64,000 bases of DNA from Amaurobius ferox (Eukaryota > Arthropoda > Arachnida > Araneae > Amaurobiidae). Under the pieces are notes generated by a model, which did not search any database, was not told where the DNA came from, and saw nothing but the letters and a program-made list of their open reading frames with translations. Shown here piece by piece: positions 1-64,000 of this stretch. The DNA is taken from assembly GCA_951213105.1 (NCBI GenBank), contig OX578139.1, positions 72,108,754 through 72,172,753 on the forward strand, written 5' to 3'. The translations under genes and the position numbers were made by a program. Within the stretch, counting starts at the first letter, position 1, and each line of letters opens with the position of its first letter.

Positions 1-42
1 TTACGTTTTACTCGGTAAATACGTTCTATATTTTATTAACCA

Positions 43-633
43 TGCATTTAAGTAAAATTAAGGACAAAACGTCTTTAAAACGAAAGGTCATTTATTAAAA
101 CATCTTAAAAGATGTACAAAGCATTTTAAAACCGCCAGAGAGCTTTCGGGCGTTAATACGCCCTTGATCACTGGCTACATGAATATTAAAACATGGTTAT
201 AGTTGTTCATATATAGAGACCAGTTATACAGCAAATTTGCATAAAAATATAAAATGGTAAATGAACATACTATTAATTAATACAAAATATCCAAGAAATA
301 TACACGGAAAATACAACATTTCTTGTAATATTTTTACAATTTGAAAGCGTTTAAAGTAATTTTTGTATTTTCCGTATATATTTCTCGGATATTTTGTATT
401 AATTAATAGCATGTTCATTTACCATTTTATATTTTAATGAAAATTTGCTGCATAACAGGTCTCTATATATGAACATTCCATGTTTTAACATTCATGTAGC
501 CACTGATGAAGGACGTATTAAAGTCCGAAAGCGCTCTGGGGGTTTTAAAATGCTTTGTACGTTTTTTAAGATGGTTTAATAAATGACCTTTTGTTTTAAA
601 GACATTTTGTCTTTAATTTTATTTATTGAATGC
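43..633. repeat. Foldback element (long inverted repeat)
   Basis: Arms at about 44-317 and 363-633 are reverse complements of each other with scattered differences, around a centre of about 45 bp. Both arms carry a taaatgacctttygtttaaa-type block, the phrase aatgaacatrctattaatta and a block near the tips that differs by short indels. No coding potential. This is the architecture of a foldback or MITE-like DNA element. No clear target-site duplication was seen. Confidence 0.8.
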
Positions 634-1801
634 AGACTTGATACCGGTTTTTGATTATCATACATTTAAACATTAATGATTATTACTGGACGTCATCTAC
701 TGTATTTGGAACAATATTCATTGTTTTATTGTTTGTGTGGTTAATTATTTGCCATAAACGAGCAAGTTCTGCTTTGCAATTTCGACACTGGTGATGATTA
801 TGCGGTTACCTGATATTGGATTTTAGGTAACGCCAAAAATACGAAAGAAAAGTGACTACTCTTCAAACATAGGTACTCCTTCTACTACTAATACCAAAGT
901 GGAACTCAATTTTGAGGATATGCTCAACATTATCGTAAGACTCAATCAGCAAGAAAATTTTGAAAAACTAACAACAGCAGCGTTACTGTGGTTAAGAAAT
1001 ATCTGTTTCCATCTGTTCCCTCTAATTGCGAAGACAATAAAATAAATATGTTATCTTTCCTGCAGAGTTTAACTTAACTGCAGAGTTGTACATTTACAAT
1101 GAACATTTACAATTTCTTTACATCGTGGCAAAATTACGTACATCTTGTACAGCAATCTCGCCAGTTATTTTTAGTTTTATTTTAGAGTAGTTAAAAAATA
1201 TTTTTAGGCATTAATTAATTCCAGGTGTCCGGAACTAACTTATATTATGTGAGACATTTGGAAAATTCACTAAGTGGATATTTAATGAAAATATATATAA
1301 AAAATTGCAAGTGTTAAAGTGGCGAAACTAACTAAGCACACTTACTTTATTAACATTTAAATAAATTTAAATAAAACAAAAATTTATTTTGTGTTTATAT
1401 GAAAAAGCATATCCAAAAGCACAGAATATTTTAATTACAGCATTTTTAATGAAACGCAAACTAAATAAAATGCACAGAAACGAACAAAGAGGAATAAAAG
1501 AACACATCAAGATATAATGTCGTCATTTCTCAAGCAGTTAGTACAGTAAATTATTTTTTGCAGAAAATGAGATAGTAAACTTCGTTATAGAAGGGATCAA
1601 TCACCAAGGTAAAAATATCGTTTCGCCAGGGATAATTGACATAATAAAGGTTTGATGTTATAAGTTAATATGAAGCTACCAAATTGTGTTCGTCTCTTTA
1701 GTGTTTTTATCGGATCTCACTGTAGATCGTGAATCATACGCCTAAATGCTTTTTAGTAAGAATACAATTGCATGATCCATTGAATTTCTGTCGAGTTTTA
1801 T
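634..1801. other. Unassigned AT-rich sequence
   Basis: No convincing ORF, repeat copy or RNA gene recognised. Base composition matches the background. It could be intron or 3' flank of the candidate exon that follows, but nothing in the sequence proves it. Confidence 0.4.
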
Positions 1802-2016
1802 CTAAAAAAAAACTCCAGCTTTAGAACTTCTTCTGAGAATGCGAACTAAAGTTCTGCAGCTTATAATGTCATTAGTTGAATAGCCAATTTCTGCTTCAGT
1901 TAGCTTTTCAGACGGGAAATCAATTAGTACCAGCGGAATGGCCATTGTGTCGATAATATGCCGAACTCTTGGAAAGAAAGTAACAAACAAATGAGAGTTT
2001 GAGTCATGGCTTGCAC
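1802..2016 (-). CDS. Candidate host exon, unknown protein
   Basis: On the minus strand a pyrimidine-rich tract ending in tttctacag immediately precedes an open frame of about 70 codons that runs to a TAG at 1802. The peptide has ordinary protein composition, unlike nearby ORFs: it includes LVLIDFPSEKLTEAEIGY and NDIISCRTLVRILRRSSKAG. The frame is open through the putative acceptor, so the apparent start upstream (a GTG) is not meaningful, and this would be an internal or terminal exon beginning in phase 1 at 2016. I do not recognise the family. No partner exon was identified with confidence. It could be a terminal exon, an exon ending at a weak donor before the T-run near 1810, or chance. Local codon use is less AT-biased than the flanks, which favours real coding sequence. 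Confidence 0.33.
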
Positions 2017-2030
2017 CTGTAGAAAACACG

Positions 2031-3879
2031 AAATTAATTTAAAATATTTCTGGATAAGCGGTAATGCAATACTTACGGTTGCATTTATTAGAAAATGTGC
2101 AACATTACATTAATGTATCCGGTTTTCAGCTTTACATACCTATTAATTTTATAGTATCCAAAAAATATCTCTGGACATATATAGTATGCATTTTTATTGT
2201 TCGATTAATGCACGTAACCCTGAGTTGAATACTATGAATGAAACCTATTTAGGTGTATTTGCCACATATAAGATAATTGATTTTCAGCATAATATTTTAT
2301 AATAACAAATTCCGAAATGATAAAAACAGGTTACGTAATTTATATAAACTGAAAACAAATACTTGTAAATATGTTTCATTCTGTAGTTTTCGAATTAAAC
2401 ATAGAATGAACGATAACTCTCCCAAAAATTTAATGGAGTATTGTTTGACCGGTCGGTGGTTCAATTCTACCCTAATACACGAGTTATTTATATGCATAAT
2501 ATTTAAAATATTCTAAATCCTACTAGCATAAAAATTCTTCATCCAAAAATAATTTTTTCTCACAGAAGGTATTTGCGTGGCATTCTCACAGTCATATATT
2601 GAGATCGCACTTACATTCTAGATAACAGCTTCTCTCCATGATTTGTTCATACGCTTCAACATTGAATAGCTGATACTTGCAATGTGCCAAGAAAACTGGT
2701 TATCTGACACAGTTCTGCTAATTTCTATGGTTAAATAACCAATTAAGTTCTACCACGCCGGTTGCATGAAATTACATAAAGACTATGTGAGTATGACTAT
2801 TATAGTCTGGCATGGTCTTATGGTGGCTATTGGACAGAAAATATATAACTCACTAGCTAACCATACTATAAGCAGAGTTTAGTTGAATATCGGTTTATGA
2901 TGGATACATACGTGTTTAGTGCCTGCTTAAAAAAAAGGAACACGTATCTATCGAAGTGATTTTTTAACAAATAAACTTAGCATATCTATATATACTTGAA
3001 CATGGATATAATATATTGTAGGCATTAAGAGCCGAGATAGACAGACCGACAAAGATTGCCATAAGAACAAGGTCAGTTTAGCGGCAAATCTGAACTATAT
3101 ATAATATCAGTTTACAGACATACGTATTAGTTACAAAGACGTGATCAAATCAGGGAACTTTGTGGTCTCCCAGTAGACGCGACACCACAGCTGCAGCTCA
3201 ATCGTTATGGATTTTCATGCTAGCTACGTGGTAAAACTGAATATGCTGGTCTCCAGTGAGATTCGTTAACATTGCAAAACCTTGCAAATAAATTCCAAGT
3301 AATCTTGAAGCAGGTTTGTGGGTATTGAATGCAAAAGTCTCCTTAGAAAATGCAAAACAGGTCCTTGACGATATTATCAGCAATTGGAGAGCAATTTCAC
3401 TTTGGAAAATGCACACATTTAGGCAGTTTCTGTGAGGATAACTTTAATCTCTTCAACTCAGAGAATAAAATAACTTCCTGATTACACAATAAAGCAGAAA
3501 AGTTACGTTCGTAAAATCTATGGCCAATCTAACACCGTCAAAAAAAGATCTTATCCCTTCTCATAAGAAGTCGTTCTGATAATGGACTCTATGCTGATTG
3601 GGAAGAAATCAAAGTTATCAATGGAAGGGTTACAGAAGGAGAGAGTATTTTTGAACCTATCAAAAAACATTATATGGCTTAGATTTTAATTTGAAAGAAA
3701 TGAGCAAAATCAGCAAAATATTCTTCTATTATTGATCGAAACTTTATGGAGGAAACTGTGTTGGATATTTTTATTGGTACCGGGTTTAGAAATTAGGGTG
3801 CGTTTCTCGATTGAATGTAAACGTAAAAAATGCATATTCATTGTATTATACTTTCCATATAACGCATATTTATATGTCT
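2031..3879. other. Unassigned AT-rich sequence
   Basis: Would be intron or upstream DNA if the candidate exon at 1802-2016 is real. A second minus-strand open frame at 3198-3416 follows a tcctcacag-like acceptor but has no recognisable domain and is too weak to call. No repeat family from the rest of the window was recognised here. Confidence 0.4.
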
Positions 3880-4400
3880 AAAGAAATGTGATAGGAAAAA
3901 GTATTTTTGAAACGTTGATTTCAGATACATAGATCCAATTTTAAAACTGCTTTAAATAAGGTAGGAAGTTATGAAATAGTAATTTACATTACCTGCAATA
4001 TTTCTGTAACAAAATTAAAAACATAACTTGTATACAGCCCCTCAAATGGAAAAAAAGTCTATAAAAATACTACCCATTAGAATTTATTAGAACTGATAAA
4101 AATTTCGCTACATTATGATCCAATTTGACATAGTTATCATTCATTTGAATGTTCATTGGGAAATAAAGTGTCATCCACAAATTAATGTCGGTTACAAATA
4201 ATTATTAAATCTTATTCAAATTTGTTTTATACAAATATTTCAGAAAACCTATTACGTCACCATTACATAGATTTACAGTTTGTACATAATCATCCATCCA
4301 AACTGCCTATCTAGAGTTTAAATTATCGCACTGTCCAGTATTGCCAAACTCTGCGAGATAATTATGCTTTATGGCAAATGCGGCTGATAGTCTAGTTCCG
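3880..4400 (+). mobile_element. C-element copy 1, mariner-like transposon relic (5' part)
   Basis: Homologous over about 520 bp to 52985-53575, sharing blocks such as ctttaaataaggta, gaaatagtaattta and catagttatca. The right end keeps a short decayed reading frame (about 4330-4392, LCEIIMLYGKCG then stop) that aligns with the better frame of the other copy (NDELYEMILIYGECN). That segment resembles the N-terminal helix-turn-helix start of mariner-type transposases. The rest of the gene is missing. The family assignment rests on this short motif. Confidence 0.45.
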
Positions 4401-4522
4401 AATGATACTAATATCCCACAGATATCAAAAATTAAAGAAGATGCGTCTTTTCATAGATATGTTTTACGAAAACGTTTATGGAAGGGACCAATAAAACCAC
4501 ATTTATCATTTTTTCTTTACCT

Positions 4523-5592
4523 TTTAAACACTTTTTAACGTACTTGTAAAGTGTTTATGACTTTGTTCATTCTGTCTGTCTGTCCGTTCGCACGATCAAT
4601 TTTTTTACCTTTTTAACACTTTCCAACATAGTTGTAAAGTGTTTATGACTTTGTTCATTCTGTCTGTCTGTTTGACCTTTCGCACGATAACTGCCGTAAA
4701 AATCACTTTGTCAAAATGAAATTTTAGTATGTTCTTGCGACGGTCTGTGGAACATATGGGAATAAAAGTGAATAATATCACCTAAATAGTTTCGGATTGA
4801 ACCCGGGGTGAAAAAATAAAATATATTGAACCTTATAGGACATAATTTTTCTAACACTTTTAAGCGGAGTTAAAATTCACCAATCGGTTTGAAAATGTTA
4901 GGAAATATTCAAACTATGACATAAAATGTAAAAAAAAATGTCAGCAAAATATGTTTGTAGTTTTTTAAATAAAAATTGAAATAATAATTATACCCATGTT
5001 ATATGATGATATCACGTGACTTATTTCAAAGTAAAATATGGTATCTCTTTTTTCCCCTGTGTAAAAATCGTGATGTTTAAAAATAGTTTAAATTTATATT
5101 TAATGTTGCATCCATCATGAAACCGCTTTATTTTTGCATATTATCTGTGTGCATAATATTTTTGCATAAATTCTGTGCTAACGCAATTACAATATTTTTG
5201 AATTTAAATGATCACGAAACTTTGATTATTCCTATAAGGAAGCCTAAATTCTATAGTATGCAGAATGCAAACAAATCAAGCGATTGTATGATGAGTTGTT
5301 TAAGAATTGCTGAATTTTTTTCACCCAAAATTATTTAGTTCTATAGTATGGAATATAAGTGATATTAATGAAATATTCATTGATTCCACATAGAGAAGCA
5401 GACGATTTATAGTATTGGCTTTTTTGATGAAGTTTTAAGTTTCTAAGTATAATGAATTATTATAGTACTGTGTTAATTTAAAAAAATATCAGTGCTAAAT
5501 GTATTGCATTTTAGAGATATTTAAATTAGATTGCATTTCTATTAAAAAGTATTTCATAATCTATGTTTTATGCATGATCGATCTTTCTTGTT
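4523..5592 (+). mobile_element. B-element copy 1 (TCTG-start family)
   Basis: Begins with aacacttt...gtaaagtgtttatgac, a TCTG microsatellite, cgataactgccgtaaaaatg, and ends in gcatgatygatctttcttg. The same ends and order recur at 15204-16035, 34563-35855 and 55955-57305, and in reverse at 17690-18545 and 29798-30632. In this copy the first about 110 bp are tandemly duplicated (4523-4610 and 4612-4700). No coding capacity, so probably a non-autonomous element. Its class is unknown. Confidence 0.7.
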
Positions 5593-5679
5593 TAAAATTT
5601 AAACTCACTTTTATCCACCAGAATCATATGTCTGTCATTTATAAATTCAAAGACGAACTTCTGAAAAAAATCGTTCTAA

Positions 5680-5880
5680 ATGAATCCAAATAAATGATTT
5701 CTGTGAATGCCCCTGGATTCATGAATTGCGTTGATTAAAAACATATCGAAATGCTACGATAACATTGTATAAGTCAGGAAGATTGACATTTTATTTCATC
5801 TTAAATTTGCACTTTTGAGTTCCACATTTATGTTTAGTTTTACTAAATGAAGCATGGGTAAAGTTTTATGCAATGTTATT
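5680..5880 (+). repeat. Interspersed repeat shared with 55313-55490
   Basis: The segment around attcatgaattgcgttgat, followed by aagtcaggaagattga and a ttgacta/ttttactaaatga block, aligns with 55313-55490. In both places it lies next to B-element sequence, so it may be an extra internal part of a longer B-element rather than a separate family. Confidence 0.5.
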
Positions 5881-5964
5881 GCCATTACCTTAAAAAGCTA
5901 TATAATAATATATGTTTTCATTTTTTTCAAAAATATTGCACAAAAAATTGTATATCTCTTAAAT

Positions 5965-6690
5965 TTTCTTTTATTTTTACTTTTCTACTAAACTTTCTTT
6001 TACTTTTACTTTACTACTAAACTTTATTTTACTTTTTACTTTTCTTCTAAACTTTATTTTACTTTTTACTTTTCCATTAAACTTCCTTTTACTTTTTACT
6101 TTTCTACTAAACTTTATTTTACCTTTTACTTTTCTTCTGAACGTCATTTTACTTTTTACTTTTCCATTAAACTTCTTTTTACTTTTTACTTTTCTACTAA
6201 ACTTTCTTTTAATTTTTACTTTTCTACTAAACTTTCATTTACTTTTCCTTTTCTTCTAAACCTCATTTTACTTTTTACTTTTCCGTTAAACTTCTTTTTA
6301 CTTTTTACTTTTCTACTAAACTTTCTTTTCATTTTTACTTTTCTACTAAACTTTCGTTTACTTTTTACTTTTCTACTAAATTTAATTTTACTTTATACTC
6401 TTCTTCTAAACTTTATTTTACTTTTTACTTTTCCATTAAAGTTCTTTCTACTTTTTACTTTTCTACTAAACTTTCTTTTACTTTTTACTTTTCTACTAAA
6501 CTTTCTTTTACTTTTTACTTTTATTCTGAACTATATTTTACTTTTTATTTTCCATTAAACTTCCTTTTACTTTTTACTTTTCTACTGTACTTTTTTTACT
6601 TTTTAATTTTCTACTAAACTTTCTTTTACTTTTTAATTTTCTACTAAACTTTCTTTTACTTCTTACTTTTCTACAGAAATCTCTTTTACT
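5965..6690. repeat. Minisatellite, 29-30 bp unit, about 24 copies
   Basis: Tandem array of a pyrimidine-rich unit, roughly ctttttacttttctactaaa plus ctttctttta, with point differences and single-base length changes between units. Strong strand asymmetry: almost no G on the plus strand across about 725 bp. Alternating variants (ctacta, cttcta, ccatta) suggest partly ordered higher-level duplication. Confidence 0.95.
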
Positions 6691-7389
6691 ATTTTAAACA
6701 TCCTGTATATAAGAAAGTATAATGGGTACAAAAATGATATTCGAATTTCCAACGGATTTTCCAATTATTATTGAATATGTACTTTTTTTCGGCTCAGCTG
6801 ACAGTAATTGAACCATTTTAGCGCGTTGCATTTGTGTGTCTATTTGTACCATGCACCAAAACAAACTACAAACTATCACATTTAGTGAAATTTGTGTTAA
6901 CGATTGCTGATGCATGACTCCGATGCTTATTAGATTTTGGTGCTAATTGAGAAACGGTAACCTTTAATTTAGAAATAATCTGTAAGAATATAAAGAAAAT
7001 AAAGGAAACATATAATTAAAATATGTTAAATTATGTTATATATGTAATGCTTGTTATTAATAGGAGTGAAATTATTCCCATTGTTCCCCAGATATAGCAG
7101 TCTCATTATATGTATTTATTTTTTGATTTTGGCACATTGAGCAAATTTAAAAATGTGTCCAGTAGCCAAACTTGATAATCTATTTCAAAAGTAACAAATC
7201 ATTTTACATATTTTTAAATATTTTTTGGAATGTAACTCTATTTAATTTATATAAACAATGAAAGAACATTTTTGAAGTTAAATATCCGTTAAAATCCATG
7301 TGATGCTCACATTAAATTGTTACTGCAGTATTTCTGTTCTTAACAAACTTTTCGGAAATTAACTTATATGAAATACCTGACAGATACCA

Positions 7390-7450
7390 TACTGTAGAGC
7401 GTCGACTGGGCAGTGTGATTATCTTTGGTTCGATACCCGGTGGGGGTAGC
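7390..7450 (+). other. tRNA-like fragment, possible SINE head relic
   Basis: Contains ggttcgatacc (7427-7437), one base off the Pol III B-box consensus, about 40 bp after a weak A-box-like tagagcgtcgactgg. The sequence does not fold into a full cloverleaf by eye, so this is not a tRNA gene. Confidence 0.3.
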
Positions 7451-7945
7451 AACATAATTTTCAAAACCAGTCAAATATATAAACATAATTGAAAAAAAAA
7501 ATGTTTGATTGGAATTCATGAATTATCAAACATGTATATCTGACAATCAGATATCTGGCTCGATCCCAATACTTGCCTTTACATATTTTATGTAATACAA
7601 AGAGTGTAGAAATATAACTCACCTCTTCTAACAACACAGTTCCTGAAACTATCAAACGTTAAGAAATATCCCTCTCAGAAATAAAGTATTTATTGTTCTT
7701 AGTAAACAATCGCTCGGATAATTGATTCTGTTTGCTGAAGAAAGAAAGTTCAGTTTTGAATGGATGGAGTAATATCAAGGGAAAGGTTCATTTAGCCAGT
7801 GGCAACTAACAGTATTGTAAGGATTAGAAGTTATCTTTGAAAGTAGAAAAAGTAGTAAGCAAATGGATGCTCATTCATTAGTTAAATCTTCCTGCAAACA
7901 TTTTCTGGAGATTTATATCAGTACGAAATTTGCGGATTAATGTGG

Positions 7946-7974
7946 TATATATATATATATATATATATATATAA
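7946..7974. repeat. TA dinucleotide tract
   Basis: About 14 uninterrupted TA units. Confidence 0.95.
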
Positions 7975-8085
7975 CAAGAAAAACATACTATATTTTAAGA
8001 TGTACATGAAAGCATTTTCATGGCTACCACTAAATAGGGGCTCACATTGATTTCTAGAATATCAATAAATTATATCTCTATATAT

Positions 8086-8857
8086 TAAAAAAATCTGATG
8101 TGGGCAACACATCACTTTTCTTATATAATGCAATGCATTTACTACTTTTACAGTTAAAACAAATGCTATTCTTATAGTAGATACTTATATTATTTCTAAG
8201 ATATTGAATTGTTGTCAATTAGTCGTCATTTTCATTGATTTAGAGTCACTTTTATCCATTTGGCGAGATTTTTGTAAATTTGGCAACAATTAAAAATGTC
8301 GCCAAGTTGGCAATATTCCGCCATATTCGTCGCCAAAATCTCGCCAAGCGTTATGGACGGAGAAATAAGTTTTTCTTACAGCAGATAAATGACTATTGGC
8401 GTTCAAATACAAAACTATTACTCAAAGTATCTTTTTTCATGAATGGAACGAGCCAGATCCACGAGAATGATGTCACCCAATTTATCGGATGGTATTACAT
8501 ATGAAAAGTGAACATGTTTCTCAATAGGAAATATTTTTTTTTTATTTTATATGACTTTTTGATATTTTTGAAAAATGTGCAATGTCTCGAGAACGGTTCC
8601 TGTTAGCGTTCTGAAATTTATGCTAATCGTTTTCTAATGAAAAATGACATAAGAAATGTCTATTTTCGTAACTTTATTAGCGGTTTTGATTTTTTGACGA
8701 TATTTTCAAAATTTTACTCGAAAATTTAGGGGGGTTCTGAACATTCGATTGCGTATAAGAACAATAGGCTTCCAGTGTCTACGGATTGTGATTTTTGTAT
8801 CAAATTGCATTCGAATCGGTCCATTCGTTCGTCAGTTATCGTCTCCACAGACTCACT

Positions 8858-8896
<39 letters not shown>

Positions 8897-9022
8897 CACT
8901 TCAAAAATGTTCGAGTCGTGATCAAGGATGCGTGAAACGTGCTCTCCCGTCGAAAACTCGAATTCGAATTTTCGATCCCGTCACAATACTTCCCTTATAC
9001 ATTATGTATATGAGGAAAGTAA
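8086..9022 (-). mobile_element. A-element, full-length copy (minus)
   Basis: Starts (in plus reading) with aaaaaatctgatgtgggcaa and cttatataatgcaatg, passes through the cgccaaa/ggcgag-rich block, an AC microsatellite, the gagcacg...gtcgaaaactcg block, and ends in the ctttcc...ggaaagt hairpin. The same order recurs in about nine copies in this window. Length is about 0.94 kb. No ORF is shared between copies. The GT/AC microsatellite is always at the same internal place. Class unknown; likely non-autonomous. Confidence 0.85.
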
Positions 9023-9330
9023 AGAAGTACCTGAACCAGCGGCCGCCGTTTAATAAATTTCTTGTTTCTCGAGATTCCTTGAGTCGTACCCCAGGAACTA
9101 TTGCATATAAAAATATGAAATTTGGTACATTTGTCGAAAAGGCTTTGGGGAATACGCTGAAATAAACCGTTTTTTGATATATATTATGGTTTAAGTAATA
9201 TTTAATGTCTAAATCAAGGACAAAATATTTTAATTGCGAGTTCGGGTCCTGGATAGACTAATAAGAGCAAGACCACGAATTTTTGCAAGCAAGTACCTAC
9301 ATGGGTGAACTTTTGCAGGACGGAGCCACT

Positions 9331-10282
9331 TTTTACTTTCCTTATATACATAATGTATAAGGAAAGTATTGTGACGGGGTCGAAAATTTGAAATCGAGTT
9401 TTCGACGGGAGAGCACGTTTCAAGCATCCCTGATCACGAATCAAACATTTTTGAAGTGATGTCTGTGTGTGTTTGTGTGTGTGTGAAAGTATGTGTGTGT
9501 GTGTGTGTCAGTGAGTCTGTGGAGACGATAACTGACGAAAGAATGGACCGATTCGAATCAAATTTGGTACAAAAATCACAATCCGTAAACACTGGAAGCC
9601 TATTGTTTTTATGCGCAATCGAATGTTCAGAACCCCCCTAAATTTTCGAATGAAATTTTAAAAAAATCGTTAAAAAATCAAAACCACTAATAAAGTTACG
9701 CAAATAGACATTTCTTATGTAATTTTTTATTAGAAAACGATTGACATAAATTTTAGAGCGCTAACATGAACCATTCTCGAGATATTGTACATTTTTCAAA
9801 AAAATTATCAAAAAGTCATATAAAATAAAAAAAAAATATTTCCTATTGAGAAACATGTTCACTTTTCATATGTAATACCATGCGATAAATTGAGTGACAT
9901 CATTCTCGTGGATCTAGCTCGTTCCATTCATGAAAAAAGATACTTTGAATAATACTTTTGTATTTGAACGCCAATAGTCATTTATCTGCTGTAAGAATAA
10001 CTTATTTCTTAGTGCATAGCGCTTGGCGAGATTTTGGCGACGAATTTGGCGGAATGTCGCCAACCTGGCGACTTTTTGAAATGTTGCCAAATTAATGAAA
10101 ATCTCGCCAAATGGAAAAATATGACGCTAAATCAATGAAAATGACGACTAATTGTCGAAAATTCAATATCTTGGAAAGAATATTAGTATCTACTATAAGA
10201 AAAATCTATTTTTTTACTGTAAAAGTATAAAATTCATTACATTATATAAGGAAAGTCATGTGTTGTCCACATCAGATTTTTT
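9331..10282 (+). mobile_element. A-element, full-length copy (plus)
   Basis: Opens with the actttccttatatacataa/ggaaagt hairpin, then gtgacggggtcgaaaa, the GT tract (about 9460-9510), cgataactgacgaa, and ends with ggaaagtcatgtgttg and cacatcagatttttt. It lies 308 bp from the inverted copy at 8086-9022. The 308-bp spacer contains a tatgaaatttggtac block with a counterpart after this copy (about 10396-10420), so both A-elements may have landed in, or duplicated, another repeat. Confidence 0.85.
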
Positions 10283-10429
10283 AATATCGGTACAGTTTTT
10301 GAGATATCGTTCTTTTTATGCACTTCTGAATTTAACTTTTTTTTCGTATCGGCACGTCTAGCGATTTCTCTGTCTCGCACCGTAAAAACTATAGAATACA
10401 AAAATATAAATTTGGTACATTTTCAGAGA

Positions 10430-10464
10430 AATAATAGGGTAACACATTGTGTTACCCTATTATT
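10430..10464. repeat. Perfect hairpin, 17-bp arms, 1-nt loop
   Basis: The arm aataatagggtaacaca is followed by one t and its exact reverse complement. No T-run or other termination context. May be an inverted duplication left by repair. Confidence 0.9.
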
Positions 10465-11886
10465 ATTATTAAATAAATCGTTTATAGATTTAAACTTTAG
10501 TTTGGTAGGAAATAGCTCGCGAAGCTAGCTCAAGATCAAGGAATTCAGTTTTTGGATTCCCTGGGCTAAGAAAAATTTCTGCGTTTCCCACTTATGGAAA
10601 ATAAGCAGGGATAGAAAAGATTTTAAAAGTATAATATTTAGGAAATATAGATATGAAACGAGCTCTGCGAGCAGGGGTAGATCCCCATAGGTACATAAAA
10701 GAGTTTATAAATTTTGAACAATTTAAATTGTGATATGTTTTTTGAAAAAATTAAAAATGAATTTTAAAAGAGTAGTCGAAAAATTAATTTACATTTCTTA
10801 AAGAAAACTATGAGGAGAGATATTTAATATGATATATGTCGACTCCCAAATTAAAGTACAGAATACATGCCATCACGGCGTCAGACCCTATATATCACCA
10901 AGTAATCCAATTTCTTGGTGCAAACTGGCTTACACATTATCTAAAAGAATATCAGAAAGCATGAATCTCTATTGCGCCCTAAAAGTGTCCAAAGTAAGGG
11001 GAGAGTTTTGTCCACTCGTTTTAATTAATATTTTTGGTCTTCAGATGTATCATTCGTGCACCATGTGCCGAGACAGTGTCATCCATAAAATAAATTGTTT
11101 GGCTACTTCTCCACGAAATAATCGAATATGATGTTAAAGATCTTCGTTGCAATGTAGTTCAGCAGTCATGTCAATTTTTCCAGATCATGTACCTTGGTGT
11201 AGCCATTGAACATAATTTATCCGCATACCAAAACAGCAACACTGCTCTGCTTTATATATCCTTTTCAAGAATTGTATTGCAATGGTTAGTGTGATAACAG
11301 ATTTTGATGTATTTTTGTTACCACTGTAAGCAGCAGAACGTTTACGCCAGATCAACTAACGTCTAGAATATGAAAAAAGAATAAAACGACACTCAAATAG
11401 TAAAGTGTATCAAATTCATTGGTATCTTGTCTAATTCTTATGGATGCGTGACTATAATTTTTATACCGTTCCCATTAAAAGAAATATCAATTAGTAAAAT
11501 TTTCGACGCGCTCATTTAAAACGAAATAAATTTGCCAGGTATATTTTGATTAAAAATTCGCCAAGATATTTCAATTACTGTTATTAGATGTTTTTTGTTC
11601 AAATGAAAAAGACCAGCGACAGATAAGTTCTTCAAAACTAAATGGTAGTAAATATCATTGGACGGTTACTATGTTTTAAATACATTTGTTGATGACATGG
11701 TTACTTTCATGAGAAGTAAAAAAATCACATTTGTAGTTCTGGTAATATGGTTCAAAGTCTTCAACATAAATAACTTGGTATCGATGTTGAAGTCCCATCG
11801 AATTTTTCCGTATAATTTTTCTTCAAAATATACCGGTAAAATCCATTTCGCCTTAATTAAGCACGGTAAATATTTGAGTACATGAC
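10465..11886. other. Unassigned sequence with one small unrecognised ORF
   Basis: Contains a plus-strand open frame of 100 codons at 10829-11131 with no recognisable domain, no splice context I would trust and no homologue elsewhere in the window. Otherwise AT-rich without identified features. Confidence 0.35.
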
Positions 11887-12912
11887 ATTTTTACTTTCCT
11901 TATATACATAATGTATAAGGAAAGTATTGTGACGGGATCGAAAATTCGAATTCGAGTTTTCGACGGGAGAGAGCACCCTGATCAAGCATCCCTGATCAAG
12001 AATCGAACATTTTAAAAGTGATGTCTGTGTGTGTGTGTGTGTGTGTGTATGTGTGTGTGTGTGTATGTGTTTGTGTGCGAAAGTATTTGTGTGTGTTTGT
12101 GTGTGTGAAAATATGTGTGTGTGTGTTTGTGTGTGTCAGTGAGCCTGTGGAGACGATAACTGACGAACGAATGGATCGATTCGAACGACATTTGGTACAA
12201 AAATTAAAATCCCTAAACACTGGAAGCCTATTGTTTTTATAAGCAGTCGAATGTCCAGAACCCCCATAAATTTTCGAGTGAAATTTTGAAAAAATCGTCA
12301 AAAAATCAAAACCTGTAATAAAGTTACGCCTGTAATAAAGTTACGCCTGTAATAAGTCTTATGAAAATTTACATAAGATATGTCTATTTAGACATATCTT
12401 ATGTAAATTTTCATTAAAAAACGACTGACATAAATTTTAGAACGCTAACATGAACTGTTCTCGAGATATTGCACATTTTTCCAAAAAAATATTAAAAAAT
12501 CATAAAATTAAAAAAAAATATTTCCTATTGAGAAACATGTTCACTTTTCATGTACCATTCATGAGAAAAGATACTTAGTAATACTTTTGTATTTAAACGC
12601 CAATAGTCCTTTATCTGCTATAAGAATAACTTATTTCTCCGGCCATAACGCTTGGCGAGATTTTGGCGACGAATTTGACGGAGTGTCGCCAACTTGGCGA
12701 CTTTTTAAAATGCTGCTAAATTAACGAAAATCTCGCCAAATGGATAAAAATGACGCTAAAACAATGAAAATGACGACTCACTGACAAAAATTCAATATCT
12801 TATAATAATATAAGAATCTATTATAAGAATAACCTAATTTCTTTCACTGTAAAAATAGTAAATTCATTGCATTATATAAGGAAAGTCATATGCTGCCCAC
12901 AACAGATTTTTT
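11887..12912 (+). mobile_element. A-element copy with local rearrangement
   Basis: Usual hairpin start, gtgacgggatcgaaaa, long interrupted GT tract (about 12023-12135), cgataactgacgaacgaatg block, and cttatataag...cacaacagatttttt end. Two local changes distinguish it: gttacgcctgtaataa is repeated three times at about 12314-12355, and a 54-bp perfect palindrome follows at 12361-12414. Confidence 0.85.
12361..12414. repeat. Perfect palindrome, 26-bp arms, TT spacer
   Basis: The arm atgaaaatttacataagata continues with tgtcta and is mirrored exactly after two T residues. Other A-elements have one copy of this block (attacataagaaatgtctat), so the second arm is a templated inverted insertion specific to this copy. 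Confidence 0.95.
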
Positions 12913-13033
12913 ATTGAGGAGCCGTATAAAAATGTAAATTTCTCATATTTATGTAAATATCAGCTTCGAATGTTGCAATCTGCTATTTGCTAATTAATTT
13001 CATGCTTCACTTTACTTCCACAATTAAATGTAT

Positions 13034-14015
13034 ATTACTTTCCTTATATACATATAATATATAAGGAAAGTATTGTGACGGGGTCGAAAATTCGAATTCG
13101 AGTTTTCGACAGGAGAGCACGTTACAAGCATCCCTGAACACTAATCAGGCGTTTTTGACGTGATCTCTCTCTCTCTCTCTGTGTGTATGTGTGCGTGTGT
13201 GTGAAAGAATGTGTGTGTGTGTGTGTGTGCGTGCGTGTGTGTGTCAGTAGGTCTGTGGAGACTATAACTGACGAACGAATGAACCGATTCGAACGCAATT
13301 TGGTACAGAAATTACAACCGGTGAATACTGGAGGCTTATTGTTTTTAAACGCAATCGAATATTCAGAACCCACCTAAATTTTCGAGTGAAAATTTGAAAA
13401 AATCATCAAAAAATTAAAACCTTTAATAAAGTTACTCAAATTGACATTCCTTATGTAATTTTTCCTTAGAAAACAATTGACATAAACTTTAGAGCGCTAG
13501 CATGAACCGTTCTCGAGATATTGCCCATTTTTCGTTTAAATTTATCAAAAAATCTCATAAATTAAAAAAATATCAACTGTTGAAAAACATGTTCACTTTT
13601 CATGCAATATTATGCGATAAATTTGGTGGCGTCATTCTCGTAGATCTAGCTTGTTCCATTCATGAGAAAAGATACTTTGGGTAATACTTTTGTATTTGAA
13701 CATCAATAGTCATTTATCTGCTGTAAGAATAACTTATTTCTCTGTCCATAGCGTTTGACGAGATTTTGGCGACGAATTTGACGGAATGTAGCCAACTTGT
13801 CGTCATTTTTAAATGTTGCCAAATATCGAAAATCTCGCCAAATGTATAAAAATGATACTAAATCAATAAAAGTGACGATTCATTGACGGAAATTTGATAT
13901 CTTTGAAAAAAATATAAGTATCTACTATAAGAATAACCTATTTTTTTTACTGTAAAAGTAGTAAATTCATTGCATTATATATGGAAAGTCATGTGGTGCC
14001 CATATCATTTTTTTT
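13034..14015 (+). mobile_element. A-element, full-length copy (plus)
   Basis: Hairpin start, gtgacggggtcgaaaa, a CT tract followed by a GT tract (about 13163-13245), acgaacgaatgaaccgattc, the ggcgac/cgccaa block and the ggaaagtcatgtggtgccc end. Somewhat more diverged than the copies at 9.3, 38.7 and 49.0 kb. Confidence 0.8.
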
Positions 14016-14877
14016 ATATACTATTCAAAACACCAGATATATACTGATTTGAAAACATGCAACCATGTTAATGTCACATTTCACGTTATCAATACTACGA
14101 TGATTGGATATCGATATTTGAAACATATTAAGTGAGTAACTAAATTATGTTTCACTTTTGATGATGTTTTATACCATTCTGTAAAAGTCTCATTATTTCC
14201 TTTAAGATTTGAAACTTCGCAGTTCACATTATATGATAAAAAGAAGAAAATAAATACAAGTTATATTATTTCTTGTTTAGATATAACAACAACGTCGATG
14301 TGTTGATACTTATGGTATCGATAGCATCTATGATTTGATACTAACATTTTCTGTAATTTCCAGTATAGCTTTTTCCGTTTTGTGAAATATCAATCCTCGA
14401 TGTTTGCTTTCGATGTATCAACCCTACTTTACATTACACACATCGCATTAAAACAGTAAAACATTAAAACATTAAAATACAAAATATTAAACGTAAAGCA
14501 ATGGAATTTATGACTTGGGAAAATATTAATTAAATGTTGCAAAATTAGTTTAATTTTTATGCAGCATAAATAATTCACGCTCCAGGAAACAACACAATGG
14601 TTGGAATTGTAAGTTACCGTTAAACTATCTATGATAAGACACGAAACCGCAAGAAAAAGTTTTTATTGCTTCTCATGAGGAATCAGTTGGATAAATGATT
14701 CTATGGCAAAAGGAAAATAAGTAAAAGTTTTCAAATGAAAAAGCTACCAAAGCAAAGGATCGAATTGCCTGAGGCATCTAACAACATTATAAGGTTTGGA
14801 GTTATCTTTGAAAATAATGATTCGAATACGATAAAGACCTTTTATTCATTGGTCAAATGGAGGATTTTTATCAGTAT

Positions 14878-14923
<46 letters not shown>

Positions 14924-15203
14924 GGATCATACAAAACTACATAAATGTCGAAAAGTTATGCATACTTTTGGAAGAAAAATAAATTTGTAGAAAATAAAAT
15001 GTAGCTCTAAATGGGACTTACGGAGCAAATGATTTATGTGCTGGAGGAACTGATGAGCAAGTTAATGTTGCATAACAATAAAGATTAAAATGGAAAATTG
15101 CTTGCATTTTAAAAAGTGGAAAAGGACAAAATATTCCATCGTTAAAGTTATTTTAGTAAGATGCATATGTCATTAAGCTAATCAGTTCTTTCAGTGATGC
15201 AAC
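14016..15203. other. Unassigned AT-rich sequence
   Basis: No repeat family or gene recognised apart from the T homopolymer inside it. Confidence 0.4.
14882..14921. repeat. T homopolymer, about 40 nt
   Basis: Uninterrupted run of T. It could be the A-tail of a minus-strand retroposed sequence, but no recognisable body lies upstream on that strand. The exact length may be a sequencing artefact. Confidence 0.8.
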
Positions 15204-16035
15204 TTTTTTTAACACTTTACAACATAGTTGAAAGTGTTTATGACTTTGTTCATTCTGTCTGTCTGTCCGTTAGCACAACTGCCGTAAAATGGCTTTATCA
15301 AAATGAAATTTTAGTATGTTTTTCAAACGGTCTGTGGGACCTATGGAAATATAAAATAATAATATCACCCAATTATTTTTTTATTGAACCCGGGTTGAAA
15401 AAATGAAATACATTGAACCTTATGGGACTTAATGTTTCAAAAAATTTTGAAGCGAATTTAAAATTTAGAAACTGCTTCGAAAATTTTAAGAAATATTCAA
15501 ATTACCCCATAAAATAAATAAAAAAAAATTCAGTAAAATATGTTAGGTAGTTTTTTAAATAAAAATTATTTAATATAGAGAGAAAAACAAATTTAATTAA
15601 ATTCTAACTCTCGTAATATCCTCCAGAAAGAAAACAGAGATATATTATATAATAAATATCTTTCCAGTAGTTCAGTTCTTTTATATATGAGAAAAATTTC
15701 ACATTTTAAAATAAATATGGTAGATAACAATTTTTCAAATTTTTAAATAAAATGAATTGTTACGGTATTGTGATGAATAGAAAAATGTTTATGGATGAAA
15801 TGCTGCTTTTATATAGAGGAGATTTATATTTCGATGACGTCATTTGAATAAAGTTCATTTGTTTTTGATGAAGTTTTCAAATATAATAAATTATTGTAGG
15901 GGTATGATAATTTTAAAAATATTACCGAGGAAAAATATTACCGTATCGCATTTTAGAGATGTTTGTATAAAATTGCATTGAAGTTGGAAAGCGTTTCATA
16001 ATCAATGCTTTATGCATGATTGATCTTTCTTGTTT
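15204..16035 (+). mobile_element. B-element copy 2
   Basis: Starts with tttttaacactttacaacat, gtctgtctgtccgttagcac, then aactgccgtaaaatggcttt and tgggacctatggaaatataa, ending in gcatgattgatctttcttg. Shorter than the copies at 34.5 and 55.9 kb because the middle is partly missing. Confidence 0.75.
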
Positions 16036-16785
16036 AGAATATAAATAAGGTGAAACTGTAGAAGAAAAAAAATCCTACGCATGTACATTGTAGAAATAAA
16101 CAAGAAAAGTCCAGCAGTAAAATGTGGCAGAAAATTATCGTGATAAAGTACCCGTTCACTATTTATGAGTTGATAAAGGGGACTTTCTGTATTACCGTAA
16201 TTTTCTGGCGTTATTACATTTCTGTATTATTCATATCTACGGGTAATTACAAAAATCGTATATGTAATTTACATATCTACATGATATGTCTGTATAAATA
16301 TAATTATTTTTCGCTGCAGTAAATGTTTGTTGGGAATTTTTACTGTCTACAGAGAATGTCTAGCAGCAGAATTTGACCGAGATCTTCTGTAGATTACAGA
16401 CGTTCTCATTGATATAATAAACGCGTATGTAAACAGAAAAATCCATTAAAACGGTTAGAAATATCGTGTACCTTCCATCGTATTCTAAAATTAGCCATAA
16501 AATTTCTAGAATTCTCAATAAGTTTAATTTCAAAGGGATATTATCTGTATTAATATGTTTTTCATTTAAGAATCCAATTGAAAAGTTTAATAATTGCGAC
16601 ATATATCTTTGGCAATGACAGTTATCGTGTATTGGATCACACTAAAAGCGCCTAAAAGTACCGCTTGAAAAAAAAACATCAAAATTGTGCCGAAAACCAA
16701 AAACAAATAAATTTCAAATCGATAATCACTGTTGAATGGCTAGTAACTGGTTTGATTTTTCTTCTGGTTCCCTATTGAATATTTT

Positions 16786-16814
16786 ACCTGTGGGATATTT
16801 TATATCCCACAGGT
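16786..16814. repeat. Hairpin, 13-bp perfect arms, 3-nt loop
   Basis: acctgtgggatat, ttt, then atatcccacaggt. It stands just upstream of the less AT-rich block at 16860-17390. No T-run follows. Confidence 0.9.
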
Positions 16815-16859
16815 GTCGGTAACTTGGTAGAAGGTTTATTATTTTTTCCATCTCCAGAT

Positions 16860-17390
16860 TCTAACGTAATTGAGCTACTTCGACGTGTATACATTACAGT
16901 TGCCATCGCCAACTTGAATGCAAATGAGGAGAGGAAAGGAGGAGCGTAGTGACGTCCAATTTTATCGTCCTCTGATTGGTTCGCCGCTCAGAAATTGAGT
17001 AATTTTTATTGCCGAGTACGAACGAATTGCGGCAATTCGGCGGCAAGATTTCTTCCCATTGAATTGTATGGTTTTGCTGAAAAAATTGCTGGAAGGAATT
17101 GTTCCGTGTAATAACACCATTAGTGTTTTCTGTCGTTTATTTGGTTTGCTACTTTCCCGAATGGTCGAGTTATCATTTGGGCGTTCAGATTCAGATTTTT
17201 ACCAAATGAAGATAAAAATCCCATGGTTAGCGAAGCATAAGTCTGCTTACAAATCTTTAATTTGCCAGCAATTTCGAAGCAATTTTCTACAGCGCAGGAT
17301 TTATGGCTCTATCTGCTACCAACAATATTTAATGCCTAATAACATATCCAGATTAAAGCATTAAATACTGATTTATGAAGATGACCCCAC
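16860..17390. other. GC-elevated block with CCAAT- and CRE-like motifs and a 101-codon ORF
   Basis: Clearly richer in G+C than its flanks. Around 16950-16985 it has tgacgtcc and gattggttc (CCAAT box in reverse), followed by cggcaattcggcggcaag and an open frame at 17059-17364. The peptide (starting MNCMVLLKKLLEGIVP) is not recognised. This could be the 5' end of a decayed gene or transposon. Neither transcription nor homology can be shown from this window. Confidence 0.25.
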
Positions 17391-17689
17391 AGTATTTAGG
17401 CCATGTCTTCTGAAGTTCGTTATATGGCGTCATTGGTTAAAGCAGTATAAAATACATTGAGCTAGATATATATTTGTTTAACGCAAATATTATGCTCATC
17501 TATCATACGCCGGTCCCAACGAGGAACTTTACTAAGAACTGGATGGTTGGTCTCCGGTTCTATCCTTGGCGCTGACAAAGTTATTAGCGTGGATACATTA
17601 CACATTTTATAAACATTATTTTAACTTTAATTAACATCTATATTTCTCACCATTAGGCAACACTAAAAGGATTTAATGAACGAACAAGA

Positions 17690-18545
17690 AAGATCAATTA
17701 TGTATAAAGCATTGATTGTGAAACACTTTCCAACTGCACTGCAATTTTATATAAAAATTTTTAATTTTAAAATATTTTTAAAATTACCACACTACTACAA
17801 TAATTTATTACATTTGAAAACTTAAAACTTCAGTGAAAAAAAATGAAATTTATTCAAATAATGTCCTTGAAAAAAAATAGCCTGGCACGCTATGTAAAAG
17901 CAGTAAATATTTCATTCACACACTTTTATTCCATTCCTTTCATTCATTAGAATACTATAATAATTTATTTTACTTAAAAACTTAAAACCATGGAAGCAAA
18001 AGTAATTTAATTCTATGCTTAGAACTTCAACGAAAAAGTGTGCTTTAGAATCGTCTGAGTTGAAATTTTATCAAAAAGCAATAATATGGAATCTTCTGCT
18101 TCTCTATGTAAAATCAATGAATGTTTCATTCATATCAGCTATATTGTAGACTCCAGAACTAAATAATTTTGCGTTAAAGAAATTCAATAATTCTTATACA
18201 ACCCATCTTACATCTGTATGTGTTTGCAGTCTAAGTGAAAATTAGTCTTCGTTGTAGAAATAATCAAAGTTTGACGATCATTTAAACGCAAGTATATTGT
18301 AATTGCGTTATTTCAGAATGTAGATGCACAGAAATTAAGCAAAATTAAAGCGGATTTAAGACGGATACAACACTAAATATAATTTAAAAATAACTTTAAA
18401 AATCACGATTTTGATACAGGATGGATGGCAATCATTGATCATTTAAATACAAATATATTGTAATTGCGTTGTTTTCGAATATAGATGCACAGAAATTAAG
18501 CAAAAATAAAGCGGATTTAGGTCGGATACAACACTATATATAAAT
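17690..18545 (-). mobile_element. B-element relic (minus), internally duplicated
   Basis: Reads in reverse from the family end (caagaaagatcaattatg, gtgaaacactttccaactgc) back through gatgcacagaaattaagcaa. A block of about 125 bp around attgtaattgcgtt and aaagcggatttaag is duplicated (about 18280-18400 and 18440-18545). Confidence 0.65.
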
Positions 18546-18549
18546 TAAG

Positions 18550-18772
18550 AACTACGATGTAGGCAGCAAATAACTTTCCTTATATAATGCAATGGATTTA
18601 CTACTTTTACTGTAAAAAATTAATGTATAAGATCCACGGTACTGTGTTTTTATGGTTGACTTATACATTGAGCGATTTTCCGGATGACAACATGTAATAC
18701 TATTTTAAAGTACCCAATTAACTTATATTTCTCGCAACTCTAAATAAACATTTATCAATATTGATAGCACCT
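18550..18772 (-). mobile_element. A-element variant, 3'-end fragment (minus)
   Basis: Begins with gatgtaggcagcaaataact and cttatataatgcaatgg, then continues as ggatgacaacatgtaatac and catttatcaatattgatagc. This internal sequence is absent from short A-elements but matches, inverted, the segment at 29540-29740 and the diverged copy at 44690-45786. It is cut off where the next A-element begins. Confidence 0.65.
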
Positions 18773-18774
18773 TT

Positions 18775-19817
18775 AAAAATCTGATGTGGGCAACACATGA
18801 CTTTCCTTATATAATGAAATGAATTTACTACTTTTACAGTAAAATAAATAGGTTTTTCTTCTAGTAGATACTAATATCCTTTCCAAGATATTGACTTTTC
18901 GACAATTAGTCGTCATTTTCATTGATTATCGTCATTTTTATCCATTTGGCGAGATTTTCGTTAATTTCGCAACATTTCAAAAAGTCGCCAAGTTGGCAAC
19001 ATTCCGCCGATTTTGTCGCTAAAATCTCGCCAAGCGTTATGGACAAAGAAATAAGTTATATATATATATATAACATATTAGATATTGAATTTTCGACATA
19101 TATTATATAACTATTATTATATATTTATATATTATATAACTTATTAGATATTGAATTTTCCACAATTAGTCGTCATTTTCATTGATTTAGCGTCATTTTT
19201 ATCCATTTGGCGAGATTTTCGTTAAATTGGCAACATTTCAAAAAGTCGCCAAGTTGGCGACATTCCGCCAATTTCGTCGCCAAAATCTCGCCATGCGTTA
19301 TGAACGAAGAAATAGGTTATTCTTACAGCAGATAAATTGGCGTTCAAATGCAAAAGTATTACTCAAAGTATCTTTTTTCATGAATGGAACGAGCTAGATC
19401 CACGAGAATGATGTCACCCAATTTATCGCATGATATTATATATGAAAAGTGAAAATGTTTCTCAATAGGAAATATTTTTTTTCTATTTTATTTGACTTTT
19501 TGATAATTTTTTTGAAAAATGTGCAATATCTCGAGAACATGTTAGCAATATCTCGGTTCATGTTAGCGTTCTAAAATTTATGTCAATCGTTTTCTAATGA
19601 AAAATTACATAAGGAATGTCTATTTACGTAACTTTATTATTGGTTTTGATTTTTTGACGATTTTTTCAAAATTTCATTCGAAAATTTAGTGGGGTTCTGA
19701 ACATTCGATTGCGTATAAAAACAATAGGCTTCCAGTGTTTACAGATTGTGATTTTTGTACCAAATTTGGTTCGAATCGGTCCATTCGTTCGTCAGTTATC
19801 GTCTCCACAGACCCACT

Positions 19818-19899
<82 letters not shown>

Positions 19900-20023
19900 T
19901 CACTTCAAAAATGTTTGATTCGTGATCAGGGATGCTTGAAACGTGCTCTCCCGTCGAAAACTCGAATTCGAATTTTTGACCCCGTCACAATACTTTCCTT
20001 ATACATTATGTATATAAGGAAAG
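18775..20023 (-). mobile_element. A-element, long subtype with duplicated block (minus)
   Basis: Has normal A-element ends plus a second copy of the cgtcatttt...ctcgccaagcgttatgg block (about 18890-19056 and 19148-19300). The two copies are separated by a TA-rich palindromic spacer bounded by aataagttat and ataacttat-like sequence. The copy at 49030-50307 has the same rearrangement. Two AC tracts (about 19820-19858 and 19866-19895). The distal end abuts the satellite directly. Confidence 0.8.
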
Positions 20024-20907
20024 TAATAAGTGATATAATCCATATGTTAAAATATATTAATTATTCAGTTTCATTAATGTAGCGTTATCTTTGCAGTTTT
20101 GACGATATTTTTGTAAATCTGGAGCGACATATTGCCAAGTTGGCGATACTTTGCAAAATTATTAGCTAAGTTCATCTATTGCATCCCCAAGTGTTACAGA
20201 TAAACGGAGTGACGGGTAATTCTTATATCCTATAATGTATGCCCGTCATATGAGGGAAATCTGAATTTGCGAAACATTAATTCCCGCATAGCGTCATTTT
20301 TGTCACTTTGGCAACATTTAAATAGTCGCCAAGATGACTAAGTCTCGCTAAATTTCTCTTCAAATATTACGGATTGGCGGAGAAATTGGTCATCCTACTC
20401 ATCCGACATCCTAAATAATTGGTCATCCTAAATAAATATTTATCAATATTGATAGCATTTTTAATAAGTGATATAATCCATATATTAAAATATATTAATT
20501 ATTCAGGTTCATTAATGTAGCGTTATCTTTGCAGTTTTGATGAAATTTTTGTAAATCTGGGGCGACATATTGCCAAGTTGGCGATACTTTGCAAAATTAT
20601 TAGCTAAGTTCACCTATTGCATCCCCAAGTGTTACAGATAAACGGAGTGACGGGTAATTCTTATATCCCATAATGTATGCCCGTCATATGAGGGAAATCT
20701 GGATTTGCGAAACATTTATTCCCGTATAGCGTCATTTTTGTCACTTTGGCAACATTTAAATAGTCGCCAAGATGACTAAGTCTCGCTAAATTTCTCTTCA
20801 AATATTACGGATTGGCGAAGAAATTGGTCATCCTACTCAACCGACATCCTAAATAATTAGTCATCCTAAATAAACATTTATCAATATTGATAGCATTTTT
20901 AATAAGT

Positions 20908-21195
20908 TGTTGTTGATTGAAACCCAGACCGTCCGACCTACCAGAAAGGTGTAAGGTAACTGTTTGGACGGTCGGGAAGTGCCACCCAATTTAGACCGGA
21001 ACCCAGTGGGGGAGGCATCCACAGGGACCGTACCCTCCTTCCCCTACCTCCAACCTCTCGGAAGGACTTTCGGACCCACATGTTTAACGTGATCGTACTC
21101 CGCATGAACACGGCGGCTGTTTTGGCAGTGGCTGGAATCGAACTCGGGCCTACCGAGTGCAACTCCAGCGCGCTAACCAATGGGCTACCGCGCCC
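20908..21195 (-). mobile_element. SINE-1 copy inside satellite, period 1
   Basis: tRNA-derived SINE read on the minus strand: A box tagcccattgg and a B-box position reading gagttcgattcc at the right end, body with cacgttaaacatgtgggtcc, then a tail hairpin gaccgtcc/ggacggtc and a short (caa)n end. Flanked by the 15-bp duplication gcatttttaataagt (20893-20907 and 21196-21210), so the original event was retroposition into a monomer. The 80-codon frame inside it is incidental. Confidence 0.93.
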
Positions 21196-22962
21196 GCATT
21201 TTTAATAAGTGACATAATCCATATATTAAAATATATTAATTATTCAGGTTCATTAATGTAGCGTTAGCTTTGCAGTTTTGACGAAATTTTTGTAACTCTG
21301 GGGCGACATATTGCCAAGTTGGCGATACTTTGCAAAATTATTAGCTAAGTTCACATATTGCATCCCCAAGTGTTACAGATAAACGGAGTGACGGGTAATT
21401 CTTATATCCTATAATGTATGCCCGTCATATGAGGGAAATCTGGATTTGCGAAACATTAATTCCCGTATAGCGTCATTTTTGTCACTTTGGCAACATTTAA
21501 ATAGTCGCCAAGATGACCAAGTCTCGCTAAATTTCTCTTCAAATATTACGGATTGGCGGAGAAATTGGTCATCCTACTCATCCGACATCCTAAATAATTG
21601 GTCATCCTAAATAAACATTTATCAATATTGATAGCATTTTTAATAAGTGATATAATCCATATATTAAAATATATTAATTATTCAGGTTCATTAATGTAGC
21701 GTTAGCTTTGCAGTTTTGACGAAATTTTTGTAAATCTGGGGCGACATATTGCCAAGTTGGCGATACTTTGCAAAATTATTAGCTAAGTTCACCTATTGCA
21801 TCCCCAAGTGTTACAGATAAACGGAGTGACGGGTAATTCTTATATCCTATAATGTATGCCCGTCATATGAGGGAAATCTGGATTTGCGAAACATTAATTC
21901 CCGTATAGCGTCATTTTTGTCACTTTGGCAACATTTAAATAGTCGCCAAGATGACTAAGTCTCGCTAAATTCCTCTTCAAATATTACGGATTGGCGGAGA
22001 AATTGGTCATCCTACTCATCCGACATCCTAAATAATTGGTCATCCTAAATAAACATTTATCAATATTGATAGCATTTTTAATAAGTGATATAATCCATAT
22101 ATTAAAATATATTAATTATTCAGGTTCATTAATGTAGCGTTATCTTTGCAGTTTTGACGAAATTTTTGTAAATCTGGGGCGACATATTGCCAAGTTGGCG
22201 ATACTTTGCAAAATTATTAGCTAAGTTCACCTATTGCATCCCCAAGTGTTGCAGATAAACGGAGTGACGGGTAATTCTTATATCCTATAATGTATGCCCG
22301 TCATATGAGGGAAATCTGGATTTGCGAAACATTAATTCCCGTATAGCGTCATTTTTGTCACTTTGGCAACATTTAAATACTCGCCAAGATGACTAAGTCT
22401 CGCTAAATTTATCTTCAAATATTACGGATTGGCGGGGAAATTGGTCATCCTACTCATCCGACATCCTAAATAATTGGTCATCCTAAATAAACATTTATCA
22501 ATATTGATAGCATTTTTAATAAGTGATATAATCCATATATTAAAATATATGAATTATTCAGGTTCATTAATGTAGCGTTATCTTTGCAGTTTTGACGAAA
22601 TTTTTGTAAATCTGGGGCGACATATTGCCAAGTTGGCGATACTTTGCAAAATTATTAGCTAAGTTCACCTATTGCATCCCCAAGTGTTACAGATAAACGG
22701 AGTGACGGGTAATTCTTATATCCTATAATGTATGCCCGTCATATGAGGGAAATCTGGATTTGCGAAACATTTATTCCCGTATAGCGTCATTTTTGTCACT
22801 TTGGCAACATTTAAATAGTCGCCAAGATGACTAAGTCTCGCTAAATTTCTCTTCAAATATTACGGATTGGCGAAGAAATTGGTCATCCTACTCATCCGAC
22901 ATCCTAAATAATTGGTCATCCTAAATAAACATTTATCAATATTGATAGCATTTTTAATAAGT

Positions 22963-23250
22963 TGTTGTTGATTGAAACCCAGACCGTCCGACCTACCAGA
23001 AAGGTGTAAGGTAACTGTTTGGACGGTCGGGAAGTGCCACCCAATTTAGACCGGAACCCAGTGGGGGAGGCATCCACAGGGACCGTACCCTCCTTCCCCT
23101 ACCACCAACCTCTCGGAAGGACTTTCGGACCCACATGTTTAACGTGATCGTACTCCGCATGAACACGGCGGCTGTTTTGGCAGTGGCTGGAATCGAACTC
23201 GGGCCTACCGAGTGCAACTCCAGCGCGCTAACCAATGGGCTACCGCGCTC
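22963..23250 (-). mobile_element. SINE-1 copy inside satellite, period 2
   Basis: Same insertion point, same flanks and almost the same sequence as the copy 2055 bp to the left, with changes such as taccaccaacc and cgctcgc at the right edge. It is therefore an amplified copy, not a new insertion. Confidence 0.93.
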
Positions 23251-25018
23251 GCATTTTTAATAAGTGACATAATCCATATATTAAAATATATTAATTATTC
23301 AGGTTCATTAATGTAGCGTTAGCTTTGCAGTTTTGACGAAATTTTTGTAACTCTGGGGCGACATATTGCCAAGTTGGCGATACTTTGCAAAATTATTAGC
23401 TAAGTTCACATATTGCATCCCCAAGTGTTACAGATAAACGGAGTGACGGGTAATTCTTATATCCTATAATGTATGCCCGTCATATGAGGGAAATCTGGAT
23501 TTGCGAAACATTAATTCCCGTATAGCGTCATTTTTGTCACTTTGGCAACATTTAAATAGTCGCCAAGATGACCAAGTCTCGCTAAATTTCTCTTCAAATA
23601 TTACGGATTGGCGGAGAAATTGGTCATCCTACTCATCCGACATCCTAAATAATTGGTCATCCTAAATAAACATTTATCAATATTGATAGCATTTTTAATA
23701 AGTGATATAATCCATATATTAAAATATATTAATTATTCAGGTTCATTAATGTAGCGTTAGCTTTGCAGTTTTGACGAAATTTTTGTAAATCTGGGGCGAC
23801 ATATTGCCAAGTTGGCGATACTTTGCAAAATTATTAGCTAAGTTCACCTATTGCATCCCCAAGTGTTACAGATAAACGGAAGTGACGGGTAATTCTTATA
23901 TCCTATAATGTATGCCCGTCATATGAGGGAAATCTGGATTTGCGAAACATTAATTCCCGTATAGCGTCATTTTTGTCACTTTGGCAACATTTAAATAGTC
24001 GCCAAGATGACTAAGTCTCGCTAAATTCCTCTTCAAATATTACGGATTGGCGGAGAAATTGGTCATCCTACTCATCCGACATCCTAAATAATTGGTCATC
24101 CTAAATAAACATTTATCAATATTGATAGCATTTTTAATAAGTGATATAATCCATATATTAAAATATATTAATTATTCAGGTTCATTAATGTAGCGTTATC
24201 TTTGCAGTTTTGACGAAATTTTTGTAAATCTGGGGCGACATATTGCCAAGTTGGCGATACTTTGCAAAATTATTAGCTAAGTTCACCTATTGCATCCCCA
24301 AGTGTTGCAGATAAACGGAGTGACGGGTAATTCTTATATCCTATAATGTATGCCCGTCATATGAGGGAAATCTGGATTTGCGAAACATTAATTCCCGTAT
24401 AGCGTCATTTTTGTCACTTTGGCAACATTTAAATACTCGCCAAGATGACTAAGTCTCGCTAAATTTATCTTCAAATATTACGGATTGGCGGGGAAATTGG
24501 TCATCCTACTCATCCGACATCCTAAATAATTGGTCATCCTAAATAAACATTTATCAATATTGATAGCATTTTTAATAAGTGATATAATCCATATATTAAA
24601 ATATATGAATTATTCAGGTTCATTAATGTAGCGTTATCTTTGCAGTTTTGACGAAATTTTTGTAAATCTGGGGCGACATATTGCCAAGTTGGCGATACTT
24701 TGCAAAATTATTAGCTAAGTTCACCTATTGCATCCCCAAGTGTTACAGATAAACGGAGTGACGGGTAATTCTTATATCCTATAATGTATGCCCGTCATAT
24801 GAGGGAAATCTGGATTTGCGAAACATTTATTCCCGTATAGCGTCATTTTTGTCACTTTGGCAACATTTAAATAGTCGCCAAGATGACTAAGTCTCGCTAA
24901 ATTTCTCTTCAAATATTACGGATTGGCGAAGAAATTGGTCATCCTACTCATCCGACATCCTAAATAATTGGTCATCCTAAATAAACATTTATCAATATTG
25001 ATAGCATTTTTAATAAGT

Positions 25019-25306
25019 TGTTGTTGATTGAAACCCAGACCGTCCGACCTACCAGAAAGGTGTAAGGTAACTGTTTGGACGGTCGGGAAGTGCCACCCAA
25101 TTTAGACCGGAACCCAGTGGGGGAGGCATCCACAGGGACCGTACCCTCCTTCCCCTACCACCAACCTCTCGGAAGGACTTTCGGACCCACATGTTTAACG
25201 TGATCGTACTCCGCATGAACACGGCGGCTGTTTTGGCAGTGGCTGGAATCGAACTCGGGCCTACCGAGTGCAACTCCAGCGCGCTAACCAATGGGCTACC
25301 GCGCTC
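25019..25306 (-). mobile_element. SINE-1 copy inside satellite, period 3
   Basis: Shares taccaccaacc and cgctcgc with periods 2 and 4, so period 1 is the outlier. The spacing from period 2 is 2056 rather than 2055 because one base was added at about 23881 (cggaagtgacgg). Confidence 0.93.
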
Positions 25307-27073
25307 GCATTTTTAATAAGTGACATAATCCATATATTAAAATATATTAATTATTCAGGTTCATTAATGTAGCGTTAGCTTTGCAGTTTTGACGAAATTT
25401 TTGTAACTCTGGGGCGACATATTGCCAAGTTGGCGATACTTTGCAAAATTATTAGCTAAGTTCACATATTGCATCCCCAAGTGTTACAGATAAACGGAGT
25501 GACGGGTAATTCTTATATCCTATAATGTATGCCCGTCATATGAGGGAAATCTGGATTTGCGAAACATTAATTCCCGTATAGCGTCATTTTTGTCACTTTG
25601 GCAACATTTAAATAGTCGCCAAGATGACTAAGTCTCGCTAAATTTCTCTTCAAATATTACGGATTGGCGGAGAAATTGGTCATCCTACTCATCCGACATA
25701 CTAAATAATTGGTCATCCTAAATAAACATTTATCAATATTGATAGCATTTTTAATAAGTGATATAATCCATATATTAAAATATATTAATTATTCAGGTTC
25801 ATTAATGTAGCGTTAGCTTTGCAGTTTTGACGAAATTTTTGTAAATCTGGGGCGACATATTGCCAAGTTGGCGATACTTTGCAAAATTATTAGCTAAGTT
25901 CACCTATTGCATCCCCAAGTGTTCCAGATAAACGGAGTGACGGGTAATTCTTATATCCTATAATGTATGCCCGTCATATGAGGGAAATCTGGATTTGCGA
26001 AACATTAATTCCCGTATAGCGTCATTTTTGTCACTTTGGCAACATTTAAATAGTCGCCAAGATGACTAAGTCTCGCTAAATTCCTCTTCAAATATTACGG
26101 ATTGGCGGAGAAATTGGTCATCCTACTCATCCGACATCCTAAATAATTGGTCATCCTAAATAAATATTTATCAATATTGATAGCATTTTTAATAAGTGAT
26201 ATAATCCATATATTAAAATATATTAATTATTCAGGTTCATTAATGTAGCGTTATCTTTGCAGTTTTGACGAAATTTTTGTAAATCTGGGGCGACATATTG
26301 CCAAGTTGGCGATACTTTGCAAAATTATTAGCTAAGTTCACCTATTGCATCCCCAAGTGTTGCAGATAAACGGAGTGACGGGTAATTCTTATATCCTATA
26401 ATGTATGCCCGTCATATGAGGGAAATCTGGATTTGCGAAACATTAATTCCCGTATAGCGTCATTTTTGTCACTTTGGCAACATTTAAATACTCGCCAAGA
26501 TGACTAAGTCTCGCTAAATTTATCTTCAAATATTACGGATTGGCGGGGAAATTGGTCATCCTACTCATCCGACATCCTAAATAATTGGTCATCCTAAATA
26601 AACATTTATCAATATTGATAGCATTTTTAATAAGTGATATAATCCATATATTAAAATATATGAATTATTCAGGTTCATTAATGTAGCGTTATCTTTGCAG
26701 TTTTGACGAAATTTTTGTAAATCTGGGGCGACATATTGCCAAGTTGGCGATACTTTGCAAAATTATTAGCTAAGTTCACCTATTGCATCCCCAAGTGTTA
26801 CAGATAAACGGAGTGACGGGTAATTCTTATATCCTATAATGTATGCCCGTCATATGAGGGAAATCTGGATTTGCGAAACATTTATTCCCGTATAGCGTCA
26901 TTTTTGTCACTTTGGCAACATTTAAATAGTCGCCAAGATGACTAAGTCTCGCTAAATTTCTCTTCAAATATTACGGATTGGCGAAGAAATTGGTCATCCT
27001 ACTCATCCGACATCCTAAATAATTGGTCATCCTAAATAAACATTTATCAATATTGATAGCATTTTTAATAAGT

Positions 27074-27361
27074 TGTTGTTGATTGAAACCCAGACCGTCC
27101 GACCTACCAGAAAGGTGTAAGGTAACTGTTTGGACGGTCGGGAAGTGCCACCCAATTTAGACCGGAACCCAGTGGGGGAGGCATCCACAGGGACCGTACC
27201 CTCCTTCCCCTACCACCAACCTCTCGGAAGGACTTTCGGACCCACATGTTTAACGTGATCGTACTCCGCATGAACACGGCGGCTGTTTTGGCAGTGGCTG
27301 GAATCGAACTCGGGCCTACCGAGTGCAACTCCAGCGCGCTAACCAATGGGCTACCGCGCTC
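27074..27361 (-). mobile_element. SINE-1 copy inside satellite, period 4
   Basis: Last SINE of the array. The second monomer after this copy shares the rare gttccagataaac variant with the second monomer after period 3, which shows that whole periods were copied. Confidence 0.93.
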
Positions 27362-29494
27362 GCATTTTTAATAAGTGACATAATCCATATATTAAAATAT
27401 ATTAATTATTCAGGTTCATTAATGTAGCGTTAGCTTTGCAGTTTTGACGAAATTTTTGTAACTCTGGGGCGACATATTGCCAAGTTGGCGATACTTTGCA
27501 AAATTATTAGCTAAGTTCACATATTGCATCCCCAAGTGTTACAGATAAACGGAGTGACGGGTAATTCTTATATCCTATAATGTATGCCCGTCATATGAGG
27601 GAAATCTGGATTTGCGAAACATTAATTCCCGTATAGCGTCATTTTTGTCACTTTGGCAACATTTAAATAGTCGCCAAGATGACTAAGTCTCGCTAAATTT
27701 CTCTTCAAATATTACGGATTGGCGGAGAAATTGGTCATCCTACTCATCCGACATCCTAAATAATTGGTCATCCTAAATAAACATTTATCAATATTGATAG
27801 CATTTTTAATAAGTGATATAATCCATATATTAAAATATATTAATTATTCAGGTTCATTAATGTAGCGTTAGCTTTGCAGTTTTGACGAAATTTTTGTAAA
27901 TCTGGGGCGACATATTGCCAAGTTGGCGATACTTTGCAAAATTATTAGCTAAGTTCACCTATTGCATCCCCAAGTGTTCCAGATAAACGGAGTGACGGGT
28001 AATTCTTATATCCTATAATGTATGCCCGTCATATGAGGGAAATCTGGATTTGCGAAACATTAATTCCCGTATAGCGTCATTTTTGTCACTTTGGCAACAT
28101 TTAAATAGTCGCCAAGATGACTAAGTCTCGCTAAATTCCTCTTCAAATATTACGGATTGGCGGAGAAATTGGTCATCCTACTCATCCGACATCCTAAATA
28201 ATTGGTCATCCTAAATAAATATTTATCAATATTGATAGCATTTTTAATAAGTGATATAATCCATATATTAAAATATATTAATTATTCAGGTTCATTAATG
28301 TAGCGTTATCTTTGCAGTTTTGACGAAATTTTTGTAAATCTGGGGCGACATATTGCCAAGTTGGCGATACTTTGCAAAATTATTAGCTAAGTTCACCTAT
28401 TGCATCCCCAAGTGTTGCAGATAAACGGAGTGACGGGTAATTCTTATATCCTATAATGTATGCCCGTCATATGAGGGAAATCTGGATTTGCGAAACATTA
28501 ATTCCCGTATAGCGTCATTTTTGTCACTTTGGCAACATTTAAATAGTCGCCAAGATGACTAAGTCTCGCTAAATTTATCTTCAAATATTACGGATTGGCG
28601 GAGAAATTGGTCATCCTACTCATCCGACATCCTAAATAATTGGTCATCCTAAATAAACATTTATCAATATTGATAGCATTTTTAATAAGTGATATAATCC
28701 ATATATTAAAATATATGAATTATTCAGGTTCATTAATGTAGCGTTAGCTTTGCAGTTTTGACGAAATTTTTGTAAATCTGGGGCGACATATTGCCAAGTT
28801 GGCGATACTTTGCAAAATTATTAGCTAAGTTCACATATTGCATCCCCAAGTGTTACAGATAAACGGAGTGACGGGTAATTCTTATATCCTATAATGTATG
28901 CCCGTCATATGAGGGAAATCTGGATTTGCGAAACATTAATTCCCGTATAGCGTCATTTTTGTCACTTTGGCAACATTTAAATAGTCGCCAAGATGACTAA
29001 GTCTCGCTAAATTTCTCTTCAAACATTACGGATTGGCGGAGAAATTGGTCATCCTACTCATCCGACATCCTAAATAATTGGTCATCCTAAATAAACATTT
29101 ATCAATATTGATAGCATTTTTAATAAGTGATATAATCCATATATTAAAATATATTAATTATTCAGGTTCATTAATGTAGCGTTAGCTTTGCAGTTTTGAC
29201 GAAATTTTTGTAACTCTGGGGCGACATATTGCCAAGTTGGCGATACTTTGCAAAATTATTAGCTAAGTTCACATATTGCATCCCCAAGTGTTACAGATAA
29301 ACGGAGTGACGGGTAATTCTTATATCCTATAATGTATGCCCGTCATATGAGGGAAATCTGGATTTGCGAAACATTAATTCCCGTATAGCGTCATTTTTGT
29401 CACTTTGGCAACATTTAAATAGTCGCCAAGATGACTAAGTCTCGCTAAATTTCTCTTCAAATATTACGGATTGGCGGAGAAATTTGTCATCCTA

Positions 29495-29797
29495 CTCTTG
29501 AGTCTTTTCCAAGTATTTCCAAGATATTTCCAATATTTAAATATATGGACTATATTGCTCATTGAAGATGCTATCAATATTGAATTGTTAATTTAGAGTT
29601 GGGTAAAATATAAGTTAGCTGGGTACAACATAGTTTTAGATGTTGTCACCCGGATGCCCAATTTACCGCGCCAAATGTACAATTTAATGTTACAAACACT
29701 GTGCCGTGGATCTTTTCATCAGTTTTTCACCTTTAAAAAGTAAATTCATTGCATTATATAAGGAAAGTCATATGTTGCCCACATCATATTTTTTTAA
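29495..29797 (+). mobile_element. A-element variant, 3'-end fragment (plus) at satellite edge
   Basis: Starts abruptly after ggcggagaaatttgtc, then tatatggactatattgctca, tcaatattgaattg, gatgttgtcacccggatg and the family end ataaggaaagtcatatgttg. Its first half is the reverse complement of part of the satellite monomer, so the array and this fragment are inverted relative to each other. The same internal sequence appears at 18550-18772. Confidence 0.7.
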
Positions 29798-29837
29798 TTT
29801 TGAAGTGGGTCACGTGATATCTTCATATAATATGTGT

Positions 29838-30219
29838 TGTTGTTGAGACCCAGACCGTCCGACCTACCACAAAGGTGTAAGGTAACTGTATGGACTTCCG
29901 GGAAGTGCCACCCAATTTAGACCGGAACCCAGTGGGGGAGGCATCCACAGGGACCGTACCCTCCTTCCCCTACCACCAACCTCTCGGAAGGACTTACGGA
30001 CCCACATGTTTAACGTGATCGTACTCCGCATGAACACGGCGGCATTTGTGGCAGCGTGCAAATCTAGCGCGCAAACCACGGGGATACCGCACCCGAGATG
30101 GCCAACAGCACGCGGCGTTCCGAGGTGGTCACCCACCAAGTACTAACCGCGCCCGATGCTGCTTCACTTCGGTGATCTAACGAGAACCGGTGTTTTCAGC
30201 ACGGTACGGCCGTTGGCCC
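29838..30219 (-). mobile_element. 5S-rRNA/tRNA chimeric SINE, copy 1
   Basis: On the minus strand: a 5S-like head (30218-30101), a shortened tRNA-like segment (gggtgcggtatccccgtggt), the SINE-1 body and the gttgttgttgag tail. The stretch that holds the B box in SINE-1 (between tgcac and gccac) is missing, so only the A-box region of the tRNA part remains. Target duplication catataatatgtgt at 29824-29837 and 30220-30233. Confidence 0.88.
30101..30218 (-). rRNA. 5S rRNA-like head of chimeric SINE copy 1
   Basis: Reads ggccaacggccgtaccgtgc at its start, caccggttctcgttagatca, then ggttagtacttggtgggtga and gcgtgctgttggcc. These match the general 5S rRNA layout, including complementary ends and the internal Pol III promoter region. 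Not an independent 5S gene, because it is transposed together with the SINE body. Confidence 0.7.
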
Positions 30220-32988
30220 CATATAATATGTGTGTAATTACTATTTCAACTTTATTTAAAAAAACTTCGGAATATATCTTGCTGAATTTTTTTTCATATT
30301 TTTATGGGATAATTTGAATGTTTTCTAAAATTGTCGAAGCAATTTGTGAATTTTATATTCACTTAAAAAATGTTTGAAAAATTAGGTCCCATAGGGTTCA
30401 ATGCATTTCATTTTTTCAACATGGGTTCAATGCAAAACTAATGCCGTGGCATTATTCATTTATATTCCCATAGGTCCCACAGACCGTTTGAACAATATAC
30501 TTAAGTTTCATTTTGGTAAAGTCAATTTTACAGCAGTTATCGTGCGAACGGACAGCCAGACAGACTGTCAGGCAGAATGAACAAAGTCTTAAGCACTTTT
30601 CAACTAAGTTTTAAAGTGTTAAAAATTTACAAACTTCAAATACTTCTGCACCAAAAATAACGCATCTCTTCACATATAGTACGGCATTGAATAGATAACA
30701 GGCTCACATTTGTAAGCAAAGTTTATATACATAAGTTAATATCATCACATTCTTATCCAATCAGTTCCCGTAACAGACTTGGATGATTCTCAAGAATCTC
30801 AATCAATTAGGGAGAATATAGGTCAACAAAAACTCTGCCTTTCAGCTCCATCTAGTAAGGGGCTAGGAAATCACAGTTAAAAAATTTTAGCATGAGTATA
30901 GTTCAGAGAAACCCAATGGGTTCGCTAATGGCGATGGGGGGTTTTGGGGTAACCCTCTGAAATTCTGTGTATTTCAGAGAAATTATATTTGGATAAATGG
31001 GAAACAAAATATTTGGTAACTAACCCCTCCTCCCTCGCATTTCTTTTTACAGAAAACATTATTGGACATAGCAGGATTTTATTAGCGATTTCGAGCTTAA
31101 GTATTAGGTTAACTTCAATTCCCGAAATATCTTTTGATCCTTTGTGACGCCTGCGCAGGAGTAAAATTAAACAAAATATTCTGGGTTCACTACTGCCCAT
31201 CTTCTGTTTGCAAGTAATGTTGAGATAGGTAATATATTCAATTTAAATCGACACGTCTAAAATATACAATTTTACAGGGTTTTATTTCCCGGCACTCTAA
31301 AATAATTATTAGGTTGAATTGCGAATATTTCTTTAATCTCATTAAATTTCCATCTCCTTCAGTGTTGCCAGATAAACACATCTGCCAACACTTTATTATT
31401 CACAATCGGTAAACAAACAATGTTTATACCTGTTTATGTTTGTGTGTTGCACACATTTCTTTCACAGATACTTTTATTATCTATCTCTTTTCTCCAGAAG
31501 AAAATATCCCACTAGTCTTCTGCAATTTAATAAGAGCATTTATGACCACCTTTTGACAACTCATAATAAAATAATCCGTTGTACGCATCACAAGTAAGAA
31601 TTGATAAAGTTTCGAAATAAACTAAGCAATACTAGAAATGAGATGAATAACAGATATTAATCAAAATAAAAAAAAATTTCATGCGTAGTTTTCCCGATTT
31701 ATTGTGATTGTTTATATGAATATTTATACGAAATTTTTCGTTATAATTCTTTGCATGTATATGCAATACAGTAAATGTTACTACATTCTTAATCCTTTTA
31801 CGACTTTATTATACAAACGATGTATTATGTAACTAAACATTTCGTAGAAAGGATAATGTTTCAGCTTTCCTGCGGCATAAATTAACGATTATAAACGTAT
31901 CCGTGCATTTATCGCACATATTTTGGGAAATAAGTGCACCCATTCATGACTGAATAAATATTCCCAATAACAACCTCTTATTTAATTAATTCAACTCCAT
32001 GTACCATAATCACAAAGAAACACGGGTTGTAAGAGATATGTAGGATATGTATGTAGGATACAAATGTATCATATGTTTTTATGTTTAATAATTGAACATT
32101 TTGTGTAAATAAGTATACTACCATGAAGTATACGAATGTAAAAGATATAAATGTTTATTTAGTACAGAAATTTGATCAATTATCAAATTATTGGAAATAT
32201 ACTTATATGTATTTAGTATATGTGCTTACAACAGTATATGTCCTTATATTTAGTATAACAACTATACCAAAAATATTTCCAATGTTTCTCACAACATACG
32301 TTAGTCAAACGCCATTTAAAACCTTGCGCTTTCTAAAGGTATATTTAAGATCTAACATAACATAATCTCGATTGAACGGACGGGCTATACTATATATACA
32401 GTGCGACGCAAAAGTTTAGACCCAACAGTAATGTTTCTACAAAATGAGGTAGAATCAAACTCATACTTCAAACTTCACAAAACAATGCATTAGTGCCAAA
32501 AAGATCTCCGTTCTAAACTCTCTTGCAAAATAATGAAAGCAGATATTGAGAAAACATGTTTTGTGTTTTGATATTGCTCCAAAAACCTTGCAAAACTTTG
32601 TACTTTCTACGGAAAATCATGTTTCTGAGCTTATAAAATAGTGATTCATCATACACCATTCAAGATTTAAGATATTTATGTATTTAAAGAACTAGATCTT
32701 CAATTTGCACGTATCTCGATACATATTTTATATAGACTGATCCCGCTGCAATAATTAACATAAGTGAAACATCAGTGGCTTGGCTCGTCTTAAAATTCCT
32801 CAGCACCAATTAGTTTTCGGAACAGTAATTGAAAATAAACTGTTATGTTCTACAACCTTACAATAAAGCAAGACATTTATGAAATGTCGCTAAACTGCAA
32901 TTAACCTTCAAAAATACACTTAGCTCATAAAAGCATTAACGTTGATAAAAATTATCAACCATTTTAAAAGGCAATAATGAGCTGTATT

Positions 32989-33071
32989 CGTCAGGATATA
33001 GAAATAAAGCAATCATGCATGCGCAATCTTGTCGTTTACTGACGCGGTAGTTCTATTTCTTTATCCTGACG
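32989..33071. repeat. Inverted repeat with GC-richer loop
   Basis: cgtcaggatatagaaata at the left pairs with tatttctttatcctgacg at the right (17 of 18 positions), around a loop of about 47 nt containing catgcatgcgc. Could be a small MITE or a structured RNA. No second copy was seen. Confidence 0.75.
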
Positions 33072-33993
33072 ATTAATGTTATGCGTTACATTTGAAACTA
33101 ATACATTTTATCAAGTCTTTATACCACTAGTGAATTTATTATTTTTTGCAGACTGAGTTTTATTCTCTATTCCACGACCTTGACCAGAGGAGTCGCAAAG
33201 AAAAAAAAAAGACCGAGCTTCTTAATTTCCGGCCGGTTTTATTCTTTATTGATGTGTTTATTCCTTACTGATGTGTTTATTCCTTACCATTTCGTGTAAG
33301 AATCCAATAAAAGTAGTTTGGCTCTTTCGACGATTTTAGGCACCCATAAATGGTCAAGCAACCCATAAAAGCAGCCCTGCCTGGCAGAAGTGAGGAAGAC
33401 AATATTTCTTGAACTCTGACATTGGGTGGCTAAAAGGGCAGCATGGATTATTTGGATATCCAAAATTCCAGAGAGGAGTTTTGGAAATTATCTGAGTTCA
33501 GTCTAGTGATATCAGTGGGTCCTAGGTATAGATATGGAATTTGGTAGATAAGGAACAGGATTGAGGGAGACGGAGCAATGCAACTGCCGAGAGCAGTTGT
33601 ACAGAGGTCGCTAATAGTCAGACAGAGTTAATATAACATTACCACTGCCGGAAAATGTACCAAACTTAGATAGTGAAATATTTTTAGGTGTAGTCGAATG
33701 TGTTAAATTAAAATAAATACTTATGTGTGGTTGAAAAATTCATCTAAGGACATGCATATATTTTCCTTATCTGTAACATGCCACCGATACGTTTACTTAC
33801 GCTCAAGAAATGCTTAATTTTAACAAAGGGAATGAAGCATACTATCTTCACTGAGGATTCTCCATTATGTGGAGAATCAAAACACCACACAGGGTATCGG
33901 TAGACGCTCGAGACAACAGGGTGGATCATTATAATTAGCCTAACGAAAGAAATTAAATAGTAAAAAGTAAATTACTTGTTCCTGCAGTGCAAA

Positions 33994-34177
33994 CATGATT
34001 ACATATTGCAGTGATAATCATGACTGCAAATTGAAGTGTAACCGTGATTGCATATTGCAATGTAAGCATGGTTACATATTGCAGTATGAGCAATGAATAC
34101 ATATTGCAGCATAACCATGATTACGTATTACAGTGTAATCATGACTACATATTGCAGTGTATGCATGATTACATATT
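33994..34177. repeat. Minisatellite, 24-bp unit, 7.7 copies
   Basis: Unit close to catgattacatattgcagtg plus taat. Because 24 is a multiple of three, a plus-strand frame stays open and gives an 8-residue periodic peptide (NHDYILQC type). No evidence that it is translated. Confidence 0.92.
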
Positions 34178-34562
34178 AATAGAAACGACCCCATGGATAA
34201 TATTTGTAGTTATTCACCTTTTCGTTTGGTCTCATGCAGTTTAAGTATAATATTTTGATAATTTGATGGGGGGTACTAATGATTAAATTATTTGATGGGG
34301 TATTGATGACATCCAGAAAGACAACCCTAATATTTACAAAATTGTGAGGCATAAAGTCTGTTCTTCCTGGTTCTGCTTTAACGGCTTTATAGTCCTACTG
34401 AACTCTAACAAGATTGATCTTAGTTTGCTTTTATCAAGACTTTCCCATTACAGAGTGATAAAGAACTGTGTCTCACATACTTTACCAGCTTTCTCTCGAT
34501 ATGCGAGTATACATGTACTGCCACTGTGCAGAATGTTCCACAGCAATTTCCCATTCCATTTT

Positions 34563-35855
34563 TGACACTTTACAATATAATTGAAAAGTGTGTATGACTT
34601 TGTTCATTCTGTCTGTCTGTCTGTCTGTCTGTCTGTTAGCACGATAACTGCCGTAAAAATGACTCCATCAAAATGAAATTTTAGTATGTTGTTCAGACAG
34701 TCTGTGGGACCTATGGGGATATAAATGAATAATATTACCCAATTAGTTTTGGCTTGAACCCGCGTTGAAAAAATGAAATACATTGAAGCCTACGGGACCT
34801 AATTTTCCAAACACATTTTAAGCAAATTCAAAATTCACAAATTCCTTCGAACGTTTTATGAAATATTCAAATTATCCCATAAAATATATAAAAAAAAATT
34901 AGCAAAATATATTAAGTATTTTTAAATAATAATTAAAATACTAATTACACTCTTTATATGGAGAGATCACGTGACTATTATGTGAAGAGATCACGTGACC
35001 CACTTCAAAATAAAATAACGCATCCGTCTTGTAACAAAATCGTGTTTTTTATTTTTATTCATATTTAGTATTGTATCCGTCCTAAAACCGCTTTATTTTT
35101 GTTTAAATTCTGTGCATTAATGTTCTGAAACAAAGCAATTACAATATATTTGAGCTTAAATGATCATCCAATTCTGATTATTTCTTCAACGAAGCCTACT
35201 TTTGACTTATGGAAAAGGTAAACACCAAAATACTTAGAATTAGTTCTATAAGAATTACTGCATTTCTTTAACGCAAAATTATTTAGCCCATGCAGTCTGC
35301 AATATAGCTGATATGAATGAAACAATCTTTGATTTTACAGAGAAGCAAACGATTTCTTGTAAGTTTTGAGCATAAAGTTAAATTACTTGTATCTCCACGG
35401 TTTTAAGTTTTAAATAAATTTAATTATTATAGTATTGTGATGAAAGAAATGAATGTAAATATGTACTGAATGAAATGTTGCTTTTATTTAAAGAGCCAGC
35501 CGCATTATAATTCGATGACTTCCTTTGAAAAAGTTAATTTGTTTTCAATGAAGTTTCCAAATATAATAAATTATTGCAGTATTGTGATAATTTTAAAAAT
35601 ATTACCGAGGAATGTATCGCATATTAGAGATATTTAAACCAGGCAATTTATATTTCAATGCCGTCATTTGAATGAAGTTCATTTTTTTCGGTGAAGTTTT
35701 AAGTTTTCAAATATAGTACATTAATGTATTATTGTGATAATTTTAAAATATTACCGGGGAATTTATCGCATTTTAGAGATGTTTAAATAAAATTGCATTG
35801 AAATCGGAAAGTGTTTCATAATCAATGGTTTGTGCATGATTGATCTTTCTTGTTG
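34563..35855 (+). mobile_element. B-element copy 3
   Basis: Starts with tgacactttacaatataatt and a long TCTG tract (about 34609-34636), then cgataactgccgtaaaaatg, a paired gatcacgtgac motif (about 34965-35000), and ends in gcatgattgatctttcttg. A segment near the end (tttatatttcaatgccgtca) partly repeats an earlier one (cattataattcgatgac), so internal duplication is likely. Confidence 0.75.
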
Positions 35856-36939
35856 TTTACTTGATTTGATAGTAACGTAATTTTTGTCTTGTATTATCCT
35901 TTCTCTTTAAGAACTATGTAATTAGAACTATCAAAAGATATCAAATTAATAAAACTACACAGTTACCATTAATTTTTCATTGTAAAAATAACTTTAATAA
36001 GTTTCTTATTCTCATTTGATTATATTGGAAAAATATTCAATGTGAGCAATTACAGTTGGAAAAATTAGTAATTTTAGGGGCGCCCAGTCCAACAATAATT
36101 GAGGGCTCTTTGTTTCTATATAATGAAAGGCAATGTCTGTCTTTCTGTCTGTGTGTCTTATACACTATACGTTCAGCAACCGCGCGTCGGAGAGCTACGA
36201 AATTTGGCAATCGGAGATCCGGGGGGTTGGAAAAGGACACGCGAAAACCGATTTTTAAAATTTTAGTTATTTTTTCTCTTATTTAATGTTTTATGCGATT
36301 ACAACCGTTTTTTGCCCTTTTTCCCCCTTTTACTTCACGATCCGGACGTCGTAGAAAAAACAAATCACACGACCGGAAAGAGCTGACAATTGTAAGTAAA
36401 AATATGTCAAATTCAAATCTCAATTTCGAATTCTAATATTTTTTAAAGATTTTAAAACAAAAGTCCCATTCGGTTAAAAAAAACCAACTTTCGTTTTTAA
36501 ATCCTCCCATCGTAAAAACTACTCATAATTTCGACTAATAATTTACATTTTTAGAAAGCTCAAACATCTGGCAAACATCTGGCATTACAAGTCCAATCTG
36601 GTCAAAAAATAATAAAAATTGCCCGCAGGATCGCAAATCGCAATCTTAAAGACGTCATGATTTCATATTTCTCGGCGAAGATCCGATTCTTCCCCGACAG
36701 CCCCGCCCAGAAATGGGGGGGACGTCACGCCCTTGCATCAGGTTGGAGTGATATTTTCCGCAGAAGTTTCTTCCACGTTTCCACGGAGACCGCGCTTCCG
36801 GTTTCAAATGAATAAAGAGCTTAGCATATGTGTTGTATACATCGGGTGAAATCATTATATTTATATTTTAAATGATAGAGCGATATGGATATTTAAATGG
36901 ATATTTTAAATGGATATTTTGTTAACTCCACGGGGTTGA
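35856..36939. other. Unassigned, with a TCTG/aaatttgg module and a GC-rich patch
   Basis: At 36115-36215 a TCTG-rich stretch (caatgtctgtctttctgtct) is followed by gagagctacgaaatttggca. This is the same arrangement found near the start of A- and B-elements although the flanks differ, so it may be a single copy of another interspersed family. 36690-36800 is GC-rich (ccccgcccagaaatgg) and unrecognised. Confidence 0.4.
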
Positions 36940-37228
36940 GGGATCGGTAGCCCAGTGGTTAGCGCACGGGAATTACACTCGGTAGGCCCGCCGGCCGTCC
37001 AAATAGTTGCTCTTAGTCCTCTGGACGAGTCGGACGGTCGGGGTCTTCAACTCGGTAGGCCCGGGTTCAATTCCCTCCGCTGCTAAAACTGCCGCCATGT
37101 TTAAGCGGAGTACGATCACGTTAAACATGTGGGTCCGTAAGTCCATCCGAGAGGTTGGTGATAGGGGAAGGAGGGTACGGTCCCTGTGGATGCTTCCTCC
37201 ACTGGGTTCCTATCTAAATTGGGTGAAT
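36940..37228 (+). mobile_element. SINE-1 copy interrupted by a mini-element
   Basis: A box tagcccagtgg near 36949, B box gggttcaattccc near 37061, body with tacgatcacgttaaacatgt, truncated after ctaaattgggtg so the tail hairpin is missing. Between the A and B boxes lies a 59-bp insertion (36991-37049) flanked by actcggtaggcccg on both sides. Confidence 0.88.
36991..37049 (+). mobile_element. Mini-element (about 60 bp hairpin retroposon), copy 1
   Basis: Sequence starts ccggccgtccaaatagttgc and ends gtcggacggtcggggtcttc. It is flanked by a perfect 14-bp duplication (actcggtaggcccg, 36977-36990 and 37050-37063), and removing one copy restores a normal SINE-1 head. Outer stem ccgtcc/ggacgg with an inner gtcc/ggac hairpin. 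Nearly the same sequence occurs on the minus strand at 53832-53897. Confidence 0.82.
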
Positions 37229-37255
37229 AAAAAGAAAGTTATGGAGATTGTCGCG

Positions 37256-37518
37256 GAGGGCGCGGTAGCCCAGTGGTTTGCGTGCGGGATTTGCAGTCGG
37301 TAGGCCCGGGTTCGATTCCCGCCACTGTCAAAACTGCCGCCGTGTTCACGCGGAGTACGATCACGTTAACATGTGGGACCGTAAATCCTTCCGAAAGGTT
37401 TGTGGTAGGGGATGGAGGGTACGGTCCCTGTGGATTCTTCTCCCACTGGGTTCCGGTCTAAATTGGGTGGTACTTCCTGGCCGTCCAAACAGTTACCTTA
37501 CATCTTTCTTGTAGGTCG
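37256..37518 (+). mobile_element. SINE-1 copy fused to LINE relic
   Basis: Complete head and body with intact A and B boxes. The tail stops after cttgtaggtcg, inside the 3' hairpin, where LINE coding sequence begins without a gap. No (caa)n end and no target duplication were found at the junction. Confidence 0.9.
37266..37319 (+). promoter_or_regulatory. Pol III internal promoter (A and B boxes) of SINE-1
   Basis: A box tagcccagtgg (37266-37276) and B box ggttcgattcc (37309-37319), 32 bp apart, matching the TRGYnnAnnGG and GGTTCGAnTCC consensus. The best-preserved promoter of the family in this window. Confidence 0.8.
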
Positions 37519-38695
37519 CTTCAGCGAGTTTGCCACAGTCCTGTTGAGGATCGCCGGCGTTTATAGGACTTCTCCCTACGGGGCGTTATTTGTCCTCCTC
37601 GGTATCCCTCCTTTGCACCGGGTTCTTTGGAGCCTTTATTTTAAGGATATTTTTTGAAGAAGGAGGCGGGAGTGTTTTTCTGGCTCTCCCCTCCCCCATC
37701 CTGGTGATTTTGACTTTAGGCAGCCCTTTAATGAGATTTCTCCTTCTCGTCGCATTGTCGTGTTCCCTGAGATTCCTGGACCCCTTGGTGTTCGTATTTA
37801 TACCGATGGCTACAGAATCGATGGGAACGTTGGCTTTGCGGTATGTGTTTTTGCTCTGGCACTCTTATCCATGTGATTTCGAAGAAGTTGTCCTCTTACA
37901 ACACGGTTTTTCAGGCCGAGATCCTAGCTATTAAATTCGCGTGCAGCTGGGTTCTGCAAGATGGTAGGAGAGCGATTATATTTACAGATAGCCTTTCTTC
38001 TATCACCGCCTTGGCGTCCATTGGTGGCAAATCGGGGTTTTTACAGTCGATTAAGAACGAAGTTATTCTTGCTAGATCCTTGGTGGAACTTATAGGTGGG
38101 TTCGTTCCCACGTTGGTATCCCTGGTAACGAGGTGGAGGATAATTATGCGAAAGCTGCTGCCCTAGGCGGCGAGCCGCTGGTGGCCCCTGCCCCTTATTC
38201 ATTGCTGCCCAACTATGTTCGGACAGTACTGGGTGAGGAATGGCGGGCCTATGGGGACTCGCTGAATAGAGGTTCGTGCCCGGTTATTCCGTCCGGCCCC
38301 GGATGCTAAATTTCAAATTCAGGATGGGGCTTTGTTTCAGTTTTTATCTGGACATGGCCCCCTTCCCGAGTTACTTATATAGATTTGGTCGTAGGGCGTC
38401 CCCTTTATGTTTGTGTGGTGAAGAAGGGGGTGCCGATCATTATGTTTATGTCTGTTCGATGACTGAGGCCTTTCATCTTGGTAGACCTGCGGACGGACAC
38501 TGAGCGTTTTGGTTAAATAGGGTTCTGGCTCGCCCACAGTCCAACAATCGTATTAGGAACTGTGTCTCGGTTGCTGCCAAGATATGCGAAGAAATTGTAT
38601 AAGGGGGTGATCTGGTTCTGGTCATATATTTTGATCGTTTTGGTATTTGTCTTATTGAAAAGTTGTGTTAAACTTGTTTTTCTTAACCGTCCTTC
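37519..38695 (+). pseudogene. Non-LTR retrotransposon 3' end with RNase H domain, broken
   Basis: Remnant of the C-terminal part of a LINE polyprotein, spread over all frames by several frameshifts. In order: the end of the reverse-transcriptase region (LLRIAGVYRTSPYGALFVLL, about 37541-37600); the RNase H start IYTDGYRIDGNVGFAV (about 37795-37845); NTVFQAEILAIKFACSW and IIFTDSLSSITAL (about 37900-38020); VRSHVGIPGNEVEDNYAKAA (about 38100-38160); and a C-terminal CxC-H-C knuckle (CLCGEE...DHYVYVC, about 38405-38455). Acidic RNase H residues are visible in YTDG, AEILAI and FTDS. This domain order fits I/R1/Jockey-type elements. The 5' part (endonuclease and most of RT) is missing. The non-coding 3' end runs to about 38695, next to an A-element. 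Confidence 0.85.
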
Positions 38696-38710
38696 CCTGG
38701 TCATCCCCTC

Positions 38711-39663
38711 TTTTTACTTTCCTTATATACATAATGTATAAGGAAAGTATTGCGACGGGGTCGAAAATTCGAAATCGAGTTTTCGACGGGAGAGCACGTT
38801 TCAAGCATCCCTGATCATGAATCAAACATTTTTGAAGTGATGTCTGTGTGTGTGTGTGTGTTTGTGTGTGAAAGTATGTGTGTGTGTGTCAGTGAGTCTG
38901 TGGAGACGATAACTGACGAACGAATGGACCGATTCGAACCAAATTTGGTACAAAAATCACAATCTGTAAACACTGGAAGCTTATTGCTTTTATACGTAAT
39001 CGAAAGTTCAGAACTCCCCTAAATTTTCGAATAAAATTTTGAAAAAATCGTCAAAAAATCAAAACCACTAATAAAGTTACGTAAATAGATGTTTCTTATG
39101 TAATTTTTCATTAGAAAACGATTGACATAAATTTTAGAACGCTAACATGAACCGTTCTCGAGATATTGTACATTTTTCAAAAAAAATATTAAAAAGTCAT
39201 ATAAAATGAAAAAAAAATATTTCCTATTGAGAAACATGTTCACTTTTCATATGTAATACCATGCGATAAATTGGGTGACATCATTCTCGTGGATCTAGTT
39301 CGTTCCATTCATGAGAAAAGATACTTTGAGTAATACTTTTGTATTTGAACGCCAATAGTAATTTATCTGCTGTAAGAACAACTTATTTCTTCGTTCATAA
39401 CGCTTGGCGAGATTTTGTCGACAAATTTGGCGGAATGTCGCCAACTTGGCGACTTTTTGAAATGTTGCCAAATTAACGAAAATCTCGCCAAATGGATAAA
39501 AATGAAGCTAAATCAATGAAAATGACGACTAATTGTCGAAAATTCAATATCTTGGAAAGAATATTAGTATCTACTATAAGAAAAACCTATTTTTTTACTG
39601 TAAAAGTAGTAAATTCATTACATTATATAAGGAAAGTCATGTGTTGCCCACATCAGATTTTTT
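38711..39663 (+). mobile_element. A-element, full-length copy (plus)
   Basis: One of the best-preserved copies: tttttactttccttatatac hairpin, gcgacggggtcgaaaa, GT tract (about 38841-38890), tgacgaacgaatggaccgat, the ggcgac block, and the ggaaagtcatgtgttgccca end. Inserted just after the LINE relic. Confidence 0.87.
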
Positions 39664-40830
39664 GTATTAAACAGATGAAATGTTGAAATTTTTAGTGTTC
39701 CGGGTGATTAAGGCTTTGCTTTTGGATGGAATTTTGTAAATATGTAAAATGGTTTTGTAAATATGTAAATTTGTTGTAAATAATATGTAATTTGTAAATT
39801 GGTTGTAAATAATATATTATATATAAATACTTTCAATACTGCCATTTAATGTGTTTACACATTTGGTGCTATGCAGTTTGTTATTGTTGACCCATCCGGC
39901 CTTTGTTTATTTTATTTAATTTTATGTTTTTATTTTCTGGAGTGTTTGGCCTTTTTCTTAAATGATATTTTTTTGTTAATTCAGAAATATATTGTTAGTA
40001 AAGAAAATTTAATTCCTGCAATTGTAATGCAGATGGATTGTAGACTGTGTAACGCCCTGGCCAGGCACCTCTTTTCCCTTTTATTTTTGAATGGATTTAG
40101 GAGTTCTTGGGAGGGAGAATTTGGCTGCTCGGCCGAGGTTACTATTGCCTTGTGCCACTCGTGGCAGGCACCTCGGGCCAGAGATTAAAGGGTAGCGAAC
40201 AGGCTGGTCGCCAAAGGCGGCTAATATAGAATAAATATTTTAGGCAATTAAATTATCAAAGTCGCAGGCTGAGTTTTAAAGGAAACATGCAACAATGTTG
40301 TTGAAGAGAAAGTAAATGATTTATCTGAGTTACTTTTACAGGGTTTGTTTCAACAATAAGAAATTATTTAGGTAAGTTACATTGTAAAATCATATACATT
40401 TATTTGAATAAAGTAAATTTATTTTTTAATTTATTAAATATACATATATTTCTGTTTTTTGGAAACAATAAAATGTGTAATATATAATTATAAAAGTGAA
40501 TATTAAATATATACTCATTTAGATAAAGAAAGAAATTCTTCAAAAATTAGTATTTCCGTAGTTCTGAATTTGTGAGTTTACTCCTTGTGATTGGCTAATG
40601 TTATTTAAAACAACTATTCATATAAAGGTATGCAACTACAAATATTTGACTCAACAGTTTAAGCTATAGTATGTATTCCACTCTCTCTGCATAATTTGGA
40701 GTTTTTGAAAAATGTATTTCATTTGACAGCAAATACTTTTGCATTGCTTAATACTTAGAATATTTGAAATATTAAGTAAAATATTTTATGCATAACATTG
40801 GAAATGTCATATAGATATAATTAGCATAAC
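39664..40830. other. Unassigned sequence
   Basis: 39720-39840 has repeated taaatatgtaaa and ttggttgtaaataatat units. 39860-40210 contains a 105-codon frame (MQFVIVDPSGLCLFYL) and the phrases tggccaggcacctc and gtggcaggcacctcgg. The block from about 39840 (acacatttggtgctatgcag) could be the edge of an LTR element, but no paired LTR is visible. Confidence 0.3.
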
Positions 40831-40841
40831 CGCCAAACACT

Positions 40842-41263
40842 GTTGTTGTTGAGACCCAGACCGTCCGACCTACCAGAAAGGTGTAAGGTAACCGTTTAGG
40901 TTTACCAGAAAGGGGTACGTTGTCTTTAAGGTAACCAGAAATGTGTAAGGCCGGGAAGTGCCACCCAATTTAGACCGGAACTCAGTGGGGGAGGCATCCA
41001 TAGGGACCGCACCCTCCGTCCCCTATCACCAACCTCTCGGATGGACTTGCGGATCCACATATTTAACGTGATCGTACTCCGCATGAACACGACGGCAGTT
41101 GTGGCAGCGCTCAAACCACCTGGCTACCGCGCCCGAAATGTGCCAACAGCACGCGGTGTTCCCAGGTGGTCACCCACCCAAGTACTAACCGCGCGCGATG
41201 CTGCTTGACTTCGGTGATCTAACGAGAACCGGTGTTTTCAGCACTGTAGGGCTGTTGGCCCGC
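40842..41263 (-). mobile_element. 5S-rRNA/tRNA chimeric SINE, copy 2
   Basis: Minus strand: 5S-like head (41260-41142), a very short tRNA-like remnant (cgggcgcggtagcc), the SINE-1 body and a tail with an internal duplication of a taccagaaagg-type block (about 40878-40950). Again no B box: the junction is gcgctgccacaactgccg. Flanked by cgccaaacact at 40831-40841 and 41264-41274. Confidence 0.87.
41142..41260 (-). rRNA. 5S rRNA-like head of chimeric SINE copy 2
   Basis: Contains caccggttctcgttagatca, agtcaagcagcatcgcgcgc, gtacttgggtgggtgaccac and ctgggaacaccgcgtgctgt on the minus strand. The box C region (gggtgaccacctgggaa) is closer to standard 5S than in the other two chimeras. Part of a SINE, not a 5S locus. 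Confidence 0.7.
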
Positions 41264-41274
41264 CGCCAAACACT

Positions 41275-41573
41275 GTTGTTGTTATTGTTGTTGAGACCCA
41301 GACCGTCTGACCTACCAGAAAGGTGTAAGGCAACTGTTTGGACGGCCGGGAAGTGCCACCCAATTTAGACCGGAACCCAGTGGGGGAGGCATCCACAGGG
41401 ACCGTACCCTCCTTCCCCTACCACCAACCTCTCGGCAGGACTTACGGACCCACATGTTTAACGTGATCGTACTCCGCGTGAACACGGCGGCAGTTTTGGC
41501 AGTGGCTGGAATCGAACCCGGGCCTACCGAGTGCAACTCCAGCGAGCTAACCAATGGGCTACCGCGCCCACGC
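41275..41573 (-). mobile_element. SINE-1 copy at the same target site as the chimera
   Basis: Full-length SINE-1 with intact A and B boxes and a (gtt)n tail at its left edge. Its right flank is again cgccaaacact (41574-41584), the sequence that also flanks the neighbouring chimera on both sides. A 12-nt interruption (gttattgttgtt) lies in the tail. Confidence 0.92.
41508..41561 (-). promoter_or_regulatory. Pol III internal promoter of SINE-1 (minus)
   Basis: B box ggttcgattcc (41508-41518) and A box tagcccattgg (41551-41561) on the minus strand, with normal spacing. Confidence 0.78.
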
Positions 41574-41641
41574 CGCCAAACACTCTATTTTAAATGCGCT
41601 TGTATCCTAAATTGTGGATCTTTTGTCCTAAAACTAAATCT

Positions 41642-41910
41642 TTCGTTCGTTCGTTCGTTCGTTACTAATTCCCCCGTTGTCAAGGAGCGCCTGCGCACCA
41701 CGTCCACATGACCCCCAGGGTATCCCATGGCGAAGGGGAGGAGATTTGCAGCTTCACTTTTAAAGAGGCTCCCTGAAGGGCGGAAGTCTGACTTGGCCGC
41801 CTCGACATGACAACAGCCATGCCCGCTGGCGGGATTCTAATCCGCAACCCGGCAATTTAGCGATCAGACGGAAACGCATGTCCCTGACCGCTCGACCACC
41901 GGATCAGCAA
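41642..41910 (-). mobile_element. SINE-2, tRNA Leu/Ser-like head, (gaac)n tail
   Basis: Minus strand: ggtggtcgagcggtcagg (41884-41901) resembles the A-box region of class II tRNAs, ggattagaatcc (41832-41843) is a degenerate B box, and the sequence ends in gaac repeats (41642-41663 on the plus strand as gttc units). A different family from SINE-1: body and tail share nothing with it. Single copy in this window. Confidence 0.75.
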
Positions 41911-43081
41911 ATCATCCATAAATTTACGAACTACTCGATTGGCCTCTTAAAACGTATTAGCAAACAGAAGCGAGTAAGATATCAACACAATTCAGAAGAA
42001 CAAAATTGAAAACCCGAGGACAACGTGAGTTCAGACGAAATAATTGCCAGTAAGTAAAAGTGCAAGTTAACTTCTAAAAGTTTGGCAGGTGAACAAATCG
42101 TTCAGTTTGAGAATTCAGAGTTTTGTGCAACTTTGATTCCTATTTGTTATAGTACTTTGTCTTTAAGAAATCCATCTGATAAGCATAAGTAGATTGATCC
42201 GTCTACGTATATAGATAGACTGATTAAAAATTAAATTATAGTTACATCTTACATTTATTTGAGATAAAAAGAAGCATATACAAAATTAAGTAGGTCAACT
42301 ATGTCTAAAAATATTCTAGCGATATTGAATATACTTTTCTAAAGTCTTGATATTCTTATCCTTATATACTTTTATGTGATATTTATTTATTTTAATAAGT
42401 TCAGATGGCTGTTTACTGATATTTTAATATAAATCTAAAATTCGCTCAGATTGCTGTTTAAAAAAGTTTGTAAAGCATAATCGTCGTTAGGCACAGTATA
42501 TAAAAAGTTAAATTAAGATATCAATTACCTTAATTCAAACTTTATATGCTAGTTTAAAGGAAACATCCGTAAAAGTTTAAAAATTCCGTAAAATTTTCAC
42601 TTTACGGAACTTTTAATTTAATAAGTATATTTTGTTTATATTCATTGTTTCTGAGATAATTTTATAATATCAGTCTCTCCATCTTTCTCATTTTTTTCCA
42701 TGCATTGTTATATTCTGAGTGTAATTTTTTTCTGAAGTTTATTTTTTTTTCATTTCTGGCATTTTATACTATTTTACCAACACAAATATTCTGTTTTTGA
42801 TGTTTTCGTTTAAAAGCATATTTTTATTGTACTATATTTTTGGTGGTTAAGTCATTTTACTTCTTCTTTATTTCCCTTTCTTTGCTTTTGTTTAGGCGCT
42901 GTCATTTTTTGTGTCACAGCCTGTCAATGAAAAACAAAAACCGTAAACATTTTAAAAAAAAATTATAACTAAACATTAGTTTTAATAATTGCTTATTTGG
43001 TTACTGAAGAGCGCTAATATGTTCAAAACCTGGATTCATCAATGATAATTTGCTCTGAATTGGGAAGCGTGCTTCCAGTAC
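41911..43081. other. Unassigned AT-rich sequence
   Basis: No gene or family member recognised. 42640-42850 is T-rich on the plus strand. Confidence 0.4.
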
Positions 43082-44033
43082 AAAAAAATCTGATGTGGGC
43101 AGCACATAACTTTCCTTATATAATGCAATGAATTTACTACTTTTACAGTAAAAAAAAAAATTATTTTTATAGTAGTTATTTATATTCTTTCCAAAATATT
43201 GAATTTTCGTCAATGAGTCGTCATTGATTTAGCGTCATTTTTATCCATTTGGCGAGTTTTTCGTTAATTTAGCAACATTTAAAAAAGTCGCCAAGTTGGC
43301 AACATTCTACCAAATTCTTTGCCAAAATCTCGCCAAGCATTATGGAAGAAGAAATAAGTTATTCTTACAGCAGATAAATGACTATTGGCGTTCAAATACA
43401 AAAGTATTACTCAAAGTATCATTTTTCATGAATGGAACGAGCTAGATCCCCGAGAATGATGTCACGAAATTTATCGCATTGTATTACATATGAAAAGTAA
43501 ACATGTTTTTCAATAGGAAATATTTTTTTTCTATTTTATATGACTTTTTGATATTTTTTTTTAAAAATATGCAATATCTCAAGAACGGTTCATGTTAGCG
43601 TTCTAAAATTTATGTCAATCATTTTCTAATGAAACTATTCATAAGAAATGTCTATTTGCGTAACTTCATTAGTGGTTTTGATTTTTTGACGATTTTTTCA
43701 AAATTTCACTCAAGAATTTAGGGGGGTTCTGAACATTCGATTGCGTATAAAAACAATAGGCTTCCAGTTTTTACGTATTGTGATATTTGTACTAAATGTC
43801 GTTTGAATCGGTCCATTCGTTCGTCAGTTATCGTCTCCACAGACTCACCGACACACACACACACACACACACACACATACTTTCACACACACACATACAC
43901 ACAGACATCACTTCAAAAATGTTTGATTCGTGATCAGGGATGCTTGAAGCGTGCTCTCCCGTCGAAAACTCGAATTCGAATTTTCGACCCCTTCACAATA
44001 CTTTCCTTATACATTATGTATATTAGGAAAGTA
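43082..44033 (-). mobile_element. A-element, full-length copy (minus)
   Basis: aaaaaatctgatgtgggcag start, cgtcatttttatccatttgg block, AC tract (about 43850-43905), and the ctttccttatacattatgta hairpin end. A typical full copy without internal duplication. Confidence 0.86.
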
Positions 44034-44084
44034 ATAGATTGCCTGATTGTAAAGCGATTATGTCTTAAAGGGTAATAAAACCAT

Positions 44085-44140
44085 TAATCACCAACTCTTC
44101 ATTAGGCGCATTAACTACTGAGCTACTGAGGCGGTTAACT
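44085..44140 (-). other. tRNA-like head fragment
   Basis: On the minus strand, cagtagctcagtagttaatg gives a good A box (tagctcagtag) followed by cgcctaatg. No B box follows at the right distance. Likely the 5' end of a decayed SINE or tRNA pseudogene. Confidence 0.35.
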
Positions 44141-44689
44141 TAGCTTTTACACTAAAAGTGAACCGTAGACTAAATCCGCTAGTTTTTACGAGAAAATTTT
44201 GTAGCTAGTTTTTATACGAGAAAATTTTGTAACTAGTTTAAATGATGGACGTTAATATGTCAGTGCAACCCATTATCAATTTACGTCAGACAGTTTTTGT
44301 ATTTATAATGTCTCAATAAATTCCATACGCTAATATTTAGCATCTCGATTAAGTCATATAACGGCATTGCAGTGTTTATTTAAAAGACAGATTCATTACT
44401 TAAACATTTTTTTTATTGATGAATATCCAATTTTGTCTAATTAAGTGACATTTTCCTCATTAGTTAAGCGCTGTGCTAAAAAGGGAAAATATTTACTTAA
44501 GGGTTTTTTCTCATTAACCACTGAATAATAATGAAGATACATTTTCTAAAGCTGTTTAACAAATAATTAATTCATATAATAATTTTTGTACATTGGGTAT
44601 TTACATTTGAGGTTAAGATCTAAAAAGTTAATAAGTTTCGACCCAATTAGTCAATCCATTATTTTAGGCAATATGGTTTTATTATTTTC

Positions 44690-45786
44690 GCTGTATACAT
44701 AGAATAATGTATGGGGGAAACATAGTGACGGAGTCGAAACTTCCAATTAAAGTTTTTGGAGGAAGAACACGTTTCACGCATCTTTGAACACGAATCGAAC
44801 GTTTTTGAAATCATGTCTGTGTGTGTGTGTATATGTCCGTGTGTCTGTAGACGCAATATCTCACGAATGAATGGAACATTTCGAATAGAATTTGTTGCAA
44901 ATATTGCAATCAGTAAATACTTTAATACTATTGATTTTGATAGCAATCGATTGTTTGGAAGACCCTCCCCCCCCTCCAAAATTTTGAACGAAATTTTGAA
45001 ACACTCATAAAAATGTCAAAACCGTCAATAACGTTATGTAAATAATCATTTCTTAAGTATTGTTTCATTAGAAAATGACTCAAAAACTTTAGTACGCTAG
45101 TATGAACCGTTCGTGTGATATTGAACATTTTTCAAAAATCCCAAAAAATAAAAAAAAAATCACATACAGTTAAAAAATATATATATTAACTAATGTGATA
45201 TATATTCACGTGTCATATGTAATATTATGCGATATTTTTTAGCATTATTCTCGTTGACCTAGTCCGTTCCATTCACTTTGGGTAATAGTTTTGTGTTGTG
45301 ACGCATAACAATTCGCCAATAGTCATTTATACATAGGAAATTCTCTTCTCTTCGTTTGTCTGAAAAGCTTGGCAATAAATGTGGCTGGCGAACATGTGGA
45401 CTCATTTAGCGAAATATCGCCAAGTTAGCGATATTTGCCCTCTGTATACGAAAATATCGTCAAAATTGCAAAAATGATACCAATTTAACAAAATGAAGCC
45501 ATATTAATGAAGTAATTATTAAAATATTTTGATATAAGGACTATATTGCCTGTTGCGAATGATTTATCAATATTGATAATTGTCAATTTAAATTTGCGAA
45601 ATTTATGAGTTAATTGGGTACTCCGGAATAATTTTACATGTTGTCTGCCGAAAAAATGTCAAAAGTTCAAATTAACGTTAAAAACATTGTGCTCTTCATC
45701 TTACATCATCTTTTCACAATGAAAAATGCAAATTTATTGATTTATATAAGGAAAAGCATGTGCTGGTTACATAAAATTAGTTTTTA
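44690..45786 (+). mobile_element. Diverged long A-element variant
   Basis: Same layout as A-elements but strongly diverged: hairpin-like start (tacatagaataatgtatg), gtgacggagtcgaaac, GT tract (44818-44832), ctcacgaatgaatggaac, iatatcgccaagttagcg-type block, then the long-variant interior (tgatttatcaatattgata, acatgttgtctgccg) also seen at 18550-18772 and 29540-29740, and a ggaaaagcatgtgctgg end. It links short A-elements, the long variant and the satellite monomer. Confidence 0.65.
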
Positions 45787-45851
45787 CAAAATACGTGATT
45801 TAAAAAATTTAAAAAAAAATGGAAATTGTTTTATAACTTGGAAAAAATAAG

Positions 45852-46385
45852 CAAATATTAATATTTAGAATTCCAACTTTTAAAGCGAAGAAAAACTAGA
45901 TTTAGTATTTTAAACATTTCTGGAGAATAATTTCATCCTAAATCTACATAAACTAAAACTTTTAACAAGGTATGTTTCATATTTATTTAGATGAATATTT
46001 TCTTGTCACCAAAAAAGGTGCATTTAGGTACGCAAATATACACATTTAGAATTCCAACTTTTAAAGTCAAGAAAAACTATAGTACCTCAAACATTTCTAG
46101 AGAATAATTTTATACTAAATCTACATAAACTAAAACTTTCAGAACGGTATGTTCGGTATTTATTTAGATGTATAGTTTAGGACCCCCCAAAAAGACGCAT
46201 TTAAATACGCAAATAAAAACATTTAGAATTCCAACTTTTAGAGCCAAGAAAAACTAGATATAGTATCTTAAACATTTCTGGAGAATTATTTTATCCTAAA
46301 TCTACATAAACTAAAACCTTTAAAAAGGTATGTTCGATATTTATTCAGGTGTATATTTTAGTGTCGCCAAAAAAGATAGAAAATA
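45852..46385. repeat. Tandem repeat, about 179-bp unit, 3 copies
   Basis: atttagaattccaactttta begins at 45863, 46044 and 46221. Each unit continues with aacatttctggagaataatt, cctaaatctacataaactaa and ggtatgttc. Non-coding. Confidence 0.9.
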
Positions 46386-46402
46386 GCAATATTGATTTAA
46401 AT

Positions 46403-46443
46403 AGAGCATAATCAATATTGATTAGCAATATTGATTATGCTCT
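46403..46443 (+). repeat. Perfect hairpin, 18-bp arms, followed by T8
   Basis: agagcataatcaatattg, loop attag, then the exact complement, followed by a run of eight to nine T. It resembles a bacterial intrinsic terminator in form, but in this context it is more likely an inverted duplication at the edge of the tandem repeat. Confidence 0.85.
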
Positions 46444-47106
46444 TTTTTTTAGTTTTGCATACGTGTGTTTATAAAAATCTCAATTTATCTACATTTTACA
46501 GCCATACCAAATGTGAAACATCTGTCTGTAATAGGTTTTGAGAAAAGGTTGCATAAAATTGTGAATTTTAACATTATAAAATAGGCACTTTCACATCTCC
46601 CTAAATGAAGGGGGAAAGAAAGTATACAATTTAAATTAAATTACTCAAATAACTGTAAAAATAACTGTGAAATAAACAAAATGTTAAAAACATTGCAAGA
46701 AACGAATTAGAAACGGTATCAACAAGAGGAGAAAATCAGCAACCTTGCTCAGTACAAAGAGATCATACAACCACAACCAGCAAAAGCAAGAAGGCGTATG
46801 TACTTTCTTACGCTAGTACGGTTGCTCTGACAATTTGTAGTGAAAAAATAATAGGATTATTTTTACATCTATAATCAGCTGATGGTGTTACTTATTTATT
46901 TTACACTGTGTTATTAATAAGTTTTGCTTTAAAGAAAATGCTATGAAGCTTTTTGTCTATGCATGGCTTATAGAATCCCAAGTACTATGAGGTCGTCCTG
47001 AGTATGCATAAACATTTTGTGGAGATTCATAATTCATGTATAAACTTTTGGTTCAGAAGTATGTGACGTGAACCGCATTATTTGGTGCACATAGACAAAA
47101 TATTTC
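46444..47106. other. Unassigned sequence
   Basis: No gene or known repeat of the window recognised. Confidence 0.4.
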
Positions 47107-47120
47107 ACAAGAGAATGGTT

Positions 47121-47498
47121 TTGGGCCAACGGCCGTACCGTGCTGAAAACACCGGTTCTCGTTAGATCACCGAAGTGAAGCAGCATCGGGCGCGGTTAGT
47201 ACTTGGTGGGTGACCACCTCGGAACGCCGCGTGCTGTTGGCCATCTCGGGTGCGGTATCCCCGTGGTTTGCGCGCTAGATTTGCACGCTGCCACAAATGC
47301 CGCCGTGTTCATACGGAGTACGATCACGTTAAACATGTGGGTCCGTAAGTCCTTCCGAGAGGTTGGTGGTAGGGGAAGGAGGGTACGGTCCCTGTGGATG
47401 CCGCCCCCACTGGGTTCCGGTCTAAATTGGGTGGCACTTCCCGGCCGTCCATACAGTTACCTTACACCTTTCTGGTAGGTCGGACGGTCTGGGTCTCA
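47121..47498 (+). mobile_element. 5S-rRNA/tRNA chimeric SINE, copy 3
   Basis: Plus strand: 5S-like head, catctcgggtgcggtatccc tRNA-like remnant, the same B-box-lacking junction (tttgcacgctgccacaaatg) as copy 1, SINE-1 body, and tail hairpin ending in ggacggtctgggtctca. Perfect 14-bp target duplication acaagagaatggtt at 47107-47120 and 47499-47512. Fully sized and cleanly flanked, so this is the reference copy. Confidence 0.92.
47125..47241 (+). rRNA. 5S rRNA-like head of chimeric SINE copy 3
   Basis: About 117 nt with complementary ends (gccaacggcc at the start, gctgttggcc at the end). The internal promoter region has agtgaagcagcatcggg and tgggtgaccacctcggaa. One or two bases are missing in acttggtgggtg relative to the usual acttggatgggtg. 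Carried by the SINE. Confidence 0.72.
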
Positions 47499-47763
47499 AC
47501 AAGAGAATGGTTAAAGTCTCGATCATTTATTTGGACGAATTGTGAAATATAAATATTAAATGCCATTAATAATGCCATTATGTTAATGCCATTAGATTAA
47601 TTTCATATAATTCATAATACCATTAATATTAAATGCCATAATTAAATGACATTGAAAGGGCATTTATCACACGGCCTAGAAAAACACCCATAAACCCATA
47701 AGTTACGTGATTTCAACCGTGATGAAACTGCACTTTAATGAACTTTATATACTTGTTACATGG

Positions 47764-48036
47764 GGTGGGACAGCCAAATGGTTAAGGCACGAGGATTGTA
47801 TTCGGAGGACCCGAGTTCGATTCCGGATTCTGCTCAAAGTGTCCCCGTGTTCATGCAAAGCACGGACACGTTAAATATGTGGATCTAAAAGTCTTTCCGA
47901 GAGGTTGATGGTAGAGGAAGGAGGTTACTGTCCCTATGGATATAGTCCCCAGTGGATTCCGGTCTAATTTGGGTGCCACTATTCCTGCCATTCAAAAAGA
48001 TACCTTACACTTTTGGGAAGGTTGATCGGTATGAGT
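47764..48036 (+). mobile_element. Old, diverged SINE-1 relative
   Basis: acagccaaatggttaaggca (A-box region) and gagttcgattccgg (B box), then cacgttaaatatgtgg, ttccgagaggttgatgg and a tail (ccttacacttttgggaaggt). Same order as SINE-1 with many substitutions. The tail stem can no longer pair. Confidence 0.8.
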
Positions 48037-48239
48037 CAAAAGAAATAAAGATACTTGTTAGACGTTTTGATTCCATTATTTATACGTTTACTATATATTT
48101 TCATTTATATTTACAACCTTTGTTCATGTTTTTATGTGCATTATAAACGTTTCTTTCATCTATCAAGTAATTAGTATTGCCGTCTTTTGATCAAGTGATA
48201 ATTAGTCCGTGTGACAGGCAGTAAAACTTCAAAGAATAG

Positions 48240-48915
48240 TATGAGGCTTTGTAACCAAAATTATCTAGCCCTCAGGAAATACATTGTTAAAGCATTGTTA
48301 AAATATAAGAATGCGGTCTTGCAACCAGAACTATCTACCATTCTAAAAGCTAAGAAAATACGCTGTTAAAGCAATATTTGTGCCATGTGTTTACTCTCAA
48401 AGAAAAAAAATGAATGAAAATACTGTTAAACGATAAATTGTCTTAGATAAATTGGACCGGTTGTAACCAAAAATATCTACCGTAATAAAAATATTAAACA
48501 AAATCATTGTAAAAGTAATAGTTATGCCAAATATCTACCACTCCAAATAACTAAAGAAAAACGTTGTTAATATATTGTTGAAAGAAAAGATTGCACCCCT
48601 GTTACCAGAACTATCTACCGCTCAAAATGGTTAAGGGAATACATTGCTAAAGTAATAGTTGTGCCATCTATCTACAACTCTAAACAACTAATTAAAAACA
48701 TTGTTAAAGCAATAGTTGTACCGTCTATCTATAACTTTAAACAACTAAGGAAAAACATTGATAAAGTAATAATTGTGCCATCCATCTACAACTCTACACA
48801 ACTAATGAAAAACATTGTTAAAGTCATAATTGTGTCGTCTACCTACAACTCTAAACAACCAAGGAAAAACATTGTTAAAGCATTTTTAAAAGTTAACGTT
48901 AGGGTCTTGTAATCA
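48240..48915. repeat. Minisatellite, 57-bp unit, degenerating leftwards
   Basis: Clear from about 48655 with units containing gtgccatctatctacaac and aaaaacattgttaaagcaa, and recognisable but decayed from 48240. Because 57 is a multiple of three, an 83-codon frame (48661-48912) remains open with a 19-residue periodic peptide (VPSIYNSKQL type). Translation is not indicated. Confidence 0.88.
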
Positions 48916-49029
48916 GAACTAAGTACCTCTCCAAACGTCTAAGGAAGATATTGCTAATGTAATATGCACATTAGTTTAAGAAAGCATATGCTATGAAGAT
49001 TTCATTTTAATTCCATATCTTTTAAATAT

Positions 49030-49171
49030 ATTTTTACTTTCCTTATATACATAATGTATAAGTAAAATATTGTGACGGGGTCGAAAATTCGAATTCGAGT
49101 TTTCGACGGGAGAGCACGTTTCAAGCATCCCTGATCACGAATAAAACATTTTTGAAGTGATGTCTGTGTGT

Positions 49172-49216
<45 letters not shown>

Positions 49217-50307
49217 TATGTGTGTGTGTGAAAGTATGTGTGTGTGTGTGTGTGTCAGTGAGTCTGTGGAGACGATAACTGACGAACGAATGGACCGATT
49301 CGAACCAAATTCGGTACAAAAATCACAATCCGTAAACACTGGAAGCCTATTGTTTTTATATGTAATCGAAAGTTCAGAACCCCCCTAAATTTTCGAATAA
49401 AATTTTGAAAAAATCGTCAAAAAATCAAAACCACTAATAACGTTACGCGAATAGACATTTCTTATGGTAATTTTTCATTAGAAAACGATTGACATAAATT
49501 TTAGAACGCTAACATGAACCGTTCTCGAGATATTGCACATTTTTCAAAAAAATTATTAAAAAGTCATTTAAAATGAAAAAAATATATTTCCTATACAGAA
49601 ACATGTTCACTTTTCATATGTCATACCATACGATAAATTGGGTGACATCATTCTCGTGGATCTAGCTCGTTCCATTCATGAAAAAAGATACTTTGAGTAA
49701 TACTTTTGCATTTGAACGCCAATTTATCTGCTGTAAGAACAACTTATTTCTTCGTCCATAATGCTTGGCGAGATTTTGGCGACGAAATTGGCGGAACGTC
49801 GCCAACTTGGCGACTTTTTGAAATGTTGCCAAATTAAAGAAAATCTCGCCAAATAGATAAAAATGGCGCTAAATCAATGAAAATGACGACTAATTGTGGA
49901 AAATTCAATATCTAATAAGTTATATAATATATAAATATATAATAATAGTTATATAATATATGTCGAAAATTCAATATCTAATAAGTTATATATATATATA
50001 TATAGATATATATATATATATATAACTTATTTCTTCGTCCAAACGCTTGGCGAGATTTTGGCGACGAAATTGGCGGAATGTCGCCAACTTGGCGACTTTT
50101 TGATATGTTGCCAAATTAACGAAAATCTCGCCAAATGGATAAAAATGACGCTAAATCAATGAAAATGACGACTAATTGTCGAAAATTCAATATTTTGGAA
50201 AGGATATTAGTATCTACTAGAAGAAAAACCTATTTATTTTACTCTATAAGTAGTAAATTCATTTCATTATATAAGGAAAGTCATGTGTTGCCCACATCAG
50301 ATTTTTT
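49030..50307 (+). mobile_element. A-element, long subtype with duplicated block (plus)
   Basis: Standard start and end plus the same second copy of the ggcgag/cgccaaat block (about 49765-49910 and 50040-50190) around a TA-rich palindromic spacer as in 18775-20023. GT tracts at about 49164-49257. Shared rearrangement shows that this subtype has transposed. Confidence 0.85.
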
Positions 50308-52984
50308 AATTTTTAATAGGATATTCATGATCTTGGACATTTTATGTTTCGCTCAGTTTACAATGGAATCTTTACTAAATTTAAGTTCTCTTATTTAGGT
50401 TGGCATAAAAGTAAATTAAAACCTTAAAATTTAATTTGACCCTTTAGGCACCTATAGTTAAATTAATGAGGTATGTTTAATTAATTGTCACGATTACTTA
50501 ACTGTAGAGTTTAATTAATTGTAGTACTAAAAGGGAAAATACTGACTTTGATTTGTTTCCATAATTGACCCTGAATAATACTGAACATTAATTTTCACGT
50601 TAGAAAGTACTTGTGAAACAAACTATGCCTGTTAAACGTGAACACTCATAGGAAATTATAAAAAAAGCTATTGCATTTTCATTTTCAGCAAAAACATTTT
50701 CAGAATATTTTTGGAGGTATTCAGTAAAATAGAATATTTGGAAGAAGTTGCAACTTTGAATTATATAGATTATCAGAAGGTGTTGTTATAACTATAAGCA
50801 TTTTAAAATTAAAGGAATACAACGTGGATGATATATGTGTAAAACAGATGGAGACTGAACCACCAAGACATACATTTTCATGTCAGTTAGACAAACAGCA
50901 AAAAGGAAATCTAAAATGATATGTATTACAATACATATAACCCCCTGCTTGTGAAAAAGAAATGTACTATACCTTTATCTTCGTAGATCTGCTTTCCATC
51001 AAAGAAGTAAAACTAATTTGTATGAAATGTTGCTGGGAACAAGGATTTTGAAACTCTAAAGTTGAAAAACTGAAGAACAACTATCACAAAAATTCAGACT
51101 GGCAGAATATTCTAAGAAAAGCCAGACCCAACATTGGACTGTTGAGCTATTGATGATGATTTATTTTTAGATAGTTGAGAATCATTTAATAAGTCAAATA
51201 ATTACGGCATAATTCATAAGAAAAAATACACTTTGCACGAAGGATAAAAAAACTTGAGCAACGCAAGTACAATATATAAGCATAAGCACAATTATTGTGT
51301 TATTTGTGCTTATATACATTTCTCAAGTTTTCCTTAGTTATGGCGTAATTAATCAACCCACATTTTTTGCTAATATCTCATTTTGTCAACGTAATCAACT
51401 TCTGTAGGACAAAAATCAATTACTTCATTTTTCTATTATATATTTAAAATAGTCTGTAAGATTTTATAGCTTAATTATTTCCATGTTTAAAGCGAAAACT
51501 TTAGTTTCGAAGTTAATATCTCGATCTAGGAATTTGAAAAAAATATGTAACTATTTTTTACGGTAATCCTGAATATAATTCTGTACCTTATTTTGAACGT
51601 AAATTTACAAAAATATAACTATTTCAAAAATAGTATTATGTAACCTACCACGATGAGTTTCCGTTACAATAAAAACATTACATTAATTGCCATCCACGCT
51701 AAATCAAAACTTATCACCACCTTTATCACAATAGATTCATCACAATTCCCATGGTCTACTTGCTAGTCATTCTCATTCCCCCAATGAGGCTGGCTCGCGC
51801 ATTTCATTCTAGGCTTGGAGGTAGAAGTTTCCAAATGCAGTGTTTGCATTACAGAAAACTATGCGTAGTGTATATTTAGCGAATGGGTTTTGTTTTATTC
51901 AACGTTCCATACATACAATCAAACAATGGAGGAACTTATTTGAAAAAGAGATGAGGGAATTTATTTTATTTATGCGATCTTACTTAAATGCTACGTAGTT
52001 TACTATAAACATAAAAGACGAATTGAATTAAATGTGCAACATGTCACACAGGACTGTGCAAAATAATGCGAAACGCAGTGGACTAGCTCAAATGACGGAG
52101 GTGCACATACTGCGAGTTATTGAATTTTTTCAAAATTCCACAAACCAGGAGATAGAATCCCCAGCACCATCAAAAGTAAATATGTCAAATCTTTACGTTT
52201 TCGAGCAGAAGCTTTACTCTCTGCCCTGATGGTTTGCCAAACTCCCCACCAAACTGCTAATTCCTAGGAGACAAAATCTTCTATAGAAGGAGATGGTCAA
52301 GGTGCTTTATTATTTTAGAGTTACCTCCTGAGAAAGGAGTAACATTACAATTGCGGATTCTTGTAATTCTCTGAATCTTAAAAAATGCTCTCAGGATATA
52401 GAAAATGCTGTAATATTATGGACAAAATTTTCGTTTTATACTAAGACACGTTAATTCTACAGGAATAATTCTTCTTTTCAGTATCCTTGCTATATGTCTA
52501 TGGCTTTTACGCTCCGCCCATTTACCCCCCCCCCCCCCTCCCAACCTTGAGCTTATCTTACCGACTCAAGTTCGTATTCACCAGAACGAATTTATACCCT
52601 TTAATTTAACTTTATTTCATGTAAAGATTTTTCTACCCTATTCCAAATTATACGACTTAAGGAATCTTGAATTTGAATGAATCCCAATCCCCTTCATGAG
52701 CATCCTTGCCCACTCTCCTTAAAATTCCCAATTTACGTTAATAAATATTTCTGCGACCTTTTTAGATTTTGAGGTATAGGCAGTACTTTACTGTTCTGGA
52801 TGTTCCTATAATAACTTTCCTTGAGTAAATGTCCTAACTAGTCGCTATCTATGTCTAACTAGTTGTACGCAACTCCCTGTATTCGACAGTTAGATTTATA
52901 ATTTGCTGTAGAAGAACAAACACGTTTATTATGTATGTTTGACCTATGCCATCATAGTATTTTTAATGACCATGATGCTTACTT
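50308..52984. other. Unassigned AT-rich sequence
   Basis: No gene recognised. A 14-nt C run sits at about 52525-52538 (cccccccctcccaacc follows). Small frames here (for example 52032-52229) have no recognisable domain. Confidence 0.4.
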
Positions 52985-53575
52985 TACTATACAGGCTATT
53001 CCATAGAAAGTGAATAGTGGAAGATTTTTTGAACCGTTGGTTGTAGAACCATAGTTCCAATTGCAAAATGCTTTAAATAAGGTAAAAAGTTATGAAATAG
53101 TAATTTAAATACTGTACCATCTTTTTGTAGAAAATTAATAAAATTAACATTTTATACAGTCCCTCTATCAAAAGAAATCGAATTACAAAAATGTTACCCA
53201 TACCATATTTAATTTAAATGAAAAAAATTTGGCTGTAATATGATCAAATTTGACATAGTTATCACTAATTAAAATTTTCATTGGGAAATAAGGGGACATC
53301 CACAAATCAACTGTGGTTGCAAGTAGTTATTAAGACTTTTACCACTTTTTCAATATTATTTCATGCAAATAAAGCTATTATGTCATTATTATGTCGATAT
53401 ATACTTCGTATTTAAGCCTTTATGTATCTCTACTACATAACTAGATTTAATAATGGTGCTGTTCAGTAATGACGAACTCTATGAGATGATTTTGATTTAC
53501 GGTGAATGCAACCAATCTCCTTGCGATCCAGTGAGGAAATATCGTCGTTTCCGTAAGGCCGGCATATAGAGTTTT
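52985..53575 (+). mobile_element. C-element copy 2, mariner-like relic (5' part)
   Basis: Begins after tatacaggctattccatag, a Tc1/mariner-style terminus next to TA, continues in homology with 3880-4400, and reaches a short frame from about 53454 reading MVLFSNDELYEMILIYGECN then VRKYRRFRKAG and a stop near 53569. This looks like the first helix-turn-helix of a mariner-type transposase. The catalytic part is absent. Confidence 0.5.
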
Positions 53576-53831
53576 CTTCTAGAATTTTTAATCTGCGACT
53601 GGTATTGCAATCAACAGGGTTGTTTCATCGTCGATATGACTCAGGAAGACAACGAGCACTAACGGAAAATGCCTATTTCTATCTTAGCCTATTTCTATCT
53701 TAGCCTATTTCTCGTTTTATCCATATGCTAGTGTCCGGCCCGTAAGTAATGAACCACAGCTTCCTTTGTCTACCCAAAACCGCTACCTGTCTTCTCGAAC
53801 CCGCCATCTGCTGTACTGCATGCAAGAGTGT

Positions 53832-53897
53832 GTTGAAAACCCAGACCGTCCGACTCATCCTGAGGACTTGAGCAACTATTTGGACGGCCGAGAAAGG
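53832..53897 (-). mobile_element. Mini-element (about 60 bp hairpin retroposon), copy 2
   Basis: Plus-strand reading cccagaccgtccgactcatc through gcaactatttggacggcc is the reverse complement of copy 1 with few changes. Flanked by a perfect 13-bp duplication catgcaagagtgt (53819-53831 and 53898-53910). No SINE head or body is attached. Confidence 0.85.
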
Positions 53898-53919
53898 CAT
53901 GCAAGAGTGTATGGTAAAA

Positions 53920-54905
53920 GGATGATGTTGCTAGTCCCCAGCCAGGACCGAATTCGGGACCTCGTGCTTACAAGACCGACATTATAACCATAGAGCAAAA
54001 GCTAGCTCTAGCTCCGTTCTTATAATTCGGGTACAGGTTCCAAGCATCTTTGATCAGATGTCTTTGCTGCCGCACACTCCCCTACCTGATGAGGAGTCCG
54101 GGTCAAATTTTGACGAGGAGGGGGCCGCCCCGAAAACCCCCGCGTGTCCCCGTCCGAATTTCAGTTGAGGGCCGAAGGCCGGGAGGCGTGTTCTCTGTGC
54201 GTGACGTCAGTCGTGGTCAACCAGGAAGGGAGTGGCAAGGCTTCTGACTCCGTGTGGTGCTGCTATCTGATGTTGAGAGGTGAGATCGTTGGCGTGAGAA
54301 GGTTGCGTTGTTCAAACGTCCAGTCATCATTGTGGCGGAAGGATGATGTTGCTAGTCCCGAGACAGGTCCGAAATCGGGACCTCGTGCTTATTAGACCGA
54401 CATTATTAGCATAGAGCAAAAGCTAGCTCCAGCTCCGTTCTTATAATTCGGGTATAGGTTCCAAGCATCTTTGATCAGATGTCTTTGCTGCCGCACACTC
54501 CCCTACCTGATGAGGAGCCCGGGTCGAATTTCGGCGAGGAGGAGGTCGCCCTGAAAACCCCCGCGTGTCCCCGTCCGAATTTCAGTTGAGGGCCGAAGGC
54601 CGGGAGGCGTGTTGCCTCGTGCGTGACGTCAGTCGTGGTCAACCAGGAAGGGAGTGGTAAGGCTTCTGACTCCGTGTGGTGCTGCCATCTGATGTTGGGA
54701 GGTGAGCTTGTTGGCGTGAGAAGTTTGCGTTGTTCAAACGTCCAGTCATCATTGTGGTGGAAGGATGATGTTGCTAGTCCCGAGACAGGACCGAACTCGG
54801 GACCTCGTGCTTATTAGACCGACATTATAAGCATAGAGCAAAATCCAGCTTCAGCTCCGTTCTTATAATTCGGGTACAGGTTCCAAGCATCTTTGATCAG
54901 ATGCT
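53920..54905 (-). repeat. 421-bp GC-rich tandem repeat with tRNA-Thr-like segment, about 2.3 copies
   Basis: ggatgatgttgctagtcc begins at 53920, 54341 and 54763; tctttgctgccgcacactcc at 54061 and 54482. On the minus strand each unit has a tRNA-like block: in the first copy, ctctatggttataatgtcgg, tcttgtaagcacgaggtccc and gaattcggtcctgg, where the anticodon loop position reads cttgtaa, as in tRNA-Thr (TGT). The other two copies have ctaataa there. Frames of 64-83 codons recur with the unit but show no domain. Probably a tandemly duplicated SINE (SINE-3). Confidence 0.8.
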
Positions 54906-55249
54906 TACCGATTCGTCTGTAAGGTCTCTCAATTTGCTGGAAATAGTGCAATGACAAAAATGTGTTAGAAACCAATTGAGTCAATTGAAAACCGTAGATT
55001 TAAATGATCCTGGTTGATTTCAAAATTTGAAAGGCATGCTTAGTTTTACATGGATTTCATCAGTAAAGTATCTGATAGGGGCGGGCAAATTCATAGTAAT
55101 CTGTTTTAGTTACCTTATTTAAGTGTTAAAATAACTTTTAACCAGTATCATCTGCCTGTATTTAATTGTTTTAAAAACAAACAATATCAAAAATTGTTTT
55201 AACCCCCTCCCCCCCTAAAGGATTTCTGTGCATCCATTCAATCTGTGAA

Positions 55250-55312
55250 AAACCCAGACCACACGACAGACCCAAAGGCTTATAGTAGCTATTTGTGTGG
55301 GCGGATCTATTA
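55250..55312 (-). mobile_element. Mini-element, copy 3 (covaried stem)
   Basis: Plus-strand reading acccagaccacacgacagac through atttgtgtgggcgg has the same layout as copies 1 and 2, but the stem accgtcc/ggacgg has become accacac/gtgtggg. Flanked by the imperfectly placed 10-bp repeat aatctgtgaa (55240-55249 and 55313-55322). Most diverged of the three. Confidence 0.62.
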
Positions 55313-55862
55313 AATCTGTGAACGACCCCTGTATTCATGAATTTTGATGTTTAAAAGAGTACCGAAATGTCACAAGAAAGTGGTGTATGTCAGGAATTTT
55401 GATAATTTATTTGGTCCTAAATTTGAACTTTTAAGAACCGAATTTTTCTTTTGTTTGACTAAATGAGGAAGTGACAAAACTTTTGTAATTTGATTTTTGA
55501 CATTTATTATTTCTTCAACGAAGCCTAATTTTAACTTATGCAGAATGCAAATATCTGAAGCGATTGTAAGGTGAGTTACATAAGAATTGCTGCATTTTTT
55601 TCACACAAAATTATTTAGCTCCGGAGTCTGGAATACAAGTTATATGAATGAAATATTTATTGATTTTGCATAGAGAATCAGATGATTTATATTTCGATAC
55701 AGTTTTAAATATTTAAGTACAATAAATTACTGTAGTACTGTGATAATGTAAAAGATATAACCATTGAGTGTATCACATTTTAAACATTTTTAAATGAAAT
55801 TGCATTTCAGTTGGAAAGTGTCTCATAATCAATGCTTATGCATGATTGATCTTTCTTGTTTT
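55313..55862 (+). mobile_element. B-element 3' part with associated segment
   Basis: 55313-55490 matches 5680-5880. 55495-55862 matches the distal part of B-elements (cttcaacgaagcctaatttt, gaatgaaatatttattgatt) and ends in gcatgattgatctttcttg. Confidence 0.65.
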
Positions 55863-55954
55863 ACATTTTAACGGCATTCTATATCACTCTAAATTCCTTA
55901 AAAATATTAAAATGTTTCTGACTTAATCTCAGTGTGCTAACTAGTTTCTGCCCT

Positions 55955-57305
55955 CTTTTTAACACATTAGAACAAAGTTGAAAAGTGTTTATGACTTTGT
56001 TCATTCTGTCTGTCTGTCTGTCTGTCCGTTAGCACGATAACTGCCGTAAAAATGACTTAATCAAAATTAAATTTTAGTATGTTGTTCAGGCGGTCTGTAG
56101 GACCTATGGGAATATAAATGACTAATATCACCCAATTAGTTTTGGATTGAACCCGGATTGAAAAATGAAATACATTGAACCTTATGGGACCCAATTCTTC
56201 AAAAAATTTTTAAGTGGATTTAAAATTCACAAATTGCTTCGAAAATTTTAGGTAATATTCAAATTGTTCCATAAAATATATAAAAAAAAAATCAGCGAAA
56301 TATATTCAGTAGTTTTTTAAATAAAAATTAAAATAATAATTACACCTCTTACATGAAGCGATCACGTGAACATGATATGAAAAAATTACGTGATCCACTT
56401 CAAAATGAAATATGGCATCCATCTAGTCTCAAAATCGTGATTTTTAAAGTTCTTTTTAATTCATATTGAGTGTTGTATCCGTCCTAAAAGCACTTTATTT
56501 TTGCTTAAATTCGGAATTCGGTGCATCTACATACTGAAACAACGCAATGACAATATATTTGAGTTTAAATGATCATCCAAATTTGATTATTTTCTCAAAT
56601 TTGATTATTTCTTTTTGATTATTTCTTTGATTATTTCTTAAGCATATTTTTCACTTATGTAAAATGTAAACAACAAAATATGTAGAATGAGTTGTATTAG
56701 AATTGCTGTATTTCTTTAACACAAATTTATTTAGCTCATGGAGTCTGCATAACTGATATTAATGAAATATTCATTGATTTTACAATGAGAAGGACTTTTT
56801 TCGATGAAGTTTTAAGCATAGAGTTTAATTACTTGTAGCACCATGGTCTTAATTTTTAAATAAAATAAATTATTATAGTATTGTAGTGAATGAAATGAAT
56901 GGGAAATATTTATGAATGAAATGCTGCTTTTATTGAGAGAGCCAGGCGTTTTATTTTTTCTATGACGTCATTTGAATGAATTTCAGTTGTTTTCAATGAA
57001 GTTTTCAAATATAATAAATTATCGTAGTATTATAATATTTCTAAAATTATTACCAAGGAATGTATTGCATTTTATAGATGTTTAAACCAGATAATTTATA
57101 TTTCAATGCCGTCATTTGAATGAAGTTCATTTTTTTCGATGAAGGTTTAAGTTTCCAAATATAATAAATTAATGTAGTATTCTGATAAGTTTTAACATAT
57201 TGCAGAGGAATGTATTGCATTTTAGAGATGTTTACATAACATTGCATTCAAGTTGGAAAGTGTTTCATAATCAATGTTTTAAGCATGATTGATCGTTCTT
57301 GTTGC
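55955..57305 (+). mobile_element. B-element copy 4, longest
   Basis: Start tttttaacacattagaacaa with TCTG tract, cgataactgccgtaaaaatg, tgggacccaattcttcaaaa, a gatcacgtgaac motif (about 56361), ttaaatgatcatccaa, and the gcatgattgatcgttcttg end. The distal part contains two related sub-blocks (about 56800-57050 and 57060-57300). Confidence 0.78.
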
Positions 57306-59115
57306 TTTTTTCGATAAGGCAACTGCATCACTTCTTGCGTAATAATTTAATTAACAAACGATTTTCTGCCTATAGTTCAGATATACTATTTTGTTTCTGA
57401 CTATAAGTGAGACGTTTATCTCATGAAAATAGTTAAAACCTTGAAATTTCAAATTCAAATTAGTAAATATTTAATAATTAATGTACATGTCAACCTAGTA
57501 AATTGTATAATTCTACAAGTTGGGGGGAAAAATAGAATATTCTGTTTTAGAGGCGAATTTTTTAAATTAATTTTTCTTCTTCTTACATAAATGAAGATGT
57601 CTCTGTTTGTGAGTGTGTGGTCTGTAGCGAATTTTCTGAGGGTCGTACAGTCATGAAATTTGATACACACTTACGTATGGATCCGAGACAGTGTTTCTCG
57701 GCCATAATTTTGTAAATTCGAATTTAGTTTTTATACTTTATAATTTTCACAAAATCGGTTCAAAATGACTGAAAGTATTATTACAGAGTTACCATCTTGA
57801 CATTATTGAAAATATCGAAGAACATTTTTTCCAATAGTGTTTACATCTCAATCCGTGGGACAGTACCTTCATATTTAAACACATCAAAATTTATATTTTT
57901 TACATTATCTGAAATATACATGTCGTCTTCGGAAAACTAAATTTATCACACTTCTATAGTCTAGTTTCGCATATATCTTTGTATTCAAATAAGTTTTGTT
58001 TCGATATATGTAATTTTTATATTTATAATTTTAGACCATTGCATTTAGTCATAAGTCCACGGTTTCCCACTCAAGCTTCTACCGATGGATTTTACTGCGC
58101 ATGCCGCCTGGAAGTTTAAACTACGTCCCTTCCGTCCTCATCTTGCTTTTTAAAGAGCTTGTGATTAGGAGCGTAAACGTATTATTTAAGTAGCGGGCGC
58201 TTATTTAATGTTTTATCAGTAGTGTCCATTTAGCAAGGACCCGATCAACGTCAGGTAATTCGTTCCAGTAGACTTAATATTATCTAACATTTGACCTCCA
58301 ATATTTCAGTACATAAATTAAAATTTAATACTTGGGTTTCGTCGTGACCAGAAAAATGGTTAGGTAAAGCTATGTGGAAAATTTTATTACCTCACTCGAA
58401 AATAACTCCTGCATCACACTAAATAACCGCCAGCAGAATACTTTGTTAATTTATATACTAATCCATGATAAGTAAATGTCAAACATTAATGTGGATTTTG
58501 ATAATAAGAATGTATACAATACAAATAATATTAATATTAAAAATTAAATTGGAGTAAAATATGTCTCTTAATTGTTCAAAATTAAATGTTTCAATGTATC
58601 TATGTTAATCAATTTACTTCCAGTTTAAAACCAGACTATACATAATGCTGAGTAATTGCGACTACAAGCAAGGTACACCAGTGCTATACGACCATTCAAT
58701 ATATACAATTGATTATAATTAATTATTTACATTACCTTCTGGTGTGCAAACACCTAATCTTCACTAAATTATACGACAGAATCGGGTGAGTTTTACCATG
58801 TCAATGAAACTTCCGCACACAAACACATTTTAATTAGATTAAAGGAAGCTAAGCTCGAAACTCAATTAGACTGAATAGAAGTTTAAAATGTGTCTGGCAA
58901 ATCTAGATATTTAATGAACATTTGTATAACACTTGTTAGATGTAAATAACTATTTTGTTTCTTTGTACATCTCTGACTTTAGGTTATAATAAGAAATTAG
59001 TATTAATTCGCCATCAGAATTCCATCATGCACAGGATGTGCCGCAAAAAATCTCTATAGAGGAAACTTACTTCCACTAAAATATCTGGTTATACCAATTA
59101 GCCTTGATCCGAACT
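57306..59115. other. Unassigned sequence with one TCTG/aaattt module
   Basis: 57590-57690 has aatgaagatgtctctgtttg, then tcatgaaatttgatacacac, again the arrangement seen at the start of A- and B-elements. Around 58085-58150 is a GC-richer patch. No gene recognised. Confidence 0.38.
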
Positions 59116-59522
59116 TTAACCCTTTCGCGACGAGTGGCACGCATACGCGCCAGCTGTGAAGTTGCAGTCAAGGACGAACGGCACTCCCGCGGGCCGGAGG
59201 AAATTTTACCCTAAAGGATGACTGGCACGTATGGGTGTTTCTATGTGGAACGTTTTAGTTTGAATGTATTTGTCTCCTAGATGGCGCTAAATGCCCGTGG
59301 AAGCAACTTAAATGTATTTTGTAGATGTTTGACCTTGGCACAAGGAGAATCCAATGAATTATTTCTCCATTTGGAGCGATGAAACACATGGTTCTGTAAA
59401 GTAAACATAGCACTTCTCGTAGCATCAACAATTTTAGAATTGAGTTCCGGGTCTCGTACTGATTTTGTCTTTTATTGATTTGGTTGTTGAATTAGAGGAA
59501 TATAAGAGAGGTTTTTTTTTGA

Positions 59523-59548
59523 GCGGGTGGGGGAGGGGGGGGGAAAGG
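59523..59548 (+). other. G-rich run, possible G-quadruplex
   Basis: gggtgggggaggggggggg gives at least four G3 runs with one-base loops inside an AT-rich element. Confidence 0.6.
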
Positions 59549-59678
59549 AATGTGCGGCAATGAAATGATTAGGCTATTTATGTTCTCATGGAAAGGAAGG
59601 CTGGGATTTCGTTAATATATCCCATCGAAAAGGTCCAGATATGGAATAAAAATATATAAATCGTCAGAATCGGAATGA

Positions 59679-59945
59679 GGCCATAAATGGAATTTCCTTG
59701 TGTATACTGGAAAGGACACGGGATTATCAAGCTCTGATGGTGGGTATGGAGAACGCGTTGTGAAAACACTTCTAAGTGAACTTTCAGGAAAAGGATATAC
59801 TTTGTATTTGGATAAATTTTTTACCTCTCCTGTACTTGCAAAGTATTTGTTGTCTAAGAATACGCATATATGTGGTACAGTTTTAAAAAATCGGAAGGAC
59901 ATGCCAAAGAATTATCCATCTGTACCTAAAACATATATACACTAA
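59679..59945 (+). pseudogene. piggyBac transposase fragment (DDE_Tnp_1_7)
   Basis: About 88 codons reading GHKWNFLVYTGKDTGLSSSD near the start, YTLYLDKFFTSPVLAKYLLS in the middle and HICGTVLKNRKDMPKNYP near the end. These match the conserved core of piggyBac transposases: the YTGK stretch, the D-K/N-FFTS block with a catalytic-region aspartate, and the GT-x-RK block. The frame upstream is closed by a TGA immediately before GHKW, and the protein stops after PKTYIH, so the N-terminal half, the last catalytic region and the C-terminal zinc-binding domain are missing. Not functional. It could only have been mobilised in trans. Confidence 0.88.
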
Positions 59946-60188
59946 AATTTTTAATATTTTGATAAAAGAAAATTTGAATAAAAATATACATCAAATAGAA
60001 AATAAGTATTTCCTTTCTTCCTGAAAAAAGTAGAATGCTGTGTTGAACGGGTGATTTTTAGTGAATTTTTTTCGAGAGTAAGGCTTAGCGCAAAAAAGTA
60101 GCCGTCTTTTACGCACATTTCGGAAACGAAGCGCTTCGTCCTTTGGGCCACGGTAGTTTCGGAATGCCGCCGTCCCGAAAGGGTTTAA

Positions 60189-60654
60189 TTCTTCGTTCGG
60201 GAGTAGGCATTTCCATATTCATTGCTTTCGTACATTCCCAGAAAATTAGGTAGTATATATTCAGTTGCATTTCGTTTTGTTCAGTGTTCAATATATGGTC
60301 AATCATGGAAATCATTAATTGAAATGCGTACTGAATAAGACAAATGCATATACTTTTCGATAAGATCAGAGCTTCGTAAATACAGTAGCAATACAAATAT
60401 ATACTGGTGAATCGGTTTCAAAGTCACAAAACCGCTTTCTTCTGGACCAGTAAGAAGCACGATCCCACTTTTTCAAGTACTTTCGGCAACTGATGCAGAA
60501 TAACACGCATGGCTGAAGTTAGGAAAATGTTGTTGCCAATGCCGTTATAAGACATGAAAGGCAGAATGAAAGAGAATGTGAACGTAAGAAATGAAAGGCA
60601 GAATACTATGAACAATAAAAACCATGTGTGACAGAAACGATAGATGAAAATGCC
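60189..60654. other. Unassigned sequence
   Basis: Between the piggyBac copy and the TA tract; no feature recognised. Confidence 0.4.
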
Positions 60655-60672
60655 TATATATATATGCATATA

Positions 60673-60765
<93 letters not shown>
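60655..60765. repeat. TA-rich microsatellite, about 110 bp
   Basis: Long TA tract, with a few G/C interruptions at its left end. Frames through it encode only isoleucine-tyrosine runs. Confidence 0.95.
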
Positions 60766-60768
<3 letters not shown>

Positions 60769-61242
60769 ATTTAAAATGAAAAAAGAAAATATATAGGTGG
60801 AATGATTGTGTTTAGAGGGTTGCAGAAAGGTCAAGGGGGATTGCGACCTCTATTTCCTGGTTAGAAGCTAGCTTTGACTTCATGAAAACGCTCCCAGAGA
60901 CTCTGCACGCCCGAAACAACAATCGATCATGCCCGTGGGGATAAAATGGCCGAATCCCAGACAACATAAAAATGATCAAAATAACAAAAATTGGAAATTT
61001 TACTAACCAGCAAGACGAGAATCATGGAAGAGTTGCATAAAGCGTATAAACTTCGAATAGGAAAGCATACATAAAAATCGATTGTTGTTTCAGGCGTGCA
61101 GAGTCTCTGGGAGCGTTTTCATGAAGTCAAAGCTAGCTTCTAACCAGGAAATAGGGGTCGTAATCCCCCTTGACCTTTCTGCAACCCTGTAAACACAATC
61201 ATTCCACCTATATATTTTCTTTTTTCATTTTAAATCTTATAT
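60763..61242. repeat. Large foldback, about 164-bp arms
   Basis: Arms 60763-60927 and 61077-61242 are near-identical inverted copies containing ggtggaatgattgtgttta, tcctggttagaagctagctt and cccagagactctgcacgcc, around a loop of about 150 bp (60928-61076). TA tract on the left side; another TA tract 77 bp to the right. Few differences between the arms (for example agagggttg versus caaccctg), implying recent formation or gene conversion. Confidence 0.93.
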
Positions 61243-61315
61243 TTCAAGAACTCTGATAGTGCGGCAATTTGCGTCTTTCTCTTTCTTGAATTTTATACTT
61301 TTTGGGATTGTATTT

Positions 61316-61318
<3 letters not shown>

Positions 61319-61380
<62 letters not shown>
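61319..61380. repeat. TA microsatellite, about 62 bp
   Basis: Pure TA tract directly abutting the MITE at 61381. Confidence 0.95.
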
Positions 61381-61384
<4 letters not shown>

Positions 61385-61593
61385 GAGCACCGCTTGTTAT
61401 TTATACGTCCTTTCAGCACAATCCCGATTAATTCCTAACCATGTAATGATAAAATATTTCGTTTATACGAGGTAAAACGTCGGTTATACTTCATTTTCCC
61501 AGTTTTCCAGCCGATAAATCTTTTTAAAATTCGAAAATTTTCATTCGGATAGAACATTTGAGAATTGAGAAACATATAAACGGTGCTCCACTG
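61381..61593. mobile_element. Tigger/pogo-like MITE
   Basis: About 213 bp with inverted ends: left tgtggagcaccgcttgttat, right the complement of cagtggagcaccgtttatat, next to TA on both sides. Ends starting CAGTGGAGCACCG with TA targets resemble pogo/Tigger termini. No coding sequence. Confidence 0.68.
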
Positions 61594-61609
61594 TATATAT
61601 ATATATATA

Positions 61610-61942
61610 CAGGGTGGTCATAAAAAATCTTCCCCGATATATAAACCCCTAGTGGGCTATCCTCTCAACCAATCGTAAGGGAATTTCAGATATTTTTAAT
61701 TGAAGGTATGCGCTCGAGATTGTGATGGTTTCAAACAATAGCGCTCTCAAGATTACGGTTACAGTGAAAACATTTCGAAATTTTCGATTGGCAACACTCA
61801 CCTTTTTCCTGCGCATATTGATCAGGACATTGAAAAACCATAAATGGCGTTGGAACGATACACGTATGACGAAAATTGGCGGAGTAAAACATTTGCAAAG
61901 AAGAGCATTGTAAAAGACAATGACAACACAAGAGAGGAGAGG
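61610..61942. repeat. Left terminal inverted repeat of mariner-like element
   Basis: Matches the reverse complement of the right TIR over most of its length, from ttccccgatatataaacccc inwards to agagaggag. An apparent 112-codon minus-strand frame (61649-61987) is only TIR sequence; the same peptide phrases appear in the other TIR (ALLFETITISS versus ALLFEIITISS). Confidence 0.88.
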
Positions 61943-62079
61943 GGAGAAAAAACTTTTATTAGAATCACAAATTTTCAACGTGTCCACCTTCGCAGACGAT
62001 AAGGCATTGCATGCGGGAGATTGTTGACAACAATGACGAACGCATCATCGCAGGAGGACTCTGTATAACGTCACGTTTA

Positions 62080-63028
62080 TGGCATCTTTAATCATGGATT
62101 TGATGTGTACACCTTAGATTTCAGATAACCCCAGAATAAGAAATCCATCGGAGTGAGGTCGGGGGATTGCGGTGGTCACGAAACTGCCATGTTACGGGAG
62201 ATGACTCTATCACCAAAGTTCTGTTGCAGCACTGGTCGAACACATGTAGCGACGTGTGGAGGAGCACCATCTTGCATTCATACATTCTCATTAACGGCAT
62301 TTCGCTGCTGCAATTCTGGAATTACGTAATTCTGCAACATTGTTTTATACCGAGGACCTGTAATGGAGCACGTTTGCATACCATTAGATGTGATCTCTTC
62401 GGAGAAGTACGGACCGAGAACGAATGTGCTTGTGATGCCGCACCACACAGTCTCTTTAGCTTGGTCTAAAATCACTGGTGCCACTTGGTGAGAATTTTCG
62501 TTAGCCGAGTACAAGCAGTTCTTGGAGTATGTTACCAGTTAAGGAGGAATGTGCCTCATCTGTCCATAATATCCGCAGCGGCCACCTGCTATCTTCATCA
62601 TATCTGATGAGGAAAAAATTCGCAAAGTCGACACGCTGTTGCTCGTCTCCAGGTTGCAACATCTGGACGCGCTGGAATCGATATGGAAGCATCCGCAGAA
62701 CAGAGCGCAGAAGCTTGAGGACTGTGGTTTTCGGTACATCCAGATTTCGGACAACACTTCTTGCAGTACGCAATGGACTTGCAGTAATCGTATTATGCAC
62801 GTCCGCAACAACTTCAACAGGAACAGATGATTGTACGGATCGCGATCTATCACATGTGCATCCAGTTTCTTGCAATTTTTTTACCAGATCACGTACAGTT
62901 CGTACAGAACATGGGCCTCTTCCTAGCTTATGATTTCGCCGATAAACTCGCACTGCTTCGGCAGCATTTTCCCCTTTCAGATAAAACAGCTTTATCAGTT
63001 CACCTCGTTGTTTCCCTGTAAGTGTCAT
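62080..63028 (-). pseudogene. Mariner-like DDE transposase, broken
   Basis: The ATG at 63028 opens MTLTGKQRGELIKLFYLKGE, followed by a bipartite helix-turn-helix DNA-binding region (SVRTVRDLVKKLQETGCTCD, then a second helix set with VPKTTVLKLLRSVLRMLPYR) and the catalytic part. First aspartate is in ILWTDEAHSSL. A frameshift near 62510 moves the reading to TVWCGITSTFVLGPYFSEE and NYVIPELQQRNAVNENV. An in-frame TGA then precedes MQDGAPPHVA (second aspartate) and another TGA precedes PPQSPDLTPMDF (third). Later codons to about 62080 are decayed. The order is that of Tc1/mariner DDE transposases, spanning about 315 codons in total. At least one frameshift and two stops make it inactive. Confidence 0.88.
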
Positions 63029-63178
63029 CTTGTTGGCACGTTCAAACACCTGATTGAAGAAACAATCTTCCCACAAGGTTTATAAAAGATTTTCCACAAG
63101 CAATGCTTTGCACATGTTGTTCTGTGATTGGTGCTTCTACTGTCTATCCCTGTGAATTATGCAAAATGCGTCAATGCA

Positions 63179-63530
63179 CCTCCTCTCTGTATTGCCATTG
63201 GTCGTTTACAATGTTCTTCTTTGCAAATGAATCAATTTTCATCATACGTTTTCATCACGCCGGCAATTTTCATCATACGTGTATCGTTCCAACGCCATTT
63301 ATGGCTTTTCAATGCGCTGATCAATTTGCGCAGGAAAAAAGTGGGAGTTGCCATTAAAAATTTTCGAATTTGTTTTATTGCAACCGTAACCGTGAGAGCT
63401 CTATTGTTTGAAATCATCACAATCTCGAGCCCATACCTTCAAATAACAATATTTGAAATTTCGTTTCGATTGGTTGAGCGGATATGCCGCTAGGGGTTCA
63501 TATATCGGGGAAGTTTTTTAAAACAACATA
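63179..63530. repeat. Right terminal inverted repeat of mariner-like element
   Basis: Inverted partner of 61610-61942. A short local duplication (catcatacgt with ttttcat, about 63236-63280) makes it slightly longer than the left TIR. Confidence 0.88.
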
Positions 63531-63570
63531 AAAATATATATTTAAGACCACATAAAAATATATATTTAAG

Positions 63571-63573
<3 letters not shown>

Positions 63574-63649
<76 letters not shown>
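63574..63649. repeat. TA microsatellite, about 76 bp
   Basis: TA tract just outside the transposon, preceded by a short duplication (cataaaaatatatatttaag twice, 63527-63570). Confidence 0.95.
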
Positions 63650-63655
<6 letters not shown>

Positions 63656-64000
63656 ATTCTATAACAAATTCTGCTACATGCAATTCTGCAATTGATTATA
63701 ATTTAACTTTGACACAGATACATATTATCACTAGCCTGTGATGTAAAGCATTTTTCAATGTTATAGCTTGTTTTAATATATTGTTGAGTGTTGAATTCGA
63801 AAAATTAAGTAAATAAAAACGTCGTACCACAAATACGATTTATGCCTATTCAATCTATACAGGGTCTCCTCATAAGTCCTTATGCATCACTTTTAGCTTT
63901 GATTGATTACTTTTGTTTACTTTTGATATTTACTTTTGACTTTTACTTTTGACACTAAAACTGCAAAAACTGGACTTACTGGTAGGAAAGCGACTATGCT
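63650..64000. other. Unassigned, with a possible transposon terminus at 63859
   Basis: tacagggtctcctcataagt at about 63858-63877 resembles a Tc1/mariner-type end after TA. It would extend beyond the window, so its partner cannot be checked. 63895-63955 has repeated ttacttttg units. Confidence 0.35.

Follow-up and report, generated by a model that had tools for sequence, protein, structure and literature searches.

Three free-standing hairpins and their flanks

The window analysed here is a stretch of 64,000 nucleotides of the Amaurobius ferox genome (contig OX578139.1). It contains three short free-standing hairpins, designated A, B, and C, which lie between exact target-site duplications at the following positions.

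36991..37049, + strand: hairpin A, 59 bp, within the tRNA-like head of a SINE-1 copy
36977..36990, + strand: left target-site duplication of A, actcggtaggcccg
37050..37063, + strand: right target-site duplication of A, actcggtaggcccg
53832..53896, - strand: hairpin B (65 bp), which serves as the type of the B subfamily
53897..53910, - strand: target-site duplication on the 5' side of B, acactcttgcatgc
53818..53831, - strand: target-site duplication on the 3' side of B, acactcttgcatgc
55250..55312, - strand: hairpin C (63 bp), a C-subfamily member whose stem shows compensatory changes
55313..55322, - strand: target-site duplication on the 5' side of C, ttcacagatt
55240..55249, - strand: target-site duplication on the 3' side of C, ttcacagatt

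All three copies had been noticed in a sequence-only reading of the window and were located where it had placed them. Its duplication lengths were exact for A (14 bp) and C (10 bp), but that of B is 14 bp rather than 13 bp. Of 16,661 random places in the window outside the satellite, 151 were flanked by an exact repeat of at least 10 bp and 46 by one of at least 14 bp. Because repeats of this kind are so rare at random places and all three hairpins have them, the duplications are not due to chance. The pre-insertion sequence of A is known, since its joined flanks align ungapped across the junction to six other SINE-1 places, i.e. paralogous empty sites; four of the six recur within a single satellite. 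No empty site for B or C was found within the window; the remaining units of the 422-bp tandem repeat at B end short of the B junction. A, B, and C are real insertions. The 422-bp repeat itself (2.3 copies, 53918-54903) adjoins hairpin B, and a tRNA-like SINE head was recognized inside it by eye.

The three copies had also been described as sharing one loop. This holds for A and B, which share AAATAGTTGCTC, but not for C, whose loop is AAATAGCTACTAT and whose stem is formed by GCCCACAC and GTGTGGTC; C represents a subfamily separate from A/B. In BLAST comparisons, C is linked to B by only one exact word of 12 nt, and its match to the SINE-1 tails amounts to 72% over 47 nt (E 0.39). The kinship of C to the other hairpins lies mainly in the common fold, with compensatory stem changes.

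Rfam (E up to 1) and ARAGORN gave no match on the hairpins of the window. Ribozyme and microRNA readings were dropped, given the lack of an Rfam match and a 3' tail that extends well past the stem. Three short-pattern matches in IMG/VR were set aside as chance since the rest of the hairpin was absent from them, and a two-part pattern yielded no match in IMG/VR. Elsewhere in the window, an ORF with a match to the DUF4817 helix-turn-helix domain (62504-63079, - strand) lies between inverted repeats (61623-61885 and 63257-63519); this 61623-63519 segment is probably a DNA transposon.

SINE-1 copies and genome-wide occurrence

SINE-1 copies in the window carry one of two head types, either tRNA-like or 5S rRNA joined to part of the tRNA-like head. 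The copies relevant to the hairpins are as follows.

36938..37225, + strand: SINE-1 copy hosting insertion A; its own 3' hairpin is absent
41288..41569, - strand: tRNA-headed SINE-1 with hairpin tail, first of a two-SINE array
40846..41261, - strand: 5S-headed SINE-1 with rearranged hairpin tail, second member of that array
41573-41583, 41263-41273, and 40830-40840: three copies of the repeat of that array, gtgtttggcgg
47123..47499, + strand: 5S-headed SINE-1 ending in a hairpin; repeat aagagaatggtt at 47109-47120 and 47501-47512
29843..30219, - strand: 5S-headed SINE-1 ending in a hairpin; repeat acacatattatatg at 30220-30233 and 29824-29837

Rfam 5S matches on the 5S-headed copies, at 29840-30219 (-), 47123-47502 (+), and 40846-41261 (-), score 96-101 bits. 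A 438-bp satellite (20017-29413; 19 copies of a 300-nt part) contains a tRNA-headed SINE-1 every 2,055-2,056 bp, a SINE insertion that has multiplied as part of a higher-order repeat. At 37471-37537 of the window and at positions 6800-6866 of another locus (L044), the SINE hairpin is broken after GGTC and followed by another tail (CAGCGAGTTTGCCACAG), an alternative 3' end.

The source genome comprises 3,564,777,782 bases in 276 contigs. A genome search with B listed 42 places, with 40 of 328 candidates scored, and 29 loci outside the window were excised for reading. A script detected a flanking duplication at the matched hairpin in 24 of these 29 and none in the other five (L008, L009, L011, L017, and L023). 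Genome-wide, exact matches to a 26-nt piece of B number 1,485, against none for the piece read backwards. With a C-type hairpin from the blind sample described below as the query, 40 of 2,024 first-look candidates were scored and 41 places listed; among the eight read, seven are single hairpins and one (L058) is arrayed with a SINE-1 copy and another hairpin.

For the blind sample, 167,787 bases were read in seventeen stretches of 10 kb, placed at round coordinates of six contigs. They contained 26 hairpins, of which 10 are SINE-1 tails and 16 lack a SINE body, one of the 16 being cut within the hairpin (L038, position 1332). Extrapolation gives ~340,000 free-standing copies in the genome, with bootstrap limits of 85,000 to 660,000. 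In all scanned sequence, 101 hairpins were counted (39 and 64 from two scans, minus 2 in L004, which is the window itself and was dropped from the counts), 25 with a SINE-1 body and 76 without; a rearranged SINE tail of the window (40849-40910) was also dropped. Hairpins this short would probably go unnoticed in standard repeat annotation.

Ends, fold, and arrays

Free-standing hairpins are ~50-66 bp long and have discrete ends: the 5' end falls sharply at the hairpin base, the 3' end is GGGTYTTCA-like, and no SINE-type RNA-gene head is present between the 5' duplication and the stem. Their duplications are mostly 14-16 bp long and begin with AC(AC). A duplication score of at least 8 was obtained for 62 of 72 free-standing hairpins vs 365 of 1,937 mismatched flank pairs, a null that is high (19%) owing to CA repeats and recurring hairpin ends; at a score of at least 10, the numbers were 57 of 72 and 147 of 1,937. 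Two hairpins too near the locus ends were left out of this test, and the cut hairpin of L038 does not enter the tables of ends and duplications. Elements standing first in a cluster have a duplication in 39 of 47 cases (34/39 outside CA repeats). In 30 of the 34 cases outside CA repeats, its length is 14-16 bp when up to two mismatches are tolerated. Relative to the stem, the 5' ends of the 34 range from -6 to +3 nt and peak at -5/-4 and at 0; the table of these leaders left out L009, a paralogue of L008, and five leaders inside CA repeats.

The target site is loosely TTTAC|ACACA, two positions of which were imposed by the script, as it demanded an AC start of the right-hand repeat; many insertions lie outside AC repeats. 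At L016 and L026, the left repeat begins with ACGC and the right with ACAC, as would be expected if the RNA's own ACAC end were copied at the right junction. One arrayed B-type hairpin (L023, 1400-1561) differs from its neighbours by ~26 additional nucleotides that separate the repeat from the 5' end of the hairpin.

A, B, C, and most SINE-1 tails adopt the same fold, which consists of a stem of ~10 pairs, a one-sided internal loop of 8 nt, and two short inner helices; the sequence of an old SINE copy at 47970-48040 does not adopt it when folded by itself. The fold was evaluated in 17 sequences (the three window hairpins, 13 other blind-sample hairpins, and one SINE-1 tail) using a MAFFT alignment (A3) and an RNAalifold structure. 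Paired cells amounted to 92.4%, compared with 23-46% for slid versions of the structure, over which the fold has an advantage in being derived from the tested sequences themselves. Both-sided changes were found at 8 of the 17 base pairs of this alignment, and the covariation score was matched by none of 500 shuffles. Because the helices covary, these alignments point to conservation of the hairpin as an RNA fold.

In 16 clusters, hairpins, sometimes together with SINE-1 copies, stand in a row in a single orientation. In 14 of the 16, visual comparison shows that the spacer repeats a single target sequence (at L047, 676-737, the match to the target covers 8 nt only), and the other two clusters lie in CA repeats. 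Gaps from one hairpin to the next measure 11-18 nt in 22 of 24 cases. Same-strand neighbours number 29, and opposite-strand neighbours within 150 bp are confined to two pairs, both in L011, where a separate SINE is involved. By our own count, arrays contain 12 of the 16 free-standing hairpins of the blind sample; five arrays hold 13 of its 26 insertions, which implies eight re-insertions at a used site. An exact pattern joining a hairpin or SINE end to a C-type start occurs 57 times genome-wide and never backwards, and the 46 junctions printed comprise 31 SINE-type ends, 14 hairpin-type ends, and one that is neither.

In the clearest array, L015, five hairpins and two SINE-1 copies are set apart by acacatagaagcat; its repeats are alike at the left and change stepwise rightward. 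In L010, L011, L015, L029, L047, and L058, the array repeat is common to SINE-1 copies, in some cases in changed form. The suggestion that the hairpins use the same machinery as SINE-1 is supported by this sharing of one target duplication within single arrays. Among nine hairpin-first arrays outside CA repeats, the left repeats are closer in four, the right in two, and both are equal in three (after visual inspection changed the right-hand value of L048 from 3 to 1; the raw script counts were 5, 2, and 2). These counts, together with the graded examples L015 and L033, suggest but do not establish that arrays grow at the 5' side; such growth would also be expected if the enzyme needed the sequence left of the nick, which is intact there.

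Origin of the hairpins and relation to known systems

We consider that the hairpin is a headless free-standing insertion, probably a retroposon for which a LINE enzyme uses a discrete hairpin RNA as template in target-primed reverse transcription. A LINE-encoded enzyme would nick the loose target site, and the CAACAC-like 3' end of the hairpin RNA would anneal to the primer. Reverse transcription would stop at the hairpin base, the template being the hairpin alone, e.g. a piece protected by bound enzyme. An insertion of this kind would leave the site intact, so that later hairpins and SINEs could enter at the same regenerated nick, and serial entry would give rise to an array in which target duplications form the repeats. 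In the three LINE 3' regions sampled, no LINE ending in the hairpin was found. Only one of these (L055) reached the LINE 3' end, and this copy ends in (ATTCA)n with no hairpin. A LINE piece bearing RNase H, from ~37518 of the window, is likewise followed by no hairpin, the next covariance match being at 40123 (E 0.39). RVT_1 gave 59,916 first-look candidates in the genome; 150 were scored, and many of these are near-identical ORFs of 1,221-1,271 amino acids.

Each hairpin might instead be an extremely 5'-truncated copy of a longer LINE or SINE RNA, on which the enzyme stops at the hairpin base, and would then have no lineage or RNA of its own. SINE-1 tails do share the fold and the 3' motif, and the strong stem is a plausible stop. 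Some hairpins do come from SINE-1 RNA, since one free-standing copy has the SINE-1 loop (L047, position 6934) and one is the copy cut within the hairpin. However, the SINE-1 head is reached within 10 bp in 22 of the 25 SINE-1 copies (four of the 25 lie in one satellite), and the remaining three comprise two truncated within the 5S head and one with a break in its body. Lengths in the sequence read fall in two size classes with no grading series of truncations, and the B and C loops are absent from the 25 longer SINE-bodied elements read. Random 5' ends grading into longer SINEs with the same loop had been named in advance as the sign of simple truncation; the sequence read speaks against it. 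Comparison of 138 bp upstream of 43 leaders revealed no common parent: 11 upstream pairs are similar, of which eight are in CA-rich flanks, one is a 21-bp match (L021/L031), and two are paralogous loci (L008/L009, a duplicated region sharing 2.7 kb at 95%, and L051/L054). We therefore regard truncation as a rather unlikely general origin. The sequence-only reading had left the choice between a distinct, very short retroposon and a truncated SINE; the sharp 5' ends, the full-length SINE-1 copies, and the parentless leaders favour the former.

Arrays could also have arisen by tandem duplication or by unequal recombination between target duplications rather than by serial insertion. Units composed of a hairpin and a repeat should be easily expanded in this way, and similar B-like hairpins do stand side by side in L016 and L023. 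Most arrays, however, combine clearly different hairpins separated by one repeated target duplication, and some include 5S- or tRNA-headed SINE-1 copies with one repeat throughout, which makes this origin highly improbable. We give next to no credence to a reading of the hairpins as very short MITE-like DNA transposons. The stem arms would then be terminal inverted repeats, and they do form imperfect inverted repeats near both ends. Nevertheless, 12 of the 17 sequences have a G-U pair at the same stem position and the inner helices covary too, which indicates pairing in RNA; the ends are asymmetric, with a 3' tail, and CAA runs follow SINE-1 copies. Duplications of 14-16 bp are also longer than is usual for DNA transposons.

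Beyond the retroposon origin preferred here, it is possible, although we propose this only tentatively, that the hairpin has been reduced to the recognition structure of the reverse transcriptase and forms a parasite class of its own. This class would comprise several lineages and hundreds of thousands of copies, would enter repeatedly at one nick with growth at the 5' side, and would leave ordered, CRISPR-like arrays that record retroposition insertion by insertion. The likeness to CRISPR arrays concerns the layout only: in both, differing units of uniform orientation are separated by a short repeat, which here would be copied with each insertion. Unlike in CRISPR arrays, the units are homologous hairpins and SINE-1 copies rather than unrelated spacers, the repeat of each array derives from its target site, and the genome is eukaryotic. 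The R1-clade LINEs Waldo and Mino have AC-repeat targets, and the hairpins resemble these LINEs and R1 itself in AC-rich site preference and in duplications near 14 bp; in contrast to these LINEs, the site is loose, with many insertions outside AC repeats, and no LINE of this kind was found here.

Sharing of a 3' stem-loop between mobile elements is typical of the stringent-type LINE/SINE pairs (UnaL2/UnaSINE1, SART1, and monocot L1 with its SINEs). In those pairs the stem-loop is a LINE or SINE tail, whereas here several subfamilies also have it standing by itself, with neither head nor body, and it forms arrays. LINE enzymes recognize 3' stem-loops, for which an asymmetric internal loop has been described (PMC5135761), and the tails of monocot LINEs and SINEs can form hairpins of ~50 nt with compensatory changes (PMC3747384). 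The latter source also mentions tailless retropseudogenes, which in mammals derive from truncated tRNAs or tRNA-related SINE RNAs (PMC3747384). These are likewise very short retroposed RNA pieces, but the piece found here is a 3' hairpin with constant ends. Titles and abstract openings, mostly from the open literature, yielded no published account of hairpin-only retroposons or of such arrays, a negative of little weight.

If the proposed origin is correct, hairpins of ~60 letters would be among the smallest retroposons, and the LINE enzyme would need little more RNA than a recognition hairpin with a few nucleotides at its 3' end. The compensatory changes among the natural subfamilies would provide a ready mutational scan of the RNA-enzyme interface. 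Since each array is a succession of insertions into a single site, arrays could help to place the activity of SINE and hairpin subfamilies in order and to examine how retroposition sites are re-used.
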